Source: Aquamicrobium lusatiense
Lineage (GTDB): Bacteria > Pseudomonadota > Alphaproteobacteria > Rhizobiales > Rhizobiaceae
NCBI RefSeq assembly: GCF_014201615.1
Contig: NZ_JACHEU010000001.1
Coordinates: 1,321,631-1,385,630 of the forward strand
Length of the DNA stretch: 64,000 nucleotides
Reading direction: 5' to 3'
Position 1 is the first letter of the stretch. The number at the start of each line of letters is the position of its first letter. Positions 1-64,000 of this stretch are shown here, piece after piece. Below the pieces are notes generated by a model. It saw only the letters and a program-made list of their open reading frames with translations, was not told the DNA's origin and did not search any database. The position numbers and the translations under genes are program-made.

Positions 1-1143
1 CGCAACCGCAGTGCTGCGTCGGCGACGGGTGCAGCCGAAACCTACAGCCAATACAGATCCGGCTTTGATGCAAGTTGGGAGATTGACCTGTTTGGCGGCA
101 AACGCCGGGCAGTCGAGGCTGCACGTTACGGCATGGATGCGGCAGAAGAGGAGTTGCGCGCCACACTCCTGTCGCTGATTGGGGATGTGGCCTCAAATTA
201 TGTCGAGGCGCGGGGCTATCAGGCCCGTATCGCGCTTGCCCGCCGCACCGCTACCTCACAGCGTGAGACGGTGGCGCTTACCCGCACGCGCCTCGAGGCG
301 GGGGCGGCATCGGCCGTGGACGTTGCCAACTCCTCGGGGCAGGCATCCAATACAGAGGCGAACATTCCGACCCTCGAAGCCGCATATGCCCAGGCGGTTC
401 ATCGCCTGTCGGTGCTGACCGGACGTCCGCCTGCATCTCTGGCAGACCGGATGAAGAAGTCCGCGCCGATTCCGGGTCCGAAACTACCGATCCCGACAGG
501 TATTCCTGCCGACATCCTTCTAACCCGACCCGATGTACGCCTTGCCGAGCGTCAATATGCGCAGGCAACTGCGAAGATCGGGCAGGCCGAGGCCGAGCGG
601 TATCCTGGGATCAGTCTGACCGGCAATATCGCAACCACAGGGCTTAATCTCGGTGACCTCGGCAGGAGCTCGTCGATAAGCTGGTCGTTCGGGCCGTCCC
701 TGAGCGTGCCGATCTTCAATGCCGGGCAACTCGCGGCCGCGGCCGACGTTGCGAGAGCGCAGCGCGACCAGTACTTCGTTGCGTGGCGCGCGTCAGTGCT
801 TACGGCGTTGGAGGACGTCGAAAACGCTACCGTCTCGCTCTCCCTGGAACGGGTTCGCAACGGCAGGCTGGCGACCTCTGTCCGGCATTATCGCGATGGA
901 GCCTCGCTGGCCAGAACCCTGTACCAGTCGGGCTCGACGAGCTTCCTCGAGCTCCTCGAAGCGGAACGATCCCTCTATTCGGCCGAGGACGCCCTGATCC
1001 AGAGCCGCGTGTCGATCGCTACCGACTATATCGCGCTCAACAAAGCACTCGGTGGGGGCTGGGACGGGTATGTCGACAGCACGAAACCGGAAATTTTAGA
1101 TGCAAACCAGGGGCCGCGTCTCGCTGGCTCTGTCCGCAACTGA
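1..1143 (+). CDS. Outer-membrane efflux factor, NodT/TolC family (5' end outside window)
   Basis: This is the outer-membrane channel of a tripartite efflux pump. The frame is open from base 1 and the first in-window ATG (133) is internal: residues such as FDASWEIDLFGGKRR upstream of it are the typical conserved segment of NodT-type outer-membrane factors. The visible 380 or so residues are two OEP repeats with long Ala/Glu/Arg-rich helices and the conserved TRPDVRLAE segment near the middle. It lies 61 bp upstream of a MacA-like adaptor and a MacB-like ABC protein on the same strand, so the three probably work together exporting drugs, lipids or peptides. The N-terminus and any lipoprotein signal are not visible. 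The family is clear; the substrate is unknown. Confidence 0.9.
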   Translation, partial: RNRSAASATGAAETYSQYRSGFDASWEIDLFGGKRRAVEAARYGMDAAEEELRATLLSLIGDVASNYVEARGYQARIALARRTATSQRETVALTRTRLEAGAASAVDVANSSGQASNTEANIPTLEAAYAQAVHRLSVLTGRPPASLADRMKKSAPIPGPKLPIPTGIPADILLTRPDVRLAERQYAQATAKIGQAEAERYPGISLTGNIATTGLNLGDLGRSSSISWSFGPSLSVPIFNAGQLAAAADVARAQRDQYFVAWRASVLTALEDVENATVSLSLERVRNGRLATSVRHYRDGASLARTLYQSGSTSFLELLEAERSLYSAEDALIQSRVSIATDYIALNKALGGGWDGYVDSTKPEILDANQGPRLAGSVRN

Positions 1144-1204
1144 CGAAATGAGAACGCAACAGCCGACATCGTCGGTAGAGCCGCCGGTAAAGAAAGCATA
1201 ATCC

Positions 1205-2410
1205 GTGAAAGCTGGAAGAATAATTGTAGCTGTCCTCGTGGCCAGCGGCGTCGCCATTGCTGCGTACGCCGGTTGGAAGACATTTTTCACGCAGCAGAAG
1301 CCATCCCTCCTGACGGCTGCAGTCTCGCGCGGCGATGTAGAGGAAACGGTGCTTGCGACAGGTACCCTGAAACCTGTCAGACTGGTTGCGGTCGGCTCGC
1401 AGGTTTCCGGCCGTATCACTGCGGTAAAAGTCGAACTCGGGCAGTCTGTCAAAACGGGCGACCTCATCGCTGAAATCGATTCTGTATCGCAGCAGAACTC
1501 TCTGCGCACCGCTGAGGCTTCGCTCGCCAACCTGACCGCACAGCGACAGGAAAGGGAGTCGACACTCTCACTGAACGAACAGACGCTCACCCGGCAGGAG
1601 CAGATGCTGGCAAGAAGAGCTGTCTCTCAGGCAGACTATGACAATGCCGCCGCGGCTGTTGTGCAGACGCGTGCGCAAATTGCCGCGCTGGATGCCCAGA
1701 TAACTGCCGGTCAGGTCGCCATCGAGACCGCGCAGGCGAATCTCGGCTATACCCGCATAACAGCGCCGGTTGAGGGAACAGTGCTGGCGATCGTCAGCCA
1801 GGAAGGCCAGACCGTCAATGCTGTCCAGTCCACGCCGACCATTGTTATCCTGGGTCAGCTCGAAACTATGAAGGTGCGTGCCGAGATATCCGAAGCTGAT
1901 ATCGTCAAGGTCAAACCGGGCCAGCCTGTTTGGTTCACCATCGTCGGCGAGCCGGAAAACCGCTACAGTGCCACGCTCGAGTCGATCGAGCCGGCTCCGG
2001 AGTCAATTCGCAACGACACCAGCATCACGGCGTCCGCCTCCACCGGGACGTCTGGCTCATCCACCGAGGCGGTCTACTATAATGGCATCTTCGATGTTCC
2101 CAATCCGGATGGCCGCCTCAGGACCTATATGACCGCACAGGTCAATATCGTTCTGGGCCGGGCCGAGGATGTTCTCACGATCCCTGCATCGGCATTGGGT
2201 GTGAAGGACGCGGATGGCCTCTATGCGGTCCGGATCGTTGAAGCCGGAAAGATATCCGAGCGCAAGGTCAAGATCGGACTGAATGACAAGGTGACGGCCG
2301 AGGTCCGCGATGGCCTCGCCGAGCACGACATCGTCGTTACCGGCGAGGCAAGCTCACAAGTCGCACCGACGGGCTTCGGCGGACGTGGCGGCCCACCGAT
2401 GGGGTTCTGA
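1205..2410 (+). CDS. macA: MacA-like periplasmic adaptor (membrane fusion protein)
   Basis: This periplasmic adaptor links an inner-membrane ABC exporter to the outer-membrane factor. The start is GTG, followed by an N-terminal membrane anchor (about residues 5-24), a lipoyl/biotinyl-like half around residues 45-95, an Ala/Gln-rich alpha-helical hairpin (about 100-180), the second lipoyl half (YTRITAPVEGTV) and beta-barrel domains. The last residues are Gly/Pro-rich (GFGGRGGPPMGF), as in many MacA homologues. The length of 401 residues is normal for the family. It overlaps nothing but is followed after 2 bp by the MacB-like gene, so the two are almost certainly co-transcribed. Family assignment is strong; calling it the orthologue of E. 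coli MacA is inference. Confidence 0.9.
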   Translation: MKAGRIIVAVLVASGVAIAAYAGWKTFFTQQKPSLLTAAVSRGDVEETVLATGTLKPVRLVAVGSQVSGRITAVKVELGQSVKTGDLIAEIDSVSQQNSLRTAEASLANLTAQRQERESTLSLNEQTLTRQEQMLARRAVSQADYDNAAAAVVQTRAQIAALDAQITAGQVAIETAQANLGYTRITAPVEGTVLAIVSQEGQTVNAVQSTPTIVILGQLETMKVRAEISEADIVKVKPGQPVWFTIVGEPENRYSATLESIEPAPESIRNDTSITASASTGTSGSSTEAVYYNGIFDVPNPDGRLRTYMTAQVNIVLGRAEDVLTIPASALGVKDADGLYAVRIVEAGKISERKVKIGLNDKVTAEVRDGLAEHDIVVTGEASSQVAPTGFGGRGGPPMGF

Positions 2411-2412
2411 CG

Positions 2413-4374
2413 ATGGCCGAGCCAATCATTGTTCTCAACCGCATCAGGCGGGAATATCCCTCGGGTGAAGGCACCATCGCGGTCCTCAAGGACGTGGATC
2501 TGACCATTGATGCCGGGGAAATGGTCGCGATCGTGGGTGCCTCCGGTTCCGGCAAATCCACGCTGATGAACATTCTCGGTTGCCTCGACCGCCCAACAGC
2601 TGGCAGCTATCGCTTCGAGGGGCGCGAGACCTCGGCGCTCGACGCGGACGAGCTCGCCGAGTTGCGCCGCGAACATTTCGGCTTCATCTTCCAGCGCTAT
2701 CACCTTCTCGCTGAGTTGAGTGCGCTCGGAAATGTCGAGATCCCAGCGATCTATGCCGGAGCCGCCCAAGGAGAACGCCGGACCCGCGCCGCCACTCTTC
2801 TCGGCCGCCTCGGCATCAGCGACCGGACCGCACATCGCCCCGGCCAGCTTTCGGGAGGCCAGCAGCAGCGCGTCTCGATCGCGCGTGCACTCATGAACGA
2901 TGCGCGCATTGTCCTGGCGGATGAGCCCACCGGCGCGCTTGACAGCCACAGCGGTCAGGAAGTGCTGCGCATCCTCGACGAACTGCACGCCGAGGGCCGC
3001 ACCGTCATCATCGTTACGCACGACAAGTCGATCGCCAACCGGGCCGACCGCATCATCGAGATCAGCGACGGCATGATCATCTCCGATGAAAAAACGTCGG
3101 ATCTGGACCGGCGATCGGTCGGCATGGCGGAGCCTGTGGCCAAGTCCCGGGCCTCGGGTGTCGTGCAGGGGCTTCTCAATCGGTCGCGTGAAGCGCTGCG
3201 AATGGCGCTGCTGGCGATGAGGGCGCATCAGCTTCGCACGTTCCTGACTATGCTTGGCATCATCATAGGCATCGCTTCGGTCGTCTCGGTCGTGGCGCTC
3301 GGCGAGGGGTCTCGACAGCGAGTGCTGGAAAACATTTCCAGTCTCGGTACCAACACACTCCAGGTCTTCGCTGGTACCAGCTTTGGCGATACGCGTTCCG
3401 GACGTATCACCACCCTCGTCGTCAGCGACGCCGACGCGTTGTCAGGTCAGGCCTATGTGGCGGCGGTGACGCCGACGGTTTCCGCGTCCGGGCTCGCGCG
3501 TTTTGGTGCGGTGGAAGCGAACGCGCAGGTCAGCGGCGTCGGCGCGCAGTATTTCGACGCCACCGGCGTGACGCTTGTGCAGGGCCGGCTGTTTGACGCC
3601 GAGGCCGTGACCCGCATCGCGCAGGAAGCGGTTATAGACCAGAATACGAGGCAGACACTGTTTCCTGACGCCACGGCTGATCCTGTCGGCGAGACGGTAC
3701 TTGTCGGCAAGGTGCCGCTGCGCGTCGTCGGGGTTGTCCAGACCAGCCAGCTGGGGCCAGGCGGCAATCAGAATCTCACCATCTATACGCCCTATACAAC
3801 AGTACAGTCGCGCTTCCTTGGCTCGACTTCTCTGGCCAGCATCACGGTGAAGGTTGCTGACGATGTCGACATGGGGCTTGCCGAGCAGGCCGTCACGGAG
3901 CTTCTGACGCGCCGCCATGGCACGAAAGACTTTTTCATCATCAACACGGATGACATCCGTCAGACCATCACGTCGACCACCGAGACGATGCAAGTCCTGA
4001 TCGCCGCCATTGCCATCATATCACTCGTAGTTGGCGGTATCGGCGTGATGAACATCATGCTTGTCTCTGTTTCGGAGCGGGTGTCGGAGATCGGCGTGCG
4101 CATGGCAGTCGGTGCCCGGCAGGGCGACATCATGCAGCAATTCCTGATTGAAGCGGTATTGGTCTGTCTGATTGGGGGAATACTTGGCATTTTGGCTGCC
4201 CTCGGCTTTGGTGCAGTCTTCAGCGCGTTAAGCACCAGCTTCAGTCTTGTCTATTCAACAACATCGATCGTCGCAGCCTTCCTGTGCTCCAGCCTGATCG
4301 GAATAGCCTTTGGCTACTTACCAGCGCGCAACGCCTCGCAACTCGATCCCGTGGTGGCATTGTCGAAAGGATAG
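2413..4374 (+). CDS. macB: MacB-like ABC transporter, fused ATPase and permease
   Basis: This is a fused ABC exporter of the MacB mechanotransmission type. The N-terminal ATPase carries Walker [10 protein letters not shown] (about residues 42-50), signature LSGGQQQR and Walker B VLADEP with the D-loop. The C-terminal half has a first membrane segment near residue 280 ([17 protein letters not shown]), a large periplasmic domain, and three terminal membrane helices including the [27 protein letters not shown] segment typical of FtsX/MacB. At 653 residues it is full length. It follows the adaptor after 2 bp. Substrates of known relatives include macrolides, toxins and siderophores; nothing here tells which applies. 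Confidence 0.92.
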
Positions 4375-4551
4375 CGCCGCACGCCGATATGCCGTGGCCT
4401 GCTTCAGGCAAACAGAGCCAGCTCTTATATCAGCGGCGCTGATCTCTGACCCTCTCGGGATTCCGGTCTGCCCGGTTTCATGATCCGATTGAGTGAGAGG
4501 AGATTCGTGCGATGGGATCAGCGATCGAGATGCTGACGGACTTATTCGGCC

Positions 4552-5166
4552 GTGGAATTGGGGCTGCTGGCCAAGAGTTCGGGAGATAGCAAGCTGAGCA
4601 TACGGCTGATGTCGCTGGCGCGCCTCGATCCACAGCGCGTCACCGAGGAACGCTTCGGCATCACCTATCATGAACGTTACGTCGGGACATTGCTGAAGGA
4701 ACTGCGGTTCGCCCACATCAGTGCCCGCCCGCATCAGCCGGCCGATCAGCGCTACAGATCGGCCTGTCTCTTCGGCACCATCTGCCCGGCGTGTGGCATA
4801 AGTGCCGGGCTGGCGCTGACGTTCGCCGACACCATGCAGCTTCATCTAGATGAGATCAGCCGTCTTGTCCCACGGCAGGCCCACGCGGTGCTGCTGCCCG
4901 ACAGGGCCGGACGGCACACGACTGCGAAGCTCGATTTTTCAAGCAACATGACGCTGATCGTCCTGCCATCTCGAGCACCGGAACTGAACCCGGTCAGGAC
5001 TGTCTGGCAGTCTCTGCGCCAGAACTGGATTTCCAACCGTGTCTTCGAACCATACGATGCCATCATCGAAGCGATCTGCGATGTCTGGCAAAAGCTCCTC
5101 GCCCACCCCGGCATAATCAAATCGATCGGAGCCCGCAAATGGGCACATGTCGGTCAATCAATATGA
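4552..5166 (+). pseudogene. IS630-family transposase remnant, internally deleted
   Basis: The reading frame matches an IS630-type DDE transposase but is damaged. The N-terminal part (ERFGITYHERYVGTLLKEL, then HISARPH) runs straight into QPADQRYRSACLFG. Family members carry a block of roughly 60 residues between these, including the first catalytic Asp, so that block is deleted. The second Asp survives (PDRAGRHTT), but the catalytic Glu position in the family pattern ELNPVEN is Arg here (ELNPVRTVW). The usual helix-turn-helix N-terminus is also missing or frameshifted in 4480-4551. I could not define terminal inverted repeats. It sits between the efflux operon and a minus-strand operon and marks an old insertion. 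It should be inactive. Confidence 0.8.
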
Positions 5167-5199
5167 CCGCTTAATACTGGTACGCCGCGGGGGACTAAC

Positions 5200-5991
5200 C
5201 TACGCCGCCTCCCTGCGGATCTCCAGTTCCGACCAGATCTGTCCAAACATGGCCTGATAGCCGGGATGCGTGCGGATGTTTACCGCATCGGTGGTCTCAT
5301 CGCGGAAGGTCACCTCATGCACCGCTTTGACCGTGGAAGGGCGGTTCGTCAGAACCACGATCCGATCCGCCATCGAGATGGCTTCGCCGATATCATGTGT
5401 GATCAGGATCACGCTCTTGGCCTGTTCCTTGATGATGCGGGTCACATCGGCCTGAAGCAACAGGCGTGTCTGGAAATCGAGGGCAGAGAACGGCTCATCG
5501 AGCAGGATGACCTCCGGATCGAAAGCCAGTGTTCGCATCAGCGCGACACGCTGGCGCATGCCGCCCGACAATCCTGACGGCTTGCTGTTCTCGAACCCGG
5601 CCAGACCATATCGATGGATGAGATCCATGGCTATGGCGCGGGCCTTTGCGGCAGGCGTTCCACGGACCTCCAGCCCAAGTGTCACATTGTCGAGCACTGT
5701 GCGCCAGGGAAGCAGAAGATCCTTCTGAAGCATGTATCCGACATGCCCTGTGGCTTTATCGACCTGCTTGCCACTGACTTCGATGCGGCCGCCCTGAAGG
5801 GGAATGAGACCTGCAATGGCGTTGAACAGTGTTGTCTTGCCACACCCGGAGGGGCCCACAAGCGCCAGGACCTCGCCGCGCCGCAGTTCGAGAGAGACGT
5901 TGCGGACCGCCTCGACCTGATTGGGCTCGCCTTCATTGTAGACCACGCGTCCACCGGACGCACGCAGCACCACGTCGGAAGATGATGTCAT
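5200..5991 (-). CDS. ABC transporter ATPase, nitrate/sulfonate/NMT1 type
   Basis: This is the cytoplasmic ATPase of an importer in the SsuB/TauB/ThiZ group. It shows Walker A GPSGCGKTT (about residues 43-51), signature LSGGMRQR and Walker B ILLDEPFSALD, with the characteristic MLQKDLLLPWRTV Q-loop of this subfamily. It is the last gene of a minus-strand operon and overlaps the start-proximal alpha/beta hydrolase gene's stop by 4 bp. Its partners are the permease at 6796 and the binding protein at 8718. The substrate is not readable from the ATPase itself; the interleaved rutB, rutC and rutD homologues suggest a pyrimidine- or ureido-type compound. Confidence 0.92.
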   Translation of the reverse strand: MTSSSDVVLRASGGRVVYNEGEPNQVEAVRNVSLELRRGEVLALVGPSGCGKTTLFNAIAGLIPLQGGRIEVSGKQVDKATGHVGYMLQKDLLLPWRTVLDNVTLGLEVRGTPAAKARAIAMDLIHRYGLAGFENSKPSGLSGGMRQRVALMRTLAFDPEVILLDEPFSALDFQTRLLLQADVTRIIKEQAKSVILITHDIGEAISMADRIVVLTNRPSTVKAVHEVTFRDETTDAVNIRTHPGYQAMFGQIWSELEIRREAA

Positions 5992-6788
5992 GTTGCTTCT
6001 CCTTCAAGAAGAAAGTCCAGCACGATCCGGTTGAACACGTCGGGCTTGGTCTGTGACGCCGCATGGGCGCCGTCTTCCATGATGATGAGCTTTGCATCCG
6101 GTATCTTGGCCGCAAGCTCGTTCGAGAAATAGGCAGGTGTCAGGTGGTCGTCGCGTACGCCGAGTACCAGCACGTCCTTGTCGATGTCCCCCAGGCGGTC
6201 CGTCCAGTCGAAATTCAGGAGCGCGTCTATGCGGCTGTCCATGATGTCGATGTCCAGATTCGAGCCGTACACCTCGGACTCGCCCTTTTCGATCGCGGCG
6301 ATGTTGTCCCTGATCCACCAGCTCGGATGCAGGAATATCGGTGTCGCCTTGACATAGGCTTCCGGACCGGCATTGCGAAGCAGTTCGCGGCGAACCTCGA
6401 AGCAACGGCGGAAGAACCCGTCCGCTTTCGTCCAGGCTGACGCCATAACGATGCGGCCGAGGCGTTCGGGATGCGTCGTTGCGAGCACCTGTGCAATCGC
6501 GGCGCCGGTCGAGTGGCCGACGAAATCCGCCTCTTCGATTTCCAGCGCGTCCATCAGGCCGATGGTGTCTGCCGCCATCTGTTCGATGGAGTAAGCGATC
6601 TTCGACCGGCTGCTGCGGCCTGTGCCGCGGTGGTCGTGGATGATAACGCGGAAATGTCTGGAGAATTCCGCAAGCTGCGCATTCCAGTAGGCACCGACCC
6701 CTCCGAGCCCTGCAACCAGCACAAGGGGGCGACCCTCGCCGAATTCTTCGTAATAGAGTTCGCAATCGTCGAGTTTGACTACAGGCAT
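5988..6788 (-). CDS. rutD: RutD-like alpha/beta hydrolase
   Basis: This is a 266-residue alpha/beta hydrolase, the same length as E. coli RutD, which acts late in the Rut uracil pathway and has been linked to carbamate or aminoacrylate hydrolysis. I chose the ATG at 6788 (MPVVKLDDCELYYEE) over an upstream in-frame start, because the family begins here and the longer form would run into the permease gene. Visible motifs are the oxyanion region GLGGVGAYW, HDHRGTGRS, the nucleophile elbow GHSTGA and a late His in EDGAHAAS. It sits between a permease and an ATPase gene in an operon that also has rutB and rutC homologues. The RutD call depends partly on that context. Confidence 0.75.
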   Translation of the reverse strand: MPVVKLDDCELYYEEFGEGRPLVLVAGLGGVGAYWNAQLAEFSRHFRVIIHDHRGTGRSSRSKIAYSIEQMAADTIGLMDALEIEEADFVGHSTGAAIAQVLATTHPERLGRIVMASAWTKADGFFRRCFEVRRELLRNAGPEAYVKATPIFLHPSWWIRDNIAAIEKGESEVYGSNLDIDIMDSRIDALLNFDWTDRLGDIDKDVLVLGVRDDHLTPAYFSNELAAKIPDAKLIIMEDGAHAASQTKPDVFNRIVLDFLLEGEAT

Positions 6789-6795
6789 GGAAAGC

Positions 6796-7593
6796 TCACC
6801 ACTGAAGTTTCTTTTCGATCCAGGACACCACCACCTCAAGCAGCAGAGCCATGATCATCAGAGCGAAGATGCCGACCCACACGCTGTTCAGGTTATAGAG
6901 CTGGCCGGAATAGTAGACGTGATGGCCGAGGCCTTCCTCGGCCGAGATATACTCGCCCACGACCGCGCCGATCAGCGCGAAGCCGACATTCAGGCGCAGT
7001 GCTGAAACGATCCACGGCAGGCTGCCGGGCACCACGATCGTGCGGAACACCTGAAAGGGCTTTGCTCCCAGCGACTGCATCAGGCGAATGAGATCGCTGT
7101 CGATCTGCTGCGTGCCCTTGTGAGCCTGCAGGAAGGCGACGATGAAGGTGATGATCGCGGCGATGGCGATCTTCGATTCCATTCCCAGACCGAACCACAC
7201 GATGATGAGCGGTGCGAGTGCGATCTTCGGCACGCCGTTCAGCGCGATGATGTAGGGGTGCAGGATTTTCGCCCACAATGGCGACAACCACAGAAGAAGC
7301 CCGCATCCCGTCCCGAGCGTGCTGCCGATGACGAAGCCAAGCACCACTTCCTGTCCCGTCACCCAGAAGTGACGCAGAAGCGAGCCGTCCATGAGCTGTG
7401 CGTAAAACGCCGTCGCGATGCCGGAAGGAACGCCATAGATGTAAGGTTCCAGAAAACCCGTCCTGACGCCCAGTTCCCACGCCCCGAGAATGACCGCCAG
7501 CAGCAGGAGCCGGTAAAACTGAATCCTGAGTGCAGGGTTTGTCTTGCGGGTCCGCGCTGCGGGTCGCGTCATCGATGTCTCCACCTGCGCCAT
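6796..7593 (-). CDS. ABC transporter permease, SsuC/TauC type
   Basis: This is an inner-membrane permease of 265 residues with about six hydrophobic segments, the first at residues 28-46. The conserved EAA cytoplasmic loop is represented near residues 165-190 (LIRLMQSLGAKPFQVFRTIVVPGSLP), which contacts the ATPase. It belongs to the BPD_transp_1 family that serves nitrate, sulfonate, taurine and pyrimidine-precursor importers. It lies 7 bp upstream of the RutD-like gene and 1 bp downstream of the RutC-like gene, so enzymes and transporter are interleaved in one transcript. Substrate is inferred only from these neighbours. Confidence 0.92.
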   Translation of the reverse strand: MAQVETSMTRPAARTRKTNPALRIQFYRLLLLAVILGAWELGVRTGFLEPYIYGVPSGIATAFYAQLMDGSLLRHFWVTGQEVVLGFVIGSTLGTGCGLLLWLSPLWAKILHPYIIALNGVPKIALAPLIIVWFGLGMESKIAIAAIITFIVAFLQAHKGTQQIDSDLIRLMQSLGAKPFQVFRTIVVPGSLPWIVSALRLNVGFALIGAVVGEYISAEEGLGHHVYYSGQLYNLNSVWVGIFALMIMALLLEVVVSWIEKKLQW

Positions 7594-7594
7594 G

Positions 7595-7987
7595 TCAGCC
7601 TCCCGACGACGGGATATGAGCGGTCGACACCAGTTCGACGAGGAATTCGTCGCGCACCAGTTCCGCGATGATGCAGTAGCGGGCTGGTGGATTCTTGCCG
7701 AAGAACTCGGCGTAAACCTCGTTGAACGCAGCGTAGTCCTCGCGGCGTTTCAGGATGATGGCATTGTAGACGATGTTGTCGATCGATCCGCCCGCAGCCT
7801 TGACGACACCGATCACCTGCTCGATGACGTAGCGCGTCTGGGCGCGGATATCGCCGGCATGCAGACTGCCGCCATTGTCGTCTATAGCGAGCGTGCCCGC
7901 GACGTAGAGCGCGGCGCCTACCTTGCTGCCATGAACATATGGGGCGATTGGTTTGGAGGCTCCGGCCGGGATGATGGGGGTGAACAT
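7595..7987 (-). CDS. rutC: RutC-like RidA-family protein
   Basis: This is a RidA/YjgF-fold protein of 130 residues, close to E. coli RutC (128). RutC deaminates 3-aminoacrylate in the uracil-degrading Rut pathway. The ATG at 7987 (MFTPIIPAGASKPIAPY) was chosen because it has a GGGAA ribosome site and matches the family N-terminus; the upstream extension would overlap rutB. The C-terminal EFLVELVSTAHI segment is typical of the trimeric fold. It lies directly downstream of the RutB-like gene and upstream of the permease. RidA proteins are widespread, so the specific RutC call rests on the RutB and RutD neighbours. Confidence 0.82.
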   Translation of the reverse strand: MFTPIIPAGASKPIAPYVHGSKVGAALYVAGTLAIDDNGGSLHAGDIRAQTRYVIEQVIGVVKAAGGSIDNIVYNAIILKRREDYAAFNEVYAEFFGKNPPARYCIIAELVRDEFLVELVSTAHIPSSGG

Positions 7988-8016
7988 GGAAGGTTCCCTT
8001 CGCGCAAGATGCGGTT

Positions 8017-8721
8017 TCAGCGTTGCTGGAGTGCTGTGCCCAGATCGTCCGAGGTGATCGTCCACCCGAAGAATGTCTCGACATTGAAGATCGTGGCGTC
8101 GTGGACATAACGGGGACCCGCCTGGTGGCAGCAGTCCGTCACCATCACGGCATGATATTCCAGCCCGAACGCATCACGGATCGTGGTCTCGACGCATACA
8201 TTGGTCGCGACGCCGACCACGAAGAGATGTCGGATGCCCCGGCTTCTCAGGATGGAGTCGAGCGGTGTTCCGACGAAACCGCTGTAGCGCGATTTGGGAA
8301 CGACGATATCCGTCTCCGCAGGGCTGAGCGCATCGACGAGCGCGTAGTCCCAGCCGCCCTTGGACAGAAGCTGACCTTCGAGTTCGGGCCGCTCGCGCAT
8401 CACGCGCAAGGCATTCGACTTGAACTGGTTGGCGGCCAGCGGGCCGCCGGCCTCCTTATAGTCTGCGTCCCAGCCGTTCTGCAGAAAAACGATCTGCATG
8501 CCAGCCTCGCGCACCTCCCTCACCAGTCCGGAGATGCGCGCGATGACGCCTTCTACGCCGGTAAGATCGAACCCGGCTATGTCGAGATAGCCGCCCTGTG
8601 AGGCATAGGCATTCTGCATGTCGACAACGACGAGCGCGGACTTCGCCGGATCGAACCTGATGCCGTCGGGCCTGGCCTCGGGCAGTTTCAGATGTCCCTC
8701 GGCGCGCATATGGATGGTCAT
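8017..8721 (-). CDS. rutB: RutB-like ureidoacrylate amidohydrolase (isochorismatase fold)
   Basis: This is a cysteine hydrolase of the isochorismatase superfamily, 234 residues. RutB hydrolyses ureidoacrylate (or its peracid) to aminoacrylate, CO2 and ammonia. The catalytic triad is readable: Asp in VVVDMQNAY, Lys in [10 protein letters not shown] and Cys in [13 protein letters not shown]. The block around that Cys and the following HQAGP and NVETFFGW match RutB much better than nicotinamidase-type relatives. It overlaps the binding-protein gene's stop by 4 bp, so it is the second gene of the operon. No RutA monooxygenase, which would make its normal substrate, is encoded in the window. Confidence 0.88.
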
Positions 8722-9737
8722 TTCAGGCCAAACTCCTCTGTAGCCTTCTGCGCGAAGCTGTTATCGACCATCTCGGAATAGGGACGTTCGCCGCGCAGCG
8801 TGCCCGCCACGCTCTCGTGCTTTACGAGTGTGTTCCATTCCAGCTCCGAGATTGTGGGGTTGCGCGGCACCAGCGATACGTCGCCGAACATGCGTCCGCG
8901 CGCAGCCTTGAACACAGCCGGGTCCAGCTGGGGAAACTCCACTGCCGAGATTTCCCCGAATACGGCCTCATCCTCATGCAGCAGTTTCTGGGCTTCCGCG
9001 AGGGCGTTGCAGTAGGCCTGCACGGTCTCCGGGTTCTGCTCCAGATAGTCCCGCGTGACGAAGCTGCTGGCGAAGCAGGCAGGCCCCAGTGCCTGGCCGA
9101 GAGAGAAGACCGTTTCCAGACCGAACTGGGTTTCGCCGATGCTGGCATCCCACTCAAACACCGTCGCGACATCCGCGCGTCCGTCGGCGACGGCCTGAAG
9201 CTGCGCTCCGAATGGCAGTTGCAGGATCTTCACGCCTTCCGCTTCCGGGTCGAAGCCGCCAATCGCCTTCATGGCATAGGTTGGCGTGGTGAAGGTGTTG
9301 GACGGAAACTGGAGCGTGGCGACCGTCTTGCCCTTGAAATCCTCGACGGAAGTGAATTTCAGGCCCGGTTTTGCGACGACCCAGACGGAAATCTGCCCGG
9401 CGATCTTTGCAATGTTGACCATCTGAGCGCCTTCTACGGTGGCGTTGACGGACATGCCGGTTCCCGTTACCGCGAACTGCGCCTGACGCGAGAGGATTGC
9501 CGGTACAGGCTGCGCTATGCCGCCCGCCGTTGTCAGGGTCGGCGTGATGCCATGCTTCTCGAAAAGGCCTTTTCGCATTGCGACATAGACGGGGATGTAG
9601 AAGCCGAGATGGATCGCTTCTGAAATTGTCACCGGCGTTGCCGCACGGCTAGGTGACGGCATGCCCAACGCCAGTGCACCTGTTGTGGCGGCCATCCCCG
9701 CGACGAACGCGCGACGGTCGAGGATCATGCTGTTCAT
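8718..9737 (-). CDS. ABC importer substrate-binding protein, NMT1/THI5-like, Tat-type signal
   Basis: This periplasmic binding protein leads the importer/rut operon. I start it at the ATG at 9737 ([17 protein letters not shown]), which has a GGGAG site; an in-frame extension to 9821 is not signal-like. The N-terminus carries a Tat-like pattern DRRAFVAG followed by a hydrophobic stretch and an Ala-rich cleavage region near residues 32-34. The mature part has the NMT1/SsuA hallmark [21 protein letters not shown]. Relatives bind sulfonates, nitrate, thiamine precursors or pyrimidine analogues. Length is normal at 339 residues. The ligand is unknown; the enzymes downstream suggest a ureido or pyrimidine compound. 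Confidence 0.88.
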
Positions 9738-9865
9738 GCAAGTCTCCCATTGAGATCTGTCGATGTCGAAGAGGATGCGGTTCCCGTGCCGGTCTTTCGC
9801 CGACTTGTTGTTTTGCATCACCCACGCTTACGGTAACATCCGGCTGCGCGTTTAAAAGTGCTATT

Positions 9866-10810
9866 TCAGCTCCGCTGTGTTGCGCCAAACGCAACACCTG
9901 GCGCGCCGGCCGATGATGACAGAAGGCCGAAACGGGACTGCAAAAAGCGAAGTAGTTCCTGCGCCGCGAAAGAAATTTCGCGATCCCGGTGGATGCAGAC
10001 GCTGACCCGGGATTCGGAAAGGACCGGCGTATCGACGGCAATCGAAACCAGACGGCCGGCAGCGACGTCATCCATCACCATGAAGCCGGGCATGAAGGCG
10101 ATGGCTGCGCCGGTCATGGCCATGCGCTTGGCGAGTTCGAGAGAGTTCGTGTTGAGCGCAAGGTTAGGGGTCAGGCTTTCCTTGTGAAGGGCCTGGTCGA
10201 TAAGCCGCCGCATGCCGAACGAGGTTTCAGGAAGCGCAAACGGATATGCTATGAGTTCCCGGAGTGTCACCTTTTCCCGGGTGGCCAAGGGATTTTCGGG
10301 TGCAACGAGACACTTCAACGGCTCTGAATAGTCCACAATTGTGGTCAGGTCGGTTCTTGAGGGACCGTTGAACGTGATTCCGATGTCGGTTTCATCGTTG
10401 ATCACCGCCTCGACGATGCGGTCCGTGGATGCAAAATAGACATTGAACGCGATGGCAGGGTAACGTGCATGGAATTCGGCCAGCAGCTTGGGCATGAATT
10501 CTGCCACCAGCCCCTCCGGTCCATAGATCGTCACCTGTCCTCTTCTCAGGCCCTGCAGGTCGTCGATTGCACCGCGCACCCGTTCGAGATCGCGGAACAT
10601 GCGCTGTGTCTGGCGAGCAAGCACCACCCCGGCATCCGTCAACCTCATGCCTTTCGCGATGCGCTCGAAAAGCCGGGCCCCGAATTCCTGTTCGAGATTT
10701 GCGATCATCCGGCTGATGGAAGAGGGCGTGACATGCAGAGTGTCCGCTGCGGATCGTACAGACCCCAATCTCGCAGTTTCATGAAAATAGCGAAGTGCAA
10801 CAAACTCCAT
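9866..10810 (-). CDS. LysR-family regulator of the rut/ABC operon
   Basis: This is a LysR-type regulator of 314 residues. The winged helix-turn-helix is at residues 1-60 (RYFHETARLGSVRSAADTLHVTPSSISRMIANLEQEFG), and the effector-binding domain follows from about residue 90. It lies immediately upstream of the binding-protein gene on the same strand rather than divergently, with 128 bp between its stop and the next start. A perfect dyad at 9877-9897 overlaps its 3' end and is a good candidate operator for the downstream operon. It probably responds to the imported compound or a ring-opened product; the effector is unknown. Confidence 0.9.
   Translation of the reverse strand: MEFVALRYFHETARLGSVRSAADTLHVTPSSISRMIANLEQEFGARLFERIAKGMRLTDAGVVLARQTQRMFRDLERVRGAIDDLQGLRRGQVTIYGPEGLVAEFMPKLLAEFHARYPAIAFNVYFASTDRIVEAVINDETDIGITFNGPSRTDLTTIVDYSEPLKCLVAPENPLATREKVTLRELIAYPFALPETSFGMRRLIDQALHKESLTPNLALNTNSLELAKRMAMTGAAIAFMPGFMVMDDVAAGRLVSIAVDTPVLSESRVSVCIHRDREISFAAQELLRFLQSRFGLLSSSAGAPGVAFGATQRS
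9877..9897. promoter_or_regulatory. Candidate LysR operator upstream of the rut/ABC operon
   Basis: A perfect inverted repeat has 8-bp arms GTGTTGCG and CGCAACAC separated by CCAAA. Inside it, TTGC-N7-GCAA contains the T-N11-A signature of LysR sites. It overlaps the last codons of the LysR gene and lies about 140 bp upstream of the binding-protein start. There is no T-tract, so a terminator is less likely. Function is inferred. Confidence 0.5.
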
Positions 10811-11338
10811 GATACCGCCTCGCGAGTAGATGTGTGGTGTTATGAGGATATCGGAGCTTTACGATTTGCCTAAGAGCTGTGTCCATATCGGCTGATATTT
10901 GAGCGCTGGGGTCGAAACTCAAACAAGCTTGCGTGTGCTGCAAGCGTCTGACTCCCTGCCGTCCGAAGGTTTTCAGGCGGATGCGGGAAGGATTGCCCTG
11001 CCGCCCATCGCCCGGCAGCGGCTGAGCGACGAAAATCCATGCGTTGAGCGATGATCGTAGCCGGCCCGGCGTTTTCGCCCTGACATCCGGGAAATACTCA
11101 TGATCTCTCCGACGAAACGGTGCTGTTGGAGGGGATGGCGCGGGCCGGCTGCTGGCCGGTGCCTGCAAAAGGCGTCATCAGCTCGCATAGTTCTGAAGCA
11201 AGCCCAGGCATTTCTGCAAAGCCGCCCTGAGCCGTGAGAGAGTACTCACAGCCTTCATGGGCCCGTACCTTCCTTGTGTCGTGACTGGGACGCGATAAAC
11301 ACAGGCGGAATCTAAAGCGGGGCCATGGCACCAGGAGT
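10811..11338. other. Non-coding stretch upstream of the TRAP operon
   Basis: No convincing gene is present. Open frames here are short, unlike any family I know and lack ribosome sites. The stretch separates the start of the minus-strand LysR gene from the sigma-54 control region of the plus-strand TRAP operon, and presumably also holds the LysR gene's own promoter. Confidence 0.5.
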
Positions 11339-11368
11339 GGAGCGAAATGTTCCGGAACAATATGTTCC
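11339..11368. promoter_or_regulatory. Tandem enhancer-like sites for the sigma-54 activator
   Basis: Two abutting 15-bp elements occur here: GGAGCGAAATGTTCC (11339-11353, one mismatch in the dyad) and GGAACAATATGTTCC (11354-11368, perfect 5-bp arms with 5-bp spacer). The same element occurs as GGAACGAAATGTTCC at 16508-16522 before the second operon. The tandem pair lies about 95 bp upstream of a -24/-12 promoter, a usual distance for enhancer-binding proteins. The likely binder is the activator encoded at 23220. Confidence 0.65.
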
Positions 11369-11463
11369 TGATAAAATGTTTTGCGCATAACGGGATTGAA
11401 ACGGAAACGGACAAAAACGTTATAAGTCAAATCATTATCAGGTTCCGTCCTGATCCGCGCGAT

Positions 11464-11480
11464 TGGTATGGAACATGCTT
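11464..11480 (+). promoter_or_regulatory. Sigma-54 (-24/-12) promoter of the TRAP operon
   Basis: TGGTATGGAACATGCTT has GG at 11465-11466 and GC at 11477-11478 with exactly ten bases between, the invariant RpoN spacing. It departs from the consensus TGGCAC-N5-TTGCA at several other positions, so it is a moderate match. It lies 36 bp upstream of the first TRAP gene. Confidence 0.6.
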
Positions 11481-11516
11481 TCCCTGAAGTCATAACAAAA
11501 ACAGGGGACTGCAATC

Positions 11517-12506
11517 ATGAAGCTCAGACTTTTCCTGCCCGTGCTTGTCGCGGGAGCATTGGCCCTGATTAACGTCACGGGGGCCTCCGCTCAGACCATC
11601 AAGGTGGGCCACTCCGATAATCAGGCGCATCCCAAGCATGAGGCATTCGTCCATTTCGCCAGACTTGTGGACGAGAAATCACAGGGTCGCCTCAAGGTCG
11701 AGATCTATCCTTCCGGTCAGCTCGGGGATGAAAGAGAGCTTCTGGAATCGCTGCAGACCGGAGCTATGCATCTCACCTCCGTTTCCAACGGCGTGATGTC
11801 GGCATTCGCACCGCAATTCATGCTGCTCGACATTCCTTTCAGCTTCAGCGACAGCGAATCCGCACGACGGGCGCTCGATGGAGCACAGGACATCCTGTTC
11901 ACGGATCTGGACCGCATTGGCCTGCATGGCCTGTCGATCTGGGAGCAGGGCTTCCGGCAGGTCAGCTCCGCGAAGAAAGGTATTTCCGCGTCCGCTGACG
12001 TGCAGGGGCTGAAGCTGCGCACGATGGAAGCCCCGCTGCATGTGGAGGCTTGGCGCGCCATGGGCGCGAACCCCACGCCGATGTCCTGGGGGCAGGTCTA
12101 TTCCTCCCTTCAGACCGGCATTATCGACGGGCAGGAAAATCCGCTCTACGTGGTGACGCAGGAGAAGCTTTTCGAAGTTCAGAAATTCGTTTCCCTGACC
12201 AATCATATCTATGATGCGATGCCCGTGGTCGCCAGCGAGAGCTGGTGGTCCTCCCTCTCCGATGACGACAGAAAGCTGATCACGGATGCGATGGCCGAGG
12301 CCACTTCCTTTCAGCGCGGACTTGTCGACGCCGCGGTGGAGAAGGCACGGACGGATCTGGCGGAACTCGGGGTTGAGATCACGGAACCGCCGGCCGACCA
12401 GATCGCCGCGCTGAAGGCGCAGGCACAGCCGCCGGTTATCTCCAGAATCCGCGACACACTGGGAGACGCGCCTGTCGATGCTTGGCTGGCTGTCATCGCT
12501 GAATAG
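11517..12506 (+). CDS. TRAP transporter solute-binding protein, DctP family
   Basis: This is the periplasmic binding protein of a TRAP importer, 329 residues, with a Sec signal peptide (residues 1-25, cleavage after GASA). Family hallmarks are the PSGQLGDERELLESLQTG segment and LKLRTMEAP, whose Arg clamps the ligand's carboxylate in characterised DctP proteins. The ligand is therefore probably an organic acid. The gene is the first of an operon and has a candidate sigma-54 promoter 36 bp upstream and tandem activator sites further up. The small and large membrane subunits follow within 12 bp and 4 bp. Confidence 0.93.
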   Translation: MKLRLFLPVLVAGALALINVTGASAQTIKVGHSDNQAHPKHEAFVHFARLVDEKSQGRLKVEIYPSGQLGDERELLESLQTGAMHLTSVSNGVMSAFAPQFMLLDIPFSFSDSESARRALDGAQDILFTDLDRIGLHGLSIWEQGFRQVSSAKKGISASADVQGLKLRTMEAPLHVEAWRAMGANPTPMSWGQVYSSLQTGIIDGQENPLYVVTQEKLFEVQKFVSLTNHIYDAMPVVASESWWSSLSDDDRKLITDAMAEATSFQRGLVDAAVEKARTDLAELGVEITEPPADQIAALKAQAQPPVISRIRDTLGDAPVDAWLAVIAE

Positions 12507-12518
12507 CCGGGCAAAGCC

Positions 12519-12989
12519 ATGACATCGCGGCGCGAACAATTTGTACAGCTTGCGCAAGGGCTGGTCTATCTGGTTCTGGCCCTTCCGGTTGCGCTTCTCT
12601 CCCTCATCCTCATCGCTCAGGTCGTCTTCAGATACGGCCTGAATTCCTCGCTGTACTGGAGCGAGGAGCTCTCCAGATACATACTTGTTCTGATAACCTT
12701 CATCGGGTCCTTGTATCTGCTGCAGCAGGACAGCCTGACCACCATTGAACTCGGCGTACGCTCCCGTGCGCGCAGTGTCCTGGGGCGGGCGATTGCTTTT
12801 GCGCCAACGCTGCTGTTCTTCGGCCTGCTCGGGTGGTCGGCTTTCTCGCTGATTTCCCGCACAGCCAGTCAGAAATCGATCGCCCTCGGCCTGCCCATGT
12901 GGCTGGTCTACTCACCGATGCTGGCCTGCGGAGTGGGAGGAGCACTGATCGTGCTCCTCAAGATCCTCCTGCCGAACACCCCGAGATAA
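12519..12989 (+). CDS. TRAP transporter small permease, DctQ family
   Basis: This is the four-helix small membrane subunit of the TRAP importer, 156 residues. Hydrophobic segments lie at about 17-37, 50-67, 90-110 and 128-150, and the WSEELSRYILV segment is the conserved DctQ pattern. It sits between the binding protein and the large permease, with 12 and 4 bp spacing, so it is translated from the same message. Confidence 0.92.
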   Translation: MTSRREQFVQLAQGLVYLVLALPVALLSLILIAQVVFRYGLNSSLYWSEELSRYILVLITFIGSLYLLQQDSLTTIELGVRSRARSVLGRAIAFAPTLLFFGLLGWSAFSLISRTASQKSIALGLPMWLVYSPMLACGVGGALIVLLKILLPNTPR

Positions 12990-12993
12990 AATC

Positions 12994-14274
12994 ATGTCCC
13001 TCAGCCTGATCGTACTGGGGGCACTGTTCGTGCTCCTGCTGTTTCGCAACGTTCCTCTGATCGTTGCGATAGGTCTTCCCTGTGTTGTCTACATTCTGAT
13101 GGAGGGCCTGCCCATCTCGCTGTTTGCCCAGCGTCTGTTCACGGGCATCGATATCTTCCTGTTGCTGGCAATCCCGCTCTTCGCCTTTGCCGGCGAGATC
13201 ATGAACCAGGCCACCCTGACGGACAGGCTGGTGGCCTTCGCGCAATCTCTTGTCGGCCGCCTGCGGGGCGGGCTGGCCGCGGTGAACGTACTGTCCAGCA
13301 TGTTCTTTTCAGGCATTACGGGCAGTGGCGCGGCCGATGTCTCGGCAACGGGCTCGCTGCTCATTCCGATGATGAAAAGGGCGGGATATTCTGCGGAATT
13401 CAGCGCGGCGCTGACCGCGATCTCCGCAATCATCGGGCCGATCATTCCGCCAAGCATCGTTCTCATCATGTATGGCTCTCTGTCGGGCACTTCGGTGGCG
13501 AGCCTGTTCATGGCAGGCATCGTGCCGGGACTTCTGATGAGCTGCGCCCATTTCGCAATGGCGGTTACGCTTTCCTACCGTCGCGGCTATCCGGCGGGAG
13601 AAGCCACGAGCATCCGGCGCATCGCCGAAACGGGCATTTCCGCCCTGCCTGCGCTTACCGTGCCGGCCATCATCATGGGGGCGATCGTCTTCGGCATCAC
13701 CACCCCGACCGAGGCCAGTGCGCTTGCGGTGCTGCTGGCGATCGTGCTGGGCTCGCTGGTTTACAAGACCCTGACATGGTCCAAACTCTCCTCCAGCGCT
13801 TTCAGAGTTGGATCGGAAATGGCCGACACGATGCTCATCATCGGCGTTTCCAATCTGCTTGCGTGGATACTGGCCGTGGAACGGGTGCCGGTCATACTGG
13901 CGGATGCCGTACTCGGCATTACCACCGATCCCGTGTTCGTGCTGTTGCTCATCAACCTGATACTTCTGATCGTGGGCATGTTCCTGGACACGTTTCCCGC
14001 CCTCATCATCCTCACTTCCGTGCTGCTGCCGCTGGCGCAATCGGTGGGCGTCGATCCCATCCATTTCGGCATCATCATTTCCCTGAACCTGATGATCGGT
14101 GCCGTGACGCCGCCGGTGGGCATTCTGCTGTTCATCAGCACCCGCATCGCGCGCGCCAATGTCTTGGCAACGGTGAAGGAAACGCTGCCTTTCATCGGCG
14201 TGTCCCTCATCGTGCAGCTTATAGTTACCTTCACGCCCGCGATATCGTCGGGAGTGGCTTCACTTATCGACTGA
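12994..14274 (+). CDS. TRAP transporter large permease, DctM family
   Basis: This is the twelve-helix sodium-driven transport subunit, 426 residues, the standard DctM length. Conserved segments include FSGITGSGAADVSATGSLLIPMM and AIIGPIIPPSIVLIMYG, which line the transport site in the family, and the later ITPTEASALAV repeat. It completes a full P-Q-M set with the two upstream genes. The HAD hydrolase gene begins 95 bp further down on the same strand. Confidence 0.94.
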   Translation: MSLSLIVLGALFVLLLFRNVPLIVAIGLPCVVYILMEGLPISLFAQRLFTGIDIFLLLAIPLFAFAGEIMNQATLTDRLVAFAQSLVGRLRGGLAAVNVLSSMFFSGITGSGAADVSATGSLLIPMMKRAGYSAEFSAALTAISAIIGPIIPPSIVLIMYGSLSGTSVASLFMAGIVPGLLMSCAHFAMAVTLSYRRGYPAGEATSIRRIAETGISALPALTVPAIIMGAIVFGITTPTEASALAVLLAIVLGSLVYKTLTWSKLSSSAFRVGSEMADTMLIIGVSNLLAWILAVERVPVILADAVLGITTDPVFVLLLINLILLIVGMFLDTFPALIILTSVLLPLAQSVGVDPIHFGIIISLNLMIGAVTPPVGILLFISTRIARANVLATVKETLPFIGVSLIVQLIVTFTPAISSGVASLID

Positions 14275-14369
14275 CCGACACCACGGATGCAGGCCAGCGC
14301 GCCGCATCCACAGCGAACGGGGAACTGGAATTGTCTGACACTGAACTTGGCCAGGACGGGAGCAAAAAA

Positions 14370-15056
14370 ATGGATTGGGTCAAAGCGATAACGTTCGATT
14401 TCTGGGGGACGCTGGTGGATGTCGACAGCAGCGGCGAGACCGGAATGGCGAGGGTCATGGAACGGACAGGCCTTTCCGGCATGTCGTCGCGGGAGCTTTA
14501 TCTGAAGTGGGATTTCGCGACGGTCCGCAGATACAGATCCGACGTCTGGCGACCCTATGTGCAATGGGGAGCACTTGCGCTCCGCGATGTTCTGGAGCCG
14601 CTCGGCGTCTCGCTGAGCGATGCGGAATTCGCCGAAAACGCGGAACTGCTGATTTCGACGATGACTTCACAGGCAAAGCCGCATCCTGAGGTTCCGGCGG
14701 TCATTGCCGCTCTGAAACGACGCTATCCGCTGATGCCCATCACCAACATGGATGACCGCCTGTTCGCGATGAACCCGTTCCGGGCCGAATTCGACCAGTA
14801 TCTGACGGCTGAGGATGCGGGAGCCTTCAAGCCTTCGGCTATCATTTTCGGCAAAGCCATCGAGCGGCTTGGGGCGCCGGCGCAGTCCATTCTGCACGTC
14901 TCCCTGGCTCAGTTTGCCGATCTGGAGGGGGCCATGCCGATGGGCATGAAGGTCGCGTGGATCAATCGCGGCGGCGAGGCGCTCGGGCCCTTCACGCCAC
15001 GTCCGCTTTTCGAGTTCAGCGATCTTAAGGGGCTGGGTGAACTGTTTGCAGTCTGA
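14370..15056 (+). CDS. HAD-superfamily hydrolase, type II haloacid dehalogenase-like
   Basis: This is a HAD-fold hydrolase of 228 residues. I start it at the ATG at 14370 (MDWVKAITFDFWGTLVD), with a GGGAG site upstream. Motif I is DFWGTL: the nucleophilic Asp is present, but the acid/base Asp usual two residues later in phosphatases is Trp. Type II 2-haloacid dehalogenases likewise lack that second Asp (DxYGTL). Motif II (PITNMDD), the Lys of motif III (GAFKPS) and a late SLAQFADLEGAMPMGM segment follow. It lies between a TRAP importer and a Liv-type binding protein in the putative sigma-54 operon. Dehalogenase activity is possible but unproven; other substrates are conceivable. Confidence 0.75.
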   Translation: MDWVKAITFDFWGTLVDVDSSGETGMARVMERTGLSGMSSRELYLKWDFATVRRYRSDVWRPYVQWGALALRDVLEPLGVSLSDAEFAENAELLISTMTSQAKPHPEVPAVIAALKRRYPLMPITNMDDRLFAMNPFRAEFDQYLTAEDAGAFKPSAIIFGKAIERLGAPAQSILHVSLAQFADLEGAMPMGMKVAWINRGGEALGPFTPRPLFEFSDLKGLGELFAV

Positions 15057-15114
15057 GGCGGCCATCGCCTGACGCAAGGTGCCGGCTGCGGCCGGCAAAA
15101 AACGGGAGGAAAAC

Positions 15115-16215
15115 ATGTCGTGGTTATTGAGAGCCGCAGCACTCGCTGCGGGGCTGGGTCTTTGCGCGCCTGTTGCACAGGCCGACACCAGGCTGGTCGT
15201 TGTCGGCCCTATGTCCGGTCAGTTTGCCAATTACTGGCCTCAGGTCGAGAGCGCCGGCAAGGCAGCAGCGGCGGAGGTCAACGAGAATGGCGGGATCATG
15301 GGAGAGCGGCTCGTCGTTGACTTCGCCGACGACGCCTGTGACCCGAGACAGGCCGTTTCGGTGGCAAACCGCAATGTGCAGCAAGGCTACACTGCCGTGA
15401 TCGGGCACTTCTGTTCCGGCAGCTCGCTGGCCGCCTCGGACGTCTATGACGAGGAAGGGGTGCTGATGATTTCAGGAGCTTCCGTCAACTCCGCCCTGAC
15501 CGACCGTGGCATGGCCCACGTCTTCCGCACGGTCGGGCGTGACGACCAGCAGGGAGAGGTTGCGGCCGCCGCAATTCTGGCGGAAGGGAAGGACAGGAAG
15601 GTTGCTCTGGTGCATGACAAGTCAGCCTTCGGCAAAGGTCTTGTCGACCAGACGAAAACCTATCTCGCGCAGGGCGGCCTCGCCCCCTCCTTCGAGGATT
15701 CCATCACTGCCGGAGAAAACGACTACTCGGCGCTCGTCACCCGCATCGTCACGCATGGGGCGGACGTGATCTATTTCGGCGGTTATCATCGCGAAGGCGG
15801 GCTGCTGATCCGACAGGCCAGAGAAGCCGGATTTACCGGAACCTTCATCAGCGGCGATGGCATCAAGGCGCAGGAATTCGCAACGATTGCAGGAGCCGCG
15901 GCAGATGGCGTGCTTCTGACCTTCTTCCCCGATGCGCGCGAGAACAGGGAAGCAGCTCCCGCGCTCGAACGGCTCACCGCGATGGGGTCGAGCGGCGACG
16001 GTTTCACGCTCTACATCTATGCGGCAATTCAGGCCTATGCGAATGCGGCAAATGCCGCCGGAAGCACCGATACCGAAGCCGTGGCGAAACAATTGCGCGC
16101 CGTGACCGTGCCGACAGTCGTGGGAGATCTCAGGTTCAACGAAAAAGGCGATGTCGATCGCAATCTCTACCGGCTTTATAAATGGCAGGGCGGCAGCATC
16201 ACCGTCGTCGACTGA
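15115..16215 (+). CDS. Liv-type (branched-chain amino acid class) ABC binding protein
   Basis: This is a periplasmic binding protein of the LivK/LivJ class, 366 residues. The start at 15115 follows a GGGAGGAAAAC ribosome site and opens a Sec signal peptide (MSWLLRAAALAAG, cleavage after AQA). The mature protein shows the family pattern VGPMSGQFANYWPQVESAGKAAAAEVNENGGI and later GHFCSGSSLAASDVYDEEGV. No Liv permease or ATPase lies in this operon; LivHMGF are in the next operon (19241-23209), which has no binding protein. The two halves probably form one importer. Relatives transport amino acids, amides, urea or aromatic acids. Confidence 0.92.
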   Translation: MSWLLRAAALAAGLGLCAPVAQADTRLVVVGPMSGQFANYWPQVESAGKAAAAEVNENGGIMGERLVVDFADDACDPRQAVSVANRNVQQGYTAVIGHFCSGSSLAASDVYDEEGVLMISGASVNSALTDRGMAHVFRTVGRDDQQGEVAAAAILAEGKDRKVALVHDKSAFGKGLVDQTKTYLAQGGLAPSFEDSITAGENDYSALVTRIVTHGADVIYFGGYHREGGLLIRQAREAGFTGTFISGDGIKAQEFATIAGAAADGVLLTFFPDARENREAAPALERLTAMGSSGDGFTLYIYAAIQAYANAANAAGSTDTEAVAKQLRAVTVPTVVGDLRFNEKGDVDRNLYRLYKWQGGSITVVD

Positions 16216-16290
16216 ACCGCATCGTCCGGTAATGCCGGGCTTCTGAAAGACGTGTGCCGGACAGTATAAGGCGCATATCCCCTTTGCAGG

Positions 16291-16340
16291 ATGCCCGGAC
16301 CAGCGTGAGCCTGAGATATGGCCCCGACTGGTCCGGGCAT
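16291..16340. terminator. Strong inverted repeat after the Liv binding-protein gene
   Basis: Perfect 13-bp arms, ATGCCCGGACCAG (16291-16303) and CTGGTCCGGGCAT (16328-16340), flank a 24-base loop 75 bp after the stop codon. It could end the first operon's transcript. The following bases (TGCTGTTTCC) are only weakly T-rich, so a processing site or protein-binding site is an alternative. Confidence 0.45.
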
Positions 16341-16507
16341 TGCTGTTTCCAGCTCTGCCCACGACAAGATGCCCGGCGAGGCCAGGCGGACCTTAAGCGG
16401 AAATGTTTCATCCAGAATCTTGCGTATCATTGCCGGCAGCAAGCGGGCGCTTTCGTTCCGTGCAGCCGTCTTCTTCAGCTTTTCATCCGGGTGACTATCG
16501 CATGAAC

Positions 16508-16522
16508 GGAACGAAATGTTCC
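16508..16522. promoter_or_regulatory. Enhancer-like site for the sigma-54 activator, second operon
   Basis: GGAACGAAATGTTCC is a dyad with 5-bp arms and 5-bp spacer. It extends to ACGGAAC-N5-GTTCCGT (16506-16524), 7-bp arms. It repeats the element seen in tandem at 11339-11368. It lies about 120 bp upstream of a strong -24/-12 promoter, consistent with an upstream activating sequence. Confidence 0.68.
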
Positions 16523-16639
16523 GTATGGGATGAATTCACTCGTAATGAAATGATGGCAAAACCGCGCGGCAATAAGATGATTCAGAGAATACCATTTTAA
16601 ATCAGTATGTTGAATTCAAGTGAACCGCCTTTTCAAAAC

Positions 16640-16655
16640 TGGCCCGCTGTTTGCA
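16640..16655 (+). promoter_or_regulatory. Sigma-54 (-24/-12) promoter of the CoA/Liv operon
   Basis: TGGCCCGCTGTTTGCA matches the RpoN consensus TGGCAC-N5-TTGCA at nearly every position, with GG at 16641-16642 and GC at 16653-16654 separated by ten bases. It lies 27 bp upstream of the first start codon, preceded by the activator-type dyad at 16508. Confidence 0.75.
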
Positions 16656-16682
16656 GAGCAGGGGCAGGAAAAGGAGTTCAAA

Positions 16683-17096
16683 ATGTCCGAGCAGCTAACC
16701 CTGGGCCAGAAGGCCAGCCTTGAGAACATTGTCACGGCGGAAATGACCGCTGACCGTTTTGCCGATGGTCCCGCCGAAAAATTCCCTGCCGTTCTGGCGA
16801 CGCCCTTTCTGATCGCCGATCTCGAACGTGCCTGCGCGCTTCTGCTGACGCCGCTTCTTGAAGAGGGGCAGCTTTCGGTCGGCGCGCATATCGACGTACG
16901 CCATCTGGCGCCGACCGCCGTGGGAGGTCGTTACACGGCAACCGCAACCTTTATCGAGAACCGCTCTCCGCTGTTCTGGTTCGAGGTGGTCGCCGAAGAC
17001 TCCGCCGGCATTATCGGCAAGGGCCGCATTGCCCGCGCCATCGTCTCGGAGGCGGCGATTCTTGCGCGCGCCGATCAGTCTGTCTCCGGCAGCTAG
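16683..17096 (+). CDS. FlK-like hotdog acyl-CoA thioesterase
   Basis: This is a 137-residue hotdog-fold thioesterase resembling the fluoroacetyl-CoA thioesterase FlK of Streptomyces cattleya. Residues aligning with the FlK active site appear conserved: Thr in LATPF, Glu in DLERAC, His in VRHLAP and Arg in IARAIV. I start at the ATG at 16683, with the AAGGAG site just upstream, rather than at an upstream in-frame start. It is the first gene behind a strong sigma-54 promoter and precedes a CoA ligase and an enoyl-CoA hydratase. A housekeeping role clearing toxic or dead-end acyl-CoAs is plausible; specificity for a fluorinated substrate is not shown. Confidence 0.78.
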   Translation: MSEQLTLGQKASLENIVTAEMTADRFADGPAEKFPAVLATPFLIADLERACALLLTPLLEEGQLSVGAHIDVRHLAPTAVGGRYTATATFIENRSPLFWFEVVAEDSAGIIGKGRIARAIVSEAAILARADQSVSGS

Positions 17097-17138
17097 CCCT
17101 CACGCGCAAACAATTTCCAATCAATCAACGGCGGGATC

Positions 17139-18458
17139 ATGACAGACAATTCGCATTTCCACCCCGATGTCGAGACGCTTTCCGAAACTGACATGGCGGC
17201 CCTGCAGGCGCGCAAATGGGAGCGGCAACGTGCCTATATGGCTTCTGCTTCAGCCTTCTACGGCAGGAAGCTTGGCAGCGCACTCAATGAGAGCCTGACG
17301 CTGGACGGTCTTCAGGACCTGCCACTGACCGACAAGGAGGAGCTGCGCGCCTCTCAGGAGGACGACTATCCGTTTGGCGACTACATTGCCTGCCGGCCCG
17401 AGGGCGTGGTGCGTATTCATCGCACCTCCGGAACAACGGGGCGCGCCCTCATTCTGGCCAACAGCGCCAATGATGCGCACATCATCGCCCAGCAGGGCGC
17501 GCGCGGCATGTGGGCATCGGGGCTGCGGCCGTCCGACAGGGTGGTTCATTGCCTGAACTATCAGATGTGGACAGGCGGCGTCACGGATCACCTGACCCTT
17601 GAGGCCACCGGCGCCACGGTTCTTCCCTATGGCGTAGGCGGTGCCAGCAAGCTGATCGAGGTGATCCGTGATCTGGGCATCACCGCAATTTCCTGCACCC
17701 CGTCCTATCCGGCACTTCTGGAACGGATCGTGCGCGACGAGTACGGCCTGACCCCGCGCGATCTCGGCCTCAGGCTGGCGCTGTTCGGCGGTGAGGCGGG
17801 CCTTGATAATCTCGGTTTCCGCAAGGCCATGGAGGATGTCTGGGGTTTCGGGGTCCGCAATGCCAATTTTGGGCTGAGCGAGGTGATGAGCACCATGGGC
17901 AGCCAGTGCGAGCACACCACCGACCTTCACTTCCTCAGCAGCGACGTGGTGTTTGCGGAGCTGCTCGACCCGGCCTCCGGCCAGCGTCTGAAAATAGCGG
18001 AAGGCGTCAGCGGCGAGCTTGTCTGCACGCATCTGGAAAAGGAATGCCAACCGCTGATCCGCTATCGCACCCGCGATGTGATCACCGTCACCGGCACCGG
18101 GCCCTGCAGTTGCGGACGGACCTCGTTCCGCTTTCGCGTCAGCGGCCGCACCGATGACATGTTCAACGTGCGGGGCGTGAACGTCTTTCCGTCCGCCATA
18201 CACAAGGTGATCGCCGCCGCGGGTGACATGGCCTCGGGTCATTTCAGGATCATGCTGGCCGGACCCGGCCCCTATGACCGCATTGCGATCAAAGCTGAGG
18301 CCGCCGCCGGCCTTGCGAGCGAGGACTGGGCAAGCGTCACCGCCGAACTGGAAAAGCGGGTACGCGACACCGTAGGGGCCAGCGCCACAATCGAGATGGT
18401 GCCGTTTGAAAGCCTGCCCCGCACAGACGGCAAGACTTCGCTGGTGGAAAGGATCTGA
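17139..18458 (+). CDS. PaaK-like aryl/acyl-CoA ligase
   Basis: This is an adenylate-forming CoA ligase of the phenylacetate-CoA ligase (PaaK) type, 439 residues, the family's usual length. The P-loop-like motif is HRTSGTTGRALI (about residues 95-106). A Cys-containing block (CSCGRTSFRFRVSGRTDDMF) and the C-terminal catalytic Lys (RTDGKTSLVERI) are present. It would activate an aromatic or other carboxylic acid to its CoA thioester in the cytoplasm. It is followed after 2 bp by an enoyl-CoA hydratase gene and preceded by the FlK-like gene. The transporters around it suggest the substrate is imported rather than made internally. Confidence 0.88.
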   Translation: MTDNSHFHPDVETLSETDMAALQARKWERQRAYMASASAFYGRKLGSALNESLTLDGLQDLPLTDKEELRASQEDDYPFGDYIACRPEGVVRIHRTSGTTGRALILANSANDAHIIAQQGARGMWASGLRPSDRVVHCLNYQMWTGGVTDHLTLEATGATVLPYGVGGASKLIEVIRDLGITAISCTPSYPALLERIVRDEYGLTPRDLGLRLALFGGEAGLDNLGFRKAMEDVWGFGVRNANFGLSEVMSTMGSQCEHTTDLHFLSSDVVFAELLDPASGQRLKIAEGVSGELVCTHLEKECQPLIRYRTRDVITVTGTGPCSCGRTSFRFRVSGRTDDMFNVRGVNVFPSAIHKVIAAAGDMASGHFRIMLAGPGPYDRIAIKAEAAAGLASEDWASVTAELEKRVRDTVGASATIEMVPFESLPRTDGKTSLVERI

Positions 18459-18460
18459 CC

Positions 18461-19219
18461 ATGTCGTTCGTCGATTTCAGGAAACAGGGCCATATCGGGA
18501 CGGTGACGCTGAACCGCCCGGATCGGCTCAATGCCATTTCCACCACGCTGGCGTCGGATCTGCATGATGCGCTGTTCGCCGTCTCCGCCGATCCGGATAT
18601 CCGCGTCATCGTGCTCAGCGGCGAAGGCCGCGCCTTCTGCGCAGGCGACGATCTCAAGGAGTTCGATCTGCAAACGGCCAGCGATGCGGCAACGGTTCGC
18701 CATATCGAGGCGATCCAGCGCATCACCCGTGACCTTATGTTCTGCGACAAGCTCGTCGTTGGAGCAGTTCATGGTTTCGCGGTCGGCGGCGGCTTCGAGT
18801 GGATGCTCAACTGCGATCTGATCGTGGCCTCTGAAGATCTGGTGGCGTTTTTCCCCGAAACGGAATGGGGACAGTTCCCCACGGGCGGGGTGACGCATCT
18901 GCTGCCGCAGGCCATCGGCTACCAGCAGGCAATGGAGCTTCTGGTTCTGGGCGAGCGGCAGACCGCGCAGGCCCTTCTGCATCGCGGGCTGGTGAACTGG
19001 GTGGTCCGGCGCGAGGACATGATGGCCAAAGCCCTCGAAGTCGCCGGCGTCGCGGCGGCCAAATCGCCGTTTTCGGTCTCGCGCCTGAAGCGCCTGCTCA
19101 CCCGGGATATTTCGGGCGGGCTCGGACGCGCCTTGGATCTGGAGGAGACGATCACCATCAAGGCCTTCAAAACGCCGGAAGCGCGAGCGCGGTCCTCCAA
19201 CTTCCCCACCAAGAACTAG
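18461..19219 (+). CDS. Enoyl-CoA hydratase/isomerase family protein
   Basis: This is a crotonase-fold enzyme, 252 residues. The oxyanion-hole segment GRAFCAGDDLKEF (about residues 57-69) is followed by VHGFAVGGGFEWMLNCD, whose Glu matches the first catalytic Glu of hydratases. The second Glu position is kept in FFPETEWG, although the usual GxxPGxGGTQRL is changed to GQFPTGGVTHLL. Hydration or isomerisation of an enoyl-CoA is expected. The gene sits 2 bp after the CoA ligase and 21 bp before LivH, tying the enzymology to the importer. Confidence 0.88.
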   Translation: MSFVDFRKQGHIGTVTLNRPDRLNAISTTLASDLHDALFAVSADPDIRVIVLSGEGRAFCAGDDLKEFDLQTASDAATVRHIEAIQRITRDLMFCDKLVVGAVHGFAVGGGFEWMLNCDLIVASEDLVAFFPETEWGQFPTGGVTHLLPQAIGYQQAMELLVLGERQTAQALLHRGLVNWVVRREDMMAKALEVAGVAAAKSPFSVSRLKRLLTRDISGGLGRALDLEETITIKAFKTPEARARSSNFPTKN

Positions 19220-19240
19220 CCGGCCAAGGGAGGAGGAACC

Positions 19241-20158
19241 ATGGAGTATTTCGCGCAGCAAGTGCTGAACGGACTGACGATCGGCAGCGTTTATGGGCTG
19301 ATCGCAGTGGGTTACACGATGGTCTACGGCATCGTGGGCATGATCAATTTCGCGCATGGCGAAATTTATATGATCGGAGCATTCGTCGGCGTGATCGTGC
19401 TGACGGTTCTGGGCTCTCTTGGCATAACCTTCGTGCCGCTGCTGATTGCAGTGGCGCTGATCGCCTCGATCGTGATCACCTCGGTCTACGGTTATACGCT
19501 TGAAAAGGTTGCCTATAGGCCGCTGCGCGGCTCCACCCGCCTCGCCGCGCTGATTTCGGCGATCGGCATGTCGATCTTCCTGCAGAACTTCGTTCTTCTG
19601 GTGCAGGGCGCACGGGTCAAATCCGTGCCGCAGCTGATCACTGAGCGCCATGTCCTCTATGACGGGGGTCCCGGCGCCATGGTCACCGTTACCAACAGCC
19701 AGCTCCTGATCATGGGGGTGGCCGCCGTGGTGATGCTCGCATTCGGCTTCCTGGTCGCAAAGACGCCTCTTGGCCGGTCGCAGAGAGCCTGCGCTCAGGA
19801 CAAGGTGATGGCAGCCTATCTCGGCGTGCAGGTGGATCGCACCATTGCCACCACATTCGTTCTGGGCGCGGCCCTCGCAGCCGTCGCCGGCGTTCTCGTC
19901 AGCCTCTATTACGGCGTGGTCGATTTCTTTGTCGGCTTCGTTGCCGGCATCAAGGCGTTTACCGCTGCGGTTCTGGGAGGAATCGGGTCGATCAAAGGCG
20001 CGTTTCTGGGCGGGATCATACTCGGTCTCGTGGAGGCTCTGTGGTCGTCCTATCTGTCCTTCGCCTACAAGGACGTGGCAGCCTTCTCGCTTCTGATCCT
20101 CATCCTGCTGGTCCGGCCGACAGGGCTGATCGGCCGCCCCGAAACCGAGAAAGTGTGA
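19241..20158 (+). CDS. livH: Liv-type ABC permease, LivH
   Basis: This is an inner-membrane permease of the branched-chain amino acid class, 305 residues, with about eight hydrophobic segments. The NGLTIGSVYGLIAVGYTMVYGIVGMINFAHGE start is diagnostic of LivH. A GGGAGGAGG ribosome site precedes the ATG at 19241. It is followed by LivM, LivG and LivF. No binding protein is in this operon; the one at 15115 is the likely partner. Confidence 0.94.
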   Translation: MEYFAQQVLNGLTIGSVYGLIAVGYTMVYGIVGMINFAHGEIYMIGAFVGVIVLTVLGSLGITFVPLLIAVALIASIVITSVYGYTLEKVAYRPLRGSTRLAALISAIGMSIFLQNFVLLVQGARVKSVPQLITERHVLYDGGPGAMVTVTNSQLLIMGVAAVVMLAFGFLVAKTPLGRSQRACAQDKVMAAYLGVQVDRTIATTFVLGAALAAVAGVLVSLYYGVVDFFVGFVAGIKAFTAAVLGGIGSIKGAFLGGIILGLVEALWSSYLSFAYKDVAAFSLLILILLVRPTGLIGRPETEKV

Positions 20159-20166
20159 GGCCGGCC

Positions 20167-21651
20167 ATGACCGAGATCAGGAACCAGCAAGGCGGCCTGC
20201 CGTGGCGTGACGCCTTCTTCGGAAGCATCCGGGCTTTCATTCTCTCCGTAGCCATAGTTGGGATGCGGACAACGTCTGATGAAACCGGCGTCCTGTGGAT
20301 CGACTACAAGCCGTGGGATGTCGTCACCATCGTTGCCACCGTGTTCGTGGTGCGGCTTCTGCTGCCCTCAGCGCGCGGCGCGCACAGCCTGCTTGTCGGG
20401 CTGGCCGCGCTGGTGTCGGTGTTCGCGATCATCGGCTATGCGCGGCACTTCGGGGAAATCCAGTTCGCCACCTTTCTGGTGGCCGGACTTGTGCTCAGTG
20501 TAGCCGGCTTCGCCTCGGTTGCGGCCGCAAACGAAAGAATGCGAACCCTGCTCACCCCGGCGAGCCAGCCGGTGACGGCGGGAGCCCTTGCCAGACGCGC
20601 GTCCCGGAACCGCGGTCTGGTGCTGCTTGGCCTTGCCGCCGCCGTGCTCTTTCCCTTCTTCCCGTTCGCCGACCGCTACTGGCTCGATCTGGCGATCCTC
20701 ATCCTGACCTATCTGGTTTTGGGATGGGGGCTGAACATCGTTGTCGGGCTCGCCGGCCTCCTCGATCTGGGTTTCGTCGCATTTTACGCGGTGGGCGCCT
20801 ATGCCTATGCGCTGCTTGCCATCCATCTGGATGTGAGCTTCTGGCTGGCGCTGCCGCTGGCGGCACTGCTTGCTGCTTTCGCCGGCTTCCTGCTTGGATT
20901 TCCGGTGTTGCGGCTACGCGGCGATTACTTCGCCATCGTCACGCTGGGCTTCGGCGAAATCATCCGCATCGTGCTGCTGAACTGGTCGGAAATGTCGGGC
21001 GGGCCGGATGGGCTGACCGGCGTTCCGCGTCCGTCCTTCTTCGGCATCGCGGGATTTGAGCGCAATCCATCCGAGGGCGAAACGGCGTTTCACCAACTCT
21101 TCGGCCTCGAATTCTCAACCATGCACCGCATCGTGTTTTTGTATTTCATAGTTCTGGCTCTGGCCGTTCTGGCCAGCTACGTCGCAAAGACGCTGCGACG
21201 GATGCCGATCGGCCGGGCATGGGAAGCCTTGCGTGAGGATGAGATCGCCTGCCAGGCGGTTGGCATCAGCCGGGCCAGCATCAAGCTCTGGGCGTTCATG
21301 ATCTCCGCGGCCTTCGGCGGCATGGCGGGAGCCTTCTTCGCAACGCGGCAGGGCTATGTCAGCCCGGAAAGCTTCACCTTCATCGAATCCGCCATTGTTC
21401 TGGCAATCGTGGTGCTGGGCGGCATGGGCAGCCAGCTGGGCGTGTTTCTGGCCACCCTGCTGATCATTGGCCTGCCGGAAGCTTTCCGCGAGGTCGAGCA
21501 ATACCGGATGCTCGTTTTTGGCGCAGCCATGGTGCTGGTGATGATCTGGAAACCGGGCGGGCTGCTGGCTGGCCGGGAGCCATCCGTGCGCTATGCGCAG
21601 GTGAAGAACCGTATGCGCAGGAAATTGTCAGCGCTGGAGGAAACACCGTGA
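20167..21651 (+). CDS. livM: Liv-type ABC permease, LivM
   Basis: This is the second permease subunit, 494 residues. The start at 20167 lies 8 bp after the livH stop; the upstream in-frame extension would overlap livH. The N-terminal 160 or so residues contain extra hydrophobic helices before the conserved LivM core (YLVLGWGLNIVVGLAGLLDLGFVAFYAVGAY), a longer N-terminus than E. coli LivM. The core ends with the VVLGGMGSQLGVFLA segment. It overlaps livG by 4 bp. Confidence 0.93.
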   Translation: MTEIRNQQGGLPWRDAFFGSIRAFILSVAIVGMRTTSDETGVLWIDYKPWDVVTIVATVFVVRLLLPSARGAHSLLVGLAALVSVFAIIGYARHFGEIQFATFLVAGLVLSVAGFASVAAANERMRTLLTPASQPVTAGALARRASRNRGLVLLGLAAAVLFPFFPFADRYWLDLAILILTYLVLGWGLNIVVGLAGLLDLGFVAFYAVGAYAYALLAIHLDVSFWLALPLAALLAAFAGFLLGFPVLRLRGDYFAIVTLGFGEIIRIVLLNWSEMSGGPDGLTGVPRPSFFGIAGFERNPSEGETAFHQLFGLEFSTMHRIVFLYFIVLALAVLASYVAKTLRRMPIGRAWEALREDEIACQAVGISRASIKLWAFMISAAFGGMAGAFFATRQGYVSPESFTFIESAIVLAIVVLGGMGSQLGVFLATLLIIGLPEAFREVEQYRMLVFGAAMVLVMIWKPGGLLAGREPSVRYAQVKNRMRRKLSALEETP

Positions 21652-22496
21652 GCCCGCTTCTGAAAGTTTCCGATCTTACCATGCGCTTCGGCGGGCTGAC
21701 GGCCATCGATGCTTTGAGTTTCGAGGCCGAGCAGAGAAAGATCACCTCGCTGATCGGCCCGAACGGGGCCGGCAAAACGACCGTCTTCAACTGCCTGACC
21801 GGCTTCTACCGGCCGGGCGGCGGCAGCATCAGCCTGTCGGATGACACAGGCACGCTTGAACTCACCCGCATGACCGGCCACAGGATCAATGCCCGTGGCC
21901 GGGTGGCAAGAACCTTCCAGAACATCCGGCTCTTTGCGCGCATGACGGTTCTGGAGAACCTTCTTGTCGCCCAGCATGTGTCGCTTCACCGGTCGTGGTT
22001 TCCGGCAGTGGGCGGATTGTGGAATTCAGCCGCCTACAGGCAGGCACAGGAAAAGGCGATCGACGTTGCGGCATCATGGATCGAGCGCCTCGACCTTGAG
22101 GACTGGGCCGATCAGGAAGCCGGATCGCTGCCCTACGGCCACCAGCGCCGCCTGGAGATAGCCCGCGCGATGTGTACCGGCCCCAGATTGCTTTGTCTCG
22201 ACGAACCTGCTGCCGGCCTCAATGGCGCGGAATCGGTCCAGCTTGCGAAACTTCTGGAGGAAATGCGCACCGAATTCGGCGTCGGAATCCTGCTGATCGA
22301 GCATGACATGAAAATGGTCATGGACATCTCGCACCACGTGATCGTCCTCGATTACGGCCGCAAGATTGCACAGGGCAGTCCTCAGGAAGTCCGAAACGAT
22401 CCGGCCGTTATCCGCGCCTATCTCGGCGCCGAACAGGACGACGATCTCGACGACCTTATCGGGGACGACACCACAGGCCGGGAGATTGAGGCATGA
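21648..22496 (+). CDS. livG: Liv-type ABC ATPase, LivG
   Basis: This is the first cytoplasmic ATPase of the importer, 282 residues, starting with GTG in a GTGA overlap with livM. Walker A is GPNGAGKTT (about residues 37-45), and the signature region is PYGHQRRLEIARAM, the degenerate form usual in LivG. The Walker B block is LLCLDEPAAGLN. The C-terminus ends in an Asp-rich tail (EQDDDLDDLIGDD). It overlaps livF by 4 bp. Confidence 0.94.
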   Translation: MSPLLKVSDLTMRFGGLTAIDALSFEAEQRKITSLIGPNGAGKTTVFNCLTGFYRPGGGSISLSDDTGTLELTRMTGHRINARGRVARTFQNIRLFARMTVLENLLVAQHVSLHRSWFPAVGGLWNSAAYRQAQEKAIDVAASWIERLDLEDWADQEAGSLPYGHQRRLEIARAMCTGPRLLCLDEPAAGLNGAESVQLAKLLEEMRTEFGVGILLIEHDMKMVMDISHHVIVLDYGRKIAQGSPQEVRNDPAVIRAYLGAEQDDDLDDLIGDDTTGREIEA

Positions 22497-23209
22497 CCCT
22501 GCTTTCTGTGAGAAATGTTCAGGCCTTTTACGGCGCCATCGAAGCCCTGAAGGGCGTATCGCTCGATGTGGCTCAAGGGGAGATCGTGGCGCTGATCGGC
22601 GCCAACGGCGCGGGCAAGACCACGCTGATGTCCACCATCTGCGGCAGACCGAAGCCCGGCGCCGGCACCATCTCGTTTGCCGGTGAAAACATTGCCGGGC
22701 TGGAAAGCCATGACATCGCCCGGCGCAATATAGCGATATCGCCTGAGGGGCGACGCATTTTTCCGCATATGAGCGTGACCGAAAACCTGCTGATGGGCGG
22801 GTGGCTCACCAGCAAGGCCGCGCAGCGGTCCAATCTCGACAAGGTGTTCGATCTGTTTCCCAGACTTGCGGAGCGCAGGGCACAGATGGGAGGAACCCTT
22901 TCGGGCGGCGAACAGCAGATGCTGGCCATCGGGCGCGCGCTGATGTCGGAGCCAAGGCTTTTGCTGCTGGACGAGCCTTCGCTCGGACTGGCTCCGCAGA
23001 TCGCAAAGACGATCTTTCGGACGCTGGTCGAGATCAACCGCAATCTGGGCACATCGATCCTGCTCGCCGAGCAGGACGCCTTCCATGCTCTCAGGATTTC
23101 CAGCCGGGGTTACGTCATGGTCACGGGCACCATTCATCTTTCGGGCACATCGCAGGCCCTGCTCTCGGATCCGGCCGTGAGGGCGGCATATCTGGAGGGC
23201 GGCGGTTGA
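22493..23209 (+). CDS. livF: Liv-type ABC ATPase, LivF
   Basis: This is the second ATPase, 238 residues, with Walker A GANGAGKTT, signature LSGGEQQM and Walker B LLLLDEPSLGLAP, all typical of LivF. It is the last transport gene; the sigma-54 activator gene begins 10 bp later, so the regulator is probably made from the same message. Confidence 0.94.
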   Translation: MTLLSVRNVQAFYGAIEALKGVSLDVAQGEIVALIGANGAGKTTLMSTICGRPKPGAGTISFAGENIAGLESHDIARRNIAISPEGRRIFPHMSVTENLLMGGWLTSKAAQRSNLDKVFDLFPRLAERRAQMGGTLSGGEQQMLAIGRALMSEPRLLLLDEPSLGLAPQIAKTIFRTLVEINRNLGTSILLAEQDAFHALRISSRGYVMVTGTIHLSGTSQALLSDPAVRAAYLEGGG

Positions 23210-23219
23210 CCCCCGAACA

Positions 23220-25253
23220 ATGGCGGCACAAACTCTATCGTCCGTAATATATCGTGCCGAATTCAGGAAAATGCCGGAAATGCCCGAGATACTGGAACTA
23301 CAGGCGAGGTTTCTGTCAGGCGAGCTGACGGAACTGCCGGACGGCTGTGTTTCCCGCGAGATCGGGCGCTCCTGGAAAAGGCTGCGCAGCAAGAACATAT
23401 CGCAGTCGCGAGGGTTCAGCCGGCCTGCGGACAACGCCGCGCCTGCCATGTCGGAGGCGCTTGTCCAGTCGATCAGGAAAATCGGGCCTCAGTTGCGGTC
23501 TCTGGCCGGAAACCCCGACGAATGCATCTGTGTGCTGATCGATGCCGCCGGCACGCTCGCAGCCTTCGACGGCGGCGAGGTGATTACCCGGCGGCTGGCC
23601 GGCTCGGGATGGCGCAGCGCCATGTCGTTCCTTGAGGACCATGCAGGCTCGAACGCGCTCGATCTTTGCCTGCGGGACCGTGCCCCGGCCCGGACCGGAA
23701 CGTCGGATCATACGGTAGAGGCCCTGCACGACATCGTCATCTTCGCCCATCCCCTGCTGGCGCAGAACGGAGAACCGCTGGGCGGGCTGGGGCTGCTCAT
23801 GCAGGCGGACGGCAATCCCGGCGATGCCCGTTCGGTGATCGCGATTTCGGCGATGATGCTTGAGCTGATGCTTCAGGTCGACATTTCCAACACCAATCTT
23901 GAGCGGCTGTTCGCCGAACAGAAGGCCATAGCCAACGCGATGAAGGACGGCACCATGGTCGTGAACCGGGCAGGCGTCATCGAATATATGAACCTGCCGG
24001 CCTGCCGCATCCTGAAGGTCGATCCGGAGCAGTCGATCGGCCGCCGGCTTGCCGATGTTCTGGGCTTTGAACCGGTCATCGCGCCGATTTTTGAAAGCGG
24101 CATCGGCTATTCCGACGAAGAGGTTCGCATCAGAAACGAGTTCGCGAACCTGCATCTGGTCGATACGGCCGTACCGATCAAGGACGGGGCCGGACGCGTT
24201 CTTTCTGTGGTCAACACGTTCCGGGAGTTCGGCAGCGTTGCCAGGGTCACCCAGAAATTTGGCGGCAACCAGGCCCATTACTCCTTCGACAGCATCATCG
24301 GACGCTCACCCGCCTTGCTGCACGCGGTGGCGACGGCACGCAAGGCGGCGGTCGGCTCATCGAATGTGCTCATCAATGGCGAGAGCGGAACCGGCAAGGA
24401 ACTGTTCGCGCAGGGCATTCATCTGGCGAGCGCACGTTCCGGCGGACCTTTCGTCGCCGTTAACTGTGCGGCGCTGCCGCGTGACCTCATCGAGGCCGAG
24501 CTTTTCGGCTACATGCCCGGAAGCTTCACCGGCGCGCACAAATCCGGCAGGCCGGGCAAATTCGAGATCGCCTCGGGCGGCACGATTTTTCTGGATGAGA
24601 TTTCAGAAATGCCGATGGACGTGCAGGCAAAGCTTCTGCGTGTTTTGCAGGAGCGTGAGGTGACGCGTCTCGGTGCGTCGGACCCTCTGCCGGTGGATGT
24701 CAGGGTCGTCGCGGCCCTGAACCAGAACATTCGCGACCTTGTTGCGGCCCGGCTGTTTCGTGAGGACCTGTTCTATCGCCTCAACGTGATCGAAATCACC
24801 GTTCCGGCTCTCCGGGATCGGGAAGGCGATATCCGGCTTTTGCTGCAGCATTATCTGCATCACTACGCCCACCTGCTGAAGAAGCCTGCAAAAGGCTTTG
24901 CCGAAAGGGTTCTCGATCGGCTGGAAGCCTATTCCTGGCCCGGCAATGTGCGTGAGCTTCAGAATGTCGTGGAACGCATGGTGAATTTCTCCGACGATGC
25001 TCTCATCGACAGCGATGTCGAACTCGCGGGCGAAGAGCGCGGCCATGGTTCGGCGCCCGCCGGCAACCCGGCCAGATCTGATCCGGTGCTCACGCTTGCC
25101 GAGCTTGAGCATGACGCCGTGCGAAACGCTCTTGCACTGGCGCGCTACAACGTAACCCGGGCCGCAGAACTGCTTGGCACCACCAAGCCCCGGCTCTATC
25201 GCATGATCAAGCGTCACGGCATCAGGCTGGAACGCACCGGCAGCCAGTTTTAG
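23220..25253 (+). CDS. Sigma-54-dependent activator (GAF/PAS, AAA+, Fis HTH)
   Basis: This is an enhancer-binding protein of 677 residues. An N-terminal sensory region of the DhaR/AcoR kind (about 30-220) is followed by a PAS-like segment (about 235-340), an AAA+ domain with Walker A GESGTGKE near residue 387, and a C-terminal Fis-type helix-turn-helix (about 620-668). The sigma-54 contact loop reads GSFTGA near residue 434 rather than the common GAFTGA. There is no receiver domain, so it probably senses a small molecule. It closes the second operon and is the obvious candidate to bind the GGAAC-N5-GTTCC sites before both operons. The start is uncertain; ATGs at 23271 and 23280 are alternatives. 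Confidence 0.9.
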   Translation: MAAQTLSSVIYRAEFRKMPEMPEILELQARFLSGELTELPDGCVSREIGRSWKRLRSKNISQSRGFSRPADNAAPAMSEALVQSIRKIGPQLRSLAGNPDECICVLIDAAGTLAAFDGGEVITRRLAGSGWRSAMSFLEDHAGSNALDLCLRDRAPARTGTSDHTVEALHDIVIFAHPLLAQNGEPLGGLGLLMQADGNPGDARSVIAISAMMLELMLQVDISNTNLERLFAEQKAIANAMKDGTMVVNRAGVIEYMNLPACRILKVDPEQSIGRRLADVLGFEPVIAPIFESGIGYSDEEVRIRNEFANLHLVDTAVPIKDGAGRVLSVVNTFREFGSVARVTQKFGGNQAHYSFDSIIGRSPALLHAVATARKAAVGSSNVLINGESGTGKELFAQGIHLASARSGGPFVAVNCAALPRDLIEAELFGYMPGSFTGAHKSGRPGKFEIASGGTIFLDEISEMPMDVQAKLLRVLQEREVTRLGASDPLPVDVRVVAALNQNIRDLVAARLFREDLFYRLNVIEITVPALRDREGDIRLLLQHYLHHYAHLLKKPAKGFAERVLDRLEAYSWPGNVRELQNVVERMVNFSDDALIDSDVELAGEERGHGSAPAGNPARSDPVLTLAELEHDAVRNALALARYNVTRAAELLGTTKPRLYRMIKRHGIRLERTGSQF

Positions 25254-25414
25254 CGGCTGCCCGAGAAGTCGTGCGAAAATCGCAGCGCCGGGGGCTTGAG
25301 TGTCAGATCGAGGCGAGTTTCCGGGCCGGGCAGCGTTTCCGGATTGCAATGGTGGAGGCGCAGGAACGCGCCCGGAACGCAGGCAAGCATGTCCGCGAAA
25401 TTCCCGCTTCCCAT
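25250..25414 (-). CDS. Possible small or remnant gene downstream of the ureohydrolase gene
   Basis: A minus-strand frame ending at 25250 reads through 25250-25550 with coding-like codon choice but has no conventional start until the ATG at 25414, which gives 54 residues (MGSGNFADMLACVPGAF onward, Pro-rich at the end). It fills the gap between the convergent activator and ureohydrolase genes and overlaps the activator's stop by a few bases. I recognise no family. It may be the 3' remnant of a longer gene or chance. Confidence 0.25.
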   Translation of the reverse strand: MGSGNFADMLACVPGAFLRLHHCNPETLPGPETRLDLTLKPPALRFSHDFSGSR

Positions 25415-25548
25415 CGACGGCGGACCATTGCGGTCAGCCGTATCCTTGTCAGAAGCCGTTGCGGCAGCATCCGCAAAGGCTTCGGCAGGAGCGAGTGGGT
25501 TCTCCAGCAGCTTGACGCGCGCGTCACCGCGATCCGGTGTCTCTGCCG

Positions 25549-26493
25549 CTATGATTGCAGCTGGATCGCCTGTGGCTGCCGCTGCAGCCCGATAATGCCC
25601 AGTATCAGCCTCGTGATGACATGTGCGGTTGCGCCGCCCACATCTTTTGCGGGCTGGTATTCCGTAAACACGATGCCAGCCAACCGGTTGTTCCGGGCGA
25701 GATGGTTGAGAAGAATTGCCGTCTGTATGAATGTCAGTCCGCCGGGCTCGATTGCGCCCACGCCGGGGGCCACCGACGGGTCCATGCCATCGCAATCCAG
25801 CGAAACGACCCATCGTCTGGAAAGATCGAGAGAGTCGGCGACTGCTTTTGCTCCATCCTGATGGACATCCCAGGCGGTCACAATCCTGTTGCCGGCGCTG
25901 AGCGCCGCCTCCACTTCTTCACGGCGGGCACTGCCGATGGAGCGGGCTCCGACATGGACCAGATCATGGACGCAGGCATAGTCCCGGATGCGCCGCATGG
26001 GGCTGGAAAAACCGTCGCGCCGGCCGTTTATCTCGTCACGAAAATCGATATGGGCATCGATCTGGAGAATGTTGATCTCCTCCTGCCCGTCGAAGGGGGC
26101 AACAAGCATGGGAGGTACCGAATCCATGCCGCCAATCACGACCGGCACGACACCGGCCTTTACCAGCGGACCGAGAATTGCTGCCGCATCCGCGACGATG
26201 GATTCGGGATCCCTCACATTTGCAGCAATGTTGCCGAGGTCGGTCAGGTTCGGTTTGCCATCCTCGAACTGCGGTTCGCCGATGTCGAAATTCCAGTGCG
26301 TGAGAAATCGCGTGTAGGCGTGATCCACCGCGGCAGCGCGAACCTTGTCGGCGCTGCCGGCGGCAGCCGACAGTTCCCAGGCCTCGTATGAGGGGCCGTA
26401 AGGTATGCCGAGGAAGGCGTATGGTGTCCTGACGCCGGCCGGATCGGAACTGTTTTCAGAGCCCAGAAATGTGGGAAGGGAAGGGGAGAGCAT
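25549..26493 (-). CDS. Ureohydrolase (arginase/agmatinase family) with altered metal motif
   Basis: This is a 314-residue member of the arginase/agmatinase/guanidinase fold, which hydrolyses guanidino compounds to urea and an amine. Two metal motifs are intact: QIDAHIDF and SLDCDGMDPSVAPGVG. The first motif, normally GGDHS with a His ligand, reads GGMDSVP, so an Asp or other residue stands at the His position. The gene is the last of a minus-strand group with a polar amino acid ABC importer and an amidinotransferase, which favours a guanidino-type substrate. The exact reaction is unknown. Confidence 0.82.
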   Translation of the reverse strand: MLSPSLPTFLGSENSSDPAGVRTPYAFLGIPYGPSYEAWELSAAAGSADKVRAAAVDHAYTRFLTHWNFDIGEPQFEDGKPNLTDLGNIAANVRDPESIVADAAAILGPLVKAGVVPVVIGGMDSVPPMLVAPFDGQEEINILQIDAHIDFRDEINGRRDGFSSPMRRIRDYACVHDLVHVGARSIGSARREEVEAALSAGNRIVTAWDVHQDGAKAVADSLDLSRRWVVSLDCDGMDPSVAPGVGAIEPGGLTFIQTAILLNHLARNNRLAGIVFTEYQPAKDVGGATAHVITRLILGIIGLQRQPQAIQLQS

Positions 26494-26509
26494 GACTGTA
26501 ATCCGAATG

Positions 26510-27289
26510 TTACTCTAGAATTCTGCGCAGGAAGGTGCGGGTTCGCTCGTGCTCGGGATTGACCAGCACATCCTGTGGCTTGCCTTGTTCCACCACGACG
26601 CCGCCGTCCATGAACATGACGCGGTCCGCAACGCTGCGGGCAAAGCCGATCTCGTGGGTCACAACGATCATCGACATCGCATGTGAATCGGCAAGCGAGC
26701 GCATGACGTCGAGAACCTCGCCCACCAGTTCGGGGTCGAGTGCGGATGTCGGCTCGTCGAACAGCATGACGGAAGGTTCCATCGCCAGCGCCCGCGCAAT
26801 GGCAACCCGCTGCTGCTGGCCGCCGGAAAGGGCGCCGGGATAGGTGTCGATCTTTTCTGCAAGACCGACCTGCTTCATGAGCCGCTCGGCGCGCTGCGAG
26901 GCTTCAGCCGCTGAGAGGCGAAGAACCCGCCTAGGCGCTTCCATGATGTTCTGGCGTGCCGTCAGGTGCGGAAACAGGTTGAAGCGCTGGAACACCATGC
27001 CCATGGCTGCGCGTTGCTTCTGTATCTCGCGCTCGGGCAGTTCATGAAAGGCATCACCAGAGCGACGATAGCCCACGGGCACGCCGTTGAACTCAATCAT
27101 GCCGCCGTCGGGCCGTTCCAGATGGTTGATGCAGCGAAGCAGGGTGCTTTTGCCCGACCCGGATGGTCCAAGGATGCACAGCACTTCACCCTTGGCCAGA
27201 TCTAGGTCGACACCTTTCAGCACCTCCAGTGCGCCGAACGATTTCCGGATACCGCGTGCGCGGATCGGGTTCACTGCGGAGCCGCTCAT
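26510..27289 (-). CDS. Polar amino acid ABC importer ATPase (HisP/GlnQ type)
   Basis: This is an ATPase of 259 residues with Walker [10 protein letters not shown], signature LSGGQQQR and Walker [17 protein letters not shown], the form typical of polar and basic amino acid importers (HisP, GlnQ, OccP). It overlaps the permease's stop by 4 bp. With the permease at 27286 and binding protein at 28170 it makes a minimal importer with one permease type. The neighbouring amidinotransferase and ureohydrolase genes suggest arginine-like or guanidino ligands. Confidence 0.94.
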
Positions 27290-28170
27290 GGACGCACCAC
27301 CGATCTCGCGAAATGCCGCTCAATACCGGACTGTATGATCATCAGGATCGTGCTGACGATCAGATACCACAGGCTGGCGACGAGAAGCATCGGGATGACT
27401 TCGAAGTTGCGGGAGGAGATGAGCTGTGTCGAATAGAGCAGGTCAGGCAGGGCAATGACGCTCACCAGCGAGGTATATTTCAGCATGGACAGCGTCTCGT
27501 TTCCGGTGGGTGGAATGATGACGCGCATGGCTTGCGGCATCACGATGCGCCGGAAGGAGTCCCATGACGACATGCCAAGCGCACGGGACGCCTCACGCTG
27601 ACCTGAATCCACCGAGTTGAGACCCGAGCGCACGATTTCGGCCATGTAGGCGCCTTCGTTAAGGGACATGGCGATGATGGCCGCGCTGATGGCGGTTATC
27701 ACGCTGTTGGTGTCGACCTCAACGAACGATGGCATGAAGGGAAGGCCAAGGCCCAGCCTGGGATAGAGGGCCGCCAGATTGTACCAGAAGATGATCTGGA
27801 CCAGCAGCGGAATGGCGCGGAATATCCAGATGTAGCCTTTCGCGACCGATGACAGGACCGGATTGCTGCTGGCTGCGGAAACCGCAACGATGATCCCGAG
27901 CACGAGCGACAGCGTCATGGAAATCGCCGTGAGCATCAGTGTGGTGACGAGGCCTGCCATAACCTGTGGCGAGAAGAAATATTCGGCGACGACGGGCCAT
28001 CCGAAACCCGGATTGGTGAGGATCGAATAGAGCGCATTTGCAAGCACGAGGATGACGGCCACCGCCGCCACCCAGGTCCATGACTGTCGGCGCGGCAAAA
28101 GCCGCGCCGATGCGAGTTGCTCGTCCGTAAGCACGGATGGCACTCCAGCCTGTTTGTTGGTCATCACCAT
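27286..28170 (-). CDS. Polar amino acid ABC importer permease (HisM/GlnP type)
   Basis: This is a permease of 294 residues in the His/Glu/Gln/Arg/opine family. After a polar N-terminus of about 30 residues and a first membrane helix (about 31-48), it has the [23 protein letters not shown] core and the EAA-loop segment [28 protein letters not shown] (about 185-212). The start codon overlaps the binding-protein stop by one base (TAATG). It is the only permease gene, so it probably acts as a homodimer. Confidence 0.93.
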
Positions 28171-29027
28171 TACTGGCTGGCGCCGCCGTTGATGACGGCC
28201 TTGGTGACATGAGACTGCTGGATAAAGCCGTTGCGTTCCATGATCTCCGCATAGGTGCCGTCGGCGATCATTGTATCAAGCGTCTCGGCGATCAACGGAC
28301 CGAGCGGCGAGCCTTTCGGCACGGCAATGCCGCACGGGCCGAAGTTGAACGGCTCGCCAACCATCCTGAACTGTTCGGGCTGCTTGTTGGCCAGCATGCC
28401 AACATAGATGAGGTCGCTCATCGCCACGTCGGTGCGACTGCTGGTCAGTGCCGTAATCTGCGCATTGGTGTCGGGGAAGAGCTGGACGTCGATGGCTGGC
28501 TTGCCATCTGCGACGCATTTTTCCGACTGTGCGGAAATCGAAAGCGATTCCATGGAGCCGCGCAGCGCCGAAGCCTTCAGGCCGCATACGTCATCGAGAG
28601 AAGCGATTTTCTGTTCAGAGTTGGCCTTCTGCAACATTGCGGAGCCACCCATGATGTGGTCGACGAAGTCGACCTTCTTCTGGCGGACCGGCGTGTCCAG
28701 CATGTCGGACATGATGATGTTGATGCGGTTGGCTTCAAGGCTGGGGATGAGGGAATCGAAGCCGAGATTGTTGACTTCAAGCTTCAAACCCAGACGCTTG
28801 GCGATCTCGGCGGCGAGGTCCGGTTCGACACCGACATAAACGTCGCTGGTGCCTTCCTTGATCCCGGTCCATGGCAGGCCAATGCTGGATGTCGTTCCCA
28901 GCACCAGAACACCCGATGTCTTTATGGCGTCAGGAAGCCTTTCGTCAGGGGCGGCAAGGCTGGGCGATGCAAATGCCACGCATGACATCAGCGCCATGAC
29001 GGGAAGCAGAGATGCTAGTTTCCGCAT
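28170..29027 (-). CDS. Polar amino acid ABC binding protein (SBP_bac_3)
   Basis: This is a periplasmic binding protein, 285 residues, with a Sec signal peptide (residues 1-25, cleavage near LAA). The SBP_bac_3 pattern is clear: VYVGVEPDLAAEIAKRLGLKLEV followed by FDSLIPSLEANRINIIMSDM, then RQKKVDFVDH. A GGAGGAAAAACTT ribosome site precedes the ATG. The ligand is probably an amino acid or guanidino acid, judged from the catalytic genes on either side. Confidence 0.92.
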   Translation of the reverse strand: MRKLASLLPVMALMSCVAFASPSLAAPDERLPDAIKTSGVLVLGTTSSIGLPWTGIKEGTSDVYVGVEPDLAAEIAKRLGLKLEVNNLGFDSLIPSLEANRINIIMSDMLDTPVRQKKVDFVDHIMGGSAMLQKANSEQKIASLDDVCGLKASALRGSMESLSISAQSEKCVADGKPAIDVQLFPDTNAQITALTSSRTDVAMSDLIYVGMLANKQPEQFRMVGEPFNFGPCGIAVPKGSPLGPLIAETLDTMIADGTYAEIMERNGFIQQSHVTKAVINGGASQ

Positions 29028-29122
29028 AAGTTTTTCCTCCGGCTGTGGGCTATGGGAACCCGTTTCTGTCTGGGGTTCAACCGTGCCGCCTGCAACGGCG
29101 CGGTTGTTTCCTCTTTTGCTTT

Positions 29123-30133
29123 TTAGATGCGGATAAGCGGCTGATGGGCGCAGCGGAAAGAGCCGCCGGCCATGCAGGGCACGCGATAGGGAATGCGAAT
29201 GACCTCAAATTGACGGGCAGAAAGCGCTTCCGCCACCGGGTTGAGAGCCTCTTCCGAGGGAACCACGACGGTACGGTCGTCAAGCACGAGATTGTTGCAG
29301 CCCATGTGTCCCTTGGCGAGGCTCTTCGGAACGGAAAAGACATCCCAGTCCTTCATGAAAGCCGGCAGACCTTCAGGCAGCGCCTCCATGCACGCGACTG
29401 CAACGCCTTCGCGCGGCGTCATCAGCACGCAGTCGAGATGCGGGAACATCGGATCGATCTTCACCGTCTGGACCCGGTATTCGGGACCGAGCATATGTTG
29501 CAGCCAGCGCGCGCCTTCCGGATTGCTGCAGCCGCCCGAATTGCCGACCAGGACATCCTTGCCCAGCACGAAGACGTCGCCGCCTTCCAGATATCCCCAG
29601 CCGGGGCCTTCATTGTAATCGTCTGCTCCGCCGTCAGGCTGGGAGAAATAGCGCGCGCCGCGGTCCATGGTTGCGGCGAGAATTTCGCGGATGGCAAAGC
29701 GCTGGCGGCGGTGGAAGAAACTGCGCGGCGCCAGTTCAATAACGTTGTTGCCAATGGTTACGAACGGATCGCGCATCCATGGTGTGGAAACGCCATGGTC
29801 CTGTCCGCGTGGATATTTGCGGTTTTCGGCGCTTATCTCGCCAGCGACATGAACCTTGACGCCATGACTTTCCAGCAGGCTGATCGCGCCTTTGATCTGG
29901 CTGCTGAATTCGGCAAACAGCTCCGGCCAAGCATCTTTGACGTCACGGCCCTGGTTGTTCGCCCAGAACTCGCCGAATTCGCCCTGCGCACGGAGCTTCA
30001 CATCGCTGAGGAAAACGGGAAGAACCCAGGTTTCGGGTGATCCATAGACGCACTCCCGGAGTGCTGCCCATTCGGACTCCACATAAATCTGGTCCTGCGG
30101 TGAATCCACCGTCGCCGACGCCGAAGCAACCAT
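29123..30133 (-). CDS. Amidinotransferase family enzyme
   Basis: This is an amidinotransferase/deiminase-fold enzyme, 336 residues. Visible catalytic elements are TPWMRDPF, the LEGGDVF block, the His-Asp in FPHLDCVLM and the C-terminal GGSFRCAHQPLIR carrying the nucleophilic Cys. These match arginine:X amidinotransferases better than agmatine deiminase. The ATG at 30133 is preferred over 30154 because GGAGG lies 5 bases before it. It begins the operon that continues into the amino acid importer and ureohydrolase genes, so it may move an amidino group from arginine to an amine. The acceptor is unknown. Confidence 0.85.
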   Translation of the reverse strand: MVASASATVDSPQDQIYVESEWAALRECVYGSPETWVLPVFLSDVKLRAQGEFGEFWANNQGRDVKDAWPELFAEFSSQIKGAISLLESHGVKVHVAGEISAENRKYPRGQDHGVSTPWMRDPFVTIGNNVIELAPRSFFHRRQRFAIREILAATMDRGARYFSQPDGGADDYNEGPGWGYLEGGDVFVLGKDVLVGNSGGCSNPEGARWLQHMLGPEYRVQTVKIDPMFPHLDCVLMTPREGVAVACMEALPEGLPAFMKDWDVFSVPKSLAKGHMGCNNLVLDDRTVVVPSEEALNPVAEALSARQFEVIRIPYRVPCMAGGSFRCAHQPLIRI

Positions 30134-30209
30134 GCATTCCTCCACACATTGCAAGGTGCGTAAGCGTTCACTGAAATGAGGATTTCCGAAAGTCCAAAGG
30201 ACGCAATCG

Positions 30210-30230
30210 AACTTGCAGAAAGTGCAAGTT
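30210..30230. promoter_or_regulatory. Candidate LysR operator before the amidinotransferase gene
   Basis: A perfect dyad has 8-bp arms AACTTGCA and TGCAAGTT around GAAAG, 77 bp upstream of the amidinotransferase start and between it and the LysR gene. The core TTGC-N7-GCAA contains T-N11-A. A related ACTTGC/GCAAGT dyad occurs at 31174-31197. Confidence 0.55.
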
Positions 30231-30256
30231 ATGGGCAGGCGCCGGAATTGAGGCGG

Positions 30257-31165
30257 CTATCGTTTGCGGAAGCAGTCGAGCATGGCCCGGATCGCCCGGC
30301 GTTTGGCTGCATCGCGACGGTAGGCGAAATGGAACTGCACATCGATAGGCGTGTGACGTGTCTTTATTTCGACTAACTGGATATCACCCGTGCTCTGTAC
30401 AAGGTGAGAAGGAAGCAGTGCGCATCCCACACCGGCCAGAACGGAGGCCAGAATGGCTTCCAGAGTGCTGCCGCGAGCGACCACCTGAAAAGGATATTCA
30501 CGCTCGAAAGCCTTGAAGATATCGGTGCGATATTCCCGCGCAATGTAGGGGATGCGCTGCTGCATCTGGCTCTGCGGCCGCTCATCCATATGGAAGGCCA
30601 GATCAAAATAGGGGGAATGGCGCGCGATATAGAGCTGATGACTCTCAATGAATGCAGGCTCGTAAACCAGTTGCTCCAGATCCTCGGGCTGGCCGGTAAT
30701 GCCGACATCGAGCTTGCTGTCCCTCACATACATGTCGATGATGGAAACCGTATGCATGCTGACGCTGACCTGCATGTCCGGGAACATGCGGTGCATTCGG
30801 GCGAGCGCCGCCACTATGCCGGCGTTCGGATTGGTGATCACGCTGTCGATCGTGCCAAGCATCAACGTGCCGCCCAGAGACTGGCGGGTATTTTCCACTG
30901 TCTCCTCGAAAGATTGTAGTGACGACCGCAGGCCGACTGCGGCCTGATAAACGTCCTCGCCCTGCGGCGTGAGCGAAAAACCGGATCGGCCGCGCCTGCA
31001 CAATTCAAGGCCAAGACGCGTTTCAAACGCGCTGAGGTCGCGGCTCACGCTGGAGAGGCTCACACCAAGACGATACGCTGCCGAAGACAGGCCGCCATGC
31101 TCGACGACGGCGAGAAAGGTACGCAGGTGGCGTACATCGTAGCTGGAAGTCAGGAAGCGGGCCAT
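30257..31165 (-). CDS. LysR-family regulator of the guanidino cluster
   Basis: This is a LysR-type regulator of about 302 residues. The helix-turn-helix is RHLRTFLAVVEHGGLSSAAYRLGVSLSSVSRDLSAFETRLG, followed by the effector domain. I prefer the ATG at 31165 (MARFLTSSYDVRHL) over the GTG at 31177, which would place the start inside a dyad. It lies upstream of the amidinotransferase/ABC/ureohydrolase genes on the same strand and divergent from the M20 amidohydrolase gene. Dyads on both sides of the gene suggest it controls itself and the downstream operon. Confidence 0.88.
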   Translation of the reverse strand: MARFLTSSYDVRHLRTFLAVVEHGGLSSAAYRLGVSLSSVSRDLSAFETRLGLELCRRGRSGFSLTPQGEDVYQAAVGLRSSLQSFEETVENTRQSLGGTLMLGTIDSVITNPNAGIVAALARMHRMFPDMQVSVSMHTVSIIDMYVRDSKLDVGITGQPEDLEQLVYEPAFIESHQLYIARHSPYFDLAFHMDERPQSQMQQRIPYIAREYRTDIFKAFEREYPFQVVARGSTLEAILASVLAGVGCALLPSHLVQSTGDIQLVEIKTRHTPIDVQFHFAYRRDAAKRRAIRAMLDCFRKR

Positions 31166-31173
31166 GCGAACTC

Positions 31174-31197
31174 TCACTTGCGCGAAACAGCAAGTGA
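31174..31197. promoter_or_regulatory. Dyad in the LysR/M20 divergent region
   Basis: Perfect 8-bp arms TCACTTGC and GCAAGTGA are separated by 8 bases and lie just upstream of the preferred LysR start, in the divergent intergenic region. The arms resemble those at 30210-30230 but the spacing is 3 bases longer. An autoregulatory site is likely. Confidence 0.45.
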
Positions 31198-31311
31198 ACT
31201 AATCATCTTGAACCTTTCTTCGCAACATCGCAGCCCCTAGGCTCACCGCTGCAGGCATGCGGTGTTCCGGGGGAGATTGCCGCTGCCTCCCTCAGGAGGA
31301 TGAAATCGACA

Positions 31312-32529
31312 ATGGCCGGCTTTACGATAGACACTCGGCGCATGCTTGCGGATCTGGACGCGCTGCGCGGCATCGGCGCGGTGGAAACCGGCGTGGTGCG
31401 CCCGGCCTATTCCGAAACCGATCGTTTGGCGAGGGCCTGGCTGGTCGAGCGCATGGAAGCGGCGGGGCTGGCGGTTTGCGTCGATGCCATCGGCAATGTC
31501 TTCGGCCTGCCGCCCGGCGAGGATAAATGCATTCTGGTCGGCTCGCATTCCGATACCCAGCCCGAAGGCGGCTGGCTGGATGGCGCTTACGGGGTGATTG
31601 TCGGGCTCGAAATCGCACGGGCAAGCCTGGAACGGGGCGGTCCTCCCGTGGCCTGCGTTTCGTTTCAGGATGAAGAAGGGCGTTTTTCCAGCCTTGCCGG
31701 AAGCCGTGTCTGGGCAGGGCTGATGTCGCAGGACGAAGCCGATGAAAGCCGTGACGTGACCGGGCTGCGCCTCGGGCAGGCCCGGCTGGAGCGGGAGGGC
31801 CTTCCGGCTTCCCGCGAAGTCTCTCCCGACCGTTTTTCGGCATTCCTCGAAATCCACATCGAGCAGGGGCCGATACTGGATACAACCGGCGAGCGCATCG
31901 GCGTCGTGGAGAACATCGTCGGCATCCGAACCGAGAAGATGAGTTTCCTCGGCGAGCAGAACCATGCCGGGACGACGCCGATGCATCTGCGCCGCGATGC
32001 CTTTCAGGGTCTGAACCGCTTTGTTTCCCTGATCAATGAGAGACTGGCCGAGGTGGCCGCCCCGGCCACCGTCTGGACGGTCGGGCATGTGGACCTTCAC
32101 CCCAACGCCAATTCGATTGTTCCGGGCCGGGTGGATTTCACGATCCAGTGGCGCGATGCGGACACTGCCCGGCTCGACCGCATGACGGAGATCATCTATG
32201 CCGCCGCAGGCGAGGCTGCTTCAGATCTCGGTCTCGAATGGGAGCGTTTCGGCTGTGATCTGATCGCGCCGACCCGGTCGGATGCGGCATTGGTGGAAGC
32301 TTTGGCAGCGGCGGCGGCGCAACTTGCGCCGGGGAAATGGCGCCGGATGCCTTCCGGCGCCCTGCACGATTCAGCCTGTGTGTCGAATGTGATGCCAATG
32401 GCCATGCTGTTCGTGCCTTCAAGGGGTGGCATCAGCCACAATTTCTCCGAAGACACCGACAGAGACGATCTGGCGCTGGGTGGTGAGGTGCTGGCCATGG
32501 CTGTCGCCAGACTGGGTGAGCGGATTTGA
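31312..32529 (+). CDS. M20-family amidohydrolase (N-carbamoyl-L-amino acid hydrolase/allantoate type)
   Basis: This is a zinc-dependent hydrolase of the HyuC/AllC type, 405 residues. The metal-binding and catalytic pattern is complete: GSHSDTQPEGGWLDGAYG, SFQDEEGRF, FLEIHIEQGPIL, SGALHDSA and GISHNFSED. Relatives hydrolyse N-carbamoyl amino acids, allantoate or ureidoglycine. I start at 31312 because AGGAGG lies 12 bases before it, whereas the in-frame ATG at 31300 abuts that site. It heads a plus-strand series with a class V PLP enzyme and is divergent from the LysR gene. Confidence 0.85.
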   Translation: MAGFTIDTRRMLADLDALRGIGAVETGVVRPAYSETDRLARAWLVERMEAAGLAVCVDAIGNVFGLPPGEDKCILVGSHSDTQPEGGWLDGAYGVIVGLEIARASLERGGPPVACVSFQDEEGRFSSLAGSRVWAGLMSQDEADESRDVTGLRLGQARLEREGLPASREVSPDRFSAFLEIHIEQGPILDTTGERIGVVENIVGIRTEKMSFLGEQNHAGTTPMHLRRDAFQGLNRFVSLINERLAEVAAPATVWTVGHVDLHPNANSIVPGRVDFTIQWRDADTARLDRMTEIIYAAAGEAASDLGLEWERFGCDLIAPTRSDAALVEALAAAAAQLAPGKWRRMPSGALHDSACVSNVMPMAMLFVPSRGGISHNFSEDTDRDDLALGGEVLAMAVARLGERI

Positions 32530-32688
32530 CCGGCAAAGAAGGCCCCGCGGCCAACGCCTGCCTGATGCGGAGATGCCGGATCGCATGGCACGCCTCCCCC
32601 TTCGGTATGATGTCAGATCACCGTGCGCTGAAGTAGACAGAAAGACCGCAGCGCGAGCTGCGCTCTTTCTTCCATACCGAGGCGAGCC

Positions 32689-33945
32689 ATGACCGTTCAC
32701 ACACTTCCTGCTTTTCCCATAGACCAGGTGCGCAGCTGCTTTCCGGCCATATCGAAGCTGGACAATCCGCCGGTCTATTTCGACAATCCCGCAGGCACCC
32801 TCGTTCCGCAGCAGGTGATCGACGCGGTCGCCGCGGCCATGGCCGGCGCCACCCACAATCTCGGCGGTTTCTTCGAGGGCTCGAAGCGGGCCGAAGCGAT
32901 CTGGCAGGCCGCGCATGAGGCGATGGCCGACATGCTGGGAGCGACCTCGCATCGCGAGATCGTCATCGCCCAGAGCATGACGGCCCTGACGCTTCATCTG
33001 TCGCGCTCGATCGGCCGGCTGTTCAGGCCGGGCGACGAAATCATCCTCACGCAGATGGATCATGAGGGCAACGTGTCACCGTGGCTGCTGCTGGCCCGCG
33101 ATCTTGGCCTGACGGTGAAATGGCTGCCGTTCAACCGCCAGAGCTGGCGTATCGAGCCGGCCGATCTGGAACCACTTCTGAGCGAGCGTACACGGCTTCT
33201 GGCACTCAACTTCTCCAGCAACATGACCGGCTCGGTCAACGATGTGGCGGCTCTCACCGCAGTGGCGAAGAAGGCTGGCGCGCTGGTCTATGTCGATGCC
33301 GTGCAGCTTGTGCCGCACCGCCTGCCTGACGTGCATGCGCTGGGCTGCGATTTCCTTGTCTGCTCGTCCTACAAGTTCTTCGGGCCGCATCTTGGCGTGC
33401 TGTGGGGCCGGGAAGAGCTTCTGGCCAAGCTCGAGCCTTACAAGGTGCGCTGCGCCAGCGACGACCTGCCGGAGCGTTACGAGGCCGGCACGCCGCAGAC
33501 GGAACTGCTTGCCGGCCTTGCCGCCACCGTTTCCTATGTCGAATGGCTTGGCGAGGCCACGGGTCATGCCGGGTCGCGCCGGGAAAAGCTGCTTGGCGCC
33601 TATCGCAGCTTTGCCGCCTATGAAGATGGTCTCACCCGCAGGCTCATCGAAGGGCTGGTGGCGCTGCCGGGCGTAACCGTGCAGGGTATCACCGATCCGG
33701 CGGCCCTGAAGCACCGCGTGCCCACCGTGTCCTTCACCCATGCAAGCCTGTCCACCCACACGATCGCTGAGGGACTGGCGGGGAAGGGCATCTGGGCATG
33801 GTCGGGGCACAATTATGCGCTCGAACCGTCGCGGCTCCTGGGGCTGGCCGAGAATGAAGGCGTCGTGCGGCTGGGGCTCGCCCATTACAATACGCTCGAC
33901 GAGGTGGAGCGCACGCTGGCCGCCATTGCCGAGCTTGTTGCGTAG
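32689..33945 (+). CDS. Class V aminotransferase / cysteine desulfurase-like protein
   Basis: This is a fold-type I PLP enzyme of 418 residues. The PLP Lys lies in CSSYKFFGPHLGVLWG (about residue 228), with the preceding VDAVQLVPH supplying the cofactor Asp-x-x-Gln/His. The sequence resembles the VC1184-like group of cysteine desulfurase homologues rather than IscS or SufS, and I do not see the usual catalytic-Cys loop. It follows the M20 gene by 159 bp. Substrate unknown; a role in amino compound catabolism is inferred from context. Confidence 0.82.
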   Translation: MTVHTLPAFPIDQVRSCFPAISKLDNPPVYFDNPAGTLVPQQVIDAVAAAMAGATHNLGGFFEGSKRAEAIWQAAHEAMADMLGATSHREIVIAQSMTALTLHLSRSIGRLFRPGDEIILTQMDHEGNVSPWLLLARDLGLTVKWLPFNRQSWRIEPADLEPLLSERTRLLALNFSSNMTGSVNDVAALTAVAKKAGALVYVDAVQLVPHRLPDVHALGCDFLVCSSYKFFGPHLGVLWGREELLAKLEPYKVRCASDDLPERYEAGTPQTELLAGLAATVSYVEWLGEATGHAGSRREKLLGAYRSFAAYEDGLTRRLIEGLVALPGVTVQGITDPAALKHRVPTVSFTHASLSTHTIAEGLAGKGIWAWSGHNYALEPSRLLGLAENEGVVRLGLAHYNTLDEVERTLAAIAELVA

Positions 33946-33961
33946 AAGGCCGACGTGCTAG

Positions 33962-33997
33962 CCTGCCCAGCAATCGCCTGATGGCGATCCGGGCAGG
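33962..33997 (+). promoter_or_regulatory. Nested hairpin covering the LuxR gene's ribosome site
   Basis: The outer stem CCTGCCC/GGGCAGG (33962-33968, 33991-33997) encloses an inner stem ATCGCC/GGCGAT (33973-33978, 33983-33988). The outer 3' arm contains most of the AGGGA ribosome site used by the following TTG-start gene. It could end the upstream transcript or restrain translation. Confidence 0.4.
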
Positions 33998-34009
33998 GAA
34001 TTGGATCGG

Positions 34010-34873
34010 TTGGATTTGCACAGTGACAGCGGCGCAGTAGCCGTATTCAGCGCCCGCCTCGCGCGGGCGCTCGACCGTTGCGACCGTGCCGACGCCCCGC
34101 AGCTCCTGTTCGAAGCCATCAGAAGCATCGTGCCGTTCGAGTTCGTGATGTCGGTCGCCTACCGGCGCGAGGGGCCGCCCGATCATATCGGAGACACGTT
34201 CGACGATCCCACCACCAGACGGGCGATGGACCTCTATCTCGACGGAACCTATATCCTCAACCCGGTCTACAATGCCTATCTGGCCGGGTTGAAGGCGGGC
34301 GTGTACCGCCTGCGCGATCTGGCCCCTGACAACTATTTCTCTTCCGACCACTACAGCCGCTTCAAGGTGCGCCAATATTCCGACGAGGAGCTTGGCTACC
34401 GCACCTGGGGCTGGCCTGCGGGCCGGGAGGAAGTGGTGATCGCCATTGAGCTTCCCGAGGCCGAACTGGGAGAGATCAGCCTGTACCGGCTCGCCAGCCG
34501 GGGTGGCTTCAGCGATCAGGACTGTGCAGTCCTCAGTGCCGTGGAGCCGCTTGTCGGTTCCGTCTTTCGCGCCATCTGGCGGCATCGCCCGCGCCCGGCC
34601 CGGAATGAGCGTCGCATCTCGCCGCTCGATCATCTGCTCGTAGACTTCGGCAAGGGCACGCTCAGCCCGCGTGAATGCGAGGTGGCCCACATGATCCTCA
34701 AGGGCCATTCGGGCGACTCCATCGCCCGCAACCTCGGCATTTCCATCACCACGGTGAAGACCCACCGCCAGAACCTCTATGCCAAGCTCGGCCTTGCCAC
34801 GCAGCAGGAGCTGTTCTCGCTGTTCATCCGCTCGCTTCAGGAGAAGGATGTGCTGGCGGGAGATCGAATGTAG
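34010..34873 (+). CDS. LuxR-family transcriptional regulator
   Basis: This regulator of about 287 residues has a C-terminal LuxR/GerE helix-turn-helix (LSPRECEVAHMILKGHSGDSIARNLGISITTVKTHRQNLYAKLGL, about residues 220-264). The N-terminal 200 residues are a GAF-like region, not an obvious acyl-homoserine lactone domain. Only TTG starts are available (34001 or 34010); 34010 is better spaced from AGGGA. No LuxI is nearby. It lies directly upstream of the 1011-residue fusion gene, which is preceded by a GGTAT/ATACC dyad and is its likely target. Confidence 0.85.
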   Translation: MDLHSDSGAVAVFSARLARALDRCDRADAPQLLFEAIRSIVPFEFVMSVAYRREGPPDHIGDTFDDPTTRRAMDLYLDGTYILNPVYNAYLAGLKAGVYRLRDLAPDNYFSSDHYSRFKVRQYSDEELGYRTWGWPAGREEVVIAIELPEAELGEISLYRLASRGGFSDQDCAVLSAVEPLVGSVFRAIWRHRPRPARNERRISPLDHLLVDFGKGTLSPRECEVAHMILKGHSGDSIARNLGISITTVKTHRQNLYAKLGLATQQELFSLFIRSLQEKDVLAGDRM

Positions 34874-34910
34874 CTATCCTGCGCTTCCTCCTTTGGGTGG
34901 ATAACAAGCA

Positions 34911-34929
34911 GGTATGAGGCTTTGATACC
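34911..34929. promoter_or_regulatory. Candidate operator before the fusion gene
   Basis: GGTAT-N9-ATACC is a 19-bp dyad 30 bp upstream of the fusion gene's ATG and 37 bp after the LuxR-type gene's stop. Its size suits a LuxR-family dimer site. No second copy with this spacing was noticed nearby. Confidence 0.35.
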
Positions 34930-34958
34930 ACCCGGTCAGCAGGTTCAGGAGACGGCTT

Positions 34959-37900
34959 ATGAACGATCAGGCTATGGGGCAGGAGTGGCTTCCCGGCGCG
35001 ACGGGGCAGTTCGCGCTTACGGGGCCGTTGAGACGGCTCGGCGGAGAGCACGATCTCAATTTTCGTGGCCCCACCGCTGATGGCGACATTATCGTGAAGG
35101 CGATGCGCCCGCAGGCGGATGCGTCATTGGTGGAGCGCCAGTGCGCGGCCATCGCATTTGCCCGTACCGCCGATCCCGGTCTGCCCTTGCCGCAGATTCT
35201 GCCGTTCCCGGATGGCCGGCTCTGGCAGATGGTGGAGGATGAGCGGGGACAGCCGAGGCTGGTCTGGGTGCAGCGCGCGCTGCCCGGCATCGCCATGGGC
35301 GAACTGGGGCCGCAAAGCCCAATTCTGCTGTCGCAACTCGGTAAAATGACGGCGCGGCTGGACCGCGCGCTTGCGGGGTTCGCGCTTGGGCCCGCGCAGG
35401 AAGCGGCGAAGTGGGATCTGATGAAAGCCGGATGGATCGCGTCCCATCCGGATGTGCTGGGCGACGGTCCGCGCCGGGCGCTGGTGGAGGCCATTCTGGC
35501 CGATTACGAGCGCGTGTTTCCCCGGCTCGCGGCGCTGCCCGTGCAGCCCCTGCACAACGATCTCAACGATTACAACATCCTCATCGAACCGGGCCTGACG
35601 GAGCCGTCGAAGATCAGCGGGCTGATTGATTTCGGCGACATGACCGTGGCACCTCGTGTCTGCGGGCTCGCCATTGCCGGTGCCTACGCCATCCTCGATC
35701 ACGAAAAGCCGGAAGAGGCGCTTGCAGCCCTTGTCACCGGTTATCATGGCGTTGTGCCGCTTGCCGCCGGCGAGATCGACCTGATCTGGCCGCTGCTGCG
35801 CATGCGGCTGGCCGTCAGCGTCGTCAACTCGGCTATCGAATCGGCCAGCAAGCCGGACGATCCTTATGTCACGATTTCACAGGCTCCGGCGTGGCGGTTG
35901 CTGGAAAATGCTGCGATTGACGGTTCCCTGATGGGAGCGCGATTGCGCGCCGCATGCGGCCTGCCGGTGACGGAAGGCAGCGAACGGGTCATGGCGTGGC
36001 TCGATGCACGACGCGGCAGCTTCGCGCCGGTCATGGGAACAGGCCTCGATGAGGCGGAGGTTGCGAGCCTTTCCGTCGAGGACGTCATTGTTCCGGAAAA
36101 CCCGTTCAGCCTCCGCCCCGATGAAGCGCGCTGCCTGACCGGCCATGCGGATGATCGCATCCGCCTTGGCCGCTACGCCGAACCGCGCCTGATCTACACC
36201 GACCATGCCTTCCGCAAGGGGCCATGGAAGGCGTCGAACCGGCGCACCATCCATATGGCGGTCGATATTTTCGCACCGGCCGGACAGGCCGTGCATGCGC
36301 CGCTGGCCGGCAGGGTGGCGATGGTGGAATATCGCGCCAGCCCGCTCGATTATGGCGGGGTTGCCATCCTCGAACACCGCACGGACGAGGGCGACATCTT
36401 TTATGCGCTCTATGGCCATCTCGATCCTGCCATATGCGAAAGCCTCAGGGTTGGTGACGAGATTGCGGCCGGGGCTGCCTTCGCCGCGCTCGGCGCGCCG
36501 GAGGGCAATGGCGGCTGGGAGCCCCATCTGCACTTCCAGCTTGCGCTGACGCTGGACGGCATGGGCCATGACTGGCCGGGCGTGGCCGATCCGGACGACT
36601 GGACGCTGTGGCAGGCGATCTGCCCGAACCCGGCCGCCCTGCTGAACCTGCCCGACGACCGCGTGGCCTGCACGGTGATCGACACGGATGCGCTTCTGGC
36701 CGAGCGCAAGGCACGGTTCGGCAGCAATCTGAAGCTGAGCTATCGCCAGCCGGTCACGCTGCTGCGCGGCTGGCGTCACCACCTTTTCGACCAGTGGGGC
36801 AGGCCCTATCTCGACGCCTACAACAATGTGCCGCATGTCGGCCACGCGCATCCGCGCATCCGCGCTGTGGCCTGCGACCAGCTTGCGCGCATGAACTCCA
36901 ACACCCGTTATCTGCATCCCGCCCAGACGGCGCTGGCCGAGCGCCTGACGGCACGGCTGCCGAAGGAACTGGAGATCTGCTTTTTCGTGAATTCCGGCTC
37001 GGAGGCCAATGAGCTGGCGCTGCGGCTGGCCCGCGCCGCCAGCGGCGGCTACGACATGGTGACGCCCGACCATGGCTATCACGGCAACACCACCGGCGCG
37101 ATCGACATTTCCGCCTACAAGTTCAACAAGCCGGGCATGCACGGCAGGCGGCCATGGGTGCGCCTTGTCGATGTGGCGGATGACTATCGCGGCCGTTTCC
37201 GCCGCGATGATCCGGACCGGGCCGCACGCTATGCCGCGCAGGTGGACGAGGCGCTGGCCGAAATCGGCCGCAACGGCGGCAGGCTGGCTGGTTTCATAGC
37301 CGAAACCTTTCCCAGCGTCGGCGGCCAGATCATTCCGCCTGAAGGCTATCTGGCGGAAATTTATCGGCGCATCCGGGCAGCGGGCGGCATCTGCATCGCC
37401 GACGAGGTGCAGACCGGGCTTGGCCGTCTGGGCGACTATTATTTCGGTTTCGAGCAGCAGAAGGTGCGGCCAGACATCGTGGTTCTCGGCAAGCCGCTGG
37501 GCAACGGCCATCCGGTGGGGGCGGTGATCACCACGCGCGAGATCGCCGCCCGCTTTGCCGAAGGGCCGGAATATTTCTCCACATTCGGCGGTTCCAACCT
37601 GTCGTGCCGCATCGCGTCCGAAGTGCTCGACATCGTCGAGGACGAAGGCTTGCAGGAGAATGCACGGCTGATGGGGAATCGCCTGCTTTCCGGCATGCGG
37701 GAGCTGGGCGGGCGGCACGAGATCGTCGGCGACGTGCGCGGCATCGGCCTGTTCACCGGCCTCGATCTGGTCACCGACCGGGAGCGTCGTGCGCCCGGCA
37801 CCGACCTCGCTTACTATGTGATGAACCGCCTGCGCGACATGCGCATCCTTGTCGGCCGCGAAGGTCCGGCCGACAACATTCTCAAGATCCGGCCGCCGCT

Positions 37901-37994
37901 GACCATCGGAGCGGACGACATCGACATGCTGCTCGACAGGCTGGATCTGTGCCTGAGGGAGGCGGGGGCGGTTCTGCGCGCCACAAGGCCCTGA
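34959..37994 (+). CDS. Fusion protein: APH-type kinase, M23 peptidase-like domain, class III aminotransferase-like phospholyase
   Basis: Three domains lie in one 1011-residue chain. Residues 1-330 are an aminoglycoside-phosphotransferase-fold kinase with LHNDLNDYNIL near 199 and GLIDFGDM near 223. Residues about 410-560 are an M23/LytM-like domain with HMAVD near 430, LYGHLDP and HLHF near 523. Residues about 590-1005 are a class III PLP enzyme with ADEVQTGLGR and the PLP Lys in LGKPLGNGHPVG near 845. Animal homologues of the kinase and aminotransferase parts phosphorylate hydroxylysine and eliminate phosphate from it or from phosphoethanolamine, so a kinase plus phospholyase route for an amino alcohol is likely. 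There is no signal peptide, which makes the M23 part odd. Confidence 0.88.
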   Translation: MNDQAMGQEWLPGATGQFALTGPLRRLGGEHDLNFRGPTADGDIIVKAMRPQADASLVERQCAAIAFARTADPGLPLPQILPFPDGRLWQMVEDERGQPRLVWVQRALPGIAMGELGPQSPILLSQLGKMTARLDRALAGFALGPAQEAAKWDLMKAGWIASHPDVLGDGPRRALVEAILADYERVFPRLAALPVQPLHNDLNDYNILIEPGLTEPSKISGLIDFGDMTVAPRVCGLAIAGAYAILDHEKPEEALAALVTGYHGVVPLAAGEIDLIWPLLRMRLAVSVVNSAIESASKPDDPYVTISQAPAWRLLENAAIDGSLMGARLRAACGLPVTEGSERVMAWLDARRGSFAPVMGTGLDEAEVASLSVEDVIVPENPFSLRPDEARCLTGHADDRIRLGRYAEPRLIYTDHAFRKGPWKASNRRTIHMAVDIFAPAGQAVHAPLAGRVAMVEYRASPLDYGGVAILEHRTDEGDIFYALYGHLDPAICESLRVGDEIAAGAAFAALGAPEGNGGWEPHLHFQLALTLDGMGHDWPGVADPDDWTLWQAICPNPAALLNLPDDRVACTVIDTDALLAERKARFGSNLKLSYRQPVTLLRGWRHHLFDQWGRPYLDAYNNVPHVGHAHPRIRAVACDQLARMNSNTRYLHPAQTALAERLTARLPKELEICFFVNSGSEANELALRLARAASGGYDMVTPDHGYHGNTTGAIDISAYKFNKPGMHGRRPWVRLVDVADDYRGRFRRDDPDRAARYAAQVDEALAEIGRNGGRLAGFIAETFPSVGGQIIPPEGYLAEIYRRIRAAGGICIADEVQTGLGRLGDYYFGFEQQKVRPDIVVLGKPLGNGHPVGAVITTREIAARFAEGPEYFSTFGGSNLSCRIASEVLDIVEDEGLQENARLMGNRLLSGMRELGGRHEIVGDVRGIGLFTGLDLVTDRERRAPGTDLAYYVMNRLRDMRILVGREGPADNILKIRPPLTIGADDIDMLLDRLDLCLREAGAVLRATRP

Positions 37995-38000
37995 AAATCG

Positions 38001-38034
38001 GCAACGTCATGCGACTTTCGTCGCATGACGTTGC
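38001..38034. terminator. Perfect 15-bp stem-loop between fusion gene and TRAP genes
   Basis: Arms GCAACGTCATGCGAC (38001-38015) and GTCGCATGACGTTGC (38020-38034) flank a TTTC loop, 7 bp after the fusion gene's stop. No T-tract follows. It may attenuate or process the transcript between the enzyme and the transporter genes, or be a dispersed palindromic element. Confidence 0.45.
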
Positions 38035-38169
38035 GTGTTCCGGTGAGTAACGCGAAGACCCTTGCGTGCCTGCTGTTGACCGTTACTGCCGTGCAAGTCA
38101 TAGGTTTCTGCCTCAGGCCGCGCTCAGTATCCGGGGGAGACAACGCGCGTGCGCATCAGGGAGGACTGC

Positions 38170-38754
38170 ATGGAAGGGCTTCTCGCTCTGTCCCGGGCTA
38201 TCGACCGCGTCAACGAATTCATCGGCAAATGGGTCTCCTGGCTGATCCTCGCCTCCATTCTCGTCAGTTCCGTCAATGCCGTGGTGCGCAAGACGTTCAA
38301 CATGTCTTCGAACGCCTGGCTTGAGCTGCAATGGTATCTGTTCGGCGCGGTCTTCCTTCTGGCCGCCGCCTACACGCTCAAGCAGAACGAGCATATCCGC
38401 ATCGACATCGTCTACGGCCTGTGGTCGCGCCGCGTGCAACACTGGATCGACCTGATCGGCCATCTGTTCTTCCTGATGCCGTTCTGCCTGCTGATGGTCT
38501 ATTATCTTGTGCCTTACACGCTGCGGTCGGTGCGCAGCGGCGAGATGTCGACCAACGCCAGCGGGCTCATCATCTGGCCTGCCAAGGCGCTGCTTCTGGC
38601 AGGTTTCGTCCTGCTGACGTTCCAGGGGATATCGGAGATCATCAAGAAGATCGCCGTCATGCGCGGCCGGATGGAAGATCCCAACCCCTTCATATCCGCA
38701 CATGAACAGGCCGAGCTCGACGCCAAAGCACTGGCTGACGAGGTTCGCTCATGA
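38170..38754 (+). CDS. TRAP transporter small permease, DctQ family
   Basis: This is a four-helix TRAP subunit of 194 residues. I use the ATG at 38170, 5 bases after GGGAGGA, rather than the upstream GTG at 38149. Hydrophobic segments lie at about 20-38, 55-75, 95-115 and 140-160, with WLELQWYLFGAVFLLAAAYTLK as the family pattern. It is longer than most DctQ, a trait of the TakQ/YiaM-like group. It overlaps the large permease gene by 4 bp. No binding protein adjoins; the Tat-type one at 48799 is the best candidate. Confidence 0.9.
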   Translation: MEGLLALSRAIDRVNEFIGKWVSWLILASILVSSVNAVVRKTFNMSSNAWLELQWYLFGAVFLLAAAYTLKQNEHIRIDIVYGLWSRRVQHWIDLIGHLFFLMPFCLLMVYYLVPYTLRSVRSGEMSTNASGLIIWPAKALLLAGFVLLTFQGISEIIKKIAVMRGRMEDPNPFISAHEQAELDAKALADEVRS

Positions 38755-40463
38755 TCGAATTCATTGCCCAGAACATGGCGCCGATCATGTTCCTGTCGCT
38801 GATCGTGTTCTTGCTGTTCGGCTATCCCGTCGCCTTTGCTCTCGCCGCGAACGGACTGCTGTTCTTCTTCATCGGCGTCGAGCTGGCGCCACTGTCGGGA
38901 GGGTCGATCAACCTGTCCTGGCCATTGCTCACGGCCCTGCCGGACCGCTTCTATGGCGGCGTCATGGCCAATGAGACGCTTCTGGCCATACCGTTCTTCA
39001 CCTTCATGGGCATCGTGCTGGAACGTTCCGGCATGGCCGAGGACCTGCTCGACACGATTGGCCAGCTCTTCGGGCCGATCCGGGGCGGTCTGGCCTACGC
39101 CGTCATTCTGGTCGGCGCGCTGCTGGCGGCGACCACCGGCGTGGTGGCCGCATCGGTCATTGCCATGGGCCTGATCTCGCTGCCGATCATGCTGCGCTAC
39201 GGCTATGATCGCCGGCTTGCCTCCGGCGTGATCGCGGCGTCCGGCACGCTGGCCCAGATCATCCCGCCTTCGCTGGTGCTGATCGTGCTGGCCGACCAGC
39301 TCGGCCGCTCCGTTGGCGACATGTACAAGGGCGCGCTCATTCCCGGTCTGGTGCTGACGGGCCTCTACATGCTCTACGTTCTGGTGATGTCGTTCGTGCG
39401 GCCGAATTCCATGCCGGCACTGCCGCCCGAAGCGCGCACCCTCGGCCATGGCGCGACCTCGCTGTTTGCCGCCCTGCTGTTTGCCGGTGCGATCGGCTGG
39501 GCAGCCTATCACTATCTGGAACCCACGCATGGCGCCAATGCCGACATACTGGGCGGCACGGTCGGCGTCGTCGTGATCTATCTCGTGGCCATCGCCGACA
39601 AGGGGCTCAACATCAACCTGATGTCGCGGCTGGCGCAGCAGGTGGTGATCGTGCTGATCCCGCCACTGGCTCTCATCTTCCTGGTGCTCGGCACCATCTT
39701 CCTCGGTATAGCGACGCCGACCGAAGGCGGGGCGATGGGCGCGGTTGGTGCTCTGGTCATGGCGGCCGTCAAGGGCAGGCTCTCGCTCGATCTGGTCAGG
39801 CAGGCGCTCACCGCGACCACGCGGCTGTCATCCTTCGTGCTGTTCATCCTCATCGGCGCCCGCGTCTTCTCGCTCACCTTCTATGGCGTGAACGGGCATG
39901 TGTGGGTCGAGCATCTGCTCACCTCGCTGCCGGGCGGCGAGCTCGGCTTCCTCATCGTGGTCAGCCTTCTGGTGTTCTTTCTGGCCTTCTTCCTCGATTT
40001 CTTCGAGCTGGCCTTCATCATCGTGCCTCTGCTGGCTCCCGCTGCAGAAAGCCTGGGCATCGACCTGATCTGGTTCGGCGTCATCCTCGGCGTCAACATG
40101 CAGACCAGCTTCATGCACCCGCCTTTCGGCTTTGCGCTGTTCTTCCTGCGCTCCGTCGCGCCGCGCTCGTCCTACATCGACAAGATCACGCGCCAGAAGA
40201 TCGCGCCGGTAACATCGGGGCAGATCTATTGGGGGGCGGTGCCGTTCGTCGGCATCCAGATCTTCATGGTCGGGCTTACCATCGCTGTTCCCGCTATGGT
40301 CATGCACTACAAGGGCAAGGTGGTCGATCCCAGCACCATCGAGATACGGATGCCGGACCTGCCGACGCTCGGCGGCGATGGGTTTGGCCTGTCCCCGCCT
40401 GGTGCACCTTCAGCACCTGCACCCGCGGCTCCCGACCTTTCCCAGCCACCAAGCTTCAATTGA
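38751..40463 (+). CDS. TRAP transporter large permease, DctM family, extended
   Basis: This large TRAP permease has 570 residues, about 140 more than standard DctM. Conserved segments include FFTFMGIVLERSGMAEDLLDTIGQLFGPIRGGLAYAV, SGTLAQIIPPSLVLIVLADQLG and GIATPTEGGAMGAVGAL. The extra length lies in an added membrane and loop region in the middle and a Pro/Ala-rich C-terminal tail (after about residue 540). This size class pairs with TakP-like binding proteins for keto acids and related solutes in the family. The ligand is not determined here. Confidence 0.92.
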   Translation: MIEFIAQNMAPIMFLSLIVFLLFGYPVAFALAANGLLFFFIGVELAPLSGGSINLSWPLLTALPDRFYGGVMANETLLAIPFFTFMGIVLERSGMAEDLLDTIGQLFGPIRGGLAYAVILVGALLAATTGVVAASVIAMGLISLPIMLRYGYDRRLASGVIAASGTLAQIIPPSLVLIVLADQLGRSVGDMYKGALIPGLVLTGLYMLYVLVMSFVRPNSMPALPPEARTLGHGATSLFAALLFAGAIGWAAYHYLEPTHGANADILGGTVGVVVIYLVAIADKGLNINLMSRLAQQVVIVLIPPLALIFLVLGTIFLGIATPTEGGAMGAVGALVMAAVKGRLSLDLVRQALTATTRLSSFVLFILIGARVFSLTFYGVNGHVWVEHLLTSLPGGELGFLIVVSLLVFFLAFFLDFFELAFIIVPLLAPAAESLGIDLIWFGVILGVNMQTSFMHPPFGFALFFLRSVAPRSSYIDKITRQKIAPVTSGQIYWGAVPFVGIQIFMVGLTIAVPAMVMHYKGKVVDPSTIEIRMPDLPTLGGDGFGLSPPGAPSAPAPAAPDLSQPPSFN

Positions 40464-41084
40464 GCGAGGTAAAGCGCCGCGGTTTCCGGGCCGGGTTGAA
40501 TTTGTGAGGTCGTGAACCCTTGTCCTGCGGATGATGATCCGGAGCCGGGGAGCGTCGACTGCTGACGGGCACCGGGTTCGGATGCCACTGTGGTGGCAAA
40601 AGCATTCGCTTTCATCTTTTCGCGGTTCCTGAGAGGCGCGGTTTCGTGCTTCTGCGCCTGTCAGGACTTTTCAATTCGGACCTTTGCTCCCCATTTGAAT
40701 GTCAGCCGGTGTGTTCGGGCGCACGGTAAGACAGGTGCTCCCTTTGAGGTGAAGACCTCGCAGCTGGAGGCCGATATTTGGCGTCCTCGCTTTCCGGTGA
40801 TGTCAGGGAGGGCAGGCACTCAAAAAAAGCGTGCGTCGATGATCGGAAAGCGACCGGATTTTGCTGCGTTCAGCGAGGTATGTTTTGGAAATATAGATTA
40901 TTATCAATATGATATGACAAAGTTTGTCGATCGATGACACTTATGAAATGTCAATTCCGTTGTCTGCTCTCCGATTTGGAGCTAATCCTTCCTTACATTT
41001 GTCAGGAAAGGGGGGCGGTGGCTGCGGAATTTGACGACGATCGCTTGCCAATCCTGACGTAGCTCGGGGAAAGAAGATCAATCC
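40464..41084. other. Intergenic region with a TetR-type box near its end
   Basis: No gene is convincing. The last 200 bases are AT-richer than the surroundings, contain the palindrome GACAAAGTTTGTC (40916-40928), and end with a near-perfect copy of the 14-bp box seen before the TetR gene. It presumably holds the promoter of the phosphatase/thioesterase gene pair. Confidence 0.5.
40992..41005. promoter_or_regulatory. TetR-type box before the phosphatase gene
   Basis: CTTACATTTGTCAG differs by one base from the dyad CTGACATTTGTCAG, which is the complement of the perfect copy at 43590-43603. It lies 79 bp upstream of the histidine phosphatase start. Likely bound by the TetR protein encoded at 42417. 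Confidence 0.5.
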
Positions 41085-41753
41085 ATGCCAGAGATCATGC
41101 TGGTCCGACACGCGCAGGCTTCGTTCGGCAAATCCGACTATGACGTCCTGTCAGAGCTTGGTCATCAGCAGGCGTTTGCGCTCGGGCAAAGTCTTGCTGA
41201 ACGCGCAACTGCGCTGCCAGACAAGATCTATATTGGTGCTCAGCGTCGTCATCGCGAAACACTGGAAGGCCTTGCGGCCGGATTTTGCCTCGATCCCTCC
41301 AGCGCCATCGTTCATGAGGGGCTGAACGAGTTCAACGCGGGCGAGCTTATTGCCGCGCGCTACGGTTCTGAAGATTTGCCGGCAGATGTGCGGGGTGATC
41401 GCCGCCGTTACTTCCGTGCGCTTCGGGACGTCGTGCTTGCCTGGCAGAGGGACGAGATAGACAATCCTCCTGAAAGCTGGCGCGACTTTTCCTCGCGGGT
41501 GCTGCGTGCTCGCGATGAAATGATAGCGGAAAAGGGGCGTGTGCTGGCCGTCAGCAGTGGCGGCGCAATCAGCCGGATAATCGTCAGCGTCCTTGATGCG
41601 CCCGCACCGCAGATGATCTCCCTGCAGCTACAGATGCGCAATTGTGCGGTCTCGACGCTGGTCGGGTCCGCGAACGGCATGTTTCTGCACGCCTTCAACG
41701 AAGTTCCCTATCTGCGAAGCCAGGCAGATGAAAGGCTGATGACCTATGCATGA
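41085..41753 (+). CDS. Histidine phosphatase (phosphoglycerate mutase-like)
   Basis: This is a phosphatase of the histidine acid superfamily, 222 residues. The catalytic motif is LVRHAQASFG at the N-terminus (RHA rather than RHG), and the second His region is AVSSGGAISRII, where the usual GH is changed to GG. The latter change may reduce activity. It overlaps the next, PaaI-like thioesterase gene by 8 bp. Such phosphatases often accompany acyl-CoA dehydrogenase genes; here two are encoded 3 kb downstream. The substrate is unknown. Confidence 0.8.
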   Translation: MPEIMLVRHAQASFGKSDYDVLSELGHQQAFALGQSLAERATALPDKIYIGAQRRHRETLEGLAAGFCLDPSSAIVHEGLNEFNAGELIAARYGSEDLPADVRGDRRRYFRALRDVVLAWQRDEIDNPPESWRDFSSRVLRARDEMIAEKGRVLAVSSGGAISRIIVSVLDAPAPQMISLQLQMRNCAVSTLVGSANGMFLHAFNEVPYLRSQADERLMTYA

Positions 41754-42189
41754 AATGACGCAACCCGATGTGGTCTCCGGCGACGAAGATGTGCTGCTGA
41801 CAGAGCCAGCCTATCCTTTTCAGCGCCATATGGGTTTTGTGATGAAGGCCTGGTCTGCCGACCGGGCGGTGTTCGAACTGCCTCTGCAGGACTATCTGAA
41901 CAATCGTTATGGCATTCCCCACGGCGGCGTTTATGCGGTGCTCCTTGATACGGTCATGGGCTACAGCGGCAGCTACACAGGCGATCCTGCGGTTCGGCGC
42001 AAGGCCATGACCCTGTCGCTGACGACGCATTTCGTTTCCCGTCCCTCGGGCGATGTTCTGATTGCGGAAGGGCGGCGGACAGGGGGCGGGAAGTCGACCT
42101 TTTTCGCAGAAGGCCGGATCACGGATGCCACCGGAGCACTGATCGCCAGCGGCACAGGAGTTTTTCGCTACACTGGCGTTGGCGACTAG
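41746..42189 (+). CDS. PaaI-type hotdog thioesterase
   Basis: This is a hotdog-fold thioesterase of 147 residues. The motif RYGIPHGGVYAVLLDTVMGYSG contains the HGG followed by an acidic residue that defines the PaaI group. TLSLTTHFVSRPSGDVLIAEGRR forms the core strands. It would hydrolyse acyl- or aryl-CoA esters. Its start overlaps the phosphatase gene by 8 bp, so the two are translationally coupled, and the TetR gene follows on the same strand. Confidence 0.87.
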   Translation: MHEMTQPDVVSGDEDVLLTEPAYPFQRHMGFVMKAWSADRAVFELPLQDYLNNRYGIPHGGVYAVLLDTVMGYSGSYTGDPAVRRKAMTLSLTTHFVSRPSGDVLIAEGRRTGGGKSTFFAEGRITDATGALIASGTGVFRYTGVGD

Positions 42190-42296
42190 CAGGCAAGCGG
42201 CTGGACGCCATAGCAATTGACGGAACCGCCTCCGGAGACTGAAGCGAAAGAAAACATTTGTCCGCAAGGCGAGCCGTTCACCCGGTTGAGAAAGTC

Positions 42297-42310
42297 CTGA
42301 CTTTTGTCAG
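42297..42310. promoter_or_regulatory. TetR-type box before the TetR gene
   Basis: CTGACTTTTGTCAG is a dyad with 5-bp arms and the same 14-bp frame as the boxes at 40992 and 43590. It lies 106 bp upstream of the TetR start, which fits autoregulation. Confidence 0.55.
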
Positions 42311-42416
42311 TTTCCTGTTTGCGCGCGGGGTTCTGCCGGGGCAGGATGGCCGTCGGGTTGAGGTGCTGCAAAACGCGCGGTAATGATGCCGGATCCCGTA
42401 TGCCCTGGAGTTGCAG

Positions 42417-43112
42417 ATGACCCGAGATGCGCCGCCTGACGATCCGGAAGGTGGGAAGGGCAATGTTCTGGCAGAGGCGTCTGTCGATGTCGTGCGCAAT
42501 GAAGATCTGGTGCGCCGTCGCCGCGAGCAGATTTGCGAGGCAGCCCTTGATCTGTTCCTTGAGAAGGGTTTCGCTTCCACCACCATTCGTGACATTTGCG
42601 GGCGCTCGGGCGTCAATCATGCCAGCATCTACGATTATGTTGCGAACAAAAATGATGCCTTGCGCAGGCTTCTGAACCAGCTCTGGTTCAGAACCGACGT
42701 TCCGATGCTGCCTGACCTGCTGAGGGAAGAAGGCCGTAGTCTCGAAGATGTACTTGCCGAATATTTTCGCGAGACATGGGACAAGAAGCGCAAGGGAACG
42801 CTGCTGATCTATCGTTCAGTGCCGGATATGCGCAAGGAGGATCGCGCGGCCATGCGCGATCGCGAGGAAAAGCTGCTGGAGGAAAGCGGGGCGCTGCTGG
42901 CGGCACGGGCTGGCCTGGCGGCTGATGACATAAGGGCGCAGGTGGCGGCAAATCTGACGGTCTTTCTTTCCGCTTTCGCGCCGATGCGGGATTGGCTCTA
43001 TCCGAGGGGAGCCGGCTCCGAGCTTCTCGTGCAGCTCGTTTCACGCGGAGCCGCGGCAATGATCGTGAGCATTCTCGAAAGTCCGGTCGAGCCGGATTTG
43101 GCGAGCAGGTGA
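42417..43112 (+). CDS. TetR-family transcriptional regulator
   Basis: This is a TetR-type regulator of 231 residues. The helix-turn-helix is at about residues 38-80 (EKGFASTTIRDICGRSGVNHASIYDYVANKNDALRRLL). The ligand-binding half follows. The ATG at 42417 is 7 bases after GGAG; the in-frame TTG at 42411 is less well placed. A 25-residue N-terminal tail precedes the DNA-binding domain. Boxes of one 14-bp type lie before this gene, the phosphatase/thioesterase pair and the SDR/acyl-CoA dehydrogenase genes, suggesting a local repressor released by an acyl-CoA. Confidence 0.9.
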   Translation: MTRDAPPDDPEGGKGNVLAEASVDVVRNEDLVRRRREQICEAALDLFLEKGFASTTIRDICGRSGVNHASIYDYVANKNDALRRLLNQLWFRTDVPMLPDLLREEGRSLEDVLAEYFRETWDKKRKGTLLIYRSVPDMRKEDRAAMRDREEKLLEESGALLAARAGLAADDIRAQVAANLTVFLSAFAPMRDWLYPRGAGSELLVQLVSRGAAAMIVSILESPVEPDLASR

Positions 43113-43555
43113 CGCCCGGATAACCCCCGAGGGGAACAGGCGCGGTCCGCATCCGGTCAGAAAGCGACAGTCAGCTTCTCCTGTCCATAACGTTTTGTAA
43201 TCACCGCGCCTTCCTGAATGGCGCGTTTTGCGCGCCCGCCATAGCCTGACAGGCGGGGCTGGCATGCTGGCGATACCCTGCACTCACACATTCCCGACAT
43301 CCTGAACGATGAACGTTCGGCGGAAGCCGTTGGGCGCCATGAGGATTGGCCAGCCATGGGTCGCTAGCGTGCGGTCAACATGCGGCAATCGTGGAGCAGG
43401 TCTCACTTCCATTCCTCTTCCCGGACGCTCCGTGATCATGGATGGATCGGCATGAGACTGACAATTCTTCAGCGCTTTCAGTTGTCCCTGCGCAACCCGC
43501 TGATCGCATTGCAGCATTGTCGTCAACGGTCGACGAAGCAGGCGAAAGCCAAAAA
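43113..43555. other. Non-coding stretch after the TetR gene
   Basis: No gene with family resemblance or a ribosome site is visible. Codon statistics look non-coding. It leads into the two TetR-type boxes that precede the SDR gene. Confidence 0.5.
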
Positions 43556-43603
43556 TGACACTTGTCAGCTGCCTTTGTGCCGGTATAGCCTGACAAATGT
43601 CAG
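43556..43603. promoter_or_regulatory. Two TetR-type boxes before the SDR/acyl-CoA dehydrogenase genes
   Basis: TGACACTTGTCA (43556-43567, 5-bp arms) and CTGACAAATGTCAG (43590-43603, perfect 6-bp arms) are spaced about 35 bp centre to centre, 200 bp upstream of the SDR gene. The second is the best copy of the box seen at 40992 and 42297. Confidence 0.6.
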
Positions 43604-43802
43604 GTTTTCGTTTTTGCCTTCGGAGAAGCGTCTCACCGGGGTGGGGGCGAGATGGCAAAAAAGTCCGGCTGCGTCTCGCCGACGGCCCGGATGAAGAGCA
43701 TCACGCTGTTGCCTCACGCGCGGAGCGTGCCGCCTTTGAGGCTTCGAATTCACGACAGGCCGCCGTTGCCCGGCAGCGCAGCAGCGGCATTTTTGAGGGA
43801 CC

Positions 43803-44582
43803 ATGAGCATGACCGGATTATTCGATCTCACGGGACGCGTGGCGCTGTTGACGGGCGCATCGCGGGGCATGGGCAAGCAGATGGCGCTCGGCCTTGCCAG
43901 ACAGGGCGCAACGGTCGTGATTTCTTCCCGAAAGCAGGACCAGCTTGATCTCGCCGCCGATGAAATCAACGATCATTGCGGAGCCAGACGGGCCTATGGA
44001 GTAGCGGCCAACGCGGGCCGCGAGGACGAACTGAAGGCATTGGTTGCCAGAACGCATGATGTCGCCGGAAAAGTCGATATTCTCATCGGCAATGCGGGTG
44101 TGAACCCGCATTACGGGCCGATCTCGGAAATACCCGACGAAGCCTATGAGAAGATCATGAGGACCAACGTGCAGGCCAATCTGTGGCTGACGCGGATGGT
44201 CGTTCCGGACATGGCTGAGAAGAAGCGCGGTTCGCTGATCTTTACCGCGAGCGTGGGGGCTTTGAAGCCCTCATCGATGCTCGGTGTTTATGGCATGTCG
44301 AAGCTGACGCTGATCGGCCTCGTCCGCAATCTTGCGCTGGAGTATGGGCCGCAGGGCATTCGGGCCAATGCGATCTGCCCCGGTGTGGTGAAAACCGATT
44401 TCGCCCGTGCGCTTTGGGATTCGCCGGAAGCCGGGGAGCGGGCGCGCACACAGGTTCCGCTTCGCCGCTTTGGCGAGCCGGAGGATTTCGCGGGCGTCGC
44501 GGTTTTCCTTGCATCGGATGAAAGCAGCTTCATGACGGGGCAGGCGCTGACGCTGTGCGGCGGCACCAACATGTGGGCCTGA
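43803..44582 (+). CDS. Short-chain dehydrogenase/reductase
   Basis: This is a classical SDR of 259 residues. The nucleotide-binding motif is LLTGASRGMGKQ, NAG is present at about residues 97-99, and the catalytic set Ser in TASVGAL plus YGMSK is intact. ICPGVVKTDFARAL and the C-terminal SSFMTGQALTLCGG are family features. It would oxidise or reduce a hydroxy- or keto-acyl intermediate. It is the first gene of the group leading to two acyl-CoA dehydrogenases, and a truncated second SDR follows. Confidence 0.9.
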   Translation: MSMTGLFDLTGRVALLTGASRGMGKQMALGLARQGATVVISSRKQDQLDLAADEINDHCGARRAYGVAANAGREDELKALVARTHDVAGKVDILIGNAGVNPHYGPISEIPDEAYEKIMRTNVQANLWLTRMVVPDMAEKKRGSLIFTASVGALKPSSMLGVYGMSKLTLIGLVRNLALEYGPQGIRANAICPGVVKTDFARALWDSPEAGERARTQVPLRRFGEPEDFAGVAVFLASDESSFMTGQALTLCGGTNMWA

Positions 44583-44585
44583 TTC

Positions 44586-44714
44586 ATGGAGATCGCCGGC
44601 AGGATTGCGGTGGGTACAGGCGCGGTGGGCGGCATCGGCCGCGCGCTTGCGCTGGCAAAATCCCTGAGTGCGGACTTCTTTGACTTGCTGCAACGCGCAG
44701 GAAAGGACAGCTGA
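44586..44714 (+). pseudogene. Short SDR remnant (N-terminal Rossmann segment only)
   Basis: A 42-residue frame starts at the ATG at 44586 and reads MEIAGRIAVGTGAVGGIG then RALALA, clearly the glycine-rich start of an SDR, before jumping to unrelated residues (KSLSADFFDLLQRAGKDS) and stopping. Normal SDRs have about 250 residues, so some 200 are missing. It fits exactly between the intact SDR gene and the acyl-CoA dehydrogenase start. A deletion inside a second, tandem SDR gene explains it. The short peptide may still be translated. Confidence 0.7.
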
Positions 44715-45902
44715 ATGGACTTGAGGTTTACGCAACAGGAACTGGCCTTTCAGCAGGAAGTCCGGGACTTTCTGAACGCCAGCCTGCCCGAGCATATTTG
44801 CGCGGCCGTCCGTTCAGGCGCTGAATTGCCGCGCACTGTCCTGCAGGAGTGGCATGAAATCCTCGGCCGCAAGGGGTGGCTGGGAACGACGTGGCCGAAA
44901 GAATATGGCGGACCCGGCTGGACGCCGGTGGAACGCTATCTCTTCGATGTGGAATGCAACCGAGCCTGCGCACCGCGCATCGTGCCCTTTGGCCCGAGCA
45001 TGCTGGGGCCCGTGATCCAGAACTTCGGCACGCGGGAACAGAAGGACAGCATCCTGCCACGGATTCTTTCAGGCGAAGACTGGTGGGCGCAAGGCTATTC
45101 GGAACCCGGCGCGGGTTCGGATCTTGCGAGTTTGAAAACGCGCGCCGAACGCGATGGCGACCACTATGTCGTCAACGGACAGAAGACATGGACGACCCTT
45201 GGGCAGCACGCCAACAAAATCTTCTGCCTCGTGCGGACAAAAAAGGAAGGCAAGCCCCAGGAGGGCATCAGCTTTCTCATGATGGACATCCCCTCGCAGG
45301 GGCTTGAGGTGCGGCCCATTCGTCTGATCGAGGGTGGCTATGAGGTCAACGAAGTCTTTCTCGACAATGTGCGTGTGCCCGTCTCCAATCTTGTCGGGGA
45401 GGAAAACAAGGGCTGGACTATCGCCAAATTCCTCCTGAGCCACGAGCGCACGAATATCGCGGGCGTCGGCATCTCGATGCAGGCGCTGGAGGAGGTGAAA
45501 TCACTTGCACGCAGGATGATCCGCAAAGGCAAACCTCTTATAGAGGACCCGCTGTTCGCAGCGCGCATCGCCCGCGTGGAAATCGATCTGGAAGCAATGA
45601 AGATCACGAATCTGCGCATGCTGTATCAGGCGCAGAAACAGGGCCATCCCGGACCGGAAACTTCCATCCTCAAGATCAAGGGAACGCAGGTCAATCAGGA
45701 ACTGCGTGATCTGGCCCGCCGCGCGCTCGGGCCGGTGGCCGCTCCATTTCCGGGAACGATAACCGAAGCAAATCTCATGTTCGGTCCGCTGAACTCGGAG
45801 GCCAACGCCGCCACCTATTTCAACAACCGCAAGACATCGATCTTCGGTGGATCGAACGAGATCCAGCGAAATATCCTGACCAAAGCGATGCTGGGATTGT
45901 AG
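44715..45902 (+). CDS. Acyl-CoA dehydrogenase, subunit 1 of an adjacent pair
   Basis: This is a FAD-dependent acyl-CoA dehydrogenase of 395 residues. The N-terminal helical domain is followed by the FAD/substrate segment QGYSEPGAGSDLASLKTRAERDGDHYVVNGQKTW and the C-terminal helices ending with KTSIFGGSNEIQRNIL. The Glu common in the YEGT form of the last motif is Gly here. It is followed after 3 bp by a shorter, more divergent homologue. In steroid- and pimelate-degrading systems such adjacent pairs form heterotetramers, which I infer here. Confidence 0.92.
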   Translation: MDLRFTQQELAFQQEVRDFLNASLPEHICAAVRSGAELPRTVLQEWHEILGRKGWLGTTWPKEYGGPGWTPVERYLFDVECNRACAPRIVPFGPSMLGPVIQNFGTREQKDSILPRILSGEDWWAQGYSEPGAGSDLASLKTRAERDGDHYVVNGQKTWTTLGQHANKIFCLVRTKKEGKPQEGISFLMMDIPSQGLEVRPIRLIEGGYEVNEVFLDNVRVPVSNLVGEENKGWTIAKFLLSHERTNIAGVGISMQALEEVKSLARRMIRKGKPLIEDPLFAARIARVEIDLEAMKITNLRMLYQAQKQGHPGPETSILKIKGTQVNQELRDLARRALGPVAAPFPGTITEANLMFGPLNSEANAATYFNNRKTSIFGGSNEIQRNILTKAMLGL

Positions 45903-45905
45903 GCC

Positions 45906-46976
45906 ATGAATTTCGATATGACTGAAGACCGGCAGATGCTGTCTGAAACGCTCAGCCGCTTCCTTGCCGATCGGTATGATTGGGAAACGCGCAACCGCGT
46001 CGCTTATACCGCGCCTTACACCGATGCGGGGCGGTGGTCGGAGTTGGCCGGGCTGGGTATTCCGGGGGCTCTGGTTCCGGAAGAGCAGGGCGGCTTTGGC
46101 GGGACGGGTTTCGATATCTCCGTCGTGTTCGAAGCGCTGGGCCGCGCCCTGTGTCCCGAACCTTTTCTGCCGACCCTTCTTGCCAGCCGTGCTTTGGAGG
46201 CGGTGGGTAAGGATCAGACCGGCCTCGTCGATGGTTCCATCCGCTATGCTGTAGGCATTTCCGAAATTGATGCCCCCTACGACCTTGCCGGCATGGCCAC
46301 CTGTGCGCGCGCAAACGGGGCCGGTTTCAGTCTTTCCGGTCGCAAGACCGCGGTATATGGCGCGCAGGTTGCGGATAGGATCCTCATTGCCGCACTGCTG
46401 GATGGCAAGCCGGCCGTCTTCGAGATCGATCCCCGTGCAGCTGGCATCACGCCTTACGGTATGATTGACGGCGGCGGCGCGGCCGAGGTTCTGCTGGACG
46501 GAACTCCGGCCGTGTTGCTCGCAAGGGACGCCGGGGCGCTGCTGAACAGCGTGATCAGAGCCGGGCGGCTGGCCTTGTGTGCGGAAGCGGTTGGTGCGAT
46601 GCAGTTTGCCTATGAGCTTCTTCTGGACTACCTCAAAACCCGCCGTCAATTCGGCGTTGCCATCGGAAGCTTCCAGGCCCTTCAGCACCGAACCGTCGAT
46701 CTGCTGACCGAAATCGAACAGGCTCGTTCGATCACGATTGCGGCTGCCGATGCTCTGGATGGACCTGACGGAGACCTGAAGGCGGCCATGGCAAAGAACC
46801 TCATCGGCCGGGCTGCGCGTCTGGTTGCGGAGGAGACGATCCAGATGAGTGGCGGCATCGGCATGACTTGGGAATATGCCGGTTCGCATTACTCCAAACG
46901 TCTTGTCATGATCGATCATCAGTTGGGCGACACGGATGATTGCCTTGAGGAGGTCATGCAGTCATACGCTGCGTGA
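45906..46976 (+). CDS. Acyl-CoA dehydrogenase, subunit 2 of an adjacent pair
   Basis: This is an acyl-CoA dehydrogenase-fold protein of 356 residues, shorter than its neighbour. It retains the N-terminal domain (WSELAGLGIPGALVPEEQGGFGGTG) and the C-terminal helices (TRRQFGVAIGSFQALQHRTVDL and SGGIGMTWEYAGSHYSKR). The middle beta domain is poorly conserved and lacks the usual EPxAGSD block. That pattern suits the non-canonical partner of a heteromeric enzyme. A strong bidirectional terminator lies 240 bp downstream. Confidence 0.88.
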   Translation: MNFDMTEDRQMLSETLSRFLADRYDWETRNRVAYTAPYTDAGRWSELAGLGIPGALVPEEQGGFGGTGFDISVVFEALGRALCPEPFLPTLLASRALEAVGKDQTGLVDGSIRYAVGISEIDAPYDLAGMATCARANGAGFSLSGRKTAVYGAQVADRILIAALLDGKPAVFEIDPRAAGITPYGMIDGGGAAEVLLDGTPAVLLARDAGALLNSVIRAGRLALCAEAVGAMQFAYELLLDYLKTRRQFGVAIGSFQALQHRTVDLLTEIEQARSITIAAADALDGPDGDLKAAMAKNLIGRAARLVAEETIQMSGGIGMTWEYAGSHYSKRLVMIDHQLGDTDDCLEEVMQSYAA

Positions 46977-47218
46977 GTAGAGCTTTCCTGATGAGGCAAA
47001 TTCCGGACGCCACACCGCCGGAATATCTCGCGCATTGCAGCTGACGCCTATGGGGGAGGCGAGGAAGGCAGAAGGTTCGGCGCTTCCTGAACACCAGCTT
47101 GTGGATGCGTGTTCCTGACAAGTCGGCCACTGCACGCACCATGCGGGTGATCGCGCGGGCGAGATACCGTTCCAAAAAATGGGTGCACCCGACCTGATCT
47201 GCCTTTGACCTGAACCAA

Positions 47219-47248
47219 AAAACGGACCGCTGAGCGACGGTCCGTTTT
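47219..47248. terminator. Bidirectional rho-independent terminator
   Basis: Arms AAAACGGACCG (47219-47229) and CGGTCCGTTTT (47238-47248) flank an 8-base loop and carry T-runs in both directions. It lies between the convergent acyl-CoA dehydrogenase and nitronate monooxygenase genes and should stop both transcripts. Confidence 0.85.
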
Positions 47249-47262
47249 CGTTGGCTGAAAGG

Positions 47263-48749
<1,487 letters not shown>

Positions 48750-48778
48750 AAAAACCCGGAGCGGGGCTCCGGGTTTTT
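48750..48778. terminator. Rho-independent terminator of the TRAP binding-protein gene
   Basis: Arms AAAAACCCGGAG (48750-48761) and CTCCGGGTTTTT (48767-48778) flank a CGGGG loop, with T-runs for both strands, 20 bp after the binding-protein stop codon on the minus strand. Confidence 0.85.
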
Positions 48779-48798
48779 CGTGTTTGCGTTTGTTGCCG

Positions 48799-50222
<1,424 letters not shown>

Positions 50223-50245
50223 GCACCCGCAGGCCTTGCGGGTGC
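50223..50245 (+). promoter_or_regulatory. Hairpin in the leader of the haemoglobin/NnrS operon
   Basis: Perfect 9-bp arms GCACCCGCA and TGCGGGTGC enclose GGCCT, about 60 bases before the first start codon. There is no T-tract. It may be an attenuator or mRNA-stability element; it does not match a riboswitch class that I know. Confidence 0.35.
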
Positions 50246-50307
50246 GAAAACCTTACCGGCGCCGATGCCGCAGGTGAAGCCGCAGGAGCGGCCATGGAGA
50301 ATTCGGT

Positions 50308-50775
50308 ATGAAGGGACGCCCCGCCCCGCAACGCACCATCGTCGTGGATGGCAAGCCGCTGCCCGAGGTTCTGGACGAGAAGATGATCGTCGCGGTCGTT
50401 CACGGATTCTACGATGAAATCCGCGGGGACGAATTGCTGGGGCCGATTTTCATGGGCGCAATCGCGGCGGAGGAGTGGCCGCATCATCTGGACAAGATGT
50501 GTGACTTCTGGTCGGCAACCCTGTTGCGTACCGGCCGCTACGATGGCCGCCCGCTGGCCCCGCATCTGCGCTTGCCGGGGCTGGGCGAAGAGCATTTCCG
50601 GCGCTGGCTCACCCTGTTCAGGGCGACCGTTAGCAAGCTGTGCCCGCCGGAGGTGGCGGCGCTGTTCATGGACAGGGCCATGCGCGTCGCGCATTCCTTC
50701 CGGCTGGCCATTGCTTTCCACCATGGGGAGGATTCGCTGAAAATCCGACCCATCCTTGAGGACACACTGTCATGA
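50308..50775 (+). CDS. Group III truncated haemoglobin
   Basis: This is a 155-residue globin of the truncated group III type. The segment FYDEIRGDELLGPIFMGAIAAEEWPHHLDKMCDFWSATLL contains the B-helix Tyr and, in the PHHLDKMCDFW part, the likely proximal His region of this group. A 20-residue polar N-terminal tail precedes the fold. The gene overlaps nnrS by 4 bp, which places it in nitric oxide stress or denitrification-linked metabolism. Group III globins are generally poorly characterised functionally. Confidence 0.88.
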   Translation: MKGRPAPQRTIVVDGKPLPEVLDEKMIVAVVHGFYDEIRGDELLGPIFMGAIAAEEWPHHLDKMCDFWSATLLRTGRYDGRPLAPHLRLPGLGEEHFRRWLTLFRATVSKLCPPEVAALFMDRAMRVAHSFRLAIAFHHGEDSLKIRPILEDTLS

Positions 50776-52013
50776 CGGCCCGCGCGAAGCATCTGCCACT
50801 CGGCGTAGGAGAGAGTCGCCGAGGCGAGTGGCCCGCCCTGCTTTCCTACGGGTTCCGGCCGTTCTTCCTGCTCGGTGCGCTTTATGCGGGTCTGGTTGTT
50901 CTGGCTTGGCTGCCGATCTTCAGCGGCACCATCGAGACCTCCAGCACCTTCACGCCGGTGGACTGGCATGTTCACGAAACCATGTTCGGCTATCTGGCGG
51001 CCATCATCACAGGTTTTCTGCTGACGGCCATCCCCAACTGGACCGGCCGCCTGCCGGTGCGGGGCGCGCCGCTGCTGGCGCTGGTGCTCCTGTGGCTGGC
51101 AGGCCGCTTTGCCGTCTTCTTCTCCGCCGAGATCGGCTGGATCGCCGCTGCGATCATCGACTGCGCGTTCCTCGTCGCCATTGCCGCATCCGCGGCGAAG
51201 GAGATCGTCGCCGGTCGCAACTGGCGCAACCTCATGGTGCTGGTTCCCGTCACCGTGTTCCTGCTGGCCAACGTGCTGTTCCACGTTGAGGCGGGCCTTG
51301 GCGGCTCCAGCGATTATGCGCGCAGATTGGCGATCGGCGCTGCCGTGATGCTGATCGTCATCATCGGGGGACGCATCATTCCGAGTTTCACCCGCAACTG
51401 GATGGTGCGTGAGAATCCGGGCCGGCTGCCGGTTCCCTTCAACCGCTTCGACAAGATCACGCTGCTGGTGAGCGCGATTGCCCTGCTTGTCTGGACTGTT
51501 GCTTCCGAGGGTATGGTGCCGGGCCTCCTTCTGTGTCTGGCCACTATGCTCAACCTTGCGCGTCTGGCCCGCTGGGCAGGCGACCGCGCCCTGCGCGACC
51601 CGTTGGTGCTGATTCTGCATGTCGGCTATCTGTTCGTGCCGGCGGGGCTGCTGATGGCCGGCCTGTTCGCGCTCGACGTGGCCGGCGTCCCGTCCGCTGC
51701 GGCGCTTCATGCCTTTGGCGTCGGCGCCATCGGCACCATGACGCTGGCCGTGATGACCCGCGCGACGCTCGGTCATACCGGACGTGACCTCAGGGCGGAT
51801 GTGCCGACCCGACTGATCTATGCGGCGATCGTCCTTGCCGCGCTGGCGCGCATCATTGCCGCTTTCATGCCGGACGAGATCGGTCTTCTGCACCTGTCGG
51901 CCGGCTTGTGGGCACTTGCTTTTTTCGGCTTTTGCCTGCGCTATGGAGGCATGTTGCTGCAGCCGAAACTGAAACCCAGGCAGCCCTCGCAACCGCCGGG
52001 AAGACCTGCATGA
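50772..52013 (+). CDS. nnrS: NnrS family membrane protein
   Basis: This is an integral membrane protein of 413 residues with about twelve hydrophobic segments. Family features are ALLSYGFRPFFLLGALYAGLVVLAWLP, VDWHVHETMFGYLAAIITGFLLTAIPNW and GGRIIPSFTRNWM. NnrS is a haem- and copper-containing protein linked to nitric oxide resistance in other Proteobacteria. It starts inside the haemoglobin gene's stop (ATGA) and ends overlapping the next gene by 4 bp, so the three are one translationally coupled unit. Confidence 0.93.
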   Translation: MTARAKHLPLGVGESRRGEWPALLSYGFRPFFLLGALYAGLVVLAWLPIFSGTIETSSTFTPVDWHVHETMFGYLAAIITGFLLTAIPNWTGRLPVRGAPLLALVLLWLAGRFAVFFSAEIGWIAAAIIDCAFLVAIAASAAKEIVAGRNWRNLMVLVPVTVFLLANVLFHVEAGLGGSSDYARRLAIGAAVMLIVIIGGRIIPSFTRNWMVRENPGRLPVPFNRFDKITLLVSAIALLVWTVASEGMVPGLLLCLATMLNLARLARWAGDRALRDPLVLILHVGYLFVPAGLLMAGLFALDVAGVPSAAALHAFGVGAIGTMTLAVMTRATLGHTGRDLRADVPTRLIYAAIVLAALARIIAAFMPDEIGLLHLSAGLWALAFFGFCLRYGGMLLQPKLKPRQPSQPPGRPA

Positions 52014-52303
52014 CCGCCTTTGTCCGACATCCTCTCGTGGCGCGAGACGCAGCCGGCGCATTTACCCTCGATGCCGATCTGCTGGCGAAACATTTCGGCT
52101 GGCCGGCCGAAACCCTGCGCGATTTCATGCGGCGCGGCATGGTGGCCAGCACAGTCGAGCGCGGCGAGGGCGAAGACGAAGGCAAATGGCGGCTCACCGT
52201 GCGCTGCGGCAATCGAAGATGGCAGGCCATCGTCGGCCCGGATGGCGCGATTTCCGACGAGCACCTCGAATTCGTACCCCTGCGCAGTGGAAGGCCGGCG
52301 TGA
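52010..52303 (+). CDS. Small DUF6522-like protein downstream of NnrS
   Basis: This 97-residue protein starts with ATG in a 4-bp overlap with nnrS. Its sequence (AGAFTLDADLLAKHFGWPAETLRDFMRRGMVASTVERGEGEDEGKWRLTV, positions 52050-52210) fits the small protein often found next to nnrS and denitrification genes, which I believe is DUF6522. No membrane segment or signal is seen. Function unknown; coupling to nnrS suggests a role in nitric oxide handling or its control. Confidence 0.72.
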   Translation: MTAFVRHPLVARDAAGAFTLDADLLAKHFGWPAETLRDFMRRGMVASTVERGEGEDEGKWRLTVRCGNRRWQAIVGPDGAISDEHLEFVPLRSGRPA

Positions 52304-52348
52304 GCGTAAGCGCAATCAGGCGGCTGACGCGCGTTCGCATCATGCCGC

Positions 52349-52365
52349 CAAAAACATCGTTTTTG
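52349..52365 (+). terminator. Possible weak terminator after the NnrS operon
   Basis: CAAAAAC (52349-52355) and GTTTTTG (52359-52365) form a short AT-rich stem with an ATC loop, 46 bp after the DUF6522-like stop. The stem is too A/T-rich to be strong. Confidence 0.3.
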
Positions 52366-52467
52366 CTGTAGCTGGTTGTTTCTCCTGCCTATTTTCAATA
52401 GAAAACTCCTATCGTACCATTAGGTCAGCCGCCTTGACGCATCGTCCGGATGCACGATCTATAAGGC

Positions 52468-54762
52468 ATGGTTACGACATTCATCGGCAAGAAATCGGCT
52501 GCCGCCGGCGGCTGGGGTGCTCTGAAAAGCTGCGGCAAGAAGCTGCTGGCCAGCGGCTCGCCGCTGACCGGCGCGCGCACCATGCTCAAGGCCAACCAGC
52601 CGGACGGCTTCGACTGCCCCGGCTGTGCGTGGGGCGATCCGGAGCACGGATCATCGTTCGAATTCTGCGAGAACGGCGTCAAGGCTGTCGCCTGGGAGGC
52701 GACGGAAAAGCGTGCCACGCCGGAATTCTTCGCCGCCCATACGGTGACGGAGCTGCGCGCGCTGACGGACTATGAGCTGGAGCTCAACGGCAGGCTCACC
52801 CATCCCATGCGCTACGACGCGGCCAGCGACCGCTACCTGCCGATCGACTGGGAACAGGCTTTCGCCGAGATCGGCACCATCCTGCGCGGGCTGGACAATC
52901 CCGACCGCGCCGAATTCTACACCTCCGGCCGGGCCAGCAACGAGGCGGCCTATCTCTATCAGCTCTTCGTGCGCATGTATGGCACGAACAATTTCCCCGA
53001 TTGCTCGAACATGTGCCACGAGGCGAGCGGCGTTGGCCTCAGGCAGTCGATCGGCGTCGGCAAGGGCACGGTTCTGCTTGAGGATTTCGAGGAGGCCGAC
53101 GCCATCTTCGTCATCGGCCAGAACCCCGGCACCAACCACCCGCGCATGCTGGGCGATCTGCGGCGCGCGGCCATGCGCGGCGCGCGCATCGTCGTCTTCA
53201 ACCCGATCCGCGAGCGCGGTCTGGAGCGGTTCTCCGATCCGCAGGACAAGATCGAGATGATCCGGGGCGGCTCCACCGACATTGCCAGTCACTATTTCCA
53301 GCCCGCGCTGGGCGGCGACATGGCTGCCGTGCGCGGCATGGCCAAGGTGGTTCTGGCAGCCGAGGATGCGGCCGTGGCGGCCGGTCGGCCTTCCATTCTC
53401 GACCATGCCTTCCTTGCCCAGCATTGCGCGGGCTTCGGGGATTATCGCCGCGCGGTCGAGGCCACCGGCTGGGACGAGATCGAGGATCAGTCCGGCCTGA
53501 CGCGCGCCGAGATCGAGCGGGCGGCGGACGTCTACATGAGCGCCGATCGGGTCATCTGCACCTGGGCCATGGGCGTGACCCAGCATTTGCACTCGGTTGC
53601 CACCATCCGCGAGATTTCCAATTTCATGTTCCTGCGCGGCAATGTCGGCCGGCCGGGAGCGGGCCTGTGCCCGGTGCGCGGCCATTCCAACGTGCAGGGC
53701 GACCGTACCGTCGGCATCAACGAGAAGCCGCCGGCGGCCTTCCTCGATGCGCTGGAAAAGGAATTCGGCTTCACCGCCCCGCGCAAGGACGGGCACAATG
53801 TGCTGGCGGCCATCGGCGCCATGCTCGACGGCTCGGCGCAGGCCTTCATCGGCCTCGGCGGCAACTTCGCCCGCGCAACGCCGGACAGCGCGCTGGTTTC
53901 TAAGGCACTGGCGAAGCAGAAGCTCACCGTCCACATCGCCACCAAGCCCAACCATTCGCATCTCATGCCGGGCGAGGTCAGCTTCATCCTGCCCTGCCTC
54001 GGCCGCACCGAGATGGACCTCAACGCGCAGGGACAGTCCCAGCTCGTCAGCGTCGAGGATTCCATGAGCATGGTGCATGGCTCGGGCGGCATCAACCGCC
54101 CCGCTTCGCGCCATCTGCGCTCCGAAGTGGCGATCATCGCCGGCATTGCAGCCGCCACCGTCGGTTCCGCCAAGGTGGACTGGATGGCGCTGGCTGAGGA
54201 CTATGACCGCATCCGCGACCATATCGCCGCCACCATTCCGGGCTTCGAGGACTACAACAAGCGCCTGCGCAAGCCGCGCGGCTTCCATCTGCGCAACAGT
54301 GCCGCCCATCGGGAATGGAACACGCCGGCCGGCAAGGCCACCTTCTCCGCCGGGCCGCTGCCGCTGGAGACCGTGCATCAGCGGGCGCGGCGTGAAAACA
54401 ATCGCTTCGCCTTGCAGACATTCCGCTCGCACGACCAATACAACACCACCGTTTACGGGCTCGACGACCGCTATCGCGGCGTCTATGGCGAGCGCCAGGT
54501 GATCTTCATCAACCCGCAGGATCTGAGTGAGATGGGTGCGGAGGCGGGCGACCGGGTCGACGTGGTCGGCGTGCATGACGACGGCATCGAGCGCGTGGCG
54601 CCGAGCTTCCGCTTCGTGCCCTACGACATTCCGCGCGGCAGCATCGCCGGCTACTATCCCGAGCTCAACGTTCTGGTGCCGCTGGGCAGCGCCGGCGAGG
54701 AAAGCGATACGCCGACCTCGAAATCCGTCATGGTGACGTTCCGTCCTCCAGAGGCGGCGTGA
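52468..54762 (+). CDS. FdhF/YdeP-family molybdopterin oxidoreductase
   Basis: This is a cytoplasmic molybdopterin enzyme of 764 residues in the YdeP/FdhF-like group. An N-terminal Cys cluster is present (DCPGCAW at 50-53 plus a later Cys near 71). Cys183 in SNMCHEASG aligns with the selenocysteine-His position of formate dehydrogenase H, so Cys probably ligates molybdenum. Molybdopterin-contact blocks include IGQNPGTNHPRMLGDL and NVGRPGAGLCPVRGHSNVQGDRT. E. coli YdeP is linked to acid resistance; its substrate is not known. The next gene overlaps by 4 bp. Confidence 0.9.
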   Translation: MVTTFIGKKSAAAGGWGALKSCGKKLLASGSPLTGARTMLKANQPDGFDCPGCAWGDPEHGSSFEFCENGVKAVAWEATEKRATPEFFAAHTVTELRALTDYELELNGRLTHPMRYDAASDRYLPIDWEQAFAEIGTILRGLDNPDRAEFYTSGRASNEAAYLYQLFVRMYGTNNFPDCSNMCHEASGVGLRQSIGVGKGTVLLEDFEEADAIFVIGQNPGTNHPRMLGDLRRAAMRGARIVVFNPIRERGLERFSDPQDKIEMIRGGSTDIASHYFQPALGGDMAAVRGMAKVVLAAEDAAVAAGRPSILDHAFLAQHCAGFGDYRRAVEATGWDEIEDQSGLTRAEIERAADVYMSADRVICTWAMGVTQHLHSVATIREISNFMFLRGNVGRPGAGLCPVRGHSNVQGDRTVGINEKPPAAFLDALEKEFGFTAPRKDGHNVLAAIGAMLDGSAQAFIGLGGNFARATPDSALVSKALAKQKLTVHIATKPNHSHLMPGEVSFILPCLGRTEMDLNAQGQSQLVSVEDSMSMVHGSGGINRPASRHLRSEVAIIAGIAAATVGSAKVDWMALAEDYDRIRDHIAATIPGFEDYNKRLRKPRGFHLRNSAAHREWNTPAGKATFSAGPLPLETVHQRARRENNRFALQTFRSHDQYNTTVYGLDDRYRGVYGERQVIFINPQDLSEMGAEAGDRVDVVGVHDDGIERVAPSFRFVPYDIPRGSIAGYYPELNVLVPLGSAGEESDTPTSKSVMVTFRPPEAA

Positions 54763-55073
54763 CGCGCACGGAGCCGGACGCCGAAGCCTTCGTCGATACC
54801 ACCGAACGGCTGATGCGGCTGGAATCGCGCCTCAGCCCCCTGCAGGCGGGGCTTCTGGCCGCACATCATCTCGGCATAGCCCGCGACAGCCGCAGCTTTT
54901 CGCGTCTGCTCGACATTGAGCATGCGCTGGTGCTGCGCGAGATCACGGCGCTCGAAGAAACCGGTGAACTGCTCAGCGTCACGAAGCGCGATTCCCGTAC
55001 GATGCGAACCTTCTACGAGCCCGGCGCCGGCGCTGCGCGCCTGCTTGCGGCGCTCGACACACCGCATGACTGA
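54759..55073 (+). CDS. Small protein coupled to the YdeP-type enzyme, winged-helix-like
   Basis: This 104-residue protein starts with GTG in a GTGA overlap with the molybdoenzyme gene. Its arrangement (SPLQAGLLAAHHLGIARDSRSFSRLLDIEHALVLREITALEETGELLSV) looks like a winged helix-turn-helix with a wing near KRDSRTMRTFY. It could be a dedicated regulator or an accessory subunit. I do not recognise a named family. The tight coupling argues for a functional link to the enzyme. Confidence 0.6.
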   Translation: MTRTEPDAEAFVDTTERLMRLESRLSPLQAGLLAAHHLGIARDSRSFSRLLDIEHALVLREITALEETGELLSVTKRDSRTMRTFYEPGAGAARLLAALDTPHD

Positions 55074-55165
55074 GCGGTTTTCCGCAACGTAAACCCTCCG
55101 TAACGGAACTTTTCCACGCGATGGTTGTTCAGCCAGCTCAAGGCAACATCTGGTGGAGTTCAGAC

Positions 55166-56185
55166 ATGATAGAAGTAACGACGACCCACGAACACGCGCG
55201 CGTGGCTTCGTGGGGGGCGATCATTGCCGGTGCGGTCACCGTGCTGGCTGTATCCATCCTGCTTTCCATGCTGACCACGTCGCTCGGGCTCGGCATGGTA
55301 GATGCGCAGGCGCGCAATCCTCTTGAAGGCGTGGGCATGGCTGTCGGCTTTTCCTCGGCGGTGGCCGTTCTGATCAGCCTTGCGGCCGGCGGTTTTGTCG
55401 CCGGGCGGCTGGCCGGGAATGCGGGGTTCACCCATGGCTTCCTGACATGGGCTGTTGCCATGCTGGTGGCGATCGTACTCAGCGTCATGGCGATCTCGGG
55501 TGCCGCGCGCACCACGGCTTCGGCCGTTGGCTCGGTTGCTTCGGCGGCTGGCAGCGTGGCCGGTGCCGCGGGCAATGCCGCCGGTGGCGCAGCGTCCGCC
55601 CTTGCCGGCGCAGTCGATGACAAGCTGATCGGCGAGTTCGATCTCGATCAGACCCGCCGCGACCTGCGCAGCCAGCTTCGCAACACGCAGATCGAGGCCC
55701 TGCAGCCGGAAAACCTCGAACCGGTCCTTCAGGGTGCGCGCGATGACGTGACTAGCGCCGGCCGCGAGCTTGCCTTCAATCCGGGCGACTTCGGTCGTAT
55801 AGCCGAAGATCTCGGCAAGAAGCTGAAGGCGCGGGTTGATTCCGTTGCCGGTGACATCAACCGTGACGATGTCGTGACCGGGCTGGTCAACAACGGCATG
55901 ACCCGTGAGGAAGCCGAACAGGCTGCCGACAAGGCCGTCGAAACCTACACCAAGGCCCGCGATGCCATCACGGCCCGCATCGATCAGGCCGAGCAGACGC
56001 TGGCCAACGCCCGCCAGCGTCTTGACGAGGTGGAAGCTGAGGCCCGCCGTCAGGCCGATGCCGCCGCCTCTGCCGCCTCCAGTGCGGCCCTGTGGGGCTT
56101 CCTGGCCTCGCTTGTGGGCGCTGCCGTTGCATCCTTCGCAGGCCTGTTCGGCATGCGCAGCCGCGACCGCTATCACTTCGCCTGA
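55166..56185 (+). CDS. Alanine-rich membrane protein with coiled-coil region
   Basis: This is a hypothetical protein of 339 residues. Three hydrophobic segments occupy about residues 12-35, 52-75 and 85-108. A low-complexity Ala/Gly stretch (about 112-145) is followed by a soluble region with helices rich in Asp/Arg/Gln and a coiled-coil-like segment (RIDQAEQTLANARQRLDEVEAEARR, positions 55980-56050). A final membrane segment lies near the C-terminus. I start at 55166 after GGTGGAG. It resembles envelope-stress membrane proteins common in rhizobia; the function is unknown. Confidence 0.7.
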   Translation: MIEVTTTHEHARVASWGAIIAGAVTVLAVSILLSMLTTSLGLGMVDAQARNPLEGVGMAVGFSSAVAVLISLAAGGFVAGRLAGNAGFTHGFLTWAVAMLVAIVLSVMAISGAARTTASAVGSVASAAGSVAGAAGNAAGGAASALAGAVDDKLIGEFDLDQTRRDLRSQLRNTQIEALQPENLEPVLQGARDDVTSAGRELAFNPGDFGRIAEDLGKKLKARVDSVAGDINRDDVVTGLVNNGMTREEAEQAADKAVETYTKARDAITARIDQAEQTLANARQRLDEVEAEARRQADAAASAASSAALWGFLASLVGAAVASFAGLFGMRSRDRYHFA

Positions 56186-56194
56186 TTGGGCGAC

Positions 56195-56225
56195 GGGCGC
56201 GGGTTTCCCGAGGGAACCCGCGCCC
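56195..56225. terminator. GC-rich stem-loop after the membrane protein gene
   Basis: GGGCGCGGGTTTCCC and GGGAACCCGCGCCC pair over 14 bp with one bulged T, 10 bp after the stop codon. There is no T-tract, so it may be a processing or stability element rather than a complete terminator. Confidence 0.5.
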
Positions 56226-56262
56226 GAATTCCATTTGTCACCACAGCATTGGAAGACGGCTC

Positions 56263-57468
56263 ATGCGCAAGCTCGACCTCAGAAGCGGCACCCCCGTGTG
56301 GATGTCCTACCGCAGCCGCAGACCGGCCGAGTCGAAACTGACCGGGGACGTCTCGACCGACGTGCTGATCGTCGGCATGGGCATTTCGGCCGCCATGGTG
56401 GCCGACCTGCTGACCGAGGCCGGTCATGATGTGGTGATGATCGACAGGCGCGGCGCCTCGCTCGGATCGACGCCGGCAACGACGGCGCTGATCCAGTATG
56501 AGGTCGACACGCCACTGGGTGAGCTGAAGGAAAAGATCGGCGCCGACAAGGCGCTGCGGGCATGGCGGCGCGCGCGGCTGGCTGTCGGCAATCTGCGCGA
56601 GCGCATTGCCGAGCTTGGCATCGATTGCCACATGGTGCCGCGTCCCACGCTCTACCTCGCCGGCAACGTGCTGACCGGCTCTGCCTTGCGCGAGGAAGCG
56701 GAAATGCGTGCCGCCGCCGGGCTTTCGGCGCGCTATCTAACGGCTTCACAACTCCGGTCCGGATTTGGCATCGACCGTGCGGGCGCGATCCTGTCGCAGG
56801 GCAATCTTGCGCTCGATCCGGTCAAGCTGACCGGCGGCCTGCTTCTGGCCGCGCAACGGCGCGGCGCGCGCCTTCATGCGCCGGAGGAAGCGGTGAAGAT
56901 CGTGCACAGGCGTGATGGCGTGAAGGTCACGACGCGCTCGGGCCATGAAATCTCCGCACAGCATGTGGTGCTGGCCACCGGCTATGAGCTGATGGACGTC
57001 GTCAGCGATGACCGTCACCAGATCATTTCCACCTGGGCGATCGCCACCAGACGCCAGCCGAAGTCGAAATTGTGGCCGGGCGAAGCGCTGATCTGGGAGG
57101 CTTCCGATCCCTATCTCTACATGCGCACCACCCATGACGGGCGCGTCATTTGCGGTGGCGAGGATGCGGAATTCGAGGATGAGGACAAGCGCGACGCGCT
57201 TTTGAAGGAGAAGACGCAGCGCATTTCCCGAAAGCTTGGAAAGCTGCTTCCCGACCTCGATCCGACGCCGGAATTCGCATGGGCGGGCAGCTTCGGCAAC
57301 ACTTCGACCGGCCTGCCGCTGATCGGCCCGGTTCCCGGCAAGCCGCGCCTGTTTGCCCTGATGGGTTATGGCGGCAACGGTATCACCTTCTCCCGCATCG
57401 GCGCCGAACTGATCCGCACCAGCCTCGCCGGGGCTGAGGATACCGATGCGGATATTTTTGCCCTGTGA
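56263..57468 (+). CDS. FAD-dependent oxidoreductase, DAO type
   Basis: This is a flavoprotein of 401 residues related to glycine and D-amino acid oxidases. The dinucleotide motif is VLIVGMGISAAMVADLL (about residues 31-47), with Ala in place of the last Gly, followed by the acidic VVMIDRR strand end. The C-terminal block GGNGITFSRIGAELI closes the FAD site. I start at the ATG at 56263 because the upstream extension overlaps the hairpin and previous gene. Substrate unknown. It does not seem tied to its neighbours by short spacing. Confidence 0.82.
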   Translation: MRKLDLRSGTPVWMSYRSRRPAESKLTGDVSTDVLIVGMGISAAMVADLLTEAGHDVVMIDRRGASLGSTPATTALIQYEVDTPLGELKEKIGADKALRAWRRARLAVGNLRERIAELGIDCHMVPRPTLYLAGNVLTGSALREEAEMRAAAGLSARYLTASQLRSGFGIDRAGAILSQGNLALDPVKLTGGLLLAAQRRGARLHAPEEAVKIVHRRDGVKVTTRSGHEISAQHVVLATGYELMDVVSDDRHQIISTWAIATRRQPKSKLWPGEALIWEASDPYLYMRTTHDGRVICGGEDAEFEDEDKRDALLKEKTQRISRKLGKLLPDLDPTPEFAWAGSFGNTSTGLPLIGPVPGKPRLFALMGYGGNGITFSRIGAELIRTSLAGAEDTDADIFAL

Positions 57469-57496
57469 AGCGAAAGGCGGTGAAGCGGGCCGCCGC

Positions 57497-58333
57497 TCAG
57501 CCGATCCGCTTCAGTGCATCCATGAAATAGGGCCGGAACGCCTGCGTGTGCTCCGACATCGGGAAATGTCCAAGCTCGGGCATGACCGTCAGCGTCGCGC
57601 CGGGAATGGCATTGGCGGTGCGTTTCGCATCGTCGGGCGTACAGGTCAGGTCATAGGCGCCCACCAGCAGATGCACCGGTGTTCGGCTGGTGTCGATCAT
57701 GGCCAGCCGCCCGATCAGGCTGTCATCCTTCGTGTAGAAGGAGAGATCGCCACGGAACACGCCGGGGCCGGATTGCATGAACATCCACAGCGTCGCCCAG
57801 CGGTCCGCCGCCGGCGCGTGGGGTGAAATGTTGGTCGAGACGAGAGCTGCCCCCATCTCCCCGCCATGGGCGTCGGGCCGGTGGAACCAGTCGATGTCGT
57901 ACCAGGCCGGCTGGAAATCCGAGGCTTCGATGGCGATGAAGCCCGAAAAGCGTTCGGGATGCAGTGCAGCGATCTGGAGCGCGATGCGCCCGCCCATAGA
58001 GCAGCCGGCGAGAATGGGTTTCTCCAGCGAAAGCGCATCCGCAACCGCCAGAACCGTCTCGATATAGGTTTCTGTGGTGAGCAGATATTCCTCGGTCTCG
58101 AAGCCGTGCGGCGGCAGGGATTTGCCGTGCCACGGCATGTCGAAGGCGAAGAAGCTGTGCCCGGCGGCAAGCTCCGCATCGTTGAGGACATGCCGCCACT
58201 GGCGCGTGTCGGCACCCGCCGTGTGGAGGCACAGGACCGGACGGCCTTCGCCGGCCATCTCGACATAGATGCGCTGCGCGCGCCCGGCGACGGTGACGTT
58301 TACATAGCGTCCAGTGACTGGCTCGAAACTCAT
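57497..58333 (-). CDS. Alpha/beta hydrolase of the aromatic cluster
   Basis: This is a 278-residue alpha/beta hydrolase. Features are LCLHTAGADTRQWRHV (oxyanion region), FDMPWHGKS, the nucleophile elbow AGCSMGG, VGAYDLTCTP (Asp loop) and the late His in ELGHFPMSEH. Its start overlaps the stop of the small gene upstream by 4 bp. With an intradiol dioxygenase and muconate cycloisomerase nearby it may hydrolyse an enol-lactone (the PcaD role) or another ring-cleavage product. This is inference; substrate not determined. Confidence 0.78.
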   Translation of the reverse strand: MSFEPVTGRYVNVTVAGRAQRIYVEMAGEGRPVLCLHTAGADTRQWRHVLNDAELAAGHSFFAFDMPWHGKSLPPHGFETEEYLLTTETYIETVLAVADALSLEKPILAGCSMGGRIALQIAALHPERFSGFIAIEASDFQPAWYDIDWFHRPDAHGGEMGAALVSTNISPHAPAADRWATLWMFMQSGPGVFRGDLSFYTKDDSLIGRLAMIDTSRTPVHLLVGAYDLTCTPDDAKRTANAIPGATLTVMPELGHFPMSEHTQAFRPYFMDALKRIG

Positions 58334-58716
58334 GCCGGCTGCTCCCCATTCGCTGCAGGGCGGCCGAGCGCCATGAATTCCTTGAAGAAGCGCAGGTTTT
58401 TCACCAGCGCCAGTATGTCGCCGTCGATACGGCCGCGGCCGATCTTCACCAGCCCGAATATGTCATGAAAACCGGGTGCGGGCAGAGGCTCCCAGAAGGC
58501 TTCGAGCGCCTGCCTGTCGGTACGCAGCGCAAAACGCCACGGTGTCTTTGCGGAAGGACCGGGCGTGACCGATATGAGTTGCCCGTCGCGGAATTGCAGA
58601 TAGAACGACTGGTCTTCGACCTCGATCAGTACGGTTTCGCAAAACAGCCGTCCGAGGCGCAGAATATGCGGCGAGGCGTTGTGGCGCTTCTGCATCGTCA
58701 ACAGGGTTTCAAGCAT
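58330..58716 (-). CDS. Small conserved protein of the aromatic cluster
   Basis: This 128-residue protein starts at the ATG at 58716, 8 bases after GGAGGA. It has no signal or membrane segment. Its order of short strands and helices (ETVLIEVEDQSFYLQFRDGQLISV, then ALEAFWEPLPAPGFHDIF) is reminiscent of SCP2-like sterol-carrier folds, but I cannot confirm that. It is the first gene of a two-gene minus-strand operon with the alpha/beta hydrolase, divergent from the dioxygenase gene across a region with two paired dyads. Confidence 0.6.
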   Translation of the reverse strand: MLETLLTMQKRHNASPHILRLGRLFCETVLIEVEDQSFYLQFRDGQLISVTPGPSAKTPWRFALRTDRQALEAFWEPLPAPGFHDIFGLVKIGRGRIDGDILALVKNLRFFKEFMALGRPAANGEQPA

Positions 58717-58810
58717 GATGTGTTTGTCCTCCGAGTCGCATCGACCTGCCCGGAGCAATGCGGCATCATTCCATCAAGAGCAGTGGCCCCTCCAAGGCAA
58801 TGCCGGTCGG

Positions 58811-58878
58811 GGTATGTCCCGATACCGGCGCGCGGCAGGCACCGGAGGGCAGGGAAGGAAGGGGTATCGGGCGATACC
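58811..58878. promoter_or_regulatory. Paired GGTAT-N6-ATACC operators in the divergent promoter region
   Basis: GGTATGTCCCGATACC (58811-58826) and GGTATCGGGCGATACC (58863-58878) are two 16-bp dyads of identical design, 52 bp centre to centre, close to five helical turns. They lie between the divergent small-gene/hydrolase operon and the dioxygenase gene. A LysR-type regulator from 59978 or 62128 is the likely binder. Confidence 0.6.
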
Positions 58879-58972
58879 GGGCGGTGCATTGGCGGCGCCG
58901 GGGGAGGCGTGAATAGTTGAGACGGTACAGCGGGCAGGCAGGGCCCGTCATCGCAGACCCGGGAGGATAGGC

Positions 58973-59848
58973 ATGCGCAACGTAACCATCGACACAGTCA
59001 CCGACGCCGTCATCGACTCGCTTGGCAGGCATGGCGAAATCTCGCCGCGCCAGCGCGAGATCATGACGTCGCTTCTAAAGCATCTGCATGGCTTCTGCCG
59101 CGATGTGAAGCTTCAGCATCACGAGTTCCTTCAGGCCTGCGACTACCTCGCCCGGGCCGGTCAGGTGTGCGACGACAAGCGTCAGGAGTTCATCCTGCTC
59201 GGCGACATTCTGGGCGTCGAGGTTCTGGTCGACATGCTGTCGAACCCGATCGATGGCAGCGAGAGCGAATCCACCGTGCTCGGGCCGTTCTATCGCGAAA
59301 ACCCGCCGGTGCTGCCCAAGGGCGCGTCGACCGTGCAGAAGCATTTCGACGATGAGGAAACCGTTCTCGTCGAAGGCTATGTCACCGACACGGAAGGCAA
59401 GCCGCTTGCGGGCGTGACTCTCGACATCTGGGAAGATGCGCCGAACGGCCTTTACGAGAACCACGACCCGGACCAGCCCGAATACAATCTGCGCGGCCGC
59501 TTCGAGACCGATGAAGATGGTCATTTCGTTCTGCGCGCCGTGCGTCCCGTGCCCTACCCGATCCCGGACAACGAAACCGCCGGCGAGCTCATCCGCTACA
59601 TGGGCCATCACCCCAACCGGCCGGGGCACCTCCACTTCATCCTCGCCAAGGATGGCTATCGCACGCTGGTCAGCCAGGTCTTCGACGCCGACAGCCCGTG
59701 GCTGGACGAAGACTCCGTGTTCGCGGTCAAGAATAGCCTTGTCGCGAAGTTCGAGAAGGGTCGGCCGGGCGATGACACCGACCTCTACGTCCGCTTCGAC
59801 TTCACGCTGCGGCCGCACGCCGAAGAGCAGAGGTTGGCAGCCGAATAA
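58973..59848 (+). CDS. Intradiol ring-cleavage dioxygenase (hydroxyquinol/catechol 1,2-dioxygenase type)
   Basis: This is a non-haem Fe(III) dioxygenase of 291 residues. An N-terminal helical dimerisation domain (about 1-100) precedes the beta-sandwich. The metal ligands are readable: Tyr in NGLYENHD, Tyr in PVPYPIP and the two His in RPGHLHFI. The length and the PVPYPIP and RYMGHHPNRPGHLHF segments suit hydroxyquinol 1,2-dioxygenases, but catechol or chlorocatechol activity cannot be excluded. A muconate cycloisomerase gene 1 kb away would fit a catechol route better. The gene follows the paired operators. Confidence 0.9.
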   Translation: MRNVTIDTVTDAVIDSLGRHGEISPRQREIMTSLLKHLHGFCRDVKLQHHEFLQACDYLARAGQVCDDKRQEFILLGDILGVEVLVDMLSNPIDGSESESTVLGPFYRENPPVLPKGASTVQKHFDDEETVLVEGYVTDTEGKPLAGVTLDIWEDAPNGLYENHDPDQPEYNLRGRFETDEDGHFVLRAVRPVPYPIPDNETAGELIRYMGHHPNRPGHLHFILAKDGYRTLVSQVFDADSPWLDEDSVFAVKNSLVAKFEKGRPGDDTDLYVRFDFTLRPHAEEQRLAAE

Positions 59849-59870
59849 GCTTCATCTTCCCAAGCCTATG

Positions 59871-59899
59871 AATGCCGCGCCCAAGAAGGGCGCGGCATT
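59871..59899 (+). terminator. Rho-independent terminator after the dioxygenase gene
   Basis: Perfect 12-bp arms AATGCCGCGCCC (59871-59882) and GGGCGCGGCATT (59888-59899) enclose AAGAA and are followed by TTTGCG, 23 bp after the stop codon. Confidence 0.75.
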
Positions 59900-59977
59900 T
59901 TGCGTTGGGACCGGCCCCGACGCGCGGCTTGCCATCAACACGGCATTTCGTCAGCTTGGAGGGCAGGGAGCGGACAC

Positions 59978-60865
59978 ATGAACCTGAAGCAGATCGAGTA
60001 TTTCATCGCCCTTGCCGAGGAGCTGCATTTCGGCCGTGCCGCCGAACGGCTGGGCATGGCGCAGCCGCCGCTGTCGCGACAGATCCAGCAGATCGAGGCC
60101 GATCTCGGGGCACAGCTCATCAACCGTGGCCGCAACGCCATTTCGCTGACGCAGGCCGGCGAGCGCTTCTATGAACGCGGCTCGGCCCTGCTGGCGGAGC
60201 TTGGCGACATCAGGCTGGAGATCCGGCGCATCGGACAGGGCGCGGAAGGGCGCCTGCGCATCGGCTTCGTCGGCTCGGCAACCTACGGCATGCTGCCGAC
60301 GATCCTGAAGTCGTTCCGCGCCTCATGGCCGGAGGTGAACCTGTCGCTGGCGCCGATGAACAACGCCCAGCTCCAGCGCTCGCTGATCAGGCGCGACATC
60401 GACATCGCCATCGCGCGCCCGGCGCTGAACGACAGCGAGATCGTCACCCGCAAGCTTATAGACGAGCCGCTGGTGCTGGCCGCGCCCGATGCGCTGATCA
60501 CCACGCCGGGCCCGGTTTCGCTGCCGGAGCTTGGGGGCGTCTCTTACATTCTCTATCCGGAATATCCGCGCCCCTCGTTTGCCGATGTGGTGATCGAGGC
60601 CTGCGAAAGCGTAGGCGCCGACATTTCACGCCGGGTTTTCACCATGGATTTCCAGACGGCGATCGCGCTGGTTTCGGTGGGTGAGGGGGTGGCGCTGGTG
60701 CCGGCCTCGGTTGGCACCGCGCAGCGTCATGGCGTGCGCTATCACGAGATTGCGGGGCTGAAGGTTCGCACCGGCATTTCCGTCAATCACCGCATCGACG
60801 AGCAGGGCATCCACGTCCACAATTTCGTGACGCTGGCGCAGAAAGTAGCGCGCAAGCTGGTCTGA
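59978..60865 (+). CDS. LysR-family regulator, CatR/BenM-like
   Basis: This is a LysR-type regulator of 295 residues. The N-terminal domain (MNLKQIEYFIALAEELHFGRAAERLGMAQPPLSRQI) is of the CatR/BenM/ClcR subgroup that controls catechol and muconate genes. I start at the ATG at 59978, not at the upstream frame start, which overlaps the terminator. It is transcribed away from the dioxygenase terminator and converges on the muconate cycloisomerase gene. Its 3' end abuts that gene with no gap. Confidence 0.88.
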   Translation: MNLKQIEYFIALAEELHFGRAAERLGMAQPPLSRQIQQIEADLGAQLINRGRNAISLTQAGERFYERGSALLAELGDIRLEIRRIGQGAEGRLRIGFVGSATYGMLPTILKSFRASWPEVNLSLAPMNNAQLQRSLIRRDIDIAIARPALNDSEIVTRKLIDEPLVLAAPDALITTPGPVSLPELGGVSYILYPEYPRPSFADVVIEACESVGADISRRVFTMDFQTAIALVSVGEGVALVPASVGTAQRHGVRYHEIAGLKVRTGISVNHRIDEQGIHVHNFVTLAQKVARKLV

Positions 60866-62014
60866 TCAGGGCGCTCCGACGGCGCGCAGGCTGTCGCTGC
60901 GGTCGCGGCGATAGAATTTCACCTTGTCCGGATCGGGCATGGTTCCGATGCCGGGACCCGTGGGGACCGCGACGGAGAAGTCGCGATAATCCAGCGGCTC
61001 AGCGAGGATTTCCTCGGTCAGAAGCAGCGGGCCGAACAGCTCCGTGCCCCATGCCAGCTCCGGCACGGTGGAGAAGAGCTGCACGGCAGCGGCGGTTCCG
61101 AGCCCGCTTTCCAGCATGGTGCCGCCATAGAGGCCGATGCCGGCGGCGCGCGCAATGGCGATGACCTCGGCGGCCGGCAGCAGCCCGCCGGACTGGCACA
61201 CCTTGACAGCGAACACATCGGCGGCGCGCTCGCAGGCGACGCGCATGGCATCCGCCGGGCCCTGCAGCACCTCATCGGCCATGATGGCGATCTCGTAGCC
61301 CTGTGTGAGGGCGCGCAGACCGTCGAGGCGTTCGCGCGGCACCGGCTGTTCGACCAGCACGCAGCCGATTTCCTGCAATCCTTTTACGCCGTAGCGGGCC
61401 TCGGTCAGGCTCCACGCCTGATTGACGTCGACGCGGATGGTGCCGCGGTCGCCGACGGCGCGAGCGATGGAGGCGACATGGGCGAGGTCGTCCTTCACCT
61501 TGCGCTCGCCGATCTTGAGCTTGAAATCGCGATGCCGGCGTTCGGAAAGCATCTGTTCGGCCTCGGCGATGTCGGTATCGCTGTTGCCGGAGGCAAGCGT
61601 CCACGCCACCGGCAGCCGCTCATGGATGCGGCCGCCGAAAAGCTGCGCCACCGATGTGCCGAGCCGGCGCGCAAGCCCGTCCCACAACGCCGTTTCCACC
61701 GCCGCGCGGGCCGCATGGTTGCCCTTCACCGCGCGCGCCATCAACCCGGAAGCCGCCGCGATGCGGTCGGCGTCCTTTCCGAGCAGCATCGGCGCGATGT
61801 AGCTGTCGACGGCAAGCTTGATGCTTTCCACGCTTTCGGGACCGTAGGAGAGGCCGCCGATCGAAGCGCCTTCGCCCCAGCCTTCCGATCCATCCGAAAA
61901 GCGGACATGCACGAGAACGACCGACTGGGTCATCATCGTCGTCATCGACAGGACATGACCGCGCACGGTCGGCACGTCGATAATGATGCTTTCGATATGA
62001 TCAATGGTGGTCAC
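60866..62014 (-). CDS. catB: Muconate cycloisomerase
   Basis: This is an enolase-superfamily enzyme of 382 residues in the muconate-lactonising subgroup. The catalytic Lys pair is KLKIG (residues about 169-171), metal ligands are DVNQAW, VEQPVP and MADEV, the second base is in VKVCQSGG, and ESGLGT follows. The reaction would convert cis,cis-muconate, or a substituted form, to muconolactone. It is downstream of a LysR gene on the minus strand and convergent with another. Hydroxyquinol cleavage does not need this enzyme, so the presence of both suggests a catechol-type or mixed pathway. Confidence 0.88.
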   Translation of the reverse strand: MTTIDHIESIIIDVPTVRGHVLSMTTMMTQSVVLVHVRFSDGSEGWGEGASIGGLSYGPESVESIKLAVDSYIAPMLLGKDADRIAAASGLMARAVKGNHAARAAVETALWDGLARRLGTSVAQLFGGRIHERLPVAWTLASGNSDTDIAEAEQMLSERRHRDFKLKIGERKVKDDLAHVASIARAVGDRGTIRVDVNQAWSLTEARYGVKGLQEIGCVLVEQPVPRERLDGLRALTQGYEIAIMADEVLQGPADAMRVACERAADVFAVKVCQSGGLLPAAEVIAIARAAGIGLYGGTMLESGLGTAAAVQLFSTVPELAWGTELFGPLLLTEEILAEPLDYRDFSVAVPTGPGIGTMPDPDKVKFYRRDRSDSLRAVGAP

Positions 62015-62127
62015 GTCACGTCCAGTTCTTCAGTGCAATACATGCCGCGAGTTTCGGGGCGACACGATGGATTGTCCAATACTCGGCAGGTCTGACGCGA
62101 TACCGCGCCCGCCTCATGCCAGATGCC

Positions 62128-63072
62128 TCATGCCGCTGCCTGCCCGCTGGCGAGGGAGCGCGCGAAGGAGCGTGCGAAGTCGAGGAACTTGAACACCTGC
62201 GGGCTCTGGTTGTCGGTGCGGGCGCAGATCGACAGGCGGGTGCGGGCCTGCGCGTCGCTGAGATGGCAGAAGCTGACGCCGGGCCGATGCGCGGCCTCGC
62301 AACAGGCCGGCACGATGGAGATGCCCTCGCCAACGGCCACGAGGCTGATGGCGGTCTGGTAATCCGGCGCCCACACGATATGCGGCGGCTGGAAGCCGGC
62401 CTCGCTGCATAGGCCGAGCACCATGTCGGCGAAACAGGGGCGCGGCTTGCGCGGAAACAGCACGAAGGGCTGGTCCTTCAGCGCCGCGAGGCGGATCGAG
62501 CCGCCAAGCTCCTTGGCGGCATTCTCGTGAAGGGCCGCCACCAGCGGCTCCTCGACGAAAAGCTGCTGGCGCAGGGTGGCGTCATCGAGGCTGGGCCGTA
62601 CCACGGCCACGTCGATGGCGCGGGTGATGAGCTGTTCGTGGGACTCGGCATTGTTCATGGCGCTGAGCCGCAGGTCCACTTCCGGGAAGGCGCAACGAAA
62701 GCGCTTGATCAGGGTGGGGAAGGGGCCGTGGGTGGCCGAGCCGACGAAGGAGACGCGCAAGACGCCCGAGCCGCCCTTGCCGACAAGGCGCACATCGCGC
62801 ACGGCACGCTCGATTTCCTCGGTAATGTAGCTTGCCCGCGTCTTCAGCAGTTCGCCCGCCTGTGTGAGCCCGATCTGACTGCGGCTGCGGTCGAAGAGCT
62901 GCACGTCGAGATCGCGTTCGAGCTGCGCGATCATGCGCGACAGCGGCGGCTGGGCGATGCCGAGCCGGTCGGCCGCGCGGCCGAAATGCAGTTCCCGCGC
63001 CACGGCGAGGAAGTAGCGCAGCCGCCTGATGTCGAAGGGCTGCGCCGTGTTGGCACCGTCTTCGGCGCTCAT
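62128..63072 (-). CDS. LysR-family regulator, second in the aromatic cluster
   Basis: This is a LysR-type regulator of 314 residues when started at the ATG at 63072 (MSAEDGANTAQPFDIRRLRYFLAV). A longer in-frame form would overlap the flavin reductase gene. Its helix-turn-helix (ELHFGRAADRLGIAQPPLSRMI) is of the same CatR-like kind as the protein at 59978, so the two are probably paralogues. It lies 16 bp downstream of the flavin reductase gene and 113 bp upstream of catB on the same strand, and may control catB. Confidence 0.86.
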   Translation of the reverse strand: MSAEDGANTAQPFDIRRLRYFLAVARELHFGRAADRLGIAQPPLSRMIAQLERDLDVQLFDRSRSQIGLTQAGELLKTRASYITEEIERAVRDVRLVGKGGSGVLRVSFVGSATHGPFPTLIKRFRCAFPEVDLRLSAMNNAESHEQLITRAIDVAVVRPSLDDATLRQQLFVEEPLVAALHENAAKELGGSIRLAALKDQPFVLFPRKPRPCFADMVLGLCSEAGFQPPHIVWAPDYQTAISLVAVGEGISIVPACCEAAHRPGVSFCHLSDAQARTRLSICARTDNQSPQVFKFLDFARSFARSLASGQAAA

Positions 63073-63088
63073 CTGGTCCCCGGCATCG

Positions 63089-63595
63089 TCATGCCACCTC
63101 CGGCAGGCAGGCAAACCGCCCGCCGTGGAAAAGCAGCGGGCGCGCCTGCGGATCGCTGCGCATGGAATGCACATGTCCGACGACGATGACATGGTCGCCC
63201 GCCGTCATCTCGCTGTGGACATCGGCAACGAACACCGTGGCCGCCTCATTGATGACGGGCAGTCCGCCGAGTTCCGAGAACGGGGCGGCACCTTCGATGC
63301 GCGGCTTGCCGGCGAAATGCCAGGCGATATCCTCCATGCCTTCGCGTAGCACGCTGACGGCGAAGGCGCCTGCGGCGCGCAGCCTCGGCAACATGCGCGC
63401 CGTATCGGCCAGCGAAATGGCGATCAGCGGCGGATCGAGCGAGATCGACATGAAGGCGTTGGCGGTCATGGCATGGTCGCCTTCGCCGCAGCGGGTGGAG
63501 ATCACCGTCACGCCGGTGCTGAACCCGCCGCAGGCATTGCGGAATTCGCGTGCGTCCAGAACGGGGGCGTCGGGTGCTGGGGCCAGTGTGGTCAC
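63089..63595 (-). CDS. Flavin reductase-like protein (HpaC/GraD class)
   Basis: This is a FMN-binding split-barrel flavin reductase of 168 residues. It starts with GTG, overlapping the upstream gene's stop (GTGA). The pattern FRNACGGFSTGVTVISTRC and MTANAFMSISLDPPLIAISLA is typical of the reductase component of two-component aromatic hydroxylases. It would supply reduced FAD or FMN to a monooxygenase. No such oxygenase lies in the window, so it is probably encoded just beyond the right end or elsewhere. Confidence 0.87.
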   Translation of the reverse strand: MTTLAPAPDAPVLDAREFRNACGGFSTGVTVISTRCGEGDHAMTANAFMSISLDPPLIAISLADTARMLPRLRAAGAFAVSVLREGMEDIAWHFAGKPRIEGAAPFSELGGLPVINEAATVFVADVHSEMTAGDHVIVVGHVHSMRSDPQARPLLFHGGRFACLPEVA

Positions 63596-64000
63596 GACAA
63601 CATCTCCAGATCGAGGGGAGAAAGATTTTGAGCCGCAGCTTCCTGCACAAGAGCGAAGGCGCCGGGGAGAAGGCCGAGCAGGGCGCGGGCCGCGCCGGGC
63701 TGGCCGCTGGCGCGCAGGCCGCGGATGCGGGTGGAGGAAATGCGCTCGCCCAGCGGGCAGGTGACGCTCTCGGCGGTCGTCACCGTGAAGCGGGTGGCGA
63801 GCAGTGCGAGATCGCCGGTGCGGCCGCGACCGAAGCGGAAATCCTCGCCGACATAGACTTCCCGCACACCCATTTCGCTCAGATCGTCGAGGAAGGCTTC
63901 GGCCGGGCGCGCGGCATAGTCCGGCGTGAAGTCCGCCACATGCACCCGGTCGACGCCGAGTGCATAAAGGCGTGCCACACGTTCGGAGAGCGAGCAGATC
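63592..64000 (-). CDS. Stand-alone FAD synthetase domain protein (5' end outside window)
   Basis: The frame is open to the window edge, so the N-terminus is missing. The visible 135 or so residues match the C-terminal part of the RibF nucleotidyltransferase domain: FGRGRTGDLALL and the ISSTRIRGL adenylate-binding motif. In RibF a riboflavin kinase domain of some 120 residues follows; here the protein ends about 40 residues after ISSTRIR. It would therefore adenylylate FMN only. It overlaps the flavin reductase gene by 4 bp, suggesting a local supply of FAD for a flavin monooxygenase. Confidence 0.82.
   Translation of the reverse strand, partial: ICSLSERVARLYALGVDRVHVADFTPDYAARPAEAFLDDLSEMGVREVYVGEDFRFGRGRTGDLALLATRFTVTTAESVTCPLGERISSTRIRGLRASGQPGAARALLGLLPGAFALVQEAAAQNLSPLDLEMLS

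Follow-up and report, generated by a model that had tools for sequence, protein, structure and literature searches.

Two adjoining gene clusters in the window, the whole 64,000-nucleotide stretch of DNA analyzed here, appear to serve the uptake and breakdown of an acid under one regulator. Which regulator controls them, and how is it positioned at their promoters?

Two operons and their predicted control elements

The genes and control elements are collected in Table 1. Against the specific family models, the HAD-family hydrolase reached 101 bits (TIGR01428, below the cut-off of 125) and the CoA ligase 236 bits (TIGR02155, cut-off 646). The livM frame overlaps livH, so its true start probably lies inside the listed ORF. 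A limited literature search found no paper on the pathway of both operons, which, as far as this search shows, is uncharacterized.

The activator has a sensory N-terminus with a PAS domain, an AAA+ domain and a Fis-type helix-turn-helix (HTH), in that order. The Sigma54_activat domain (PF00158, 221.8 bits) contains the Walker A and B motifs GESGTGKE and GGTIFLDE, and its GSFTGA loop, one substitution from GAFTGA, is invariant in 11 aligned sequences. The C-terminal HTH scores 25.5 bits against PF02954 (cut-off 22), and residues 99-320 match the DhaR structure 4lrx. The gene for sigma-54 (RpoN; PF04552, 235.8 bits) is found at one place in the genome.

Table 1. Genes and candidate control elements of the two operons (window positions)
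Feature	Position	Strand	Remarks
LysR regulator	9866-10810	opposite	upstream of operon 1
Enhancer site 2 of first promoter (predicted)	11338..11354	+	17-mer TGGAGCGAAATGTTCCG; left half degenerate, right half perfect
Enhancer site 3 of first promoter (predicted)	11353..11369	+	CGGAACAATATGTTCCT; picked by palindrome EM
Putative -24/-12 promoter, operon 1	11464..11479	+	TGGTATGGAACATGCT; GG-N10-GC, weak, 19.0 of 22.5
DctP TRAP solute-binding protein	11517..12506	+	PF03480 1.4e-85
DctQ TRAP small permease	12519..12989	+	PF04290 9.4e-20
DctM TRAP large permease	12994..14274	+	PF06808 1.6e-111
HAD-family hydrolase, haloacid-dehalogenase type II-like	14370..15056	+	PF00702 2.4e-11
LivK-type ABC substrate-binding protein	15079..16215	+	PF13458 6.6e-52
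Hairpin between operons, possible operon 1 terminator	16293..16338	+	GCCCGGACCAG...CTGGTCCGGGC; seen in sequence
Strong enhancer site of second promoter (predicted)	16507..16523	+	CGGAACGAAATGTTCCG; picked by palindrome EM
Degenerate sites at +19, +34	16526..16557	+	TGGGATGAATTCACTCG, CGTAATGAAATGATGGC; applies if strong site = site 1
IHF-consensus match	16600..16612	+	AATCAGTATGTTG; between enhancer and promoter
-24/-12 promoter, operon 2 (predicted)	16640..16655	+	TGGCCCGCTGTTTGCA; GG-N10-GC, perfect, 22.5 of 22.5
FlK-like hotdog thioesterase	16683..17096	+	PF22636 1.9e-26
PaaK-like CoA ligase (AMP-forming)	17139..18458	+	PF14535 5e-14
Enoyl-CoA hydratase/isomerase family (ECH)	18461..19219	+	PF00378 6.2e-47
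LivH-type permease	19241..20158	+	PF02653 7.4e-46
LivM-type permease	20041..21651 (ORF as listed)	+	PF02653 8.1e-51
LivG-type ATPase	21648..22496	+	PF00005, PF12399
LivF-type ATPase	22493..23209	+	PF00005 6.6e-34
Sigma-54 activator (bEBP)	23220..25253	+	PF00158 5.7e-66, PF00989, PF02954

Palindromes of the type GGAAC-N5-GTTCC are perfect at 11354-11368 (GGAACAATATGTTCC) and 16508-16522 (GGAACGAAATGTTCC), and a copy with one mismatch at 11339-11353 (GGAGCGAAATGTTCC) abuts the first of these. A first-pass annotation of this DNA had described them as a 15-bp element, tandem at 11339-11368 and single at 16508-16522, sharing the half ATGTTCC and lying upstream of -24/-12 elements with exact GG-N10-GC spacing, with the activator as last gene of the second operon. 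Much of this stands: the sites are present, all three have the common half, the spacing is exact in both elements, 95 and 117 bp separate the palindrome's last base from the element, and the activator ORF starts 10 bp after livF. The first tandem copy, however, is imperfect, and 17 bp is a better length for the element than 15 bp.

The number of palindromes alone is unremarkable, as the window holds four matches with at most one mismatch against 1.84 expected and 11 of 100 shuffles reach four. Genome-wide, the same tolerance gives 175 matches per strand versus 226 for the reversed control, hence no enrichment, and the count was dropped as evidence, though perfect copies number 13 versus 6. Perfect TGGCNCG-N4-TTGCW promoters number 12 (7 + 5) versus 1 + 3 for the control, in 4.39 Mb. 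About 0.007 perfect palindromes would be expected 50-250 bp upstream of a perfect promoter (13 x 12 x 200 / 4385838) and one is seen; the position of the palindrome relative to the promoter is not due to chance. The two window sites are the only intergenic ones among the 13, the other 11 lying inside open frames that are 239-530 codons long, where the best sigma-54 scores in the vicinity are 15.5-18.5. Whether the motif is frequent genome-wide without RpoN promoters, a point raised in the first-pass annotation, has a mixed answer by count and a favorable one by position.

Near random genome positions, a sigma-54 score of at least 18 occurs in 41% and of at least 20 in 3.2%, and the operon 1 promoter is the weakest part of the sigma-54 regulon reading. 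The terminator scan does not list the hairpin between the operons, whose loop exceeds the length allowed by that scan. The element at 16600..16612 matches the IHF consensus; IHF-consensus matches occur in 6 of 35 enhancer-promoter spacers (0.31 expected from shuffles), too few for an IHF-like site to be a general feature of these spacers.

A three-site array in relatives

Loci of relatives were retrieved via the operon's CoA ligase. Where an FlK-like gene precedes the ligase, a strong sigma-54 promoter is found there in 31 of 32 loci. De novo palindrome expectation maximization (EM) on 34 upstream regions returned the 17-bp motif CGTWAA-N5-TTWACG, of which the GGAAC-N5-GTTCC element is the window version, picked by the same procedure.

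In the relatives the motif is laid out as three sites at steps of 19 and then 15 bp, and this (19,15) pair ranked first among 484 spacing pairs in five of seven clades when each clade was scored with matrices that left it out; the spacing in Pseudomonas is 18+15, and the Aureimonas locus L076 has a complete 19+15 array. With one representative per clade, (19,15) scored 28.5, while none of 300 flank shuffles exceeded 12.7. It also came first of 484 in six of seven held-out loci with a strong promoter, and ranked 326 of 484 in locus L045, which has a run of N before the promoter. Natural variants are 18+15, reversed order and reduced arrays. The three-site array was absent from the first-pass annotation.

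Forty-eight arrays scored above 20 in 1.07 Mb, 47 of them beside a sigma-54 element of at least 20; 477 kb of shuffled DNA yielded no array with a score over 15. In 28 loci with more distant ligases (from phylum and order draws, 2 + 26 genomes, covering the ligase and roughly 1.5 kb of flank on each side), (19,15) was first in none, (19,15) or (18,15) ranked 5-281 (median 89.5), and the array list of the scan includes none of these loci.

Array and sigma-54 promoter occur together in 36 of 38 activator-bearing loci, with the 17-bp palindromes 50-153 bp upstream of the promoter. Despite different operon splits, the arrays precede the same gene set (FlK or ligase, HAD, livK, TRAP permease), and the activator with related arrays ranges over alpha-, beta- and gammaproteobacteria. 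At the level of sequence, this co-occurrence with homologous activators supports the link between sites and activator that the first-pass annotation had proposed. Conservation of the motif in relatives keeping activator and operons, also named there as a test, holds in L036 (genome G007), the one relative in which the exact motif can be checked and the one readable lineage besides the window's with GGAAC-type sites; its livK promoter is without the -12 GC. The activator was found at E <=1e-130 in 2 of 146 genomes of the genus draw, own genome included, and in 1 of 385 (class) and 1 of 394 (family), both times the own genome (3-8 candidates scored per genome), so footprinting among close relatives comes down to G007/L036. 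A plasmid search with the ligase matched four records, of which three were retrieved. Between lineages the HTH reads PRLYR versus PALYA, PTLYS, PTLYK and PTLYA; orthologues P0003, P0006, P0008, P0010, P0012 and P0014 have PRLYR.

In the window (19,15) ranks 13 of 484, hence no full array is present there but a reduced one: two sites at the first promoter (the 15-bp pair only) and one strong site with degenerate partners at the second. Of 4000 flank shuffles (matrix without the window), 0.3% score as high as 11338..11354 at its offset from site 3, which stands 15 bp after it. Sites counted from 16507 give an array score of 17.0 if the matrix includes the window and 14.8 if it does not, values attained by 3.5% and 2.5% of flank shuffles; an alternative array with partner sites at 16473 and 16492 may apply and scores 13.3.

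Helical phasing of the array to the promoter is only suggestive. At 10.5 bp, p = 0.044 for nine collapsed values with the window promoters left out, or 0.14 if the period is scanned, and p = 0.00025 for all 18 configurations, which are partly related; the HAD distance of L036 entered the test as 51, one base too large. At the first promoter, the 17-mer site lies 94 bp from the -24/-12 element, 1.5 bp off the phase of the other promoters.

Readings of the regulon

We are confident that the two operons form an autoregulated sigma-54 regulon in which the activator at 23220-25253 acts on both, with an ancestral enhancer that docks three activator dimers. Activator dimers would occupy the 17-bp palindromes ahead of each operon and act together with sigma-54 RNA polymerase on the pair of -24/-12 elements, switching on dctPQM-HAD-livK and FlK-ligase-ECH-livHMGF-activator. 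The trigger would be a pathway substrate or intermediate sensed by the N-terminus, and the activator, last in operon 2, would raise its own level. The ancestral enhancer would consist of three dimer sites at steps of 19 and 15 bp; since an AAA+ hexamer is built from three dimers, the most likely role of the array is to template assembly of the ring. The window lineage probably underwent a joint change of recognition helix and half-site, the latter from GTWAA to GGAAC, and its arrays would have been partly eroded. On balance we lean toward a broader reading as a distinct enhancer class: a fixed asymmetric 19+15 layout whose three dimer sites template one activator hexamer in helical phase with the promoter (near 50, 61, 72, 82, 94 and 105 bp). 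This layout would be conserved over a range with Azospirillum and Aureimonas at one end and Burkholderia and Pseudomonas at the other, its half-site sequence drifting as the recognition helix does, and the window regulon would be a branch switched to GGAAC.

It is unlikely that sigma-54 acts at the second promoter only, with operon 1 under another promoter (for example one controlled by the LysR regulator) and its palindromes binding the activator without effect or serving as a repressor site. The weakness of the first -24/-12 element and the LysR gene upstream would fit such an arrangement, but two palindromes stand in exact 15-bp register before that element, at a distance close to the suggestive phase of the other promoters, the sigma-70 scan lists no promoter before the first operon, and some relatives have arrays before HAD, livK or TRAP genes. 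We regard as distinctly improbable the idea that a different sigma-54 activator of the genome, such as a DctD-like protein acting on the TRAP genes, binds the palindromes while the neighboring activator works elsewhere. TRAP/dct genes are often controlled by other activators and the genome holds 10 matches to this one at E <=1e-3, but the related arrays accompany this activator type before all of the target genes alike. Chance palindromes next to a chance promoter match would suit the modest window count and the lack of genome-wide enrichment, yet are hardly credible given the joint positional expectation and the recurrence of the sites in L036 and in the EM, and are already contradicted by array geometry, held-out loci and activator co-occurrence.

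A passage of a 2020 review calls the influence of upstream-site binding on activator function unknown so far (PMC7175178). Under the preferred reading of an activator-docking enhancer, a conserved three-site ruler with two unequal fixed steps would offer a defined DNA scaffold for structures of the DNA-bound hexamer, and a fixed layout common to distant bacteria makes activator assembly on DNA testable, the array variants serving as probes of the role of spacing. The array also supplies a sequence criterion by which targets of the activator family can be located, and the pairs of recognition helix and half-site are material for a code of Fis-type HTH domains.

Comparison with known systems

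The TyrR box TGTAAA-N6-TTTACA resembles the ancestral CGTWAA-N5-TTWACG in its half-site, and TyrR carries a Fis-type HTH and works with sigma-70. In TyrR boxes the G and C are 14 bp apart, G-N14-C (PMC4374768), whereas the consensus here is G-N13-C and does not match that box.

Activators of the AcoR/DhaR/PrdR type (bEBP group 2) have the same domain order and ligand-sensing N-terminus as the window's activator, which nevertheless scores far below the NCBIfam cut-offs for PrdR (368 bits, cut-off 795) and DhaR (348, cut-off 551); no AcoR model is among the best 25 of its 30 NCBIfam matches. In Clostridiales, PrdR is described with TGT-ACA repeats with a 10-12-bp spacer and AcoR with a distinct motif (PMC6615313). 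bEBP regulons there are made up of one or a few operons that often lie close to the activator and have several upstream sites followed by a sigma-54 promoter (PMC6615313), the same layout as in the window; the passages of that paper on these regulons mention no fixed inter-site spacing, and its main text does not contain the word "spacing".

NorR, which acts on norVW of Escherichia coli, is likewise a bEBP whose N-terminus is sensory, and there too a single -24/-12 promoter is preceded by three palindromic sites; the three NorR sites are described as scaffolding a higher-order oligomer (PMC2941729). Sensor and target genes differ, and neither spacing nor motif is matched: the norVW sites, as we assigned them on the K-12 sequence, are of GTCA-N3-TGAC type at steps of 21 and 24 bp, ending 55 bp before the promoter, whereas the array of the window's activator family has 17-bp sites at steps of 19 and 15 bp, so that neighbors 15 bp apart overlap by two bases.

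Palindromes and promoters of the two gene runs

The first-pass annotation had placed GGAAC-N5-GTTCC palindromes upstream of two sigma-54 -24/-12 elements, and all of these palindromes and both elements were verified in the sequence. Promoter 1, before dctP, is a weak GG-N10-GC element (19.0 of 22.5), and promoter 2, before FlK, is among 12 perfect TGGCNCG-N4-TTGCW elements in the whole 4.39-Mb genome. GGAACNNNATGTTCC occurs three times genome-wide, twice at this locus. Of 13 perfect palindromes in the genome, 11 lie outside the locus, every one within an open frame of 239-530 codons, and the best sigma-54 scores near them are 15.5-18.5. Near the rpoN match, at a distance of about 1.1 kb, the opposite strand carries a perfect -24/-12 match.

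Features of the window and related loci
Feature	Position	Strand
Window	G000:C1:1321631-1385630	
Run 1, dctP-dctQ-dctM-HAD-livK	11517-16215	+
HAD, haloacid-dehalogenase-II-like hydrolase	14370-15056	
Hairpin	16293-16338	
Run 2, FlK-ligase-ECH-livH-livM-livG-livF-activator	16683-25253	+
FlK-like protein	16683-17096	
Antisense frame, 459 codons	18272-19651	-
Antisense frame, 343 codons	22418-23449	-
Sigma-54 activator	23220-25253	
Perfect -24/-12 match	G000:C2:276782	
rpoN match	G000:C2:275226	
Reversed arrays before HAD	L044 8147; L046 8104; L078 8222	
Reversed arrays before TRAP	L037 2921; L038 2856	
Second array-controlled FlK-like gene, Burkholderia	L050 14073; L051 11950; L085 14060	
Variovorax cluster	L093 11519-22633	

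We infer that joint control of both runs makes sense, because livK sits in run 1 and permeases of its type in run 2. The hairpin between the runs was absent from the output of a terminator scan that permits short loops only. Long antisense frames overlapping operon 2 are probably a by-product of high G+C.

From the encoded enzymes we would guess at uptake of a carboxylic acid and its activation with CoA, possibly an aromatic acid since the ligase is PaaK-like. The HAD hydrolase and the FlK-like protein (fluoroacetyl-CoA thioesterase family) accompany the ligase in many proteobacterial loci; a halogenated acid may be involved. The Variovorax paradoxus replicon that carries the cluster (CP063167.1) spans 2.5 Mb and is recorded as a plasmid; genes for MaoC, acyl-CoA dehydrogenase, CoA transferase, and MmgE/PrpD come next after the cluster and may hint at the pathway.

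A three-site array in related loci

An alignment of 23 ligases was used to fetch 57 loci from species genomes. By gene mapping, many hold ligase and ECH with FlK, HAD, livK, livHMGF, and a homologous activator, in variable order and rarely as the full set. Fifty-two loci were scored for a sigma-54 element in the 350 bp preceding FlK or ligase, and 36 of them reach at least 20.5 of 22.5. Where FlK precedes ligase, 31 of 32 loci reach 20.5, with the element 36-56 bp ahead of FlK; the exception is L036, the nearest relative, whose activator is 71-72% identical to that of the window. Among relatives, only L036 carries GGAAC-N5-GTTCC at a sigma-54 element: GGAACGTTATGTTCC precedes HAD, where two -24/-12 elements overlap and the first is about 50 bp away, and GTAACGGATTGTTCC, with one mismatch, precedes livK, whose promoter falls short of an ideal element (TGGCACGTATCCTGAA, with the -12 GC missing).

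Palindromic EM was run on 34 upstream regions, namely from 31 relatives selected for loci that combine a strong sigma-54 element with an activator, from both promoters of the window (sites not indicated to the program), and from the L036 HAD promoter. It converged on CGTAAA-N5-TTTACG, with GGAAC-N5-GTTCC as the top-scoring site of the window and L036 regions. Second-best sites lay mainly 15, 19, or 34 bp away from the best one (18 or 33 bp in Pseudomonas), with none in window promoter 2 or the L036 HAD promoter. When every combination of two spacings between 10 and 31 bp (484 pairs) was scanned with matrices excluding the clade under scoring, three 17-bp palindromes spaced 19 then 15 bp (19+15) came first overall (25.4; runner-up 15.6; median -0.35). 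This spacing ranks first in Aureimonas, Azospirillum, Burkholderia, Caballeronia, and the L036 lineage, whose rank is not independent because its livK promoter was added by hand once its 15-bp register was known; it is third in Pseudomonas, where 18+15 is preferred, and 13th in the window. With one sequence per clade, 19+15 scored 28.5 against a maximum of 12.7 in 300 shuffles. The matrix ends in CG, common to neighbours at 15 bp, and the shuffles retain the main site and therefore also this shared-CG advantage.

At window promoter 1, the tandem palindromes fit sites 2 and 3, the 15-bp partner scoring 6.8 (reached by 0.3% of shuffles), with no counterpart of site 1 (-14.8). Promoter 2 allows two readings: its strong site may be site 1, in which case the degenerate partners are at 16526 and 16541 (3.5% and 2.5% of shuffles), or site 3, the partners then being at 16473 and 16492 (0.45% and 26%).

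Specificity, downstream genes, and geometry of the array

Among scored loci outside the discovery set, seven had a strong promoter, and 19+15 ranked first of 484 in six (L042, L043, L059, L093, L137, and L138), L137 and L138 being closely related to loci used in training; a stretch of N precedes the promoter of the seventh, L045 (rank 326). The other nine held-out loci (element scores 15.5-19.5) gave ranks of 18-208; they include L037 and L038, whose arrays sit elsewhere, upstream of a TRAP gene. In the 28 loci whose ligases are more distant, one of them shared with these nine, ranks were 5-281.

Scanning 61 loci (1.07 Mb, own rpoN locus included) for arrays in either order yielded 48 scoring above 20 (31 training, 17 non-training). 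For 47 of these, a sigma-54 element of at least 20 lies 50-153 bp away; the remaining one (L092) adjoins an element of 19.0. Mononucleotide-shuffled DNA (477 kb) gave no array above 15. Of 38 loci whose activator match exceeds 250 bits, 36 have the array and element pair, the exceptions being L036 (17.6 and 15.4) and L093 (15.3); of 23 loci lacking such a match, 3 have it (L042, L059, and L138, whose sequence ends within the activator gene).

The nearest mapped genes 3' of arrays are FlK, ligase, HAD (Pseudomonas), and livK (L042, L048), or, about 2 kb off, TRAP DctM (L037, L038) and a gene resembling livF (L079). Pseudomonas HAD promoters and L037, L038, and L079 have reversed arrays, with the 15-bp step first and the 19- or 18-bp step nearer the promoter; L038 resembles four sites spaced 19-15-19. 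In Burkholderia, a second array precedes an FlK-like gene upstream of the activator, and there are thus two array promoters per locus. The array end lies about 50, 59-63, 70-75, 82, 92-94, or 101-106 bp from -24 at the FlK, ligase, HAD, and livK promoters of the spacing scan and the held-out test, 77-86 bp in reversed arrays, and 153 bp in L079. A helical phase of 10.5 bp is no more than suggested. IHF-like sites occur in 6 of 35 spacers, including window promoter 2, against 0.31 expected.

Recognition helix and comparison with NorR

The activators of the window and L036 share TTKPRLYR in the recognition region, where other loci mostly have SKPALYAK; Azospirillum has ARPTLYSK, Pseudomonas TRPTLYKK, and L037, L038, L076, and L079 have RPTLYAK, while the region was unreadable in L071. 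Of ten further proteins, seven have PRLYR (P0003, P0006, P0007, P0008, P0010, P0012, and P0014), P0007 agreeing with the L036 activator over this end of the protein; P0018 has PRFYR, and P0022 and P0024 lack PRLYR. Within the PRLYR group, upstream DNA was read for the window and L036, and it suggests that this helix may be linked to the GGAAC half-site. The window activator shares 99% identity with a protein annotated as from Aquamicrobium lusatiense; its sigma-54 contact loop is GSFTGA as opposed to GAFTGA, invariant in 11 aligned sequences.

Likely, the activator N-terminus would sense a ligand, dimers would settle on the palindromes and assemble into a hexamer, and DNA looping, perhaps with IHF, would lead to opening of sigma-54 polymerase and then autoinduction.

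A bEBP regulon is an already known kind of system. The open-licence literature, in the portions available, yielded no description of the 19+15 array, and the conserved three-site layout and the way half-site and helix differ in parallel are new as far as we have seen. NorR sets the precedent, its three sites being reported to serve as an assembly scaffold (PMC2941729); the E. coli sites, read here from sequence, are 21 and 24 bp apart, in contrast to 19 and 15 bp in the array.
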